NCBI GenBank assembly: GCA_026214975.1
Contig: JAOBSW010001195.1
Span: 248,001 to 312,000 of the forward strand
DNA: 64,000 nt
Reading direction: 5' to 3'
From: Gentiana macrophylla
Taxonomy: Eukaryota > Streptophyta > Magnoliopsida > Gentianales > Gentianaceae
Shown here: in pieces, positions 1-64,000 of the stretch
Position numbering within the stretch: position 1 is the stretch's first letter
Layout of the letters: each line of letters starts with the position of its first letter
The notes under the pieces: generated by a model
The model's input: only the letters and a program-made list of their open reading frames with translations
Told to the model about the DNA's origin: nothing
Database searches by the model: none
Translations under genes and position numbers: made by a program

Positions 1-1448
1 GCCACTACGTTTTCACTGCCCTTCTTGTCTTTAATTTGAACGTCAAACTCTTGTAGGGTCAGTATCCAACGTAGTAAGCGCGGTTTAGCCTCTTTCTTAG
101 TCATCAGATACCGCAAAGCAGTGTGATCAGTCCACACAATCACTTGAGCTCCTAACAAGTAACTACGGAACTTGTCCATAGCAAAGACTACGGCCAAAAG
201 TTCCTTTTCAGTAGTAGTATAGTTAACTTGAGAAGGATTCAATGTGTGACTGGCGTAATAGATTGGCTGGAATTTCCCTTTGATTTTTTGTCCTAACACA
301 GCACCGACTGCATAGTTCGATGCGTCGCACATAAGCTCGAAAGGTAGATTCCAGTCAGGCGATATATGAATTGGAGCAGAGATTAAACGGTCCTTAAGCT
401 CCTCAAACGCTTGCTTGCAGCTCTCATCGAAATTGAACTCAACGTCGTCCTTAAGTAAAGTAGACAGGGGCTTGGCTATCTTGGAGAAGTCTTGAATGAA
501 TCTTTCAGAGAAAGCGACATGTCCAAGAAAACCTCTCACTTCACGCACATTCTTAGGATAACTCATCTTCTCGATAGCTTCTACTTTTGCCCTGTCAACT
601 TCTATACCTTTGGCGGAGATTTTGTGGACAAGAACTATTCCCTCATCTACCATAAAATGGCATTTCTCCCAATTGAGTACTAAGTTCTTTTCCACACATT
701 TGGATAACACTTGATCAAGATTGTCAAGGCAATCATCAAAAGACTGACCAAAAACCGAAAAATCATCCATAAAGATCTCCATACACTTTTCTACGAGCCC
801 GTCAAAGATAGCCAGCATACATCTTTGAAATGTAGCTGGGGCATTGCAGAGAGACCAAATGGCATTCGCTGTAGCGAATGTACCATAAAGCGGTGAAAGT
901 GGTCTTTTCTTGGTCAGTTGGATCAATGGGTATCTGGAAGTATCCTGAGTATCCATCTAGGAAGCAGTAGAACGCGTGCCCTGCCAGACGTTCAAGCATC
1001 TGGTCAATGAATGGAAGGGGAAAGTGATCCTTCATGGTTACTTCATTGAGCTTTCGATAATCGTCTGAGACTCTGTAATCCCGGTGACAAGTCTCAATGC
1101 TATCTCCTCTCCCTTCTCATTCTTCTCAATCGTAATTCCACCTTTCTTGGGAACTACTTGAGTCGGGGAGACCCATTCACTATCCACGATGGCATAAATG
1201 ATTCCCATGTCCAGAAGCTTGATGATTTCTTTCTTAACCACCTCTTGCATATGAGGGTTGAGCCTCCTCTGGGGCAGTCTAACACATTTTGCACCCTCGT
1301 TTGTCTTGATCTTGTGCATACAGATGTCCGGAGATATCCCTCTGATATCTCCTACTTGCCATCCAAAGGCTTTTTCATTCTTCTTTAAGACGTTGATCAA
1401 TTTCATCTCCTGTAAACGAGATAACTTGGCAGATATAATTAAAGGAAG
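1..1448 (-). pseudogene. Athila-1 pol, reverse transcriptase and RNase H part
   Basis: The reverse complement encodes the N-terminal RT region (KKNEKAFGWQVGDIRG at about 1385-1340), then RT palm motifs and RNase H, which copy the element's RNA into DNA and degrade the template. The catalytic FMDD box lies at 762-773 and the RNase H CDASNYA motif at about 310-330. Damage: about 20 bases are lost near 1050, where the other copy has the CIDY-KLNEVT segment, and there is a frameshift near 880-897. From about 880 to base 1 the frame stays open and leaves the window. The upstream protease-pol reading frame is cut at 1448 by the solo LTR; the five bases GGAAG at 1444-1448 are the duplicated target. 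Confidence 0.88.
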
Positions 1449-2963
1449 TGTTTAGGGCCAAATTATAGTGATTTTCATATATATTTTATGAATCAATTTC
1501 CCCCATATATGGATTATTTTCATAGATATCGGGCCTTATAGTCAAATATTGAGTAAATGAGGTTTTTAATGATTAAATATGAAAGCGTATCGATTTTTAT
1601 GTTTATTTGATGTTTTTATATTATTTTGGAAATTATTACGTTTTGGTATGTTTTTGATATTTGTAGATACCCAATTAATGATGGAAAAGATGATCCTAAA
1701 AGGCTAAATTCGAGATGGAAGATGATCAATTAAAGATATGGAAGAATAAAAGAGATAAGGAAAGAAATAAATCAAGATAAAGATGGAAAAATCAAGAAAT
1801 TCGATTTCAAGTCAATATGGACGAGCGTCCATCCCAAGCGACAGCGTTCAATAGTGGGACGGGCGTTTGGTGAAGTGGACGAGCGCCCTAGAAGAGATTT
1901 TACATTCGAGTCTCCAGACGCAAGCTGAGCAGCGTTGACTCTCCGTCCAAGGCAAATGGGCGGGCGTCCATGTATTCAAGCGAGCGTCCGCCGCCGCTTT
2001 GCCTAAACCGACTTAATCTTCTATTTAAACAAAACGTCGCCCCAACCCTAAGGGCATCCATATTTTCTTCACATCAAAAAAGAGCACTGCCGCATCTTGG
2101 AGAGTTGAAGGCGGTCACCCGAGCCTTGTGCTCGGGTGAACCGAGGTTAGATTAGGAGTAGATTATGTAGCTTTTCTTTTCGTTTCCATGGTGTTTCAAC
2201 CATTGTATCCAAGACTATGTGAGTTCTCTTATGATTAATTTAATTCCAGTTTTTCTTCATTACGCTTGATTTAGTTTGTATTTTTCTATGCGATTTGTAT
2301 GCCATGTGAATTAGAATCGAAAGATTAGTTCACGATTGATGTTTATAATACGGAAGTTGCGTAAAGCGCTAGATCACCATAGAAAGATAGGGTTTTAGCC
2401 ATTAATGATGACAAGTTAATGAGTTAGATTCCTAGGTTGTTAGGTTCTTTAAAAGCGAGAGTTAATTGAATCTACACCCGAGTTTTGTTTGGTAAATCAG
2501 TCTCAACACTCGAAAGATGAGAGATAGATAATTGAATTCACTACTCAAAGTAGGCTTTCATAGCTTGAGAGATAAGTTAACTAAGAGAATAGGGATTTGT
2601 GTCTCGTGAAAGGGTGAAACCACAAAGCGAATTAGAATCATGAGATTAACTAGAATTGAAATCACTTAGGTTTGTACTTTGGTTGTTCCCATGTTTCTTA
2701 GGTTAGATTTATTTTGATTGTTCGTTTATGTTTTTCGGTTTTTATGTTTTGTTCTTTCGTTCCTTTTGTTTATTCATTCTTTGAGTAACAATTGAGAGAG
2801 TTAATGAAATTAGATTCAACATCCCAATTCCCTGTGGATCGACCCCTTACTTATCTCGCTGTACTATCAACAACCCGGTATTCGGCCAGTTAGGAGTTAG
2901 TTTTGCATATAGGTTAGGGTTATAAATTTTCTTTTGTTTTAATGATGCAAAATCTCCCCAACA
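1449..2963 (+). mobile_element. Solo LTR (1515 bp) of an Athila-related family, 5-bp TSD GGAAG
   Basis: The insert starts TGTTTAGGG and ends CCCCAACA, so TGTT/AACA termini are inverted. GGAAG flanks it at 1444-1448 and 2964-2968, and removing it plus one GGAAG restores the pol sequence seen in Athila-2 at about 60070. No internal region or second LTR is present, so it is a solo LTR left by LTR-LTR recombination. Plus orientation is suggested by the order of GACG-type repeats (about 1810-1990), a TATA-like stretch near 2017 and a CCCTGTGGATCGACC motif at about 2830 near the 3' end, as in the other LTRs here. Short ORFs inside it are not meaningful. Confidence 0.92.
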
Positions 2964-4243
2964 GGAAGCTTGTCACCTTCTCTTAGAAACACATACTTAA
3001 GATGTTTAGGCAACGGCTTCAATACCAAATCCGAAGGGGGGTCTTCTAAACTAGATTTGAGCTCTCCACCTTTCAACTCAACATCATTTGAGTTTCTTGA
3101 GCGGTCCCATCTTGCCAAAACTTCACCTTCCAGCAACTCATCCTCAAATTCAGCTTCTAACTGCTCTAGACTTACCACACCATGATTATTCAAATTATCA
3201 ATCAGTCGCTCATACTCCGTTGCAACAGCCATGACTTGCTTTTCCATTAAATCATCGAAGTCATCAGACGTATCCTCAATGGAAAAACCGGTTGGAGGAC
3301 CAGAGGGTACCTGAGTGAATTTGGAGACAGTATAGCTTACCTCTTGATCACCAACGCGTATTGTCACTCGCCCGCCATCACAGTCAATGAGGGCTCGTGC
3401 TGTAGACAGAAAAGGTCTTCCAAGAATTAGGGGAACATTTTCATCCTTTTCAATGTCCAGGACGTACCAGTCGACAGGAAAGGTAAACCTATCGATTTGA
3501 ACTAGGATGTCCTTTAAGATTCCCGCTGCTTTCTTAGAAGATCTATCAGCGAATTGCAAATTCATGGTAGTGGGTTCTATAAGATCCATTAAACCCAGCT
3601 GTTTGCACACAGACAATGGCATTAGGCTTATAGATGCACCCATGTCGCACAAAGAGTTAGGGAAGACCAGGCCTCCCATTAACACGGTAAGCACGAACAT
3701 TCCAGGGTCACCTCTCTTGGTTGGTAAGTTATCGTAATTGATCATTGAACAATCCTCACCAATCAGCCTCTCCATGTCTGACAACTTCTTTTTCGAAGAA
3801 ACAACATCCTTGATAAATTTTGTATACTTAGGCATTTCAACCAAGACATCTGATAATGGAAGATTTACCTGAGTATTTTTCAAAAGGTTTAACACATTTT
3901 CATACTTCTTATCTTCACTTAAAGGGATGTTGCTCTTTCTTGGTGGAAATGGAAGCTTTTTCAGATCATTCTCAGAGAAGACTTTCTTTGAAGATGCATT
4001 GACAGCTTTGTCTTCCAGATCCTTCCACCTAACGGCTTTTTCAATCTTTTTATTAGTCAGGGGATCAGCCTCCTGACTTTCACTTGAATCTTCATTCCTC
4101 AGGGGATCAGCCACCTGAGGACTTCCAGCTTTTTCACCTCTCAGGGGATCAGCCACCTGAGTATTCTCTTTCGGCCAAGGGGAGTGTAGGTGCTCAGCTT
4201 CCCCTCCTGCCTTATCAATGGCAGGAGGGGCTAGTGGTTTCCC
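2964..4243 (-). CDS. Athila-1 protease and N-terminal pol ORF, reached by -1 frameshift
   Basis: This frame is open from the slippery heptamer at 4243-4237 to the solo LTR at 2963, about 425 codons. There is no ATG near its start: the first start-like codon is a GTG at 4156, which fits entry from gag by -1 frameshifting. After a linker with three imperfect ADPL-containing repeats (about 4160-4050) comes a retroviral-type aspartic protease with LCDMGAS at about 3640-3660 (other copy LCDLGAS) and the ILGRPFL segment. Protease cleaves the polyprotein in the particle. The frame is intact here but stops a few codons inside the solo LTR, so the original product is broken. The same region of Athila-2 has an indel. 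Confidence 0.85.
4201..4243 (-). promoter_or_regulatory. Putative -1 programmed ribosomal frameshift signal, Athila-1 copy
   Basis: Read on the minus strand: heptamer GGGAAAC (4243-4237) in register G GGA AAC with the gag frame, spacer CACTAG (4236-4231) ending in the gag TAG stop, stem CCCCTCCTGCC (4230-4220), 8-base loop (4219-4212) and the perfectly paired arm (4211-4201). The protease frame continues at -1. The layout is base-for-base that of Athila-2 at 58882-58924. GGGAAAC is a known -1 slippery heptamer in retroviruses; function here is inferred. Confidence 0.8.
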
Positions 4244-5939
4244 TGGTGGGAAGGACCACTAACTTGAGTACCACTTCTGAGGTTCATCGCACCGGCCTCC
4301 TCTCTACCGTATGGAATTGCTGGGACGAGGTCAGTACATTGGCCATTGTTCAAGTCGGTTTGAGCAACTTGACCACCCTTTGGATTCTTCTCGGTGAAGC
4401 TGGGCAGTTGCCCTGGGGGTCGAGAAGCTAACTGTTCAGCCAACTGCCCGATTTGCCTCTCAAGATTTTTCATTGATCTATTTTGCTCCTCCCTAAAAGA
4501 GTCCCATTGAGCTTTGATATCACTTGAGTGCGAGGGGCCTTGAGAGTTTTGGAAATTCTACGAATAGGGCAGGCTGGGCCGACTTTGAACAGCGGGATTA
4601 GAATTGGCGGGCCAATTCTGATTGAATCTTTGATTGGAAAAATTCGAGTTTTGGGTCTGATTAAAACCAGGGTTTCTATTGAAATTTTGATTCGAATTGA
4701 AATTCGAATTAGGATTGAAACCAGAAGATTGATTAAACCCGTGGTTTTGGAAGTTATTCTGGCCAGAAACTTGATTAGACCTTTGATTGTTCTGGCCATA
4801 GAACACATTCACTTCAGCATTCTGTCCGTTCATAGGACAGAATTTAGATGTGTGCCCCACCTCATCACAATTTTGACATGTGACTTGATTATACTGTCAA
4901 TAATCATGAACAGCATTCACTTGATAAGGTGCAAGGGGGTTAAATTGACACTGGTCATTCATATGGCTAGTCGACAAAGATTTTCGCGATGAAACTGAAG
5001 GTTACGTGGAAAGAAGAAGTTTGATTTATCGGATTTGAAACTTGAGATGCTGCCATCTGCTTTTGCAGCATGGCGATCAAACTTTGAACGTTTACTTCCT
5101 CAACCTTAGGAGGAGGAGGTGCTTGAATAGCTTGATAAGATGGAGCATAGTTATATTTATCAATGTCCTCGAACAATGCACATCCCTCTTCAGGTGTTTT
5201 CTTCAAAAATGCCCCACCAGATGAGCTATTGAACATGCCTTTTGTAAGCTCGGTCAAACCGCTAAAGAACGTGTTGACTTGCCTTTGCAGTGGCAAGCCA
5301 TGGTGGGGACACTTCCTCAGCAAAGATTTGAATGTCTTCCAGCAATCGAAGAAAGATTCATTCTCTTTCTGGTAGAAAGTGAAAATCTCGTTCAAACACT
5401 GGGCTGTTTTCGAAGGTGGAAAATATTGACTCAAGAACTCCTTTTCGAGTTCAGCCCAAGTGGTAATTGATTCAGAGGGAAGAGAAGTATACCCCTTCGC
5501 TTCTCCCTTTAGAGAAAATGGAAAAAGTTTCAGTTTGATGGCATCCTCACTTACTCCTTGGATGCGTGTGGTGCCGCATATCTCCAAGAATGTATGCAAG
5601 TGAGTATGTGGATTTTCCGACTGAAACCCATGAAAGATTGATGCATGCTGCATCATCTGAATGAGGCCAGGCCTTAGCTCAAAGGTCTGTGCAGTGATGG
5701 CTGGAATGACAATAGCCGGTTGATCGCGGATTGCGCCGGGCATGGCGTAGTGCGCCAACGACGTCTATCGTTAGCGACCATTATTACAAAATCGGTGATT
5801 TCCTTGGCTGGTGATCCTCAAGATCTTGCTCGGCTCGCCTTCGAGAATCGCAGAGCGGAAAATCCGCTGTTTGGCGGACTACGGTTCGCTAAAGTCGAGG
5901 TGTATATAGTAACGGTCCCTTTTGACTCCGAGTTTGCAT
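4231..5939 (-). pseudogene. Athila-1 gag (capsid, zinc knuckle, N/Q-rich linker)
   Basis: The ATG at 5939-5937 (MQTRSQKGPLLYTP) matches the gag start of Athila-2. The capsid core runs over about 5758-5000 with FELRPGLIQMMQHASIFHGF and LRKCPHHGLPLQRQ. A CCHC zinc knuckle (CQNCDEVGHTSKFC) lies at about 4838-4880, followed by an Asn/Gln/Phe-rich low-complexity stretch (4820-4560) and a conserved tail (ERQIGQLAEQLASRPPG) that ends at the TAG at 4233-4231. Gag builds the virus-like particle and packages RNA. Breaks: a stop and altered bases near 5915, frame changes near 5500 and 4980, a TGA near 4893 where the other copy has TGG, and a stop near 4560. The last segment, 4473-4231, is open in the frame needed for the slippery site. 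Confidence 0.88.
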
Positions 5940-6506
5940 AAACCGGACCAAAAACAAGTGAAAGCAACCTAAAGACTAAGAAAATAAAAGCCTAACTAAA
6001 AATTAAAGCCTAAGAAAGAAAAAGAAGTGAAAATGGTTAAGATAAGAGGCACAGACGGACGCCCGAAAGCACGGACGGGCGTCTGGCTGAAGTGACCTGG
6101 ACGGGTGTGCGGAGATCAAGCGCTCGTCCAAGCGGTTGAAGAAGTGGGACGGACGTCCAAATTGGATGGACGCGCGCGTCCAACGAGTTAAAAGCGGCTT
6201 AGAGTTGAACAATTTAGAGCAGACGGGCGCCCACTGGTCTACAGGCGCCCGTTTGGAAAGCGAAGCGGAGAAGGTAAAGAGAAGAACAAAGAGAGCAGGA
6301 AGAAGGAAAAACAGAAAAACATATCAAAAGAACGAACTAATCACAAGGGGCTAAAGATAGAAGATCTTGAACCCTTACTAAAACCCTAATATCCTAATAA
6401 CCTAACGATTATTAACTAAAAGCGAAATAAAAGCGAAGTAAAAGCAGGAAAAGCGAAAACACAAAACTAGACAACCGTCCGGTTCCGAACAACGGCGCCA
6501 AAAACT
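5940..6506 (-). other. Athila-1 5' leader and primer binding site
   Basis: Non-coding leader between LTR and gag. The PBS, read on the minus strand from 6500, begins TGGCGCCGTTG, matching the 3' end of plant tRNA-Asp(GUC); the bases after that differ from the clean PBS of Athila-2. At 6055-6245 lies a second cluster of GACGGGCGTCC-like repeats similar to the one in the LTR. I see no gene. Confidence 0.75.
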
Positions 6507-8082
6507 TGTCGCGGATTTATCTAACACAGCAAACAAGTAATAAATATTTATAAATCCGGTTTCCCTCAAGTATAAGGATCGTAGTATAGAGGTTAATACC
6601 GGGTCGATCTTACGGGGAATCGGGGTTGTGAATTCTAGTTTTTATTTCTAACCTTGCTATGTCACGATTACTACTACTTAACAGAAACGAAAATAAAACA
6701 GTGAATAACAAAAATGGAAAATAACAAACGTAAACTGGACAGATGATCGAGATCTAAATCCAGGAAAATATAGTGGCGAACCAATTTAAACTAAACTAAA
6801 CCTAATATGCAATAAAAGACTAACTACGCTAAACAATTCAATTCGAGGGGTTTTAATCAATAACTTACGAGCGAACGAGCAATTGATCCACCTATCCTAC
6901 AACTATCAATTTCGATCTAGACTATCTCGCGTTTTCTAACCAAGTTGTGATTCACCTAGCCACGGTATGAACTCCTAATTTCTTAGACAAGTTCTCCTAT
7001 CAATCTTTTATCTTTCGATCTAAAGATTAATGCTTTCAAATCAAGGTGTGAAATCTCTCAATTTCTAACCTAGAAATCTAACCTAATAACTCTCGTTAAT
7101 TAGATTTGAGATCTATTCTTTATCATGGTGATCTAAAGTTTAACATGATTTTCATCAAGACAAGCAATCAACATGCAACGATCTTTCGATATAAATTGCA
7201 TAACAACATGAAAAACATGACAAAGAAACAACTTGAATTAAAATACTCACAAGATAATCAAGAACATAACTGAATCGTTGATTGGATGGCTTCACAACGC
7301 TCGTTCAATGGAGGTCTAGCCTCTTAGCATCCTCTTCGAGATTCGAATTGTTTAGAATAAAAGTGCATAAAAGTATTTAAGTAAAAACTGTTTGTAAACT
7401 AAGGAAAAACGCAGCTCAGCCGCCCCTAGGGTTTAGGGTTCGAATATATGATTCTTTGTGTGGAGAAAACCGCAGCTATATATAGAATTTCAGGTCGGTT
7501 CTGCTAAGTCGGCGTTCGGACGCCCGTCTGGAAAGGGTGAACGCCCGTCCAGCTTATGTAAACTTCTTCGAGTCGGGCCGAGCTGGATCAGACGCCCATC
7601 CTTCTTCAAATTGGACGCTCGTCCAGGAAAAATCTGATCATCCTGAATGTAAAAGCTCCTCCTGGACGCTCGTTCAGAACGTCAAACGCCCGTCCACTCT
7701 GGGCGCTTGATTCAAGATCTTTGGGCGCTTGATTCAGTGGTCGACTTCATCTTGATTTCTTCACCTCTATCTCTTTTTATCAAATCAAATCATCATTATC
7801 TTTTTTTATCAATTAGCTCGAACTTAATCAACTTTTGGTCATCTTTTGAGCCTCGAACATGTATCTACAACACATAAAAACATCGCAAAATGTAATATCG
7901 TCCAAATAACCATAAAATCACAATTAAAACACATAAATTAACCTGTTTTGCGATTAACTCATTTAGAAAACTCATCTACTCAATAATTCCATTAAACATC
8001 CGTTTCTTATGCAATTTATACAAATACGGGGGAAAATATCATAAAATATAGCGTTATAAATCGTATAAATTCACCCTTAACA
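6507..8082 (-). repeat. Athila-1 5' LTR, 1576 bp
   Basis: Read on the minus strand it starts TGTTAAGGGTGAA (8082) and ends AAATCCGCGACA (6507), followed by the PBS. A TATA-like box lies at 7484-7476. Upstream of it is an array of about seven GACGCCCGTCC-like repeats (about 7500-7720). A GATCGACCCGGTATTAACC motif at about 6590-6610 is shared with other LTRs in the window. The LTR supplies promoter and polyadenylation signals. It abuts D-family LTR sequence at 8083. Confidence 0.9.
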
Positions 8083-9049
8083 TCTATAAGGATCCACACG
8101 CCCAGATCTGTCATCCGGTGACCTATAGATGACTTTGGTATGATCAACAACCATGTTTTTAGTAGATCTATATAATTGCTTCTCTATTTTATCCATTACG
8201 TATGTAGAAACGCTAAGATTTAGGTTTTCGCCGCGTCAATCAAGCCACGTCTTTATGGTGTGATTGTCCACCTAGAATTTCTTATCTTAGTAGGTATGGC
8301 TACGGCTACGTTGCTCGTCTGTTTTAATTAGCGTATTATTAGGAAATACCAATATAGGGCACCTAGGTCGGCTCATGAATTGATCTTCCGGGACTTTCAG
8401 CGAGATCTAGATCTGTTCTGTATTCGGGAATTGCTAGCACCTAGTTATACATACATCGTAGATTAACATGATACCTAAAAAGTTAGTGTTAATGGGACGG
8501 AGACTGATGCGATTGCTTAGGAAGTACGCCTGAACAAAGGAATGTTGCCTAGGTGAGGAATACGGTTAATATAGGCATCCCTAGTTTTGTAAGCGTGCGA
8601 GTCATATGAGATGGAGGCCGAAAAAGTGAAGTCACGTGATGTAGAATAGTGATCTAGATGGCCTACCCGGAGCTAGATCTAGTTTAGGGGATGACTCCCG
8701 TAGCCAATATAAAAGAAATACGGATCGGATTAATAGTTGTCGAGTCTAGCTTAATTATATAGAATCTCTAGATCCAAACGATAACTTAATAATTGAGGAG
8801 ATTAATTACGTGTCTTTATTTGTGTTGTGTCGAGTCGTGTCATTTACCTTTTCTTGTCTTTTGTTGGTCCTAGACCGCCTTTGTGTCCTTGACATGAATG
8901 ATTAATTGTTTGAATATAAATGATCCACAATTGGTTCCCTATGGGATCGACCTTGATTCGCTATAGCTATACTACGATGGACCTAGTCCTCTTGCTAGTA
9001 TTGGTTTATGGTAGTCAAGTATTTTAATTTCACTTGATCTACGTCATCA
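8083..9049 (+). mobile_element. 3' part of a D-family LTR, truncated by Athila-1
   Basis: This stretch is a diverged reverse-complement match to the outer part of element D's LTRs (33282 to about 34250), ending ACTTGATCTACGTCATCA exactly as that LTR's terminus does. It is therefore a D-family LTR in plus orientation whose 5' part lies beyond the Athila-1 insertion. Copia-1 integrase sequence begins at 9050, so it entered copia-1. Whether it was a solo LTR or part of a full element cannot be told. No coding sequence is seen. Confidence 0.8.
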
Positions 9050-11217
9050 GATACAGTAATCAAGATCAGATCAGATAAAGGAACAAAATTTCTCAACAAC
9101 ATAATCATTGAATATTGTGGAGAAAAAGGAGTTCTACACCAGCTTGCAGCTACAGCAACACCTCAACAGAATGGAGTAGCTGAAAGGAGGAATAGAACAC
9201 TTAAAGAAGCTGGAAGGACAATGATCTGTGAATCTAAACTGCCAGAAAGATATTGGGCAGAAGCTGTAAATACAGCTTGTTATACTCTGAATCGAGCTCT
9301 CATGAACAAGAGACATGAAAAGACACATTATAAGATTTGGAATCAAAGAAAACCAAATGTCTCATACTTTTGTGCCTTTGGAAACAAATTTTTTGTTCAC
9401 AATAATGGCAAATATCAGCTCAAAGTTTTTCAACCCAAAGCTAATGAACGAATATTTATGGGATACTCAATTGTCAGTAAAGCTTTTAGAGTATTAAAAA
9501 CACGGACACTCAAGCATGAAGAATCTATACATGTGGTTTTTGATGAACCAAAGTTTACTGGAGACACAATTGAAGACAAGGATGAAATAGTTTGTCAACC
9601 TCAGTCAGACAAGACTCCAGAACCAGTTTTCATTGATATAGGAAGATTGAATATCTCAGATTCTTCAGATCAAGATCAACCTAAGTTACTAGTAACTGAA
9701 CCAGCAACTGAACATCAACAAGAAGAAACTGATCCAGTTGATAATAATCAAAATCAAGAAAAACCAGCTCAATAGAATGAAGACCCGTTGATGCAACCCC
9801 CAGTACATCAATGGATGAGAAATCACCCTAAAGAACAAGTGATAGGTGATTTTCAAGCTGGAGTTCGTACAAGACACCAACTAGATGCTATGATAGCATG
9901 CTTTTTGTCTCAGTCTGAGCCCAAATAAATTATAGAAGCCTTAAACGATCCAGATTGGATTTTGGCTATGCAAGAAAAACTCAACGAATTTGAGAGAAAT
10001 CAAGTTTGGGATTTAGTTGACAAGCCAGATCATGTCAACCTAATTGGAACTAAATTGGTTTTCAGAAATAAGCTTGATGAAGATGGGAATATTATCAGAA
10101 ACAAAGCCAGACTTGTAGAAAAAGGTTACTCACAAGCTGAAGGGATAGACTTTGATGAAACTTATGCCCCAGTTGCAAGGTTGGAGGCAATCAGACTCTT
10201 TTTTGCTTTTGCAGCTCACAAGAAATTCAAAGTGTACCAGATGGATGTTAAAAGTGCATTTTTGAGTGGGATACTTGAGGAAGAAGTCTATGTTTAGCAA
10301 CCACCGGGATTTGAAATTAAAGATAAAGCACGCTGATAAAGTCTTTAAACTGAGAAAAGCTCTTTATGGACTCAAACAAGCACCAAGAGCTTGGTATGAA
10401 ACTCTATCTCAGTTTCTGGTGGATAATGGTTTTACAAAAGGAACTATTGATAAATCCTTATTCAGAATGAAAGTTGAAGAAAGTACTATCCTAGTTCAAA
10501 TTTATGTAGATGACATCATTTTAGGATCAGAAGATGAGCAACTCTATGAGAAATTTGCAAGTTTAATGAAGAGCAAATTTCAGATGAGTGTGATGGGAGA
10601 ACTAAGTTACTTTCTCGGTTTACAAGTAAGACAAATGGACAGTGGGATTTTCATTCACCAAACCAAGTATACAAGGTAATTGATCAAGAAGTTTAGAATG
10701 GAAAAATCAACTGGCATTGCAACACCAATTGGAACCAACATCAGATTAGATGAAGATAAAGATGGCAAGGATGTGGATCAAACTCCCTACAGAAAAATGA
10801 TTGGAAGTCTACTTTACCTAACAGCAAGTAGACCTGTTATATCCTTTACTGTTGGTGTATGTGAAAGATATCAAACTAGACCTAAAGAAAGCCATCTTAC
10901 TGTCGTCAAAAGAACCTTGAAGTATTTAAAAGATACAGAAGTAGTTGGGATATGGTATTCAAAAGAAGGAGAATTCAAACTGATATCCTACTCAGACTCA
11001 GACTATGCAGGATGCAAAGTGGACAGAAAAAGTACTTCAGGCACATGTCGGATATTATGAAATAGACTTCTGTCATGGTTCAGGAAGAAGCAAAACTCAA
11101 TTTCGATATCAACAGCTGAAGCTGAGTATATAGCAGCTGGAAGCTGTTGTGCTCAAGTTTTGTGGATCAGACTGCAATAAACAGATTATGGAATAGAAGA
11201 AGGAATGATTCCTATAA
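9050..11217 (+). pseudogene. Copia-1 pol: integrase, reverse transcriptase, RNase H (decayed)
   Basis: Integrase core: second Asp of the DDE triad at 9074-9076 (RSDKGT) and Glu at 9182-9184 (NGVAERRNRT), spaced D-35-E, then [57 protein letters not shown] and the catalytic YVDD at 10503-10514. RNase H: SYSDSDYAGC near 10990 and STAEAEYIAA near 11110. Stops at 9773, 9926, 10294, 10677, 11058 and 11177 and a frameshift near 10325 rule out function. The SIRE-type wording (FQMSVMGELSYFLGLQVRQ) supports that lineage. RNase H ends abruptly at 11217 where the Tekay-like LTR starts; its remaining codons are not found downstream. Confidence 0.92.
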
Positions 11218-13049
11218 TGTAACGCCCCGCTCCTGGATACCGAGCCCTTATCCGAAAGAGAACGTTCGGCGCGTATAGCATTAATTAAATTTAATATTAT
11301 ACACAAGCCTCTACGTCGTCGTATCAAATAAAAGCAAACGAAAGCCTAAAAGACTCTGGTAAAATCATAAATGCTACTATGACTAGAAAGTAACCATTCT
11401 AAAGATGGAAAGAATTAACTTACAACAACGATCCTCTAAAGATTACAAAGTACGATGTCTTGAAAGTACCACTTGTCTACAAAGTTTAGAATTAATAGTA
11501 AAACAAAGAATCATCAAAAGTCTTCCTTGTAGTCCTCAACAAACTCATGGTCAGCCTGTTCGTCTTCTCACCCCACAATGCATACACAAGAAAATGCAAA
11601 TGAGGTAAGTACAATGTACTTAGTAAAAGTGAGAAGCTGATGAATAACTAAGTTCTACAATGAAAAGGTTCCTATTGGTTACATCATTACTCATGGACAC
11701 TGTGCATGATGAAATTTCCACCACGAGATATACTTGCCAACTTCGGTTATTAGCACTGATAGTCCCGGGATCTCCCAGGTATGCATATACGTTCGATGAA
11801 TTTCCTCCACTACTCTTCAGCCTTTTGAGCCAGTAGCATTGTTCACCTTTTATGAACGTATCACATCGCCGATATGAATTGGTGTCTAACCGAGAATAAA
11901 TGACATTTTAGCTTTTACTACCACATATGTAACTTTATTGTGTATTAACTAGCCACCTAAGTTGTTTCAGGTAAGCTCCCTAACATAAACTACTCTTTTA
12001 CTTAGACCACTAGATATGGACAAGGCCTAGCACATACACATACATTGATGAACTCTATTTCATCAAAGCACAAGCCCTTTCATGCCTTTCCGACGGTCCC
12101 GGACATCAACTCCCTTTAAGAGTACGTCCGGTGCCGGAACCAAACACATCAGAACTCAATCGGGGCTTGTTTATGTTTAATTAATGTTATTGAATAAAAA
12201 AATAGAAATTTAAAACTCAACACAAATATACCAAAACATAGCACAGCTCATTAATTACAACTTAGCATGAATTCTATCACCAAACAACACCAAAACTCAC
12301 CAAAACGCAACCTATCATTATAAAACTATAATTACTCATTAGGAAGAGCGTCTTACCTTAATTTCCAGCAAAAACGATCCAAAACCTTCAAGATATTGTT
12401 GGTCATCTAAGCCTTCCAATCGAAACCTAATTGATCAACAGGTAACCCTAAAAATCCTATCTTTCTTGAAAATCCCTAATTGAAAAAGTGTGCAAAACTG
12501 AATATTACCTGAATTAAATGCTGTAAACCTATTTTTAGAATGATCTACGCTCCAACATGATCGTTTTGACTACTCATGGCTGAAAAATAGAGCTACGGAT
12601 TAAAATATACGATTTTTTTAAGAAACGAACTCGACGATTAGGAAAAACTAGGGCTAAACTGAAAAGTTACAAAATTGAGGAAAGTTTGTGTGGAAACGTT
12701 CGTCTTCATGAGACGATGATTTTTGTCTTCTGCGGTCTGCCCAAATTCCTGACGGATTAGTCGCACGATTGAAGATTCCCTTCCTCCACTTCCAGCAAAT
12801 TCTGCGTCTGGTTTCTTCTATTTTGCGTCGCTTTTTTTTTCTTCAGAATTGCGTCATAAAATTATAAGAGAATTTTGGGGATTATTTTCCTTAAATAGCA
12901 TTTATTTAATTTCAGTAATTAAATAACTAAATCCCCTTTTAAAATAATTAAATCCTTTTTAATTACTTTAAATAGGATAAATAATAATTATGTCATAGTG
13001 AAATTACCCAATTACCTTTATACCCATTCTATAAATTCGGGATGTTACA
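11218..13049 (-). repeat. Tekay/Del-like gypsy 3' LTR, 1832 bp
   Basis: On the plus strand it runs TGTAACGCCCCGC to GGGATGTTACA; on the minus strand it starts TGTAACATCCCG, the usual start of Tekay/Del-type LTRs. A polypurine tract lies directly outside the end at 13050. A second, shorter copy is at 14285-15608. The host sequence to the left is copia-1 RNase H, with flank TATAA. No matching duplication exists on the right because that end is deleted. Confidence 0.82.
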
Positions 13050-14284
13050 TTCCTCCCCCAATAAGAGGATTTTCATCCTCAAAACTCGAACGTAACTGGG
13101 GTGTACTTGAACTTTGGACTTTGCAAAGCGTTTCGTCTTCTAACACTTACAGTCTTCTTCTTCTTTCATCTTCCCACTCTTTTACCTGTATTGAGCCAAC
13201 TTGGGGTTAAGACGATCCACTTCATTCTTCTTGTTGGCTTGCTAAATCACTCTGGTCTTGTATTATTTCATTGCTCCACTTCATCCTAGAAAACTGGCAT
13301 TCTACGTTTACTTTTGAGTAGGGCTTCAAAAGTGGCATCTGGATACTGGCGTGGTAACTAGTGTTGTAGGCAACTCTTCTATCTCTAACTCCACGAAAGG
13401 TCATCGGTGGTATTGTTCCAGCTTTCTGTACATCTTGGTTGCTGTAGGATGATTGCAACTGCTATCTTGTGGGTTCATTCATCATTTCGACACAAACTTG
13501 ATGTAGAACCGCAATGAGCCTAGCTAAAGCACTTCTGAGTCTCGTTGGGATGGAGAACATGCATTTGTCATACTTTCTCTGGATGATCTGATCCAATCCT
13601 TATGCCAATAAAGGTTAGCTTGGAAAAACAACCAGAGTTTGAAGGTGACAGGTTGAGCACCAGGAAGACTAAACCATTTAGAAATCAAAAGAGGGAAGAA
13701 TCTCAACATGAGGAGCTTTAGAGACAAAATGAGTACACCAAAACGTCTCTAAATAAAATAAACACTTGTCGAGAAGTGTCCAAGTTTGCAATAGTCAAAG
13801 AGAGGTTATTTCGAGATTTAGAAAAAAAGAAATTTCCCTCAAGGAATTGTAAGGGAATATCGAAAGTTTGAATAAGTAAGCGGTACACAAGATTTTTTTT
13901 AAGTGAAGAGGAAATGACACATAAGAATTGTCGGATAAAGTTTGATTTCAAAAAATTAATTCAAACCTTCAAAGGAAGTTTAAACGATCATTGACGATTC
14001 AAATCAAAGGTTCAAGTTTTCACTACTCGAGAGGAATAGTACACTGCCAAGAAATAAATGCTCGAGGTTATTCCTCATGAGGGAATGGAAAAGTTAAAAC
14101 AATAGGCATTCAACCGGTGTATCAAAATGGTAATAGAAATGCCAAAACAGAAGATGGGATGTCAAAAAGGTGTATATGGCGGTTGATGGCTCTAAATGGC
14201 CTAAAAGAGAGTTAAAATTGAAAAGGTACGAGGTGCATTAATCTGAATTGGAGAACAAAAGTTTAGGAATTCAAAAGTTGATTG
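13050..14284 (-). mobile_element. Internal remnant of the Tekay-like element, non-coding
   Basis: On the minus strand the region ends in TTGGGGGAGGAA, a polypurine tract, next to the 3' LTR, preceded by a GAGGATGAAAATCCTC palindrome. Only 1.2 kb of internal sequence is left, and I find no gag, RT or integrase motif in it. Short ORFs here (70-80 codons) have no recognisable domain. I do not see a clear primer binding site next to 14285. Confidence 0.7.
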
Positions 14285-15608
14285 GCTAACGCCCCGCTCC
14301 CGGATACCGAGCCCTTATCCGGAAGAGAACGTTCGGCGCGTATAGCATTAAATAAATTTAATATTATACGCAAGCCTCTATGTCGTCGTATCAAATAAAA
14401 GCAAACGAAAGCCCAAAAGACTCGGGTAAAATCATAAATGCTACTATGAATAGAAAGTAACTATTCTAAAGATGGAAAGAATTAACATACAACAACGAAT
14501 CTCCAAAGATTACAAAGTACGATGTCTTGAAAGTACCACTTGTCTACAAAGTCTAGAATTAAAAGTAAAAAAAAGCATCGTCGAAAGTCTTCCTTGTAGT
14601 CCTCAACAAACTCGTGGTCAGCCTGTTTGTCTTCTCACCCCACAATGCAAACACAAGAAAATGCAATAGAGGTAAGTACAACGTACTAAGTAAAAGTGAG
14701 AAGCAGATGAATAACTAAGTTCTACAATGAAAAGGTTCCTATTATTAATTATTAAGGTATCTTAATAAGACCGACTCGATCTAGGGTTCACTCCATTTCC
14801 ATCAACATGTCATGAATATTCGTTTCTATCTTATCTTATCTTGGTTACATCATTACTCAATGACAGTGTGCATGATGAAAATTCCACCACGAGATATACT
14901 TGCCAATTACGGTGATTAGCACCGATAGTCCCGGGATCTCCCCGGTATGCATATACATTCGATGAATTTCCTCCACTACTCTTCAGCCTTTTGAGCCAGT
15001 AGCGTTGTTCACCTTTTATGAACGTATCACATCGCCGATATTAATTGGTGTCTAACCGAGAATAAATGACATTTTAGCTTTTACTACCACGTATGTAACT
15101 TTATTGTGTATTAACTAGCCACCTAAGTGTTTTCAAGTAAGCTCCCTCACATACACTACTCTTTTACTTAGACCACTAGACATGGACAAGGCATAGCACA
15201 TACACAGACATTGATGAACTCAATTTCATCAAAGCACAAGCCCTTTCATGCCTTTCCGACGGTCCCAGACTTCAACTCCCTTTAAGAGTACTTCCGGGTC
15301 CGGAACCAAACGCATCAGAACTCAATCGGGGCTTGTTTATGTTTAATTAATGTTATTGAATCAAAAAAATAGAAATTTAAAACTCAACACAAATATACCA
15401 AAACATATCACATCTCATTAATTACAACTTAGCATGAATTCTATCAACAAACAACACCAAAACTCACCAAAACTCAACCTGTCATTATAAAACTATAATT
15501 ACTCAATAGGAAGAGCGTCTTACCTTAATTTCCAGCAAAAATGATCCAAAACCTTCAAGATACTGCTGATCATCTAAACCTTCAACTCGAAACCTAATTG
15601 ATCAACAA
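14285..15608 (-). repeat. Tekay-like 5' LTR, truncated
   Basis: It matches the LTR at 11218 from TAACGCCCCGC onward but stops after the point equal to about 12441, so roughly 600 bp of the LTR are missing. It has a private insert of about 90 bp (about 14742-14835). Right of 15608 the sequence changes to an unrelated ACTGA-rich stretch. The truncation and the missing end of copia-1 RNase H fit one deletion spanning both. Confidence 0.78.
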
Positions 15609-15976
15609 TCTCAAACTGACTAACTGAAACTGAAGAATTGACGGAACTGAAATTTCTAGAACAAACCTCAAGCATCAGTTTATCCAGTCAAAGAAAGTCA
15701 AATGATTGAAAGGATAAAACCGACAGCGGTTATATCGCATTTAATTACCGCCGTTTATGTCAGACACTGTTGCGTGTACACCCCCGCTTTTGTCAGAACA
15801 GTACATGCATCGGTTACACAAAGCATCATGGAATTTGAAAAGTTGGTACAAAATCCTCAGAATATCGTGCATCAGTCCACGAACCGTCAGTACACCCACT
15901 ATATTGTTGTGAATGAAATGTGAAAGGGTGTGCTCTAAAAACCATCGTTGCTTGTCCTTTCGTGCAAGTGGGAGAT
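15609..15976 (+). other. Unassigned remnant ending in a polypurine tract
   Basis: The first 100 bases are rich in ACTGAA-type words like those in the copia-1 LTR and may be copia-1 sequence. The last 16 bases (GCAAGTGGGAGAT at 15964-15976) are a typical copia polypurine tract directly before the LTR at 15977. A 73-codon ORF lies in between (15702-15923); I do not recognise it and would not call it a gene. Confidence 0.45.
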
Positions 15977-17620
15977 TGTTAGGTGTGGTGCCTTAAAGAC
16001 AATTTGTGTAATTGTTTTTAGATAATGAATGACAGAATTTATCTCAATACTTGCTTTCTACTTGTAAGTAATACACTGCTGCAAACCCTAAGTATATCAG
16101 TATGTAACCACTTAACTCAATGTATGGTTTACACGTGAGGATTGAGTTAGTGGTGATATACTTAAACTGTTAGTCCGTGGTGAACTTAATCGGAGTTTTG
16201 GGTCTCATGATTTAAACACCAGTAATGCGCCCAGAACACCTTAGGGTGTGATAGTCTTATCTAGACTGTCGGTAGAGGGTACCTATTGGGGCATTTATAT
16301 ATGATGGCATTCATATAGGACTGGACCGATTTAATCTATATTTCTTGATATAATTCCGTAATCAAGCAAATCTTATTAAATCATTAGATGATCATTTATG
16401 GATTGACCTTAATCTGAAGTGATCCTGTGGTCTTTGCTTGTCTCGGGGTAGTGTTTGATATGTTAGTTACGGATCACTTTGATATGTGATCCAAGTCACT
16501 TCTCGTTGGCACTATTCCCTGATGAGTGAGTAGTTCTGGTTTTCATAGACATGTAATCCATTCCTTCCTACGGGAAGTAGAGAGACAGTCCCCTTATTTG
16601 TTAGCCCTAAGAAAATGATAGATCGGCCGAGTTCATATTTAGACTAATTAGCTACTAGTCAGATATGTGAACTAATTGATCACTAGGGGGCTAATGGTAA
16701 ATAATGATAAGATATTCTGAGTCGGGTTTACGGAGACTTCCCACTCAGAATGGGCACTCTATGGAGGGTTAGTCCGTATGTAGTGATTAATTATATCAAT
16801 GGATGCTTATTTACTCGATGGGTTGAGTGTAAGTATATATCTATAATTGGTAGAGTTCATTTTCAGGTTTATGGTGGTGTATTCCCAGAATTAATAATTT
16901 AAGTAGAATATTCTGTTCGATGAATATTTTACTTAATTATTGGAGCTACTGGTTATAGGTCCATGGTCCCCAACGTGGCTCCTATAATACGAGTTTTCTT
17001 GTAATTGGGCGTCAGTGATGATTAATTGGCTGGGCTAATTAATTGATATGCGAAATATTATTTAGTTAGGCTAAATAATAGAATACACATAAAAGACATT
17101 TTCTGTGGACCTGGGGTGGTGTGTGTGGCGCCAGTATGAGGGTTTCCTCCTTCGAATAGGTTTTCCGGGATGATGTCATACTACGCAGTAATTAATTATT
17201 TATCCGTTATTTAATTAATTTCAAATATATTAGATTGATCATTAATTGATTCTAGAATATCCTAGGATTTTCTAATATGGTTAGGAAAATATAATTTTAA
17301 TTATCTAATTAAATTATATTTTTCCTTGGAGGTCAAGGGTTTTTCTTCTACAAAAAGAGATCTCTCCCGAACCTCACATACACACAATCCACGAAATTTA
17401 TACATAAAAAAGGCTAAGGAGTTCAATCCTTAGCATTCCCCGGTTGAAGAAAAACTTCGGTTTTTTTTCTTGGTTGCATGTCAAGGAGGTTATGATTCCA
17501 AGGATCGGTGTCCACCAACCGCCGTTTAGATCCTTTGTTTATGATATGTAGTTCATAGATCGTGATCCATCCGTTGCGAAAAGATCTACTTTATTTAGAT
17601 GTGAGCTCCTACATCCTTCA
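15977..17620 (+). repeat. Element B LTR, 1644 bp
   Basis: Starts TGTTAGGTGTGG and ends CTACATCCTTCA. It is unusual in having a polypurine tract directly on its left and a primer binding site directly on its right, so it could serve as a 3' LTR for lost sequence to the left and a 5' LTR for the sequence to the right. The last 97 bp recur at 25126. Confidence 0.78.
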
Positions 17621-17622
17621 TG

Positions 17623-17633
17623 TGGTATCAGAG
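17623..17633 (+). other. Primer binding site for tRNA-iMet, element B
   Basis: TGGTATCAGAG, the usual plant copia primer site, starts two bases after the LTR end CCTTCA. Confidence 0.85.
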
Positions 17634-17921
17634 AGAGGTTCCACGATTTATGAATTATAGTCATAGATAAACGATTTAAAAAGAGTGGAATTGCATGTAG
17701 ATTTATTTTTTTTCTATATGCGTATTTTTTGTTGTGATTGGTTGTTATGGTTGAAGAGATGGATGGGGTTGGTACTGTTTAACGGTTAGATCTATTCTAA
17801 ACTCATATAAATTCGTTTATATGAGTATAGGAAATTATGTAATTTATTTGTTGTTGTAATTTTAGTTTCCTAGAAGTAGATCTGTTTTGGTGCTGTTCGT
17901 TTTTTTATATTTATTCCTGGA

Positions 17922-18400
17922 GATTGAACCATTGAAACGACAATCCCTCCAGTCAGAATGAAGAATAAAAGTTGAAGAACAAGCCCTCAAAATTTCATAT
18001 CGATCGGAGTCCATCTCGATGTCCAATCGTTGCAATAAAGTTGCTGCTGTGTCATAAAAGCACAGGAGCCCCAGCTGTTAGTTCGTTGAATTTCTGGAAG
18101 AGATTGGACCGTTGAAATGAAGATCCGACCATTTAGATTGACTACCATGGAATTATGAACAAGCTCAAAAAATTTCGGGATTGGGTTTTTGTCTCGATGT
18201 CCGATCGGCTCCGGAAAGACACTGCTACGCAGCAGTCATTAACAATTGCAGCAGTTGGATCGGCGTCTTGCTAGGATCAATTGGGCAGTCAAAACTCGGA
18301 TCCAACCGTCCATATTGAATTAGGAGTAGTGAAGAACAGGTCAATAGAGTTTCGTTACGATCAAAGTTCGTTTGGATGTCCGAACATCGATAAAACGGAT
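17922..18400 (+). repeat. Three degenerate tandem repeats in the element B leader
   Basis: Units of roughly 150-190 bp begin near 17922, 18097 and 18270. Shared words, in order, are a GGAGATTGAACC-like start, AAGAACAAG/GAACAGG, AATTTC/GTTTCG and TCTCGATGTCCGATCG-like ends. The units are well diverged. No coding role is seen. Confidence 0.6.
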
Positions 18401-18436
18401 CAGCAGCAGATTAGAAAATAGTAAACCCTAGTTAGG

Positions 18437-18987
18437 GTTTGTTTATTTTTCTGTTTAATAGGTTAGATACGGGGGTACCAACGATCCATCTCGGTTTTTT
18501 ATTTTCCGAACTAATATGTATGCTTAGGGTGTATGTGTAGAACCGGAAAATTGCCATGACATGCATCATATCATGAATTCCACTCCATATGCATATACTT
18601 GTAGAAATTAATTCGAGGATTAGTTAGGCAGATATACAACTCGCGAATAGTTTTAATTAATTGTAAGGAAATTAATTAAAAACTAATTTGGGAAACCGAG
18701 GATTCCGGGTTTTGTCAATCGTCAAGGTTGGGTGATGTCTTCTCGGTGAATTCCACCCTGTGAAAGCATAGGGAGTAAAATCCCAAAACCTCGACGAGAT
18801 TACGTTTTTTTTGTCCATAGTGTCTACGTGAAAGTTTGATGTTAAGGGATTTGATTATTATGGGCGAATATGGTTCGAAAATGGTCAAACCAGGGTTGGG
18901 TGGTCAACTGAGCTACGGCTCGATCGACTTAACCCTCCACGTGTGGCGTTTGTATGGGGGTCTGGCTAGGTTGAGCTAACCGATGAG
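18437..18987 (+). repeat. 551-bp direct duplicate, left copy
   Basis: Matches 23292-23842 with only scattered differences. The right copy continues into element B sequence at 23843, while this copy ends at ACCGATGAG and is joined to CACTA-1 sequence. See the finding on CACTA-1. Confidence 0.9.
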
Positions 18988-21900
18988 AAATCTCCTCATT
19001 AATTGTCCATTTCTCCTCATTAAAGTTATTTAATGAGGAGATCTCGATCCTCATTGCCGTCTCCGCCGCTAAAGATATATAATGAGGAGAATTGGAACTC
19101 CTCATTGGCTATATCATACATTTAATGAGGATATATTCTACTCATTAAAATTATTTTTAAAGACGACATAACTCCTCATTAAAAGACCATTTTCTCCTCA
19201 TCAAATCATTAAACATTAACAATACATCTCCTCATTAAAAGACCATTTGCTCCTCATTAAATTATGAAACATTAATAATGCATCTCCTCATTAAATGACC
19301 ATTTGCTCCACATTAAATCATGAAATATTAATAATAATTACAAGCCCAAAACTACATTAAATAAAGCAAGCCAATATAAGTTTTATCTTGATGAAATACA
19401 TCAATGATTCAATATATACAATGATAGATTATTCCCCAAAAGATAAGTTACACATAAATGTAAATTTAAAGATTTTCTAATATATATAACATCCCTAAAA
19501 GAAACACGTTGCTTTCCAGAATGTGCTTACGTACTACAGTAATTGGCTGATGGAAAGTGCTTGTTTATACATCTTTGATTGCTGGATTATTGTCCCAGAA
19601 CACTCCTTTTCAAACGATGCAGTATTACTCCTCTCAATTGATATATACCGTTCCACCATATCCAACTTAGCTGGACAACAAAATCTTGTCATTATTTGAT
19701 CTAAAATACTTGAATTTCTTGAGAAGGCATAAGGGAATATAAAAGAACTCAGCACTTAACCAAATCAAAATGGAAACAAAACCACAATACACCACAAATT
19801 ACTCACAACTTTTTATCACATAAAGCACATCTAAGATACAAATAAATTTTCTTCAAGTTGATGTCCACTTTCTTGCTCGTTGAGTTCTATAAATCAATTA
19901 TCTTCTTGTTCAAAAAAATTGCAAAATAGGGACAATGAAAAGTAGACTTGATTGCACACTATAAAATTGAATAGACAAAGAATTCCTTAAGAGACATATT
20001 TATCATCATCAACATATAGATTATTATCCAAGAGAGAATATTAAGAGCACAGGGTGCTAGGCCAAGAATTGAACGATCAAATCAGAAAGTTAACAATGCA
20101 CAAAAACACCCCTACATCTAGCAATGGACCTTTAAAATAAAAACAAACACAGGGAGTATATAGTTAGAAAACAGCAGGTTATTAAAAGGGGAGGAAAAAT
20201 TAACTCGTGGCCTCACATGAAGCAGATGATTACTTAATGTTTATACACACCAACTATGGAAAGAAGTTAATAATAGAATTTTATAATTGTGAACAAAATT
20301 GTGGTATTACCAAAATAATAGTATCATTAGGGATTACCAATTCCAGAGATTATCACTTAGTTGAAGGTAAATACTACAGCCATCACTGTTCACATCAACA
20401 TATGGGGTTGAAAATGCATGACCTGCATAGATCATCAGCTTCACGGTTCTTAGTCAAATAAATGTGCAAAACTAACAATTCATAATTTAGAAATAAAGAT
20501 ATATTTTATTTGGTAATTTTGATTTCAGTTTTGAAAATAATAAAAGAGTCAAACTTGCAAAACATAAGAAAAGATAGAAAAAACAATCAAGAACAAATGC
20601 AAAACTATAACTGCAATGTATGATTAAATGAATACAATATACCTTTGTTTTGTCAGACGTCATGCTCATTAGAGCTGATAGACTATAATAACATCCATCG
20701 GAACCAAAAGCCTTTACATCTACACGTTGCTAGAGAAAAATTAAACACATGAGCATTATCAAGAATATATAATAAAAAAAGGAAAGTTGATCTTTAACTA
20801 TCCGAAGACCTCATTAAAACTTCCTGTTTTACCTTTTTTCCATTTCTACTAGAGATGTCCCACCATTAAAATTTGGAGAATTTTCTAGGATCATCTCTTC
20901 GTTTATATTCGTAATCTACCTTGATTTCATGAGTGGCAAATTTGTCTGTTGGAGGTGCTTTGTCAGAATACTTCTTTAAGGTAGGAAATTTTTCCTCAGA
21001 TGTTTTTTTGTAGACCCACACCTAAGAGATAAGGGAGAACAAGTAGCGTAAATCCATAATTCATCAGCATAAAATATAGGATACCGTAAACTATACAAGA
21101 GAAAGAGAAACTAGAGGATAACATCGAAACATGAGAATAAGTATTATTCATCCTACTCCAAAGAAATCCGGACTAATATGTTTACAAAAAATATCAAAAC
21201 AGCTTATTCCCTAAGACAAGTAAAGATCAAAACACTTATTAATCAATATATTATAAACTATATTTTAGTGAACTGTGCAAAATCAAACAACTTTTGATCA
21301 AAATCAAATGATCAAGATGCTGATGCAAAACCTATTAAGCAGATTCAAATTATCAAGATATAAGTAGATAAATTAGCAGATGATTTAACCAAAAGATAAG
21401 ACAAGGTGCTGCAAATTAATTCAAATGGATACAGGTTCAAATTACTTCACCAAAAAGTATATAAACTAAATTTGCAAACTGATGATCAAGGAGCTAGATA
21501 ATAACAGCAAACTTAGTCATCAAAAGAAAATTAATTACAAACAAGTTTAGATCAATAAAATACAGATCAGCAGGTTGCCAAAAATTCAGTTCCAAATATA
21601 CATCAGTACTGCAAATAAAAATACAAGGTTGTTTCAGATGCAGCAGCACAACAATAGAGTATGAAACAGATTGCAAAGCTATTCAAGCAGTTTAAACGGT
21701 TGTAACAGATTCAGCAAACTAATTGAGATACAAATTCAGAGCTGATATATGTAATTTAAACAAGAAGTTCAAGTACAGATTACAACTTTTTTTAGCCTTA
21801 TCAAGGTACTGATACAAAAGGGATCAAAATAGAGAATATTCAAGTAGAGTACATCAGATTACAAGAAGAAATACACAGCTCTTCACCACTACAAAGCTGA

Positions 21901-23291
21901 AACACAGAATCAAAAACTAATTCAACAGAGTTCAGGATTCAAAAGGATTCAGCCAAGCTTTATGAACAGCAGCAGGTACAGGACTATAGCATATGAAACA
22001 CCAACTCGGTTTAAAAGTGCCTAACACTACAGATATCAACTATAGCAGGTTCAAACTCAGGCCAGCACCAATACTTGGATCAGCAGCACAGATTCAGCAA
22101 ATAGACAAGGGCTCAAAGATCATAAATTCAGTCCACAAAACAGACAGCTGATATAGATCAAACATATTATAACAATTCTACAGGCTACAGCAAGATAATC
22201 ACTTTAGCAAGTTTATCAAGGTTCAGCCATATGGAGTCTTCTTAAGGCAGAGTCGCAGGGCAGCACAGATTTGACTATTGCAGCAAATTTTAGTAAGATG
22301 AGATGTAGCATGTTTAGCACAGCAACGGGCAGAAATTCAGTTTATATAGAAGTCCATCAGCAACACAAGAAGCAAGAGAATCAACAACACAATGGGTATC
22401 AAAACTTTAGCAACTAGAGTGACAATAGCATCAACCATATCAACATTAAAAACTACAGTATTCATTTTCGTCAAATTCTGAATTGCAGGGAGGAGCTTAC
22501 CAGAATTTAGCCTCATAGAATCCATAGAACTGGTGTTAGAAGCTACCTAGCGCAAACCAGCAACATTGAAAGGCATATTCTGCAAATCGATTGAAGAACC
22601 AACCTCCATTGTTGGTGAAATCGTAATCTGAGCTGATGGGGCCAACTTCTCAGCTACAGGAACATCTTTATCAAGGAGATCCAAAACACCAGGTTGCTCA
22701 TCCGAAGAAGCAAGAGGAACATAATTGATGGGTAAATTAAACATCAAACCGTTATGAAGAAACCCATTGAAAAGATAAGTGGCAAAGATTGGAATATGGA
22801 AACGTCGAAGAGTGAAAAACATAAGTGGCAGTGGGTGGTAGAGAACGAAGGTTTAGGGTTATTGGATTAAAAGGAGGAGAGCAGCGAAGATCAAACCGCC
22901 GATGTTGACAACAGAGATTCGAAGACGGCAGCAGCGACGAGCGAAGAAGATTGGCACCGACGAACGAAGAAGATGAGCGCCGCCGGAGGGTGAAAGCAGG
23001 ATGAAGGGTTTGGGCAATAATGTGGATTGGTTTTGTATTTTTAGAGGATATATGTTAATTTCTTTAATTTAATTAAAATTTCAGGTACATATGTTAATTA
23101 TTTAATTTAATTAAAATTTCTATAATGAGAAGAAATTTATTAACATATCAGTAATGAGGAGCAACATGATCAATAATAAGGAGAATTAACATTTGGTCAT
23201 CAAACGTCAAAAGAATTTAAATCTCCTCATTATTACTACCGTTTAATGACTAAATTTCGTCTCCTCATTAAATACCATATTTCTTGTAGTG
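18988..23291 (-). mobile_element. CACTA-1: non-autonomous CACTA transposon lacking one terminus
   Basis: The right end reads TTTCTTGTAGTG at 23280-23291, the inverted form of CACTACAAGAAA, the CACTA/EnSpm terminal motif. Both ends are filled with sub-terminal repeats of CTCCTCATTA in both orientations (about 18990-19320 and 23120-23275), where transposase would bind. The left terminal motif is missing: the sequence starts directly in sub-terminal repeats at 18988. No transposase is recognisable in the 4.3 kb. The interior is AT-rich and partly repetitive, with a possible captured exon on the minus strand (22550-22822). Strand is given by that candidate and is otherwise arbitrary. Confidence 0.82.
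22550..22822 (-). other. Possible captured exon inside CACTA-1, unrecognised
   Basis: A 91-codon frame on the minus strand starts MFFTLRRFHIPIFATYLF and ends in a stop at 22550. Upstream (22823-23000) is a GC-richer stretch resembling a plant 5' untranslated leader with CT-rich and CGGCGGCG words. A second short frame at 22525-22340 follows it. I do not recognise the protein. Base composition sets it apart from the AT-rich surroundings, which is what a captured gene fragment would look like, but it may be chance. Confidence 0.3.
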
Positions 23292-23842
23292 GTTTGTTTA
23301 TTTTTCTGTTTAATAGGTTAGATACGGGGGTACCAACGATCTATCTCGGTTTTTTATTTTCCGAACTAATATGTATGCTTAGGGTGTATGTGTAGAACCG
23401 GAAAATTGCCATGACATGCATCTTATCATGAATTCCACTCCATATGCATATACTTGTAGAAATTAATTCGAGGAATTAGTTAGGCAGATATACAACTCGC
23501 GAATAGTTTTAATTAATTGTAAGGAAATTAATTAAAAACTAATTTGGGAAACCGAGGATTCCGGGTTTTGTCAATCGTCAAGGTTGGGTGATGTCTTCTC
23601 GGTGAATTCCACCCTGTGAAAGCATAGGGAGTAAAATCCCGAAACCTCGACAAGATTACGTTTTTTTGTCCATAGTGTCTACGTGAAAGTTTGATGTTAT
23701 GGGATTGGATTATTATGGGTGAATATGGTTCGAAAATGGTCAAACCAGGGTTGGGTGGTCAACTGAGCTACGGCTCGATCGACTTAACCCTCCACGTGTG
23801 GCGTTTGTATGGGGGTCTGGCTAGGTTGAGCTAACCGATGAG
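23292..23842 (+). repeat. 551-bp direct duplicate, right copy
   Basis: Second copy of 18437-18987, starting directly after the CACTA-1 terminus. It runs on without a break into element B sequence, so this is likely the original position. Confidence 0.9.
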
Positions 23843-24529
23843 TAACTACGGCTCAACGGGGCTCCCCTAGCCCTGATCTGTCCGACGACCACATATGATC
23901 CAACGAATAGGACGGGTGGGCTAGCCCATATAACCGACATCATTTGGGCCCATGATTTATTGTTCCTTAAAGATACATCAAGTCCAAAAAATGTAATCAG
24001 TAAACCCACCACTTTTTCAAAATATTGAGTAGGAGCGGGAAAGGCGACAGCCGACCCCACGGCTCTACTGTTGACACAAGCAACATGAGAGAATGGTGAC
24101 GCCTTGTGCTGGCTTTGGACCGGCCTCCCTAAGGAAGGCCTTCACCGCTATCGAAATTCAAGGCATGGTCTCTGAAAGGATAGGATTTTGGGTACTCATC
24201 GGATCACTGACCGACCCTAAGTCGGCATACTCGCGGCCTACCTAAAAATCTGAAATAGTATGTCACACTTATTATGAGTATTTTTGGTAATACATTGGAT
24301 GAAAAAGAAAGGTAATCGGGGATTAAAAATTGGATGTTCGATTCCATTTTAATCATCAAGAGAGAATGATCTCAATTTAGTCGTCACCTCTTTGACCTAC
24401 CTTAAGGCGGCACTGAGGTGTGAGACTAGACCCATGGAACGGTAGGATAGACTATACATTTAGTTTATAGTTCATAATATTAATTAGTAGTGTATGATTT
24501 GGACTTATTTTACATCAATTTTATTTTAC

Positions 24530-24620
<91 letters not shown>

Positions 24621-25125
24621 AGACGATTAGTGTATGCTTTAACTTGACTAGTAACGACTTCGTTTAAAAGTGGTAAGTAACTAGAACGTTGTACTTGTTA
24701 ATCATACATGCAATTGATTTTTCGGAAGAGATATTTCTTTTGAGCCTTCAAGAGTCAAAGTGACGTAAACAAGTATGTCACTGCTGTTACTCGTGTTGAA
24801 CGAGAGACAACCGTAATTAGTTTGAAAGATGATTGGGACGTTAAAATTCTTCTAATGAATTTTAATTGTGTAGTGACTACACGAAAAATTTTCTAATAGA
24901 AAAATTGGAAAATCATAAATTAAAATGTTGCTAGTTAGACGGTATTTGGAACCGATAAACTAGTGGGAGCTTTAAACTTATGTTTTTCTCATTTATTAGA
25001 AAATTAGTCCCACTGGGTAACGCTTTCACTAGACATCCCACAGTTCACAAAAAGTGTCTACTCAAACGGAGATCAAGGCTACTCATCCAACTATTGGTAA
25101 GTAGATCCAAACCCCCTTGTAGGAA
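23843..25125 (+). other. Element B internal, non-coding right part
   Basis: No gene seen. It holds an (AT)n run at 24532-24615 and otherwise unique, AT-rich sequence up to the LTR remnant at 25126. Confidence 0.6.
24532..24615. repeat. (AT)n microsatellite
   Basis: About 84 bases of pure AT dinucleotide repeat. Confidence 0.97.
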
Positions 25126-25222
25126 GTTTAGATCCTTTGTTTATGATATGTAGTTCATAGATCGTGCACCATCCACTGTGAAAAGATCTAATTTATTTAG
25201 ATGTAATCTCCTAGATCCTTCA
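25126..25222 (+). repeat. Element B 3' LTR remnant, 97 bp
   Basis: Matches 17524-17620, the last 97 bp of the LTR, from GTTTAGATCC to GATCCTTCA. The first 1.5 kb of this LTR is missing. Confidence 0.8.
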
Positions 25223-25342
25223 TATATATCCAACCACTTGCACATTCCTTACTCACCAAAAACAAAAATTCGTACTTTGTCTCTTACAAAAATAAAAATT
25301 TTATCTTTCTCAAAATCACATCTTTTTTTAGAAAAATTCATA

Positions 25343-26732
25343 ATGGCAGCCTCCAAGAAATCACAAGAAGAAAGGCTCATTTCTGAATTGGATACCTTAT
25401 CGTTTGATGAATATGAAGCAGTCTGCAACAACACTCTGTTAGCAAGCCTTATGTGCAAGAAGATAAAGCGTCAACCCGGATTAAGAGACATTCTGGAAGT
25501 GAAATTCAACGATGATCGTGATGTAGAAGGGATCTTACAGTTCTGGGAAAATATGAGAGTAGTAAGGCAATCCCTAATCACAAAAGTTCGAGGAGAAAGG
25601 ATTATTTTCAATGAAGCAGTCATCAGGATGCTATTCGATTTCAAAGAACCACTTGTGAAATCAATAGATTTGATTTGTTTACCACTCAAAAGAGACACCT
25701 TTCTCAGACAAATTTCTTTGACAAAAGAACCAGTAGCCATTGATTCACATGTCAACGACCTTAAACCAGAATTTGGCCTCATCAGCAAATGGCCCTGCAG
25801 GCATGTCATTGGTAGATACACAAGAATCGCCAGATATCTGAAGACAGCATTTACCTAATGAACATCATCTGGGATGAACTTGAGTTCAATTGGGTAGGTT
25901 ATGTGTTTAATCAGATAAAACAACAACACTTAGCTGAAGTGGAAAGTGTTCAAAGAGCTCAAGCTAATGGAAGAGCACCTGTTGACAGACTTCGACTGAA
26001 AAAGACACTCAGTGGCGTTATTCAACATTATCTGGAAAGACTCAAGGAAGGGAATGCAGCAGAACAAACTGTTGGTCCATATACAAAGAGAATGGATACA
26101 TCCACAGGGGATGTAACCATAGTTCATTCTAGGAAAGAAATCTCCAAGACTTCCCAACCTGAAGCCAAAAAGAAACTATATCTCAGCCCATAGCTGAACA
26201 CAAAGGAGTCAAACAAAAAACTGACTCGGAGAAAGTTAAGTCAGTTGGGAAATGCTTGTTCCCAGGCACCTCAAGTTAGTCAGCACCAACTGAGAGGGAA
26301 CAACAACTGTCAACTGAAGTTAGAAGACATGACATAATAGCAACTGAAATTGTTTCTCAGTTACAACAGACAATCTCAGAGAAACAAGTTTCCGTTATGC
26401 ATGCTAAAAAGGAGTAACAGTAATTTCAGCAACCAGCTACCAGCTCAACAATCTGTTAATATTTTTGAAGCTTAAAGAATCGTCAGGCTGATGAAGTTGA
26501 AGCTCAAGACCGAAGAATGTCATGAAGCTACTCTACCAAGTGAAGAAAAGTTATTGTTGAAAAACATGAAGTCAAGGATTTATATGCTCTATTTCCTTTG
26601 GATGACTTTCTCACAAACTGTTTCAAAAGATTCACTGAGTTAGCTAAACAAAAATCAGCCATGTCATCAACATTGGATACTCAAAAGAAGACGGATGATG
26701 ACAAAGATGATGAGTCAAAGAAAGTTGCTGAT
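25343..26732 (+). pseudogene. Copia-1 third ORF, piece 1 (N-terminal part)
   Basis: The likely start is the ATG at 25343 (MAASKKSQEERLISELDTL), after a leader with TATATATCC at 25223. The frame runs to a stop at 25856-25858 and resumes in another frame at 25858 (MNIIWDELEFNWVGYVFNQI) to 26193, so one frameshift separates them. Beyond 26193 open pieces alternate between frames, with an acidic stretch rich in Asp, Lys and Ser just before element C. The position after pol and before the PPT matches the env-like third ORF of SIRE elements, whose role is unproven. I recognise no enzyme motif and no clear membrane segment. The piece stops at 26732 where element C starts. Confidence 0.68.
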
Positions 26733-28649
26733 TGTTAAGGGTGATTTTATACGATTTCTAATGATATATTTTATAATGATTTCCTCCACATTTATATAAT
26801 TTGCATAGAAAATGAGCGTTTAATCGATTTATTAAGCAAGTGGGGTTTTAAATGATTTATTTGTAAAGTTGGTTGAATTATGTGTCCTTATTGTTGATCT
26901 CTTATCTTTATGAAAATGATTACACTTTGCAATGTTTTGATATCTCGTAGATACATATTTTCGATCTAAAAAGTGATTAAAAGACGATAAGGTTCGGATT
27001 TTGAGCATCATTGTATCATTTCGAGTCATAAATTCCTTAGATTTATCTAAGTATGTTTGTAGTAATAATTATATAAAATATCGTGTTTTTATATGTTTTT
27101 GTACCGGTTTAGTAACCGGAGTGTCGTGTCAGATTTACGTGGGTATTTTTGGTGATTTATTGCAGAATTATAAGATGACCAGTATCCCACGTAACGACAT
27201 GTTTTGGGGCCTAAGAGAGGTATTTTGAGGGATAAAAGATTATGCCATAAGCAAACGAGTTCGAACGGATCAACTGTCCTTAGTATTTCTACCGTAACTC
27301 ATCTTCAACGGACATTTGACCTAACTTAAAGGCATTTTCAGGAAAAAAGTCCTTGATGAAAGTTGTAGATCTTCAAGAGAGCTTTCCAACGAATATTAAA
27401 TCATGTCAATCTGAGGTCTACAGATCGAGATAGGTTTTTACAAACATCGGAAATGTTGCATGGCGCACAGCGCCGAGAAGGCCGAATATTGCGGGAAAAT
27501 CTACAAATTGGGCCCACAAGATCCTAATGATTAAAAATGCCTTTGTGTAGCCGGCACGTGCCGGTGGTGCTCCGGCACGCGCCGGCCTTGTGGTCTATAA
27601 ATACTCCTCTCAGCTCATTGATGATCCTTGCCCCTTTCTTGGCCAACTTTGGCCACCCCATTCTTCTCCCCATTCCTTTTCTTCTATTTATTTTATGTTT
27701 CGGGGCCTAGATATGTATATATATATCGTTGTAATGTCGAATTAATAACTCGACTAGTTATCGTTATATATATATATATATATATCTATTTATGTATCTT
27801 TTATATATATAATATATATGTTGTTATAATATCGTTTTCATTTACATTTTTAGTTATTTTGTTTTGTTTCTTTTCTTTCTTGTTATATATATCTATATAT
27901 ATATATGCATATATATATCTATATCTATATACTTATATATATATATATGTATCTATATATGTATTTATATTTCGTTGTTATTTTCGTTGTCATGAGTGGT
28001 TAAGGCTCGGTGCTAGGATCACCCTTGTGAAGCCACCCTCATCAGATTAAATAAGGATTTATGCATTTATTCGTAAGCTTTCTTGTTCTTCCTTCATGTT
28101 TAGACTTGTTTAAAGTGTAATGTAGTGTTGCATGCTATTCGAATTTAGAAACACGATAGTTGATAAATTCGTCGATTACCGTGAAGGAGAATGATGATAT
28201 TTTCCGAACATACGAAAGTTGAGGGATAATATTATTAGATTAGGATTTTATGTCCAAATCTTTGTTTCGTAAAATCTTTAGTTGTACCCTGTGGTAAACT
28301 AATCAACGGGCGCTAAATCCGAAAGAGAAAGTACCGCCTCTTTAGCAGATTATTAATCCAAGACTTACGAATGAATGTGTCTTTCTTGCTAGTTTCGGTG
28401 GGGTGGTGGAACAATGGTGCGTCTTAGTTGTTTTAATTATTATTTTTGTCTTTGTTCACTTTGGTATCTACAAACCACTTATCTCTTGGGATCGACCTCG
28501 TACTCCTGTAGCTATCCTAGCAATTGATCCGGTACTCTGCTGGTTAGAGAGTTAGTTTACCCACGGTTGTTTTCGAGTCTTTTATAAATGTAAATTTTGA
28601 AGGGTAGATTTTTCGCTCAACAGTTAGTTGGCGTGTTTTTCTCTCAACA
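26733..28649 (+). repeat. Element C 5' LTR, 1917 bp
   Basis: TGTTAAGGGTGAT to TCTCTCAACA. Contains a TATA box (27596-27603), an upstream G-box palindrome and long AT-dinucleotide tracts (about 27715-27965). A GGGATCGACC motif at about 28488 lies near the 3' end. Short ORFs over the AT tracts are composition artefacts. Confidence 0.95.
27551..27603 (+). promoter_or_regulatory. Element C core promoter: G-box palindrome plus TATA box
   Basis: CCGGCACGTGCCGG at 27551-27564 is a perfect 14-base palindrome around the G-box core CACGTG, bound by plant bZIP/bHLH factors. A related CCGGCACGCGCCGG follows at about 27572, and TATAAATA lies at 27596-27603. In the 3' LTR the palindrome has lost a base while the TATA box (31772-31779) is kept. 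Confidence 0.7.
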
Positions 28650-28655
28650 GAATTT

Positions 28656-28673
28656 TGGCGCCGTTGCCGGGGA
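28656..28673 (+). other. Primer binding site for tRNA-Asp, element C
   Basis: TGGCGCCGTTGCCGGGGA, complementary to the 3' end of plant tRNA-Asp(GUC), begins six bases after the LTR. Confidence 0.92.
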
Positions 28674-28857
28674 TAAGTGTGCTATTTGTGATATCATCGT
28701 GTGTGTGTGTGTTTTATGTTTTTTTTTTGTTTTCAATTTTCGAAAAAAAAAAGAAAAAAAAAACACTCGGTAAATACCGAGTGGCGTCGGTAATTACAGA
28801 GAGAAAAAAAATTATTATTTTCTTGTTGTTTTCGATTTTATTTTATCGTTTTTGTTA

Positions 28858-28908
28858 GTCGAGCTCCCGACTATAATTAAGCCCTACTAGGACGGTTACC
28901 TAGATATC
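28858..28908 (+). other. Two-hairpin module, element C copy 1
   Basis: Hairpin 1: GTCG (28858-28861) and CGAC (28868-28871) with six-base loop AGCTCC. Hairpin 2: CTAGG (28887-28891) and CCTAG (28899-28903) with a seven-base loop. Same layout as 28940, 63239 and 63815. Confidence 0.6.
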
Positions 28909-28939
28909 TTTTCTTTTTATGTTTTGTTTCTCTTGGTGA

Positions 28940-28992
28940 GTCGAGCAAACGACATTAAACAAAAGCGCCACTAGGGGGCATCCTAGATATCT
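28940..28992 (+). other. Two-hairpin module, element C copy 2
   Basis: GTCG (28940-28943) and CGAC (28950-28953) around AGCAAA, linker ATTAAACAAAAGCGC, then CTAGG (28971-28975) and CCTAG (28982-28986) around GGGCAT. Nearly identical to the Athila-2 copy at 63239. Confidence 0.68.
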
Positions 28993-30870
28993 AGCTATTT
29001 ATAATAATTATAATTTGGATAAGATTAGTCTTAATGAAATGTAGAATCGTGTGGAAAATTAACACTAAGTACAACTAAGTCTCGAGATGAATGTTTGAAT
29101 ATCATTTAAGCGGGAGCGATTAGGTGGTTATCCGAAAATCCTGAGGTAGAATGAGAGAAAAATTCAAATGCTTCATTTCTTGGACTTAGGTTGTTAAACC
29201 CTTGAGGATCGGGTATAAAAGACTCAATACTTTTTTACATTTCATTTTATGATCTAGTCTGTTTCAAATTTATTTTTCAATAAAAGTAGCGTTAAATAAA
29301 TCGAGAGTTTTTATTTTTGCCGTGTTTCGATGACCGTTGGGTTAAGAATGTGCAAAAAGTTTTTTTACTCGATTTGTGAAACGTGAAGTGTAATCTAATA
29401 TGAATTTATGATTTGATAATGATATGTGCTCATGTGATACTCTCTATGATACGTATATGCTTAGATGTCCTATGTTTTCCCTGTATGGTGATTTTTCCAT
29501 CTGAGCGCTTGTTTCATGTGCTTGTATCGAGTCTTTTCGCACGATATGTTATATTCCCCCGTGTCCCCGAGATATTTCCGTGTTTGTCAAGTGTGCAGGA
29601 TATTTTCGATAGCAATTGTGAGTTTCAGATGATGCCAGTTTTCCGGTGGATGGTCCACAGTCTACTGCTTTCATCGAGCATTTCTGGAGCTGATTCTAGG
29701 CCACTTCCGGAATTGCCACTTTCGAACCACAATCAGCTAAGTGTTCTTTTTCTTTTTACATTCTGCACAACTTGAGGACATGTTGTGATTTAAGTGTGGG
29801 GGAGGGAATAGTCGGTTATATGTATCTACCATTTGCTTAAATTATTTTGATTCTATGCTAAATGGGCTAAATTTTCAAATTTTTGTTTATTCCCGAGTAA
29901 ACAATGCATATCTTTGTTCGTTATTTTTATAGTCATTGATGCTATATTCCGTATGTTCGATAAGTTAGTTGTTTCATCCAATATATTTTTCACGAGCCAT
30001 AGTGAATGATGAGCTAAATTATAAAGCTATACCCCTTTTGATTAGTGATTTTTTATTATAAGTCATGTGCTTAGTGCTAACGTACGTATCGTGAGAATTA
30101 TGATAGTTTGTGTTTAGATCCAAAGTATGTTATACTGTGAATATCTGAACGTTTGAATGTGATAAGTGAAACATAACTAATGTTCTTGCACAATAATTAA
30201 CAAATAAATCATTGCTTGAGGTGTTATGCTCAGAGGTTTGAATTGCTTTTAGCATGTTAACCACCGCTTTGCGCCCGAAATCTCGAAAAAAGTAATCAAT
30301 TGTGTGTGTCGAAAGTGGTCGATGATTTGAGTGCGGTAGGGCATTATCTCGAAATGTCTATACCACTATGATGACCAAAAGCTCACGACGATCGAGAAAA
30401 AAGCGCCTTATGATTTGAGTAGATAGGGGATTATCTCGAAATGTCTATTCTAGTATGACGGGCAAAAGCTCATTCGATGTGTGTTGAAAAAAAAAAAAAA
30501 AAGTGAAATAAAAATCGAAAAAATTTATTATTATGAATAAGTTAAGGACTTAGTTATCGTATACCTTATCCCCAGTATAATGTGATGAGATATGTTGTAG
30601 GGATTATCCTCTGAGTATATCGAGAAAGGCCCACAGATATATTCTATCATTCTTTCGAGGATATGTCACGTTTTGTAGGGTACACTTATAAGTATCATTT
30701 GTTACTAATTTGAAGGGGGTATTTGCTAGTTGCTTGAAATTTTCGAGTTTGGACTTAGTGGAAGTTTTCTATGGCTATGCACACACACCAGGGTGAACCT
30801 CTGATTTATTGAATATATGTTATATCTGCTGAGGTGTTTATCTTTTCTCGAGCCTTGATTCTTGTTTTGT
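28993..30870 (+). other. Element C internal, non-coding, with an internal hairpin-PPT unit
   Basis: No recognisable protein; a 120-codon frame at 29413-29775 has no known motif. At 29766-29787 CACAAC and GTTGTG can pair, and right after comes TTTAAGTGTGGGGGAGGG (29790-29807), a second polypurine tract about 1.1 kb before the real one. A repeated CGAAATGTCTAT segment occurs near 30348 and 30438, and an A-run at 30487. Confidence 0.65.
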
Positions 30871-30907
30871 TTTGCTCGGGACGAGCAAAAGCTAAGTGTG
30901 GGGGAGT
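30871..30907 (+). other. Element C hairpin and 3' polypurine tract
   Basis: TTTGCTCG (30871-30878) and CGAGCAAA (30882-30889) form a perfect 8-bp stem around GGA; the tract GCTAAGTGTGGGGGAGT follows directly up to the LTR start. The PPT primes plus-strand DNA synthesis. Confidence 0.85.
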
Positions 30908-32835
30908 TGTTAAGGGTGATTTTATACGATTTCTAATGATATATTTTATAATGATTTCCTCCACATTTATATAATTTGCATAGAAAATGAGCGTTTAATC
31001 GATTTATTAAGCAAGTGGGGTTTTAAATGATTTATTTGTAAAGTTGGTTGAATTATGTGTCCTTATTGTTGATCTCTTATCTTTATGAAAATGATTACAC
31101 TTTGCAATGTTTTGATATCTCGTAGATACATATTTTCGATCTAAAAAGTGATTAAAAGACGATAAGGTTCGGATTTTGAGCATCATTGTATCATTTCGAG
31201 TCATAAATTCCTTAGATTTATCTAAGTATGTTTGTAGTAATAATTATATAAAATATCGTGTTTTTATATGTTTTGTACCGGTTTAGTAACGGAGTGTCGT
31301 GTCGATTTACGTGGGTATTTTTGGTGATTTATTGCGAAATTATAAGATGACCAAGTATCCCACGTAACGACATGTTTTGGGGCCTAAGAGAGGTATTTTG
31401 AGGATAAAAGATTATGCCATAAGCAAACGAGTTCGAACGGATCAACTGTCCTTAGTATTTCTACCGTAACTCATCTTCAACGGACATTTGACCTAACTTA
31501 GAGGCATTTTCAGAGAAAAAGTCCTTGATGAAAGTTGTAGATCTTCAAGAGAGATTTCCAACGAATATTAAATCATGTCAATCTGAGGTCTACAGCTCGA
31601 GATAGGTTTTTACAAACATCGGAAATGTTGCATGGCGGCGCACGCGCCGGAGAAGGCCGAATATTGCGGAAAATCTCAAATTGGGCCCACAAGATCCTAA
31701 TGATTAAAAATGCCTTTTTGTGTAGCCGGCACGTGCGGTGGTGCTCGACGGCACGCGCCGGCCTTGTGGTCTATAAATACTCCTCTCATTTCATTGATGA
31801 TCCTTGCCCTTTCTTGGCCAACTTTGGCCACCCCATTCTTCTCCCCATTCCTTTTCTTCTATTTATTTTATGTTTTGGGGCCTAGATATGTATATATATA
31901 TCGTTGTAATGTCGAATTAATAACTCGACTAGTTATCGTTATATATATATATATATCTATTTATGTATCTTTTATATATATAATATATATGTTGTTATAA
32001 TATCGTTTTCATTTTACATTTTTAGTTATTTTGTTTTGTTTCTTTTCTTTCTTGTTATATATATCTATATATATATATGCATATATATATATCTATATCT
32101 ATATACTTATATATATATATATATATATATATGTATCTATATATGTATTTATATTTCGTTGTTATTTTCGTTGTCATGAGTGGTTAAGGCTCGGTGCTAG
32201 GATCACCCTTGTGAAGCCACCCTCATCAGATTAAATAAGGATTTATGCATTTATTCGTAAGCTTTCTTGTTCTTCCTTCATGTTTAGACTTGTTTAAAGT
32301 GTAATGTAGTGTTGCATGCTATTGAATTTAGAAACACGATAGTTGATAAATTAAATCGATTACCGTGAAGGAGAATGATGATATTTTCCGAACATACGAA
32401 AGTTGAGGGATAATATTATTAGATTAGGATTTTATATCCAAATCTTTGTTTCGTAAAATCTTTAGTTGTACCCTGTGGTAAACTAATCAACGGGCGCTAA
32501 ATCCGAAAGAGAAAGTACCGCCTCTTTAGCAGATTATTAATCCAAGACTTACGAATGAATGTGTGTCTTTCTTGCTAGTTTCGGTGGGGTGGTGGAACAA
32601 TGGTGCGTCTTAGTTGTTTTAATTATTATTTTTGTCTTTGTTCACTTTGGTATCTACAAACCACTTATCTCTTGGGATCGACCTCGTACTCCTGTAGCTA
32701 TCCTAGCAATTGATCCGGTACTCTGTTGGTTAGAGAGTTAGTTTACCCACGGTTGTTTTCGAGTCTTTTATAAATGTAAATTTTGAAGGGTAGATTTTTC
32801 GCTCAACAGTTAGTTGGCGTGTTTTTCTCTCAACA
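30908..32835 (+). repeat. Element C 3' LTR, 1928 bp
   Basis: Near-identical to 26733-28649, with TATA box at 31772-31779, longer AT tracts (about 32060-32150) and the same TCTCTCAACA end. Confidence 0.95.
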
Positions 32836-32840
32836 CTGAT

Positions 32841-33281
32841 AAGATTACAGATTTGCAGACATATACTCTACCTCAAGTTCAAACTACGCAAACTGTCAAT
32901 CAGCAAGCAGAATTGCCAGTTGCGAACCAAACAACTGACAATCAGCAAACAGATGGAATGCCTGATGATCAGCAATTAATGGTAATGATACTCAGCCTGA
33001 AATCCAACAAAATGAAGAAGCAGATCCATCTGAGATTATGACAAAAGACGAATTGAGCAAAGTACATGAAAATCTGAAGATTATGCTCAACCAAAAGGAA
33101 GAATACAATGGCCTTTTGTCAAGTAATTTCTTGATATTTGGAATATCGGAAGTAAATAGACATCTCAGTCGACACAAAGTTAAGTATTATTCAGAAATCA
33201 AGTTCTAGCTCAGCCACATAAATTCTCCGTCTCAACAAAACCCTTGAACTCACAACCTCAGTAGACAGAGAAACACTGCTC
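32841..33281 (+). pseudogene. Copia-1 third ORF, piece 2
   Basis: Between elements C and D. A Gln/Thr-rich stretch (TDKITDLQTYTLPQVQTTQT, starting in the duplicated CTGAT) shifts frame near 32985, then a charged part with EEADPSEIMTKDELSKVHEN follows, and a stop near 33206. Gln-rich and coiled-coil-like composition suits the third ORF. It ends in TGCTC at 33277-33281, the target duplicated by element D. Confidence 0.62.
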
Positions 33282-35022
33282 TGATGACGTAGATCAAGTG
33301 AAATTAAAATACTTGACCACCAAAACCAATACTAGCAAGAGAAATAGGTCCATCGTAGTATAGCTATAGCGAATCAAGGTCGATCCCACCGGGAACCAAA
33401 TTGTGGATCATTTATATATAAACAATTAATCATTCATGCCGAGCACATAAAGGCGGTCTACGACCAACAAAAGATAATAAAAGTAAAGGACATGACTCGA
33501 CACAACACATATAAAGACACGTAATTAACCTCCCCAATTATCATGTTATCGTTTGGATCTAGAAATTCTATATAATTAAGCTAGACTCGACAACTTTTAA
33601 TCCAATTCATATTCCTTTTATAGTGGCTACGGGAGTCATCCCCTAAACTAGATCTAGCTCCGGTTAGGCCATCTAGATCACTATGCTACATCACATGACT
33701 TCGCTTTTTCGGCCTCCATCTCATATGACTTGCACGCTTACAAAACTAGGGATGCCGATATTAACCGTATTCCTCACCTAGGCAACATTCCTTTTTTCAG
33801 GCGTACTTCTTAGACGATCGCATCAGTCTCCGTCACATTAACACTAACTTTTAGGTATCATGTTAATGTACGATTTACGTATAACTAGGTGTGCACAATT
33901 CCTGTCGTAAGCAGATCTAGATCTCGCTGAAAGTCCCGGAAGATCAATTCATGAGCCGACCTAGGAGCCCTATATTGGTATTTCCTAATCATATGCTAAT
34001 TAAAACAGACGAGCAACGTAGCCGTAGCCATACCTAATAAGATACGAAATTCTAGTAGACAATCACACCATAAAGACGTGGCTAGATTGACGCGGCGAAA
34101 ACCTAAATCTTAGCGTTTCTACATACGTAACGGATAAAATAGAGACTCATAAAGCAATTATATAGATCTACTAAAAACACGGTTGCCGATCATACCAAAG
34201 TCATCTATAGGTCACCGGATAACAGATCTGGGCGTGTGGATCCTTATAGACAAGGAATCCCCACTGCCTCATATCGTACCCTTAGATCTACATCGTCCGG
34301 TGAAGAACGAACAACCTCAAACGATGAACAATAATTGGGGACTTAATTACAAAGAACTAAGAACAAATAAATACAAGAACTTACATTATTATTGCAGATC
34401 TTGCATAAAAGCGCTCTAAGAAAAATCAAGATTTAATTATGAATTGTGTGTATGTATTGAGGTGTGTTTGGCGTGTTCATGCATGCCTTTATTTATAGGG
34501 GTTCAAGCTAATTAAGAGATATACTTTAAAATGTCAAAACAAATAAGAGATAACTCTCGGCCGATCCCCAAAAGATGAAGTGCGCCCCCCCTTCATGCAT
34601 ATCCTCAAAGTTGGCGCCATCTTGGAGCCTTTTGTCATGCTTATCCGATCTTTTCGTGCTAATCCGATATTTATCTTGAATTTCCTTTGATTTATCTTGA
34701 GATTTAATTCTTCCATTTGTATTTATCCTCCATAATTATCCAAATCTGCAAAATAGATATTTATCCAAAAATAAATCATATTTAAATAAAACGGATAAAT
34801 ATAATAAAAACGGATAAATATAATAAAAACGGATAAATACCAATTTATAAATAAAAACAGATAAATACCAATAAAAAATGGATAAATACCAAATTATATA
34901 ATATAAATCACATAACATTAAATAATCCATATAAACTGGTGATTTATCATAAAATATATATTATTACTCTCGATTAAAGGTCAACGTTGATGACTTTTAT
35001 GGGTATAATTTGACCGTCATCA
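33282..35022 (-). repeat. Element D 3' LTR, 1741 bp
   Basis: On the plus strand TGATGACGTAGATC to GACCGTCATCA. TATA box on the minus strand at 34497-34490 (CTATAAATAAAGG context). A run of about five 18-24-bp units of AATAAAAACGGATAAATA type lies at about 34780-34900. The reverse complement of GGTCGATCCC (about 33380) matches the GGGATCGACC motif of other LTRs here. Confidence 0.93.
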
Positions 35023-35060
35023 ACTACCCCCCACTTAGACTTTGGTCGTCCCGAACAAAG
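35023..35060 (-). other. Element D 3' polypurine tract and hairpin
   Basis: On the minus strand: CTTTGTTCG and CGACCAAAG pair at eight of nine positions around GGA (35060-35040), followed by TCTAAGTGGGGGGTAGT up to the LTR. Same layout as element C at 30871-30907. Confidence 0.8.
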
Positions 35061-38000
35061 CATCGATAAGTGATTCCCCAAGACACATTTTCCGTGGTCA
35101 AATCATACTTACACAAGAAACTCGAGTCAACTCATACCACTTATGCTCATAAGGTATCCATTATTCGCTACTCGCTATGAATCGAAGTGATGTGTGCATG
35201 TGCATTCAGTTTTATATAATCGAAGCAAGATTAGAGTTTATGCTAACTTCGTAATCTCAACCTACCAACATCAGCATTCCCACTTCTTAAGCCTCGCAAT
35301 GGGTAAAGACATGATGCAATAAGCAAGAGCGTCATCTGGAAGGTTTTTGGACTTGGAGACCGAGAAAAATACTCAAGCCTCTTAAAAATTTGATTTTTTT
35401 CTCATTTTCATCATTTCAAACTTTACCACTTCTCAAGAAAGAAACTTGCTTTAAAAGTAAAGTATGCATTGCAAGAATCCCTCTCTCACGGATTAGTGGA
35501 AGCATTGAATATTACAACAAGCGCGGGGCTACTTTGGTATTAATGTTACTACAAGCCCAGTGTTTAACTTATTGTCAAAACACAGATAATTCTCAAGCTT
35601 ATTACTCCGCTTTGATGGCTAGAAGATAAGAATACATCAGCAGATAAATTCCGACACTAGGTTTGCATAACCAATCATCTACGCAATGTACACATAATTT
35701 CTTCAGTTATTATGATTTGTGCGGTAAAACTCGATTCAAAGATTGAGTAATCGAATAATAAATAACTACTTGCAACAATCGGCATGAATATCCTTAAATT
35801 TACATTCACATAAGTATAAAGTGATCACGTACTCATGCAACTTGGTTCCTTTCCTATCAATTCTTAGCTAGGAACTCACAATACTAAGGGTACGAGATAA
35901 ATAATATGGCATTTATTCAATTTTTTCACCGTTTCATTCAATTTTCAATTATAACATATCATAGCTAAGTCTCCTACCCCCCACTTAAACATGTCATTGT
36001 CCCCAATGACAAATAAAAATGAGAATTTAAGAAAAAGACTTAGCTCTGGAAACGGCTCTCAAGTAGATGCAGAACATCGGATTAATCCAAGCACGTCGTG
36101 GAGAAGCAAGTGAAAACCTGTTTAAGCAAGCCAAACAGAAACTCCACGAGATCGTTAATAACATGTCAATGGGAGTTACAAATTAATGTGGCAGTAATTA
36201 GATATAAAATATCCAAAAACAAATTAAGCCACTTTATTCCATACAACCAATGACAAGTAAAACCAAAGAGTTAAAACTACTCGTTCAGACCTTAAAAATA
36301 AAAATACTAAATAGAAAGAAAGATAAACAAGCAACTAAAGATGGTAATCTTATCTATAATCTCCACCGCTTAAATATGCTTAAAACAATTTGAGAAGACA
36401 AAGATCAAAAAGCATTACCCCATGGGAGAACACGAGGTTTACTAGATTGATAAGATATTTAATCCATCGTAAAAGAGAAACTTGGTCAGGTATAACAGAT
36501 CGGATGTGACCAATTGGTAGAAGATAGGATCAGAAACTCGGCGCAGACGCTTCACGTGTGGATTGGATATCAACAACTTAGGGAGATGTAGCTTCTCCTC
36601 GAAATTACTAATAACCCAATGTATCACGTAAAGGTCAACACCATCATCAACAAGGTCGGATCGGTGTGATATCAAAAACTCATCATCTATATGTGCCGGA
36701 AGGGTTGGAAAAGGGTGAACTTCAAAACTTCCGGTAGAAAGAGAAGTTGGATTTTGATCGAACCGAAAACTTGTTAAAATCTAGCTAGGGTCAGAGCTAC
36801 ACGTACCCCAACTAGGATCACGAAAACCAAAATGATAAAAGATAATCATTAAAACTTAGCAATATTTCCAATTCCGCAACACAAGGGTATTTTGTAAAAT
36901 GGAGGTTTAGAGTATGATGGGTTTAGAAAAAGAAATACAAGGATGGTAAGAAAAGATAAAGGGTGGGTAAGAAATTGTGTTTTGGGTGGGGATTGTTTAA
37001 GGATTGGGTAGGGTGGGAGAGTGAAATAGATGGAAATAAAGAGAGGGGATGAAAGAATGGTTAGAAATGTGATCTGTTAGGCAGATTGGTGAGAGAATAG
37101 AAAGGTTGAAGGGTGAAAAGGTACAAAGGAAAGGATAAGGGTAGTTGCAGAACGAATTGCACACAACTTTGGATTTTCACTCGGATCGCCATTCTAAAAA
37201 GTTTTGGAAGTTGACCAAAATTGTTCTTGTTCGCACCAATCATTCTCTGTTACATTTTCAGTAATTCTCAAGCTCTCTTAATGCTTCCATCTTAAGGTTG
37301 ATTGCTAAATTTCCTTTTCTTTAGCAATTTCTCAACTCTCCTAAGAAACTCTAATTCACGTGGCCTATATTGAGTAAAAAAGTTTTGCACATCCTTAGCC
37401 TAATGGCCATCGGAACACGGCAAAATAAAAAACCTCAACATATGTCACGTTACTCTTATTGGACTCAAAGAAAACAAAACCTAAAATCCTAAAAAGAAAT
37501 CCTAAGGGTTTTAAAGAAGCGATTACGAGTTTAAAGTCCTCAGTTCGACTTTCCAAAAGAATCCTTGTCAGTCATCCTTCTTAGATCGCTAGATGTTGAC
37601 CCTTCAAAGACTATACGGTGGGCTCATCGCTTTTATGGATTAATACCCTTCCCTTGGTTGTGAGACCTAGAAAGCGACATTTATCCATACCATTTATACA
37701 AAGCTCTTACCTCAGCTCTCATTTTAGGAATGAGTGAATTCTAAGAAGATTTAGTCCTAGGGACCCATTTTAATCACATCCTCTATAATGCTGCTTCATT
37801 ATGCTCTCTCAAAACTCACCGTTTTTTTTAGATTGCGAATGCTTAAACTACACAAATTGTTGCTCCCATGGCCACCAGAAGCAATCTCATGCATAGGACA
37901 AGGAGATTTTGACAGAACTACGATGAACTCTTTATTCACTGCTTCCTTCAACTGCTACATGTTTCCTTACACCCTCTAGATGAGACAGATTTGGGGCAGA

Positions 38001-38612
38001 ACCTTCAACACTAACAAAATTAATCTTTTAAACCAACTCCAGGTTAAGATTCATACTCAGGTTCATGTAAAGACTAACTTATGTTCAAAAACCCAAAAGA
38101 TAGTAAAACATAAGCAAAAAAGGTAGTACCTTGCCTTCAACATTGTACCATGAATAATTCGAACCTTAATATTTATTTTCTCGGAGCCATCTTGGTGTTT
38201 TAAAGGTGTTTCTTCCATTGCTTTCCCATCGTAGATTTGTAGCTTCACATGTTGCTGGGTTATTTTCTCAACGCCCGCGAAAATTACTGACTCGGATTAT
38301 TGCTTCCCTGGTTTTTGCAAACAGAAGAAAAACAAAACGAACCGTAGACTGATTTTAACATGGTTTCCCATGCTTCTATCAGACCTACGGATTAAACATA
38401 CGGAGATAAACAGACACGCGAAATTCCGAAAGCAGAACCAGGCTCATTTGGCGAGAGGCGATCTCGGCTGGGAGCGAAACCAAATTATTCAGATTCTGGA
38501 ATTTTTACACAGAAAGCGAACAACGAGAGGACTCAAAAGCATAAACAGACTCTAAAGCAGAAAAACTCGACATGAATAAAAAATTATTTATATATAAAAT
38601 TGACCGTTGGTT
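35061..38612 (-). other. Element D internal, non-coding, with a second hairpin-PPT unit
   Basis: I find no retroviral protein motif in 3.5 kb. At 36010-35993 (minus strand) GTCATTG and CAATGAC form a 7-bp stem around GGGA, and TTTAAGTGGGGGGTAGGAG follows at about 35988-35970, a second polypurine tract about 950 bp before the functional one. The rest is AT-rich with ORFs under 65 codons and looks like eroded sequence. Confidence 0.65.
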
Positions 38613-38629
38613 CCCCGGCAACGGCGCCA
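38613..38629 (-). other. Primer binding site for tRNA-Asp, element D
   Basis: Minus strand TGGCGCCGTTGCCGGGG, six bases inside the 5' LTR end at 38636. Confidence 0.93.
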
Positions 38630-38635
38630 AAAACT

Positions 38636-40349
38636 TGATGATGTAGATCAAGTGAAATTAAAATACTTGACCACCAAAACCAATACTAGCAAGAGAACTA
38701 GGTCCATCGTAGTATAGCTATAGCGAATCAAGGTCGATCCCACAGGGAACCAAATTGTGGATCATTTATATATAAACAATTAATCATTCATGCCGAGCAC
38801 ATAAAGGCGGTCTACGACCAACAAAAGATAATAAAAGTAAAGGACACGACTCGACACAACACATATAAAGACACGTAATTAACCTCCCCAATTATCATGT
38901 TATCGTTTGGATCTAGAAATTCTATATAATTAAGCTAGACTCGACAACTTTTAATCCAATTCGTATTCCTTTTATAGTGGCTACGGGAGTCATCCCTAAA
39001 CTAGATCTAGCTCGGTTAGGCCATCTAGATCACTATGCTACATCACGTGACTTCGCTCGCCGGCCTCCATCTCATATGACTTGCACGCTTACAAAACTAG
39101 GGATGCCGATATTAACCGTATTCCTCACCTAGGCAACATTCCTTTTTTCAGGCGTACTTCCTAGACGATCGCATCAGTCTCCATCCCATTAACACTAACT
39201 TTTAGGTATCATGTTAATCTACGATTTACGTATAACTAGGTGTGCACAATTCCTGTCTGAGCAGATCTAGATCTCATTTGAAAGTCCCGGAAGATCAATT
39301 CATGAGCCGACCTAGAGCCCTATATTGGTATTTCCTAATCATACGCTAATTAAAGCAGACGAGCAACGTAGCCGTAGCCATACCTACTAAGATACGAAAT
39401 TCTAGTGGACAATCACACCATAAAGACGTGGCTAGATTGACGCGGCGAAAACCTAAATCTTAGCGTTTCTACATACGTAACGGATAAAATAGAGACTCAT
39501 AAAGCAATCATATAGATCTACTAAAAACACGGTTGCCGATCATACCAAAGTCATCTATAGGTCACCGGATAACAGATCTGGGCGTGTGGATCCTTATAGA
39601 CAAGGAATCCCCTCTGCCTCATATCGTACCCTTAGATCTACATCGTCCGGTGAAGAACGAACAACCTCAAACGATGAACAATAATTGGGGACTTAATTAC
39701 AAAGAACTAAGAACAAATAAATACAAGAACTTACATTATTGCAGATCTTGCATAAAAACTGCTCTAAGAAAAACTGAAGATTTAATTATGAATTGTGTGT
39801 ATGTATTGAGGTGTGTTTGGGGTGTTCATGCATGCCTTTATTTATAGGGGTTCAAGCTAATTAAGAGATATACTTTAAAATGTCAAAACAAATAAGAGAT
39901 AACTATTGGCCGATCCCCAAAAGATGTAGTGCGCCCCCCTTCATGCATATCCTCAAAGTTGGCGCCATCTTGGAGCCTTTTGTCATGCTTATCCGATCTT
40001 TTCGTGCTAATCCGATATTTATCTTGAATTTCCTTTGATTTATCTTGAGATTTAATTCTTCCATTTGTATTTATCCTCCATAATTATCCAAATCTGCAAA
40101 ATAGATATTTATCCAAAATAAATCATATTTAAATAAAACGGATAAATATAATAAAAACGGATAAATACCGATTTATAAATAAAAACAGATAGATACCAAT
40201 AAAAAATGGACAAATACCAAATTATATAATATAAATCACATACATTAAATAATCCATATAAACAGGTGATTTATCATAAAATATATATTATTACTCTCGA
40301 TTTAAGGTCAACGTTGATGACTTTTACGGGTATAATTTGACCGTCATCA
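38636..40349 (-). repeat. Element D 5' LTR, 1714 bp
   Basis: Near-identical to 33282-35022. TATA box on the minus strand at 39846-39839. The GGATAAATA repeat run (about 40130-40225) has one unit fewer than the other LTR. Confidence 0.93.
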
Positions 40350-40354
40350 TGCTC

Positions 40355-40893
40355 AAGCAGAATGGCATTTAAATCAGCGTATCTATGGTTTAGAAACTCA
40401 GTTGAATGAAGTACTTACTTCTAAAACGATTATCTCAGCAGACCAAATAGAAACCCATCAGTTGGTAAATCAATTTTATGATGCCAAAAAGGGGGAAGCT
40501 GAAGAAGAAAAGCTGGGACTGCTTGATGAAAAGAGGAAGCTGGAAGAGGAACTGAAGAAATGCGAATCAGCAGTAGATCCTTTTATGAAGATAAAAGAAC
40601 TATCTGAAGAGAATCTAATTGAAAAATATAGTCAACCTGGAGAAATGAGAGCTTCTATTTCGAAGGATTTATGGATGAAGTTTGTCAAAGATCATAGCAA
40701 TGTCAAACTCAAGTACAAAGACAAGACTTATGAAGAATCGATTGTTTACTTCTTATATAATCAGTATCATAATCAGAAGATGGTACAGTACAAGAAGTTC
40801 AAGAAGATTGAAGAGAAATTGCAGATCAGAGACAAGACTGAACACATGAAAACTGTTATAGCAGAATTTGAAAATTATTATAAGGATGAATAA
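40355..40893 (+). pseudogene. Copia-1 third ORF, piece 3 (C-terminal part)
   Basis: Open from the end of element D to a stop at 40891-40893. The reading covers NEVLTSKTIISADQIETHQL, then a strongly charged segment with EEEKLGLLDEKRKLEEELKK that looks like a coiled coil, and a basic stretch (KYKDKTYEESIVYFLYNQYH). It has no stops of its own but its first half is the broken pieces 1 and 2. The PPT lies about 270 bp downstream. Confidence 0.68.
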
Positions 40894-41165
40894 GCATTGC
40901 CAAAGCTAGTTTTGTGGAGAAAGTGGAAACTTACAAGTCAAGTAGACTATCTCAAAACCTTCTCCAAGGAAGTCACAAAGCTAGAACATGCTTTTCTACT
41001 TCATCATAAAGAGAAGAAATTTATCAAAGTTACACGTAGAGATGCTTAGATTATATTTCAGTTTTATCAACTGTGTAACTATTCCAGTCTTTGCAGAACT
41101 CTTAATGAAATCCAGTTTCCAGTTTTACATTGTATTTATCTTTAAGCTTTTATTTTAAGGAGGGT

Positions 41166-41190
41166 TTTGGCATCATCAAAAAGGGGGAAA
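41166..41190 (+). other. Copia-1 polypurine tract
   Basis: TTTTGGCATCATCAAAAAGG continues into GGGAAA directly before the LTR; this is the usual tract of SIRE-like elements. Confidence 0.85.
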
Positions 41191-41191
41191 T

Positions 41192-43011
41192 TGTTGGGAA
41201 TAAAATTTAGTTTTGATGATGATTCATCTTATTCAAGAACATGTTTGTTTACACCTCATTGATGAAGTGCTGAAACTAACTGTTATAGTGGAAAGTTAAA
41301 AGATGTCTAGAACTGAATGTATAGGTTTTACTAGAGTCTGATAACTGTATAGGTTATATCAGACAAGCACTTTAATAGATAGAAGTGTCGTAGAACTGAA
41401 ACTGGAAATCATTTAAGAAAATGGAAAACACTTAGACAACAGTAACTGAACTTATGACTGAAGATGTACACCCAAGAACTGAAGTTCACTCAGAACTGAA
41501 GAAGGTAAGTTCGCTGAGAGACACAGACTCGGTTGGCTTATCTATAACCGAAGGCTGAGGAAACAGACTTAGAATTTGAAGAACTGAGGGACATAGACTC
41601 AGTTAAGGAAGATTGAAGTACTGAGGGTTCAAACTCAGTTATGAATATTTTAAGCCGAGACTGTAAAGTTATAATTCAGGTAAGTTTGTGATGGACTGAA
41701 CTGACTTTGTGGGTAGAAGACTTAAGTATCATAAGGTCAATGATATCTTAGATGATCTTTAAAAGGAATGGTGTAATCTGATTTAGTCACATATAATGAG
41801 ATAAATAGAGTACTGATGTTTTGAAGAAGAGTAAAAACTCAGTTAATGCTCTGAGTCAGTTAGTAAACTAAAAACTAACTTACTCAGTATTAAAACTGAT
41901 CAGTAAACTTAGTTTTATAAGTCAGTCATCCAACAAACTGAAAGTACATTGAAACGTTGTAAAGGAAGCAACCATATTGGATGAAATACTGACAAGTCAG
42001 AACGGTCACTAAATATAGCCGTTACAAGATAGACATTGATACAATTCGAATTCAAACGAAATGAACGTTGGACCTCACACTATAAATAGATGACTTTGCA
42101 CCAAGGATGAAACATGAAGATTTAACAAGATTACAAGCATTTTTGTGCACAAGTCTCGTTCATTTGAATTACTATTTGCACTCAACAAGATCTTATATAG
42201 ATTTCTTCAAGTGTTCAAGCTACATCGATCTTATCCAGATTTTGACACTTTGAAGAACCACAAGCGAGAATCAATCAGCCCAAATTTTATCTAAATCAAA
42301 GGTTTATACTATGAAGCAATCCGGTCAAGGAGTTGCCAAGGATAGTTGTGACATTTGCAGTCGGGTAGACTGTGTTTGTGGTGGTAGCTGGTGAAAAGGC
42401 AATACAACCCTCTAAGGACCAGTAGTTCAAGCAGTTGAAAAGCAACCATACAACCTATTACTTAGTTGTTTAGATAGTGACACTAGGGATTAGTCAAGGA
42501 CTATCATATAGGACTTTTTGTAAAAGCGTATCTCAAGGAGTTCTAGTGGAATTTTCCTCCTACATCATAGGGGAAAAGTGGACTGACAGGATTACACCAC
42601 CTGGAACCACTATAATTCTTTCTCTACTTACTTTATGAATTTACATTTTGTTATTTATTTTTACAGCATTTATATTTGTTATACAGCATACTGAAACTGA
42701 AATTGATCGTTATAAGCACACACAGTTCACAAACTGACATTCACCAAAATTCAGTTTTACATACACATCTTTTTCTTATAGAATAACAAGATCCAGATAA
42801 AGGCTAAAATCTATATCCACTGCCGGTTGACTTAGTTTTGTATAAGTCAGTTTGACTTAAACTCAGCTCTGTCAGCTCAACTCCACTCAAGTTAAAACTG
42901 AACTTTAATTGTTAATCAATATGCACTAGACTAAGTTCTCAGTTAGGTTTTTGGTGACAAGTTTATTCACCCCCCCTCTAAACTTGTGTTAGCCTTTCCA
43001 AGGGACCAACA
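41192..43011 (+). repeat. Copia-1 3' LTR, 1820 bp
   Basis: Starts TGTTGGGAATAAAATTTAG, ends AAGGGACCAACA (inverted TGTTGG/CCAACA). Rich in ACTGAA and AACTGAG words. TATA box TATAAATA at 42081-42088 behind CCTCACAC. Copia-2 internal sequence follows at 43012. Confidence 0.92.
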
Positions 43012-45834
43012 TTCTCACAAACAACTTCTCCGGCCTAAGGAAACACGTATCAATAGAGAGTGAGGCTATGGCAGCAGCTTTTGGCACCAGGATGGGAAAC
43101 ATGACCAAAAGACAGTCAGATCATAATCAATGATCATATCTATTGAATCCAAATTATATACTCTGATCAGTACCGCCGAAACCACCAACATCATTCTATT
43201 ACAACAATAGGATGATGCTGCCAAAAATGGGGAAAGAAGTGATAAGCCTGAAGGATCAACAGTCAGACCCCCACACTTCACTGAAGAACAGCTCAGAGCC
43301 AGAGATAGAGAATTAAGAATAAGAAACGAAGTTGATGAACAACAGAGAAATGCATTGGAGGAAAGAGAAAGAGCAAAGAAAGTGATATGTCATGGGCTAC
43401 CTTTTCCAATTCAAAGGAAAGATGATGACAGAGACAAATCAGGCAACCAGCAAAGGCCTGGATCTAGTCAAGCTAGAAGCTCCTCAAGTCAACATCGATC
43501 CAGCACTAGCTAAAGCAGTGTCAGTAGACAAAGACAATCAGCTGGAAGTTTTTCTGGTCAGAAAAGAACCTTCACTGCCTACAGAAACATGGAAGAGAAA
43601 GAGGCAGTAGTTTTGGATAATGTGACAGAATTTTTCAGAAATCAAGATAGCATGTATCCTAACCGGTCACAAGATGAAGCTTGGGAAGATTGGCTTAGTT
43701 ATCAAGATAATGAGATAAGGGTAGATATGGAAAGGATCTACAATGAAGGAAAGAATAAGTATGCATCTCTTAGGAAAATATCCAAAGAAGCAGCATCTGG
43801 CTCAACCAACAGACCTAATCTGTGAGTACCTTCTAATGCGAAAGGAACGGAGGACTTATCTAGTGAGAAGCAGGAAGAATTCAATAACATGGTGAAATAA
43901 TTCCGTCCAATGAGTAGGCTGAACCCATCACAACAATGGATGATGTATAAGGATTTAAGTTTGCAGACCCTCACATTGCTGAATCTAAGAATAGACTAGA
44001 GAAGTACTTTGGAGAGCCATAGGCAAATGAGACTCTGCCTGACTTTCACAGACTCATCAATAGGAAAGTATTCTTGGGCATCTCTGAACACTTTGCTTTG
44101 CGCATCTTTGGAAATGAAAGTTTTCGAAGTTGGTATCTCGGATTTTATCTAATGAAAATAAACAAGTAATAAATTTATAAATCCGGTATACCCCAAGTGC
44201 AGGGATCGTAGTATAGAGGTTAATACCGGGTCGATCTCACAGGGAATCGAGGTTGTTTATCTAGTTTATTAATCTTTCTAAAGATTTGTCACGAAAAACA
44301 CAAAACAAAGTTAAAACGAATACAATAAACTGGACAGAGGGTTGTCAATCCAAAGCCAGGAAAGATAATTGCGAACCTAAAATAACTAATTCTATTCTAT
44401 AAACTAAAAAGAAAACAAACTTCTAAGAAAACAACGAAGAACAAGGCACAAAGATAATTTCAATTAATTTTAACGAAGAACAAGCAATGATCCACCTATC
44501 TCGCAACTCTCAATTTCTACCCTAGATCGTTTAGTGAAGGTTTAATAAAGATGTGGTTCACCTATCAAAGGTATGAATTCCTACTCTCGTAGATAATTCG
44601 CCTATTAATCTTTCATCTCTCGATCTTAAAGATTAACGCTTCCATAACAAAGGTGTAAGATTTCTCAATCTAGCAACCTAGAAATTTAACCTAGCAACTC
44701 TCGTTATTTTTAGGTTAAAAATCTAATCTTTACTACGATGATCTAGGTCTAACAACGATTTTCATCAAACGTTAAACATCACAAAGCAACAATCCATCGA
44801 TATAATTGCATAACAAATAAACACATAATAAAGAAACAAACTGTAAATAAAACTCACAAAGCATCCAAGAATCGAAATCAAGTTGTTGCAGAGATTGGCT
44901 TCACACGCTTGTTCAAATCTCTTAGCCTTTATTCATCGTTACTATAAGTAAAAAGTAAAAGAAAAGGTGTTTAAAGTAGGGGAAAAACTCAGAAAAATCG
45001 CCCCCCAAGGGGCCTGGGGCGGCCAGGGGTGAATTGTGTGTGTTAGGGTTTAGAAAAACGCGACTATTTATAAGTTTCTAGGTCGGTTTAGGCAATGGCG
45101 GCGGCTGGACGCCCGTCCATGAATTCTGGACGCCCGTCCAAGGTGCATAAATTCGTCGAGTCGGGCCGAGCTGGATCAGACGCCCGTCCTATTACTTTCT
45201 GGACGCTCGTCCATAGAAAATCTGAACATCCTGAATCAACTTCTCCTCCGGACGCTTGATCCACTGGGGACGGGACCTCAAACGCAAGGCCCGGACTTGT
45301 AAAGCTTCATTCTACCTTCGACTTGCATCTCCTTCCTTCCATTTAATCTTCAATCAAACATATTTTCAGCTCATTCCTTGCCATGCAAATTGTACCTACA
45401 AGATAATAGAAATGTGCAAAATGTAGAACCATATATATTGATGAAAAATCACTAATAAAATCACGTAAATAGCTCGATTTTGCATTTTAATGATTTCCAC
45501 ACCCATTCTTTCAATATTTCATTTAAACACTTACTTTTCTATAAAAAGTAATAAAACACGAAGGAAATTACTACGAAATAATATCATATATATCGTAAAA
45601 ATCACCGTTAACATTGACTGGAAGGACATGGAAGGTATCTAGACTACAAAGTTCAAGAGGTACAAAGAGAACCTAAGTAAAATGTAGTTGTAGCATTCTG
45701 ATTCAGCCTTGAACTATTTGTTGCCCTTCATGGACGAATAAAATTGCTGACTTTTATTATATTTATTACTTGAATTTTTTGCATACTTATGTTTAGGCTT
45801 ATGAGGGTTTTGGCATCATCCAAAAGGGTGAAAT
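43012..45834 (+). pseudogene. Copia-2 internal 3' region with decayed third ORF
   Basis: A second copia element of the same general type, entered by copia-1. The coding traces are broken: a frame at about 43290-43530 rich in Arg, Glu, Ser and Gln, then 43589-43825 with NVTEFFRNQDSMYPNRSQDE and a following acidic segment. Stops interrupt every frame. After 44130 an Athila-family solo LTR intervenes; host sequence resumes at 45614. The polypurine tract TTTTGGCATCATCCAAAAGG lies at about 45809-45828. I recognise no enzyme motif; the position before the PPT suggests an SIRE-like third ORF. Confidence 0.6.
44131..45613 (-). mobile_element. Athila-family solo LTR, minus strand, 1483 bp
   Basis: Minus strand starts TGTTAACGGTGATTTTT (45613) and ends near GGATACCA (44131). 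It matches the Athila LTRs in overall order: GACGCCCGTCC array (about 45105-45250), TATA-like TTATAAATAG at 45073-45065, GGGTCGATCT motif on the plus strand at about 44230. No convincing 5-bp duplication is visible (GAAGT left, TTGAC right), so the site has decayed or recombined. Confidence 0.82.
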
Positions 45835-47134
45835 TGTTACGAACATTTTATTTGTTTTGATGATGGCCATACCAGTTGTTATAGCAAGCCTGAAATAAGT
45901 TAGAAATCTCTATATAAGTCTTTACTTAGAGTCTGACATGTTGTATAAGATCAGTCAGACAAATATCGTACTACTGGTAGGTTGACAAAGTGAAACAGAA
46001 AATCGGCAAAGTAGAGACAGCCAAGTACCCGTAGAGTAGCATAAAGACAAATGGACTGACTTATAACCAGGGAAGTCTGTGATGACCTTGGATAAGTCTA
46101 AGTTATATAACAAGTGATGAAACTCATTGTTTAAATATGGTGTACACTGATCTCACACAAATCAAAGATTAGTCAAGTACAAGTACTCTTGCTAAATCAG
46201 AGAAACAAAGGAAGCAGTAAACCGGCAAAGTAAACTGTCTACCAGCTAAGTAAGGAGTAGCAATGAAGGGAGATTTCAACAGCTAAGTGAGCAGATCTAC
46301 TTAACCGATCAAGCAACGGTCAAGTAAAGGCACCGTAAGGCAATATATAACTGCCATACTTATTTTCAACGTTCTGAAAATAAGAAGATCAAGCATTAAA
46401 TGCAAAATCAATCAAGGATGGATTTATTATGGACGTTTGAATAAAATCCAGATCACTGAAAACAAGGAGAATATAATCAAAAAAGAATCAAGAATTAATT
46501 CATGATTATTCTCCACATTAAATATCCAACGGACATAAATTCAAATCCTTCTCTTGACAGAAAAATAATACACACATGATATACAAAGAAAAGGAGCAGA
46601 AACTGTGTCAAAATCCTAATCATTCTCTTGAATCTAAAAGAACACATCTAGTGATCAACTCAGCATTCAGAGCATAAAGTCTTATCAAGCACTGAGGTTA
46701 ATCAAGACTCTGTGTATCCAATTCACACAAGTTTTGCAGCAATTGAATCAGAGAAATCTGAGAAGGAGTTGCACCTTTTATTATAACTTCTGAAGGATTT
46801 GTTCCCAAGGAGCAGTGTGTTGAAGACTGAGTCACCAAGGAGTGATAGTCTTGGAGATTGTGAAGCTTGTGTAGCCTAAGACAATTTGACTATTGTATTG
46901 GTGAAAAACAATATTGAATTCCTCCAATCATCACAGGAGAAGAGTGGATTAAGAGATTACACCACCCTGAACCACTATAAACATTTGTGTTCATTTACTT
47001 ACAGCACTTTACCTTACAACATTTATTTACTACACTATATTCAAAATTTGTGTGTGCATAATCTACTTTGAAATAGTTTTTAAGAAGGGACTTATCCGCT
47101 GCCTGATGGGAGTCAACTTTACTGTACTTTGGTA
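45835..47134 (+). repeat. Copia-2 3' LTR, truncated by element E
   Basis: Starts TGTTACGAACATTTTATTTG right after the polypurine tract and resembles the copia-1 LTR in its early TTTTGATGATG and late GACTTATCCGCTGCC segments. It is cut near 47134, where the element E LTR begins. Confidence 0.75.
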
Positions 47135-47784
47135 TGCAGTTTAACCCCCGTTTATCACTTTATTGGCATGTTTTTGGTAGATATAGACCTGTTTGAGAGT
47201 AATATCGAGATTTATATGCGCGGGGAGTTAAACTGTCATATTGATAGTAAACTCTGCCTTTTTTTTGCGATATTTGACTCTTTTCCGAGCACTTGTGTCT
47301 TGTGGAATTATGCGTGGTGTTTTGTTAGTGTGTTTATTGCAGGACTTAGGTGACTCGAGGACCCGGAAGGCGATGTTTTGGACTAAGGGACATGTTCGTG
47401 GCCCGAGAGTTGAATGAAATTCCACTACAAGAAAAATGAGCAATAATTACCAAAATTTAGTGTGGGGACGAAAATCCGGTCATTAACAACGAATATTATG
47501 TTTTTTTGGTGATGGTTTAAAATTTGTCTAGCTAATACTTAAAAGCATTAGTTACGAATCCTTGATCCAATCACTATTGCATAAAAATATCCTCACCCAT
47601 AAATAATAACAGTTCGCCTCTTATAAAAAAAATCCCCTAAAGGAAAAAATAACATTTCAGAACCCCTCTCCACATAAACATCCTCACCCTACATCCTCCC
47701 ACCGTTCCAAACTAGTCAGCGACAAACTGTGGAGAGATGCCGCCAAGACAATCGACGGTGAACTCAGCCACCAGTCAAACCTGG

Positions 47785-49745
47785 CTTATGAGGGTGAATG
47801 GACGGTCGCCGGTGCGCCACCTGTCAACCCTGCGGGGTCTTTTGGGAGAAAGATGACTATGGATGACCTAATTGCGAAGCAAATGCGTGTTAGTCGTCAG
47901 GAGAATCCTCATTGTGACCTTGTGTCGTTTGATCCTGATGCCGCAAATGCGTTTCAGCATTATGTGAATGAAACCTTAGCTTTTGCTGTGAAGCGTGGGG
48001 CTTTTATGTATGGAACATTATCTCCTGAAGGGAAAGTTGAGGTTAATTTTATCTACGAACCGTTGTAGCAAGGGACGGACGAAAGTTTGATTCTTTTACG
48101 CAATCCTGAAGAAGAAAAATTAACGGAGGCTATAGCAATGGGTTTAGGGTTGAGGAAGGTGATTTAAAGGAATGGGTCACAGAAGTGTTGAAGCTTGAGT
48201 TGAATGAGAATGGTTGTGCTGATATGCATTTTGAGGTCTTTCATATGTGTGATATATGTATTAGGCTGTTTAAGGAAGGGTGGTTTGAGACAGAGATACC
48301 AGATGGGGCTGATCCAAAGCTGTCTAAGATGAAGAATGAAGTAGTTTTTTGGAGTGAAGGATACTAATAAGGTTGATAAAATGATTTGTTCTTGGTTTGT
48401 TGTGAAGATATTTGATCATCAGGTATGCATTGAATTAGCATTCTATGATGTTCGTAAACCAATTAAAGAAATCTCTTTCTTTGTTTGATGTTCTGTAACT
48501 TATATGACTGCTTGATAGTGATAAGTAGTTAGATCTCTATTGTCTGTTATAAGGATGTTGTTTTGCCTAATTAGATTGGTTTTTAGAGCATGGTATGGGT
48601 AATTTAGTGGGATGTTCCATAATAATGGGATGTTTCATTTGAGGGATTGATGAAACAAAGGAATTTGAAACATGTGTATTTGCTTTTGTTTCTGGTAGCT
48701 TCAGGCAAAATTTTATGTGTTCGATTGTGTTTTTTCCTTAACGAATTTCTATTTGTATCATTACTTCATTTGTAGCTTTGTAGTTTACTTGGAGCCCTTT
48801 AAAGTGTTTAAAGTTTAATTTTGCTTCTAGTTAAATGAGTTGTGCCGGTAATTTATGTTGGATCACTCAAATTTTCATTAGTTTCATCTTATGATGTGTG
48901 TCTATGTTTTCTATATGATATGAATATGTCTCAAACTTCCTACTTTCTTGTGGCCATCTAGTATGAGAAACTCTAACTTAGAACGAGTTGCAAATTTAAA
49001 TATTATGTATGAAAAAAGAGGCAAAGGCTAATGTTTTCGTGTGGTTGGTACAGGGATGTGGGAGGATATGGTTCTATATTGAGCATAACTGTAATGGTTG
49101 GATCCATTGAAATTGTAGTTTTGCTATAAAAATGATGACTTCCTCAAGTATGCTGTCATTAGGCTTCAAGTCTTCAAGTTCTTTAAAGACAATCTGCTTG
49201 GTTTTATTACACTTGTATTTGGCTTGATACAATTGTACTCTCCTCTTTCTGCTATGCATAGGCCTAATGTGTTGGAAGAGACTTATAATCGAACAATGAT
49301 TACTGCCTCATGCCTCTCCCCCCTCCCCCTCCACCCCACCTACATGCTGCAGTTACTTATCACCTCCTTTGTGACTTGATATATTTTTTGGGACATTGTG
49401 CACCTCTTTTGCAAAACTTAACCTTTGTTGTATGATGCATATATAGTGTATATATACATATATAAGCTTTTTCTTAAATGAGCTTCCATTATGTATACAG
49501 GGTCCTTTCTCATCGGCATTCCCAATCGAGAACCGAAACGTTCTAGTAACCATGAGAGGTTTGAGAACTCATCTTGATAGAACGAAGAATCTCCCATTCT
49601 TGAAGCACATTTCTGACTTCCATCTGCTGCATTTCGTGGCCCGGATTTTAGATCCCAGTGATGTATCAGGACTGGCAGAGTGTGTGCAGACACAACTATT
49701 CCAGAAGGTTACCAGCTTCTAATCGAATCCATGTCCGGTTTGTAA
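47785..49745 (+). pseudogene. NPL4: Captured NPL4 (nuclear protein localization 4) gene fragment
   Basis: Exon A (47785-48422) encodes GSFGRKMTMDDLIAKQ, HCDLVSFDPDAANAFQHYVN and LAFAVKRGAFMYG, then KEWVTEVLKLELNENG and CIRLFKEGWFETEI, closely following plant NPL4, a cofactor of the CDC48 segregase with UFD1. A GT-AG intron lies at 48423-49500. Exon B (49501-49745) encodes AFPIENRNVLVTMRGLRTHL, ISDFHLLHF and, after a one-base shift, IPEGYQLLIESMSGL and a stop. Missing or broken: the N-terminal ubiquitin-like part, about 33 codons near 48160, a CAG-to-TAG type stop at 48066, and frameshifts near 48345 and 49690. The retained intron shows DNA-level capture. A functional product is unlikely. Confidence 0.88.
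48423..49500 (+). other. Intron kept within the captured NPL4 fragment
   Basis: Starts GTATGC after GATCATCAG and ends TGTATACAG before GGTCCT. Splicing would join KIFDHQ to GPFSSAFPIENRN in phase 0, which is the order in plant NPL4. Confidence 0.85.
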
Positions 49746-52070
49746 GTTATCTTCATATACTGGGATGGTTTGTATGTTTGAAGAATGGATAGATGTTTCT
49801 TTGTCTTTGTCATAGTTGTGGTTAACAATAGGATTAGCTTTTAAAAGTTATACTTCACTCTTGGCAAAAAAATATGCTAGCTAAATCGATTGAAGGATAG
49901 ATCTTTCCATCCTATAAAATTCGTTTGTAAAATTTCTAATAGACCTTTCCATCAAATCAAATACAATAATAAGTATTCTGAAATAGGTTCCTTCTTTCTC
50001 TGCTAAAACATTTACAGTGCATTTACCTTTTCTTGAATGCTTTTAGAAAGCCTATGTCTTGTTTGTGTATGCTTTCCTAATGTTTGATATCAGTCTATTT
50101 TTTCATTACAATGTATGATCCTAGTTTTATTATGAAACTAAAATGTAGAAGGGTGTAAGATGTTCACATACATGTACGAAATAGCAATCTGCTGCTAACA
50201 TTGAAATTTGGTAATAGTTTCACAAACACTTTAGATTTTGTTTTGTCACTGATTGAAATCATATCAACGGAAGTTTCCAAATTCTACACGTTGAAAGGTA
50301 AACATTGATCATCACTCATCGATTCTTCGTCGAATCCATTTATGTTGCTTATTCTCTTGGAAGAATATGACCTCTTTACTCTTTTACTTATGTGAATATT
50401 GGTTTCATTATTTTACTTGTGTCAGTCGTCTGATAAACTTATTTAGGATATTTTAATAACTATTTTTAAATGCTTCAGTTTTCCTGTTTGTTTTGTACTA
50501 AGTTTCATGATTTTAAAAGTTCAACTATTGTACATATGCTTTCTGTTATATTCTTGTAGCCCGTCTAACATTAAGGTATGCAGGTTGATAGGTGATGGCA
50601 ATATGAACAAAAAAGATAGTTGTTGCTGGCAAAATTATTTTCCCGATTCTTTTGAAGATTTTCTCTATTTCTCTTGTGGACTACTTTTTTACAAAATAGC
50701 ATGTCATTTATACCAAAATTTTCGGTCTCGCTTGAATTTTCCATTACATTTTTTCTGAGAATATGACACAATGAGGTAAACATCTTTAAGCATATTGCAT
50801 GAGCCCTCTTGATTCTTGACACTAGGCATGCTTTATGCTCTACTGTATCCGTACTTGGAGGAAAAAGGTTTGAAATCTCATTTATGTATGAAAATATTAT
50901 TTGTATTTACTATCTGTTCATATGCATCCAATTTCGTTACTTTTATCCTTATGTTATTTCTTGTAAACAAATTAATGAGTACTATTATGCTAATGCTGAT
51001 ATCCAAGTTGCTCTGTCAGAGGGATTCTATTATGGTTTTCTATTTACAATCATTTCTTTATCAATTTTGCGATGGTGATGGTAAGATAACATATTAATGA
51101 AATGTATTTTATTATGCTATATACAGTCATATATTGGTGTTACAAACCAAAGGTTGTTTCCAACAGTCTTTTGGATTCAAATCCTCTGATATGAGTGGTG
51201 ACAATTTTCGCCTATCAGGTACAAAAATGCTTGGCCTTTTATTTTATTTTATTTTTTTGGATTCAACAACAGTTCTAGAGATAGTTTAAAATTCAATTCA
51301 TGGAACTATATTGGATTTTGGGCTTCAGTAATGTTTTTATTGTTAGATTTGTTGTAATATTCGGATGTCGTGTTGGTGCCTTCGATTTTTGTTTTTACCC
51401 AGAAATATTTCAAGAGTTTTGCCTGCTTTTTGGACACCTGAGGCAGTGTTCTTCATATTTTTTTTGTGATGGTGTAAGGACTCTTTGATTGCCACTGCAT
51501 CTGTTAGGACCCTTAGCTTTCATTGCGCTTAGAATAATCCCTTCGATAATGCTTTGATTGGAATAGCTAGCCCCGCTGCTCTATTGGTGTTTGAAGTGAT
51601 TATATATAGGAAAGGCTTTGAAGGATTCTTTTTTGGGTTGTTTGTAATATTTGTGGTGTTTTTATGCCAGGGGTTCTGTTCTGTTTGTAATTACGTTTGG
51701 TTCATGATACTTGTAGGTCTTGAAAAAAAAAGCAAGGAATGATGGAAGAATTCGAGCGTTGTGTTTTGGAGAAACAATTGAGTGATCCAGCCGAAATATT
51801 TTTCTTCTTCATGAAGAAGTTGATAGGCCCATTTTGTTATTCTATATCCATGTATTTGGAAATTTTGTATATTTAGAGTATGTAAATTGATCGATATACA
51901 GTTGTATATATAAATATTGTTTGCATTTTTGTTAACTATGTCGAAAGAATTTACTGTCTTTTTAGGGAGTGCAATTAGTGTTCAAAGGAGGAATATTTGT
52001 AGTGTTACATTATATTTTTAGCAATGATAATATATTTGATAGAGATGACTTTTTCTTTAGTGTAATGACA
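49746..52070 (+). other. CACTA-2 interior, unassigned
   Basis: AT-rich sequence after the NPL4 stop. Some may be NPL4 3' flanking DNA, some a further captured piece; short frames (about 60-90 codons) have no motif I recognise, and no TNPA/TNPD-like transposase is seen. Confidence 0.5.
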
Positions 52071-52835
52071 TACTGTATAGTGATTGGAAAATGCTAATTC
52101 AGTGACAAGAGAATAATGGTTATTAAAATGACATACAGTGATGGGAGAACGAGAATTTACTGCCAAGATATCTTGTCGTTATTATAGTGATATTTAACAA
52201 CGGAAATTATCATCATTAATAATCTCTATTAATGAGGGCCTAGTTCTGTCATTAATCATGTAACAATCTAATGACGGGACACTATACCATCACTATTTAT
52301 CTTTAGCTAGAGGGCAATAATGACGGTTATGACGGAAATTTCCGTCACTAAATACCTTTAATGATGGGAAATAAGTATTTAGTGACGGGATTTCCCCTCA
52401 TTAAAAATCATTTTTCTAGTAGTGTTCGAAGAAAAGCTAAGTTTGGATTGAAGACAAGGCAAACGGGCATTTGGCCAAGTCAGACGGGCGTTTGAAGGAA
52501 GCTTACATCAAACGGGCGTTTGCCCATTCCAGACGGGCATCCACAGTATTGACACTTCATTCAGAAAGTTTGATTTTCAGCTGGACGGGCGTCCAAAGGA
52601 CCACCAGACGGGCGTTTAAGTAGGTACATCCCGATTTCAAAGCTCATACAACACAGACGAGCGTCTATGGTTCCAGACGGGCGTCCAGGGTTCGAAAAGC
52701 CTCAAGTCATGATTCACCAGACGGGTGTTCAAAGGAATGAGAACGCCCATCCACTGAAGACGAAACCCTAATATCTCCTTATTTTCCAGGCAGATGGGCG
52801 TCCGGGACCGACAATAGCAGATTTTTTACCTACTC

Positions 52836-52843
52836 TATAAATA
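52836..52843 (+). promoter_or_regulatory. Element E TATA box
   Basis: TATAAATA just after the GACGGGCGT repeat array, at the expected promoter place in the LTR. Confidence 0.65.
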
Positions 52844-53879
52844 CGCAGCTCATTCAGCCCCATATCATACTTGACGGACTTTAGACTTTTCTTAGGCGAT
52901 TTAGGGGCGATTTTAGTGTAGTTTGATCACCCTTTGATCCTTTGATTCCCTAGATAACTTCCTTTGATTCTACACAACCTTTATAGTTTAGATTTACTTT
53001 TCAAGAACAAAGATTCGACTTTTGGATCGCTTTTATCTTTGGTATTTTCTGGATCAGTTTTTCTACAATTACATGGTAATGATTTCTCTTTCATTTATTG
53101 TCTTTGCTTTGATTTCAATTCTTATTTCGTTTATTAGCATAATTATGAGTAGCTAAATTCATGTGTAGTCGAATTATGTGAAAGCGAGCGAAAACCCTAA
53201 GGAGGATGAGATTGGGAGTTGTGTAGTGCGTAAATTATTGTTTAAACGATTAATTCACGGCCTAAAAATTATTTTAACATCTTTGAATTAGATTGATCAC
53301 CTAGTTCACTTTCACACACATCGAACTTATAGATGTATTTTGCGGTGAGATGTGGGATAAGGGGTTTTAGGATCGTTGCGTAGATTCGGCCTAGTTGTTA
53401 GGTCCAAACCCAATACAGAGGTTTGTCATCGTTGTTCGAGCGACTCTAGAGCTTAATCATGTTAGGTTAATCAGTTTTCTAAAAGGAGAATTAATTAACT
53501 TCACATAGGGTGGTTAGATCGAGTTGTTCAGTCTAATCGCTAGAATTAGGAGTTGGCACCCATGGATGTCGTTAAACTACATTGGATAGGTAGGTCGGTT
53601 AAGACACGCTCCTGTTAAGTCCTTCCCAGGGGCAAAAGAGCTCGTGGGATCATAGTTTGACTATACCCCTTTAATACTTGTAAGGCACTCGTTAGTATAA
53701 CCTTTACTTTTGCATTAGTATAATACTCTCCACAACTATTTTGACCCGAACTAAGTTCTAAGTTGACTTTGGTACTTAGACATTACTCCCTGTGGATTTG
53801 ACCTTGAGGCCACTATACTACCGTTGACCCGATACTGGTCGGTTAAAGTTAATGTTAGTTATTTTGCTATCAAGAATTT

Positions 53880-53896
53880 TGCGCCGTTGCCGGGGA
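53880..53896 (+). other. Primer binding site for tRNA-Asp, element E
   Basis: TGCGCCGTTGCCGGGGA, lacking one G relative to TGGCGCCG in the other elements, starts seven bases after the LTR end. Confidence 0.78.
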
Positions 53897-55041
53897 GTAA
53901 CGTTTGATATCTTGCAAGTTGACTGAAAGCTTGGGCTTAGGTCGTTTTATTTTTATTATTATTATTTTTTTCTTTTCTTTTCTTGATGGAGTTCAGATAT
54001 GAAGCGCCACACCACCTATTCTTTGTGGTGGTGGTGACGAGATACTTTGATTGTGTGGTCTTTGTTTTATGAGATCTTGCAAATTGTAAGCTACAATGGA
54101 TGAGTCTCACCTCCACACTACCAACCTAGACAACAAGGGATGACAATGAACCAATATGCACAACAATGGTATGCGCCTCAACCTATATATCAGCAGCAGA
54201 GTAACCAGAGTTCTTGGGATTATCAGTGCCTTAGTGCAAACCAGAATCAATAATATGGTTATTCGAATGGAAACAGTAATGGACAGTTTGGTGGGAACGG
54301 GCATGATTGGAATCAGGGAATGGGATTGGTGATTTTCAACCGGTCCAACAATATCAACCGCTTCAAAGAAATTGCGTAACTTTAAACCGGAGTTCAACCA
54401 AGCGAATGTCAACCGAAAGTGCCGCAAATTCTAAGGGATGAGGGTATCAAGACCATGTCTCCCAACAACTCCTCGCAACAACTTATACATCAAAGAAAGA
54501 GAGTCAAGATGACCATTCTGTATCTCAACCGCAAGAGGAATACGAGATTGATCCCAGACATGCAGAAGAAGAACGGGAAGTTGAGATAATAGAGGACCTG
54601 GCAGAGAGGGTTTCTATGGCGAGAGTCGAGAGAGTGCAGATACACCATAGTTCTGACTGGGAGAAATGGATGGATGAGTTGCAGAGGGAGATCACGGAAT
54701 CTATGGATTGGATTTGGGCACCCCACCGAAGGAGTATGCGCGGTGAGTATAGAACCTCCACGACTAGAGCAGAATGGGCACGTAGGAAGAACACGTTGCT
54801 AGACATATCCAAGGATCTCCTCTCGCTTAATGAAGCCCGGCAGCTAGAACATGAAAAAGAGGCTTGTGCACATGAGGTGAATAAGGTTGCAGAGGAAGTT
54901 GACACTGAAGAAGTTTAGGTGGAGAGTGAGGTTGATGAATCGGTTAGTGGTAGAGAGCTAGGAGTTGCCCAACCAAAGAAAGCAGCAGAGCGAGAGAGGA
55001 TGGAAATTGAGTTGAAAGCTATGCAAAAGGAGTTAGCTACT
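53897..55041 (+). pseudogene. Element E leader and gag-like remnant
   Basis: After the leader (53897-54090) there is a Gln/Asn/Tyr-rich segment with MNQYAQQWYAPQPIYQQQSN (about 54148-54210) broken by stops, then a charged frame open over about 54500-54918, with MARVERVQIHHSSDWEKWMD and a Glu/Arg-rich, coiled-coil-like tail (LNEARQLEHEKEACAHEVNK). A TAG at 54916 is followed by more of the same composition up to 55041. The Q/N-rich plus coiled-coil plan resembles the tail of gag, not its capsid core. I recognise no protease or RT. Athila-2 enters at 55042. Confidence 0.5.
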
Positions 55042-56587
55042 TGTTAAGGGTGTTTTTATATGTTTTATAAGGCTATATTTTATGATAATTTCCCCCGTAT
55101 TTGTATGATTTGCATAAGAAATGAGTGTTTAACGGAAGTATTGAGTGAATGAGGTTTTTAACGAGCTATTCACAAAATTTGTTGATTTTGGTGTTTTAAT
55201 CTTGATTTTATGATAATTTGAATGTTATTACATTTTGCGATGCTTTTATGTGTTATAGATACATGTTTGAGGCTCAAGAGATGATCAAAAGTTGATTAAG
55301 TTTGAGCTAATTGATGATAAAAGAGATAATGAAGGGATGGGATAGAGGAAAAGAGATAAAGATCAAGAAATCGAACTGATCATATTGAATGGCGTCGGGT
55401 CCCGCCGAGTGGGACGGGCGTTTGACATCTGGACGGCGGCCCGGAGGAGCTTTTACATTCAGGATGTTCAGATTTTTTCTGGACGAAGCGCCCAATTTAA
55501 AGAAGGACGGGCGCCGATCCACTTCGCCCGACACGAAGAAGTTTACACAAGTTGGACGGGCGTTCACCCTTTCCGGACGGGCGTCCAGCGGCCGACATAG
55601 CAGAACCGACTTCGAATTCTATATAAAGGCAGCATATTTTCATACCAATTACACATTACTCAAAACCCTAATCCTAGGGGCGGCTTCAGGCTGCGATTTT
55701 CCTTAGTTTACAAACAGTTTTTCTTAGATACTTTTATGCACTTTTATTCAAACAATTCCAAGTTTCAAGAGGATGCTTAGAGGCTAAAAGCCTTGAACGA
55801 GCGTTGTGAAGCCGTCCAACTCAACAATTCAGTTCCGTTCTTGATTATTTTGTGAGTTTTTTAACATAAGTTGTTTCTTTTATCATGCCTATTGTTATTT
55901 ATGCAATTCCATATCGAAAGATCGTTGCTTGTTGATTGTTTTATTTGATGAAAATCATCTAAACGTTAGATCACCATCATAAGAGAATAGTTATTTGATC
56001 TATATAACGAGAGTTAATAGGTTAGATTTCTAGATTGAAAATGTTAATGTTTACATCTTTGGTTAGAAGAAGCGTTAATCTTAGATCGAAAGATAGAGAT
56101 TAATAGATGAACTATCTAAGAAATTAGGGTTCGTACTTTAGATGAGATGAATCACAACTTGGTTAGAAATCATGAAATAATCTGAATTGGAATTGAATGT
56201 TGATAGGATAGGTGGATCAACCGCCGCTTGCTCGTTATAATTTGATCAAATCCCTTAGAACTTGAATTGTTTAGTTAATCAATTTCCTTTATTGCATACT
56301 AGGTTTAGTTTAGTTTAAATTGGTTCGAAACTATCTTTCCCGGCTTTAGATCTTATCTTTCATTCGATTTCATTTATTGTTATCCTTCGTTTTAGTTATT
56401 CCCTGTTTAGTTTATTTGCTGTTTAATTTTAGTAATCGTGACATAGGTTAGTTAGTTAAGCAAAGACTAGGATTCCCAATCGTTAGTTCCCCGTAAGATC
56501 GACCCGGTATCAACCTCTTTACTACGACCCTTGCACTTGAGGTATATCGGATTATAAATTTATTACTTGTTAATAAAATCCATGACA
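55042..56587 (+). repeat. Athila-2 5' LTR, 1546 bp
   Basis: TGTTAAGGGTGTT to AAATCCATGACA. About six GACGGGCG-type repeats lie at 55410-55595, followed by TATATAAAG at 55620-55628. GATCGACCCGGTATCAACC at about 56499 is near the 3' end. Confidence 0.95.
55620..55628 (+). promoter_or_regulatory. Athila-2 TATA box
   Basis: TATATAAAG, about 25 bases after the last GACGGGCG repeat. Confidence 0.7.
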
Positions 56588-56593
56588 AGTTTT

Positions 56594-56610
56594 TGGCGCC
56601 GTTGCCGGGG
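56594..56610 (+). other. Primer binding site for tRNA-Asp, Athila-2
   Basis: TGGCGCCGTTGCCGGGG, six bases after the LTR. Directly downstream AACTAG and CTAGTT (56611-56630) can pair around ACGGTTGC, similar to the hairpin of the element C module at 28887. Confidence 0.93.
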
Positions 56611-57159
56611 AACTAGACGGTTGCCTAGTTTTTGTTTTTTCGTTTTTCTTGTTTTTATTTCGTTTTAATTCCTTTTTTAGTTGATAATTGTTTAGGTTAG
56701 TGGGATATTAGAGTTTTAGTTAGGATTTAAGATCTTCTCTTTATATAGTTCCCTTGTGATTAGTTCCTTCTTTCTATCTGCCTTTCTGTTTTTCTGTTTT
56801 TCTTTTCCTGCCGTTCTTTCCATTTCTCGCCGTTTTACGCTTTCCAAACGGGCGCCTAGACCGATGGACGCCCGCCTGTTTCTAAATTTTTCAACTCGAA
56901 CTGCTTTTGACTGTTGGACGAAGCGTCCATCCAATTTGGACGTCCGCCCACTTCTTCAACCTATCGGACGAGCGTTTTGATTTCCAGGCGCCCGCCTAGT
57001 TCAATTTCAGCCAGCACGCCCGCCCGTGTTTCGGACGTCCGTCATGCCCCTTGTCTTAACTATTTTTCATTTCTTTTTCTCTCCTTAGGCTTTAATTTTT
57101 AGTTTAGGCTTTTAATTTCTTAGTCTTTAGGTTTCTTTCACTTGTTTTTGGTCCGGTTT
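56611..57159 (+). other. Athila-2 leader
   Basis: Non-coding leader with a second cluster of GACG/CGTC-type repeats at about 56840-57045, as in the Athila-1 leader. No gene seen. Confidence 0.75.
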
Positions 57160-58894
57160 ATGCAAACTCGGAGTCAAAAGGGACCGTTACTATACACCCC
57201 CGACCCTGAGCGAACCGTAGTCCGGCCAAACAGGAGGATCTTCCATTCTGCGGTTCTGGCAGGTAGAGCCGAGCAAGATCTTGAGGATCAGTTAGCCATG
57301 GAGATCACTGATTTTGTAATAATGGATGCTAATGATAGACGTATGTTGGCAGACTACGCCATGCCTGGCGCAGTCACAGTCAACCCGGCTATTGTCATTC
57401 CAGCCATCACTGCACAGACCTTTGAGCTAAGGCCGGGACTTATTCAGATTATGCAGCATGCATCTATTTTCCATGGTTACCAGTCAGAGAATCCCCATAC
57501 TCACTTACATACGTTCTTAGAGATATGCGGCACCACACGCATCCAAGGAGTAAGTGAGGATGTCATCAAATTGAAACTCTTTCCTTTTTCGTTGAAGGGA
57601 GAAGCTAAGGAGTGGTATAGCTCTCTCCCCTCTGAATCTATTACCACCTGGGCCGAACTCGAAAAGGAGTTCTTGAGTCAATACTTCCCACCTACAAAAA
57701 AGCATTGTTGTTTAAACGAGATTTTCACTTTCTACCAGAAAGAGAATGAATCCTTCTTCGATTGTTGGAAAAGATTCAAATCTCTTCTTAGAAAGTGTCC
57801 CCACCACGGCTTGCCACTGGAAAGGCAAGTCAACACCTTCTTTAGTGGATTGACCGAGCTTACAAAAGGCATGGTCAATAGTTCATCCGTGGGGCGATAT
57901 CAAGAAAAACGCTGATGAGGATGGGCCTTTGTTTGAGGACATTGCAAAGTACACTACGCCTCTTATCAAGCAATTCAAGCACGTCCTTCTCCTCTTAAGG
58001 TAGAGGAGGTAAACATGCAAAGTTTGATCGCCATGCTGCAAAAGCAGATGGCAGCATCTCAAGTTTCAAATCCGATAAATCAAACTTCCTCTTTTCCATA
58101 GAACCCTCAGGTTTTGTACTGTGAAAACTGCTGTCAGACTGGCCATATGAATGGCCAGTGTCAATTCAATCCCCCTGCACCTTATCAAGTGAATGTTGTT
58201 CATGATTATGGACCAAGATAATCAAGTCACATGTCAAAATTGTGACGAGGTGGGGCACATCCAAAATTCTGGCCTATGAACGGGCCAGAATGGGGAAGTA
58301 AATGCATTCTATGGCCAGAACAATCAAAGGTCTAATCAAGTTTACCGCCAGAATAATTTCCAAAACCACGGGTTTAATCAATCTTCCAGTTTCAATCCTA
58401 ATTCGAATTTTAATTCGAATCAAAATTTCAATAGAAACCTTGGTTTTAATCAGAACCAAAACTCAAATTTTTCCAATCCTACTCAAAGATTCAATCAGAA
58501 TTGGCCTTCCAATTCAAATCCTCAATTTCAAAGTCGGCCCAGCCAGCCCTATGCTCAAAATTTCCAAAACTCTCAAGGCCCCTCCCAATCTAACAATCTT
58601 GAGGCTAAACTAGAGGAGCAAAATAAAAGTATCCAACTCCTGATGACTACAAATAAGAACCTTGAGAGGCAAATTGGACAACTGGCTGAGCAGTTAGCTT
58701 CTAGACCCCCAGGGCAACTGCCCAGTTTCACTGAGAAGAATCCAAAGGGTGGTCAAGTTGCTCAAACCGACTTGAATAAAGGCCCGTGTACTGACCTCAT
58801 ACCTTCAATTCCTTATGGTAGAGAGGAGGCCAGTGCAATGAAGTTAAGAAGTGGTACTCAAGTTAGTGGTCCTTCCCACCAGGGAAACCACTAG
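57160..58894 (+). pseudogene. Athila-2 gag
   Basis: Start at ATG 57160 (MQTRSQKGPLLYTPDPERTV), which is also the start in Athila-1; codons upstream lack an ATG. Capsid core to about 57880: FELRPGLIQIMQHASIFHGY, FLEICGTTRIQGVSED, TWAELEKEFLSQYFPP, CPHHGLPLERQVNTFF. A frameshift near 57890 gives an early stop at 57913. A CCHC knuckle (CENCCQTGHMNGQC) is at 58120-58161; a second (CQNCDEVGH) at about 58230 has lost its last Cys. An Asn/Gln-rich stretch follows (58290-58560), then a helical-looking tail with LEAKLEEQNKSIQLLM and ERQIGQLAEQLASRPPG. The last frame ends at TAG 58892-58894, inside the frameshift signal. Confidence 0.9.
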
Positions 58895-58924
58895 CCCCTC
58901 CTGCCATTGATAAGGCAGGAGGGG
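58882..58924 (+). promoter_or_regulatory. Putative -1 programmed ribosomal frameshift signal, Athila-2 copy
   Basis: Slippery heptamer GGGAAAC (58882-58888) read in the gag frame as CAG GGA AAC, so both tRNAs can re-pair at -1. Spacer CACTAG (58889-58894) contains the gag stop. Then stem CCCCTCCTGCC (58895-58905), loop ATTGATAA (58906-58913) and GGCAGGAGGGG (58914-58924), eleven perfect pairs. The -1 frame continues into the protease linker with no ATG. Conserved in Athila-1 at 4243-4201. Confidence 0.85.
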
Positions 58925-60015
58925 AAGCTGAGCACCTACACTCCCCTTGGCCGAAAGAGAATACTCAGGTGGCTGATCCCCTGAGAGGTGAAAAAGTTGG
59001 AAGTCCTCAGGTGGCTGATCCTCTGAGGAGTGAAGAAACAAGTGGAAGTCGAGGTCGATCCCCTGACTAATAAACAGATTGAAAAAAAGTTGTTAGGTGG
59101 AAGGATCTGGAAGACAAAGCTGTCAATGCATCCTCAAAGAAAATCTTTTCTGAGAGTGATCTGAAAAAGCTTCCATTTCCACCACGAAAGAGCAACATCC
59201 CTTTAAGTGAGGATAAGAAGTATGAAAAGGTGCTGAATCTCTTGAAAAATACTCAGGTAAGTCTTCCATTATCCGAGGTCTTGGTTGAAATGCCTAAGTA
59301 TACAAAATTTATCAATGATGTTGTTTCCTCAAAAAGGAAGTTGTCAGACATGGAGAGGCTGATTGGTGAGGATTGTTCAATGATCAATTATGAAGACTTA
59401 CCAACCAAGAGAGGTGACCCTGGAAAGTTCGTGCTTATAGTGTTAATGGGAGGCCTGGTCTTCCCTAACTCTTTGTGTGACCTGGGTGCATCTATAAGCC
59501 TCATGCCGATGTCTGTATGCAAACAACTGGGTTTAATCGATCTTCTAGAACCCACTACCATGAATTTGCAATTCGCTGATAGATCTTCTAAGAAAGCAGC
59601 GGGAATCTTAAAAGACGTACTAGTTCAAATCGACAGATTTACCTTTCCCGTTGACTGGTACGTCCGGGACATTGAAAAGGATGAAAATGTTCCCCTAATT
59701 CTTGGAAGACCTTTTCTGTCTACAACTCGAGCCCTCATTGACTGTGATGGTAGGCGAGTGACAATACACGTTGGTGATCAAGAGGTAAGCTATACTGTCT
59801 CCAAATTCACTCAAGTACCCTCTGGTCCCCCAACCGGTTTTTCCATTGAGGATACATCTGATGACTTCGATGATTTCATGGAAAAGCAAGTCATGGCTGT
59901 TGCAACGGAGTATGAGCGACTGGTTGACTTTGGCAGTGGGACCGCTCAGAAAACTCAGAGATGTTGAGTTGAAAGGTGGAGATCTTAAGTCTAGTTTAGA
60001 AGACCCCCTACAGAT
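58887..60015 (+). pseudogene. Athila-2 protease region
   Basis: Frame entered at -1 from gag. The linker has ADPL-type repeats at about 58970-59060, an indel near 59050 that gives TAA stops at about 59066, and resumes in frame by about 59095. The aspartic protease has LCDLGAS with the catalytic Asp at 59479-59481, then FADRSSKKAAGILKDVLVQI and ILGRPFLSTTRALIDCDG. The frame is closed at 59967 after a deletion near 59925 that removes the NNHGVVSLEQLEAEF segment seen in Athila-1. Protease would process Gag and Pol. Confidence 0.87.
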
Positions 60016-61544
60016 TTGGTGATGAAGCCGTTGCCTAAACATCTTAAGTATGTGTTTTTAAGAGAAGGTGACAAGCTTCCTTTAATTATATCTGCCAAGC
60101 TGTCTCGTCTAGAAGAAATGAAGTTAATAAACGTCTTGAAAAAGAACGAGAAAGCCTTTGGGTGGCAAGTAGGAGATATCATAGGGATATCTCCCGACAT
60201 CTGTATGCATAAGATCAAGACCAATGAGGGTGCGAAATGTGTCAGACAGCTGCAGAGGAGGCTCAACCCTCATATGCAAGAGGTGGTTAAGAAAGAAATC
60301 ATCAAACGTCTGGACATGGGAATCATCTATGCCATCGCTGATAGTGAATGGGTTTCCCCGACTCAGGTAGTTCCCAAGAAAGGTGGGATTACGATTGAGA
60401 AGAATGAGAAGGGAGAGGAAATAGCATTGAGACTTGTCACTGGTTACATAGTCTGCATTGATTATTGAAAGCTCAATGAGGTAACCATGAAAGATCATTT
60501 TCTCCTTCCATTCATTGACCAGATGCTTGAACGCCTGGCGGTACACGCATTCTATTGCTTCCTGGATGGATATTCAGGATACTTCCAAATACCCATTGAT
60601 CCAGCTGACCAAGAAAAGACCACTTTCACTTGCCCTTATGGTACATTCGCCTACAGGCGAATGCCATTTGGTCTCTGCAATGCCCCAGCTACATTTCAAA
60701 GATGTATGCTGGCTATCTTTGACGGGCTCGTAGAAAAGTGCATGGAAATCTTTATGGACGATTTTTCAGTCTTTGGTCAGTCCTTCGATGACTGCCTTGA
60801 CAACCTTGACCAGGTCTTATCCAGATGCGTGGAAAAGAACTTAGTGCTCAATTGGGAAAAATGCCATTTCATGGTTGATGAGGGAATAGTTCTTGGCCAC
60901 AAAATCTCCGCCAAGGGTATAGAAGTTGACAGGGCAAAAGTAGAAGCTATCGAGAAGATGAGTTATCCCAAGAATGTGCGTGAAGTGAGAGGCTTTCTTG
61001 GACATGTCGGTTTCTACAGAAGATTCATTCAGGACTTCTCCAAGATAGCCAAGCCCCTGTCTACTTTACTTAAAGAAGACGTTGAGTTTAATTTTGATGA
61101 GAGCTGCAAGCAAGCGTTTGAGGAGCTTAAGGACCGTTTAATCTCTGCTCCAACTCTTATATCGCCTGACTGGAACCTACCTTTTGAGCTTATATGCGAC
61201 GCATCAAACTATGCGATTGGTCTTTGTTTTAGGACAAAAATCAAAGGAAATTCCAGCCAATCTATTATGCCGACCACACATTGAATCCCTCGCAAGTTAA
61301 CTATACTACTATAGAAAAGGAATTATTGGCCGTAGTCTTTGCTATGGACAAGTTTCGTAGTTACTTGTTAGGTGCTCACGTGATTGTGTGGACTGATCAC
61401 GCTGCTTTGCGGTATCTGATGACTAAGAAAGAGGCTAAACCGCGCCTCACTGCGTTGGATCCGACCTACAAGAGTTTGACGTTCAAATTAAAGACAAAAG
61501 GGCGTGAAAACGTAGTGGTGATCACGTTCGAGAATGTTAAGTGA
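60016..61544 (+). pseudogene. Athila-2 reverse transcriptase and RNase H
   Basis: RT begins with KPLPKHLKYVFLREGDKLPL and KKNEKAFGWQVGDIIG. A TGA at 60466-60468 replaces the Arg of the CIDYRKLNE motif, which fits a CGA-to-TGA change. Then [34 protein letters not shown] and catalytic FMDD at 60751-60762. The connection has [20 protein letters not shown] and FLGHVGFYRRFI. RNase H starts at ELICDASNYAIG (about 61190), shifts frame near 61225-61285, and resumes with [20 protein letters not shown] and VIVWTDHAALRYLM. A stop at 61542 follows a shift near 61455. Athila-1 is open across the RNase H join. Confidence 0.92.
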
Positions 61545-61559
61545 GGAAAATGATGATCC

Positions 61560-63013
61560 GCAGACGATATAGATCTTTACTTTCCTCAGAGAATATCATG
61601 CTTATCGATGGCTGCCCCTCGATGTTCCATGGTATTCTTCCATTGTAAATTACCTTCATGCCCGATATCTCGATCTAGAATTGTCCTATCAGGAGAAGAA
61701 AAAGTTCTTCTCTGATTTGAAATCTTTCATTTGGGATGAACCTTATCTTTTTAATATCTGTAAAGATGGTCTGCTTAGAAGATGTGTTCCAGAATCTGAG
61801 CAACGTGATATTATTGAGCAGTGCCACAGTGGACCCACTGGAGGTCACTTTGGTCCGTGGAAAACCGTTGCTAAGATCTTCCAATCCGCTTTCTATTGGC
61901 CTACATCTTTAAGGACACAGAAGCTTTCTGTAAAGCTTGTGATAGGTGCCAGAGAACCGGTACTCTGACAAGGCGTTTTGACATGCTTTTGAAACCCATC
62001 CTAGAATGCGAAGTCTTTGATGTATGGGGTATCGATTTTATGGGACCATTCCCATCATCTTGTGGTAACAAATACATCTTAGTCTGCGTGGATTACGTGT
62101 CCAAATGGGTGGAGGCTCAAGCCACTCCTCACAATGATCATAAGACGGTCATGAAATTTCTAAAGAAAAACATCTTCGTGAGGTTTGGATGTCCACGTGC
62201 CTTGATCAGTGATGAAGGGACACATTTCTGCAACCGACCCTTAGAAAAAGTGCTCGAAAAGTATGGTGTCCGTCATAAGACTGGCACACCATATCATCCT
62301 ATGACGAGTGGTCAGGTTGAAAGAAGCAACCAAAGTATTAAGAAGATCCTGGAAAAAATGGTCAAAAGTCATAGAAAAGACTGGAGTTTGAAGTTGGATG
62401 ATGTACTATGGGCATACAAGACCGCCTATAAGACTCCTATGGGTACATCTCCATATCAAATGGTTTATGGTAAGCCATGTCATCTGCCAGTCGAGTTAGA
62501 GCATAGAGCTTATTGGGCTACAAAGTTTCTGAACTTTGATTCCCAATCTTCTGGTAAGCACCGACTACAAATGATTGCATGAGTTGGATTTAATTCAGAC
62601 TCCAGGCCTACGAAAGCGCCAGGATTAGCAAAGATAAGATGAAACTCCTCCATGATGCCAAGATTAAGAAGAGAGAATTCCATGTAGGGGAACAAGTTCT
62701 TCTGTATAATTCCAGGCTACATTTGTTCCCTGGTAAGCTGAGGACACGATGGTCCGGTCCCTTTGAGATTCTCCAAATTATTCCTGAAGGTGTTCTAGAA
62801 CTGCGCGGTTATGGCGACCAACTGTTTCGAGTGAATGGTCAAAGGTGTAAGCACTACATTGGTGAACCTAAGGAAAATCCTTTGATTGTTCGTTTCCTCG
62901 ATATCCTCGGGTGTGGTGCTACAAAAGTCGAAGACTTTGATGAGTTTTCACCCGACCTGTTTTCAGAGGATGACGGTAGTGGTCGATCTAAAGAAGTTCT
63001 AGCAGGTAGTTAG
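61560..63013 (+). pseudogene. Athila-2 integrase
   Basis: The zinc-binding HHCC domain has [20 protein letters not shown] (about 61826), a frameshift near 61900-61920, then [11 protein letters not shown]. Core: first Asp GIDFMGPF at 62034-62036, second Asp ISDEGTHF at 62211-62213 (spacing 58), Glu GQVERSNQ at 62319-62321 (spacing 35). A shift near 62575 precedes the C-terminal DNA-binding part (FHVGEQVLLYNSRLHLFPGK, RWSGPFEI). A stop TAG lies at 63011-63013. Integrase inserts the DNA copy into the genome. Confidence 0.92.
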
Positions 63014-63226
63014 GATATGGAAGAGTATGAGAGGGAGCGTCAGCTGAAACGTCATCAGAAGACTCAAAAGATGAAGAAGTCAACCATGGGGAAGTTCAAA
63101 CGTGTTTGGAAAGCTATCAAAGATTTCACCCCATGTGTTAAGTGCTGTTTCTGCAGCCGAACTACTGATCAAAGTCTAGACGAGGTAGTGGCTGGCAGAA
63201 AAGTCAAATGGCCTGATCCAGGCTGA
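63014..63226 (+). CDS. In-frame basic, Cys-containing tail downstream of Athila-2 integrase
   Basis: It starts three bases after the integrase stop and in the same frame, so it is either a separate short ORF (ATG at 63017, 69 codons) or the original pol C-terminus behind a nonsense change or a leaky TAG. The product is very basic (RQLKRHQKTQKMKKS) with a CVKCCFC cluster, and ends at TGA 63224-63226. I recognise no domain. Twelve bases after its stop the first two-hairpin module begins. Confidence 0.5.
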   Translation, partial: DMEEYERERQLKRHQKTQKMKKSTMGKFKRVWKAIKDFTPCVKCCFCSRTTDQSLDEVVAGRKVKWPDPG

Positions 63227-63238
63227 ACTTTAAACGGT

Positions 63239-63290
63239 GTCGAGCTAACGACATTAACCAAAAGCGCCACTAGGAGGCATCCTAGATATC
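63239..63290 (+). other. Two-hairpin module, Athila-2 copy 1
   Basis: GTCG (63239-63242) and CGAC (63249-63252) around AGCTAA; linker ATTAACCAAAAGCGCC; CTAGG (63270-63274) and CCTAG (63281-63285) around AGGCAT. An alternative outer pairing is AGCTAACGA with TCGTTAGCT at 63287-63295. Lies 12 bases after the stop of the pol tail. Confidence 0.72.
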
Positions 63291-63398
63291 GTTAGCTTTA
63301 GTTATTTTTGGTTTGTGCTTTTGTAGTTTTAGTTATTTAAGTTTAGTCTACTAAGTTTTCTTTTTGTTGTATCTGTCAGTTAGTTGTGCTTTCTAGAT

Positions 63399-63797
63399 AT
63401 GGATTTCGGAGTTCTACCAGAGGAGTTACCCTTCCTTAGGAGGATCCCAGTTATCACTGTAGATGACGGACCGGGAGGGACTATCGTTTTGCACGTAGAT
63501 TTTGATATTAGTACCCGCATCAGGACTGTCACCTATGTTCTTATTGTCCCCCGCTGTTCGGGAGGTGGAGATTTCACTACTGAGGAGTTGCAGGCCGCTG
63601 TAGGACGTCCTTACACAATCCTGAATGATCCGATGCTGACAGATTTAGCGTTAGTGCTGCAAGCTGAACATTTTCGAGGTGTTGATGTAGCTGGTGAGGA
63701 TTGGGGTTTGCAGGATGAGTATGACTTCCCTCCGGCAATTGATATGCTCCGCCGTCTTATCCGGGTGATAGATTGGTCGGAAATTTACGATGACTAG
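63399..63797 (+). CDS. Orphan 132-codon ORF downstream of Athila-2 pol
   Basis: ATG at 63399 (MDFGVLPEELPFLRRIPVIT), stop TAG at 63795-63797. The start fits better than the upstream in-frame TTG. It is acidic, with DGPGGTIVLHVDFDISTRIR, GGGDFTTEELQAAVGRPYTI and a C-terminal DMLRRLIRVIDWSEIYDD. I see no signal peptide, membrane segment or known catalytic motif, and do not recognise it. It sits where Athila elements have their env-like ORF but is much shorter. It is intact in an element whose gag and pol are broken, and is bracketed by two-hairpin modules at 63239 and 63815. Confidence 0.55.
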   Translation: MDFGVLPEELPFLRRIPVITVDDGPGGTIVLHVDFDISTRIRTVTYVLIVPRCSGGGDFTTEELQAAVGRPYTILNDPMLTDLALVLQAEHFRGVDVAGEDWGLQDEYDFPPAIDMLRRLIRVIDWSEIYDD

Positions 63798-63814
63798 CGT
63801 TGTTAAGTTGTTTC

Positions 63815-63863
63815 GTCGAGCAAACGACGTAAAACAAGAGCGCTTGGTGGGAGGCAACCCACT
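63815..63863 (+). other. Two-hairpin module, Athila-2 copy 2
   Basis: GTCG (63815-63818) and CGAC (63825-63828) around AGCAAA; linker GTAAAACAAGAGCGCTTG; GTGGG (63847-63851) and CCCAC (63858-63862) around AGGCAA. Begins 17 bases after the TAG of the 132-codon ORF. The second stem differs in sequence from copy 1 but pairs fully. Confidence 0.72.
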
Positions 63864-64000
63864 GTTTTCTATTTGTTTTACTTATTTTCTAGTAATTTTA
63901 TGTACTCCGTTGATTTCCATTTGTATTTTTGAAGTTTTATTTAAGTTTAAAGAGAAAATGCAAGTTTGAATTTAAATTGTATGAAATTTTATAATTTTTT
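63864..64000 (+). other. Athila-2 region after the second module
   Basis: AT-rich, no gene seen; the element continues past the window. Confidence 0.6.

What the first reader, a model, noticed from the sequence alone, without database searches (positions are those of the whole stretch)
58882..58924. Textbook -1 ribosomal frameshift signal between gag and pol of an Athila-lineage element
Seen directly: GGGAAAC in register with the gag frame (CAG GGA AAC), a six-base spacer ending in the gag TAG, and a perfect 11-bp GC-rich stem with an 8-base loop. The pro-pol frame continues at -1 with no ATG near its start. Known: heptamer of type X XXY YYZ, a 5-9-base spacer and a strong stem define -1 frameshifting, and GGGAAAC is used by some retroviruses. 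Inference: this element sets its Gag to Pol ratio by frameshifting, whereas Athila elements are usually described with a continuous or differently joined gag-pol. I do not know of a description in this lineage.
Basis: partly seen in the sequence, partly recalled or inferred. Interest (0 to 1): 0.92.

Follow-up and report, generated by a model that had tools for sequence, protein, structure and literature searches.

The report
Plant retroelement with -1 frameshift signal
A plant retrotransposon appears to make its enzymes by having ribosomes slip back one base at the end of its coat-protein gene, as many retroviruses do; its plant relatives are mostly described as using one continuous gene, so this looks like a new variant of a known control mechanism.

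Summary
Copy A (58882-58924): GGGAAAC in gag register, 6-nt spacer ending in the gag TAG, perfect 11-bp stem, 8-nt loop. The window holds a second, diverged copy B on the minus strand with the same heptamer, stop and stem at 4243-4201. In B the -1 frame is open for 434 codons, through protease; in A it closes after 62 codons. A metagenome relative (P0001, 54% identical) ends its gag at the same residues, QGNH. A and B differ mainly at synonymous sites in the gag frame (dN/dS 0.10, 0.18) and the -1 pol frame (0.20), yet share 150 identical bases across the signal. Decay of one copy cannot explain this. Best reading: -1 programmed frameshifting between gag and pol in an Athila-like Ty3/gypsy family. 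A 2016 review gives only +1 layouts for plant elements of a 2003 survey; Athila-type consensus elements are described as single-ORF.

The parts
58882..58888 (+). slippery heptamer GGGAAAC, copy A
58889..58894 (+). 6-nt spacer ending in the gag stop TAG (58892-58894)
58895..58924 (+). perfect 11-bp hairpin, 8-nt loop, -24.6 kcal/mol
58867..58894 (+). 28-nt overlap of the gag frame and the -1 frame, where the shift has to happen
58847..58996 (+). 150-nt block identical between copies A and B (minus-strand counterpart 4278-4129)
57160..57915 (+). gag N-terminal part of copy A (Retrotrans_gag domain)
58280..58894 (+). gag C-terminal part of copy A, ends ...LRSGTQVSGPSHQGNH stop
58882..59067 (+). 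-1 frame continuation in copy A, 62 codons before private stops
59083..59967 (+). protease part of pol, copy A, in the -1 frame (Pfam protease matches weak, below the curated cut-offs)
60469..62582 (+). RT, RNase H and integrase parts of copy A (several frame breaks)
56594..56611 (+). primer binding site of copy A (fits the plant tRNA-Asp 3' end as recalled)
55042..56587 (+). 5' LTR of copy A (start is a BLAST boundary; end read by eye)
4237..4243 (-). slippery heptamer GGGAAAC, copy B
4231..4236 (-). spacer with gag stop TAG, copy B
4201..4230 (-). same 11-bp hairpin, copy B
2942..4243 (-). -1 frame of copy B open for 434 codons, through protease (its last few codons lie in a later insertion)
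4050..4165 (-). three QVADPL/QEADPL repeats in the -1 frame of copy B, each able to form a short hairpin; possible accessory structure

Best explanation
This is a -1 programmed ribosomal frameshift site between gag and pol of an Athila-like Ty3/gypsy retrotransposon family. Most ribosomes read CAG GGA AAC CAC and stop at TAG, giving Gag. A minority, stalled by the 11-bp hairpin six bases downstream, slip back one base on G GGA AAC and continue into protease, RT, RNase H and integrase, giving Gag-Pol. Shown: the anatomy, two diverged genomic copies with the same layout, the mark of selection on both frames, the same gag end in a distant relative. Inferred: that slippage occurs in the plant, at what rate, and that it sets the Gag to Gag-Pol ratio.
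For: Heptamer in register, spacer 6, perfect stem; none in 100 simulated strands; most stable 40-nt window in both copies. Copy B: same signal, -1 frame open 434 codons. Overlap of 28 nt containing the heptamer. P0001, 54% identical over the whole query, ends at the same QGNH. A versus B: dN/dS 0.10 (193 codons) and 0.18 (190 codons) in the gag frame, 0.20 (276 codons) in the -1 pol frame; read in the other two frames the ratios are 0.92 to 2.90. 150 identical nt around the signal, reached by 0 of 5000 shuffles; flanks differ at 72 of 539 and 62 of 929 sites, so about 13 differences were expected (my arithmetic). No pol-frame ATG for about 400 nt. G_GGA_AAC is named among the most shift-prone heptamers with mammalian ribosomes (PMC5009743, passage).
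Against: Only two genomic copies, both with broken coding elsewhere; in copy A the -1 frame is closed by three stops before protease. P0001 gives amino acids only, starts inside gag (so its own copy may be partial or damaged), and its pol was not seen; P0122 ends before the site. The identical block reaches 72 nt past the stem and may partly reflect gene conversion or recombination: dS falls from 0.61 and 0.40 in gag to 0.18 in pol. In the linker (53 codons) the -1 frame ratio is 1.31 on only 5 differences, so it does not show which frame is read. Three unrelated heptamer-plus-stem sites exist in the window. No convincing pseudoknot and no measurement in plant ribosomes.
Confidence: 0.87

Rival explanations
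1. Decay: a chance indel in one dead copy broke an originally continuous gag-pol ORF, and the hairpin is incidental.
For: Copy A has several other frame breaks and stops; consensus Athila-type elements have one ORF (PMC1142308 passages) and so do 28 of 122 fetched relatives.
Against: The same stop and frame switch are in copy B, whose LTR differs by roughly a fifth, and the same gag end is in P0001; the gag frame before and the -1 frame after the site both show purifying selection.
Confidence: 0.03
2. Pol is reached by another route, such as splicing out the stop (as in Ogre) or reinitiation at the first pol ATG (59290); heptamer and stem are bystanders or only tune termination.
For: Ogre elements splice an intron between their ORFs (PMC6317226 section 13); BARE1 and EVADE make Gag from spliced RNA (PMC3735527 and PMC12786077 passages). 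Splice sites were not scored here.
Against: The overlap is only 28 nt and holds a known efficient heptamer at the right distance from the most stable hairpin of the region. Reinitiation at 59290 would leave 136 codons of the -1 frame unused, a stretch that is open in B. The one strong donor-like motif I saw by eye, near 59255 in copy A, lies inside pol and not at the junction.
Confidence: 0.06
3. The two-frame layout belongs to a family moved in trans, and the identical 150-nt block is a gene-conversion tract, not constraint.
For: Recombination among Athila families is documented (PMC2410132, start of abstract in the listing and passages); pol divergence is lower than gag divergence.
Against: The pol -1 frame bears the mark of selection (dN/dS 0.20); the tract lies over the signal; P0001 keeps the gag end.
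Confidence: 0.04

Closest known systems
Retroviral gag-pro/gag-pol -1 frameshift sites using G_GGA_AAC (several lentiviruses and betaretroviruses, recalled)
   Same: heptamer, short spacer, stimulatory structure, gag stop just downstream, pol in -1 frame
   Different: element of a plant; plain hairpin without evidence of a pseudoknot
Animal LTR retrotransposons with pol in the -1 frame (28 of 51 in the 2003 survey, as told in PMC5009743)
   Same: LTR retrotransposon, -1 relation, classical heptamer in many
   Different: plant element; that account gives only +1 arrangements for plants
Sirevirus (Ty1/copia) gag-pol junction in plants (PMC5009743)
   Same: plant element, separate frames, an 11-bp stem near the junction
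   Different: pol in +1 frame, 4-nt loop; different superfamily (recalled)
Athila, Calypso and Diaspora elements (PMC1142308, passages)
   Same: gag, protease, RT, integrase order; tRNA-Asp-type primer site (here by recall)
   Different: their consensus elements are described as one continuous gag-pol ORF

Membership tests
-1 programmed frameshift site (eukaryotic X XXY YYZ type) | heptamer X XXY YYZ in the zero-frame register | tested here: met
   GGGAAAC as CAG GGA AAC in both copies
-1 programmed frameshift site (eukaryotic X XXY YYZ type) | spacer of about 5-9 nt and a stable structure | tested here: met
   spacer 6, 11-bp stem, -24.6 kcal/mol; most stable 40-nt window in both copies
-1 programmed frameshift site (eukaryotic X XXY YYZ type) | downstream ORF in the -1 frame overlapping the heptamer | tested here: met
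   28-nt overlap; B open 434 codons; A only 62 codons
-1 programmed frameshift site (eukaryotic X XXY YYZ type) | conservation among diverged relatives | tested here: met
   2 of 2 genomic copies at DNA level; of 2 further gag relatives, P0001 reaches the site and keeps QGNH, P0122 ends before it
-1 programmed frameshift site (eukaryotic X XXY YYZ type) | measured transframe product | not testable with these tools
   needs a reporter or peptide data
Athila lineage of Ty3/gypsy | position in an RT/RH/INT tree | not tested
   no named reference sequences were at hand
Athila lineage of Ty3/gypsy | no second RNase H (present in Tat, Ogre, Retand; PMC6317226) and no chromodomain | tested here: inconclusive
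   Pfam found none in the pieces scanned; the copy is broken, 63011-63383 was not scanned, and the element's end lies outside the window
Athila lineage of Ty3/gypsy | primer site complementary to tRNA-Asp | tested here: inconclusive
   56594-56611 fits the tRNA-Asp 3' end as I recall it; not aligned to a tRNA here
Athila lineage of Ty3/gypsy | single continuous gag-pol ORF (usual, not strictly defining) | tested here: not met
   separate frames in both copies

The most novel reading that the evidence does not exclude
A whole sub-lineage of plant Athila-like retrotransposons has adopted retrovirus-style -1 frameshifting for Gag-Pol, the first such arrangement in plant LTR elements, and keeps a 150-nt RNA element (heptamer, hairpin and perhaps the following row of small hairpins) free of even synonymous change.
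Probability: 0.6. Interest if true: 0.8.

Novelty: new variant of a known kind. Interest (0 to 1): 0.72.

Why it matters
How plant retrotransposons make more Gag than Pol from what is usually one ORF is an open question; splicing is the plant answer described in the papers I saw. A retrovirus-type -1 site in a plant Ty3/gypsy lineage would add a translational answer, suggest gain or loss of frameshifting within one lineage, and give a compact, testable frameshift signal for plant ribosomes.

Tried and rejected
Relatives at DNA level were sought and not found: viral contigs with the gag piece, the protease piece and the gag alignment A1 and with an exact 20-nt pattern from the signal; genome contigs with A1 and with the B pol piece. 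Rfam gave nothing at E up to 1 for 58700-59200. A pseudoknot between the loop and the next 116 nt: the best match was 5 pairs, four of them G-U; rejected. I first took the feature for decay of copy A, because its -1 frame closes; P0001 and copy B overturned that.

Limits of the counts. The one-chain count (28 of 122; motif search) is not a survey: the protease search admits only proteins of 162-515 aa, 1360 passed and the best 120 were listed; of the 122 fetched, 87 showed the protease motif without LRSG, 1 (P0001) LRSG without protease, 6 neither. A tblastn count gave 28 of 121, not the same 28. skips codons with gaps or stops.

Limits of the literature. Gao et al. 2003 and Wright and Voytas 2002 are not held; I know the first only through PMC5009743 and PMC3735527. 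That no -1 site is reported rests on ten searches of an open-licence library. Against simple novelty: the Retand paper reports gag and pol in two ORFs in the clusters that are not among the 59% with one (passage), and Athila papers tabulate or mention gag and pol or other ORFs separately (passages), in no passage that I saw with a mechanism; unexplained two-frame relatives may already lie in data sets.

Full report
WHAT IS THERE. The gag frame is open from 58280 to the TAG at 58892; the -1 frame has its last upstream stop at 58864; so both frames are open together for only 28 nt, and the heptamer lies there. The -1 frame of this copy runs 62 codons and then meets stops at 59068, 59071 and 59080; protease (59083-59967) follows in that same frame. 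Copy A is damaged elsewhere too: gag changes frame between about 57900 and 58280, and pol is broken at several places.

A SECOND COPY. tblastn of the relative P0001 against the window showed a second copy on the minus strand. blastn puts it at 3198-8082 against 59927-55042 (84% over 4977 columns, LTR included), with a further piece 2-1448 against 61518-60076 (91%). Its gag also ends ...GPSHQGNH and stop; heptamer, spacer and stem are identical. Here the -1 frame is open from 4243 to 2942, 434 codons, through the protease motif, and ends just inside a later insertion. The stops in copy A go with two small length differences in the A-B alignment. B's gag is not intact either: it has a stop at 4560 and a frame break between 5015 and 4965.

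RELATIVES ELSEWHERE. The gag C-terminal piece found one protein, P0001 (319 aa, 54% identity over the full query, longest contig 1509 bp, JGI). It ends where the window's gag ends: LRSGTQ, six residues of which four differ, then QGNH. An end at the contig edge at just that residue would be a strange coincidence, so I infer a stop there, but I did not see its DNA; it also starts inside gag, so its copy may be partial. A second search found only P0001 and P0122; P0122 stops short of the site. By contrast 28 of 122 fetched proteins carry the gag LRSG motif and the protease motif in one chain (a tblastn count gave 28 of 121, a different set), the usual Athila layout. These numbers come from a length-limited, capped listing and are not a survey.

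CHANCE AND SELECTION. Of 279 heptamers of this type on the + strand one, this site, is followed at 4-10 nt by a perfect stem of at least 10 bp; on the minus strand 4 of 286, one being copy B, two the same repeated sequence (23548, 18692), one at 12943; 100 Markov-simulated strands gave none. The three unrelated sites show that the simulation understates the background of real DNA. The hairpin is the most stable 40-nt window of 2762 (A) and 2742 (B). Between A and B, differences fall mostly on third codon positions of the gag frame upstream (dN/dS 0.10 over 193 codons; 0.18 over 190) and of the -1 pol frame downstream (0.20 over 276); read in the other frames the ratios are 0.92 to 2.90. I infer that both frames were translated and selected while the two lineages diverged. 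Across the junction there are 150 identical bases (58847-58996), the longest run in the 4963-column alignment, reached by 0 of 5000 shuffles of the gag-to-protease columns; flanks differ at 72 of 539, and at 25 of 302 plus 37 of 627 sites. The linker has only 5 differences and a -1-frame ratio of 1.31, which settles nothing. Shuffling assumes independent sites, and a gene-conversion tract could mimic constraint.

STRUCTURE. The stretch 58882-58996 folds better than all of 200 shuffles (z -3.1), and so does the 223-nt stretch 4242-4020 of B (z -4.1). Behind the main hairpin come three QVADPL-type repeats in B, 42 nt apart, each able to form a small hairpin; A has two by my pattern. Whether they help is unknown. 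No Rfam family matches.

MECHANISM. The most likely mechanism is simultaneous -1 slippage on G GGA AAC, helped by the hairpin, giving Gag-Pol in a minority of passes. PMC5009743 (passages) names G_GGA_AAC among the most shift-prone heptamers with mammalian ribosomes. Slippage itself, its rate and its use in the plant are inferred.

LITERATURE. PMC5009743 (passages, and section 11 in both parts): in a 2003 survey 28 of 51 animal elements had pol in -1, while just two plant types had separate frames, both +1. PMC1142308 (passages): Diaspora, and consensus Athila and Calypso, have a single gag-pol ORF. PMC6317226 (passages and section 13): most plant groups have one ORF, some two; Ogre splices. 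PMC3735527 (passages): most plant retrotransposons have a single ORF, BARE1 makes Gag by splicing, and most Gypsy elements are said to use +1 frameshifting. PMC12786077 (passage): frameshifting or two transcripts are named as the strategies for plants, animals and yeast together; the plant cases described there are spliced (EVADE, BARE1). PMC11963269 (passages): in Retand, gag and pol share one ORF in 59% of clusters and use two in the rest. PMC2410132, PMC11410651, PMC9181549 and PMC5967125 (passages): separate gag and pol or other ORFs are listed or mentioned in the first two, but no passage that I saw gives a frameshift mechanism for Athila. A search for 'Athila' with 'slippery' returned no paper. 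I found no report of a -1 site in this lineage, in an open-licence library that lacks the two most relevant papers.

VERDICT. Real, shared by diverged copies and, at protein level, by a distant relative, and best explained as a working -1 frameshift site of the family, though both copies here are broken. The kind is known; its place in a plant Athila-like lineage is, as far as I could see, new.

Noticed in passing
window 1449-2963, minus strand: A solo-LTR-like insertion (TG...CA, about 1.5 kb) interrupts pol of copy B, flanked by a 5-bp repeat CTTCC; read by eye. A stretch of it (1480-1670) is 71% similar to part of copy A's LTR.
   Followed up: partly
window 44136-45256: A third LTR-like stretch 67-70% similar to the LTRs of copies A and B, in B's orientation; tblastn with P0001 and P0122 showed no gag beside it.
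   Followed up: partly
window 26732-32835 and 33282-40349: Two pairs of 96-97% identical long repeats, each with the same type of primer site beside one repeat (28656 +, 38629 -) and only 2-4 kb between them; they look like LTR pairs of non-autonomous elements.
   Followed up: no
window 58964-59037; 4165-4050 minus: Tandem 42-nt repeats encoding QVADPL in the -1 frame; the third one in B has a paired C-to-G and G-to-C change at its stem base (read).
   Followed up: partly
window 53871-53896: Another primer-site-like stretch, 88% like that of copy A and 2.7 kb before it.
   Followed up: no
window 63384-63797: Open frame of 137 codons after integrase, the place of an env-like gene in Athila elements; no Pfam match.
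   Followed up: no
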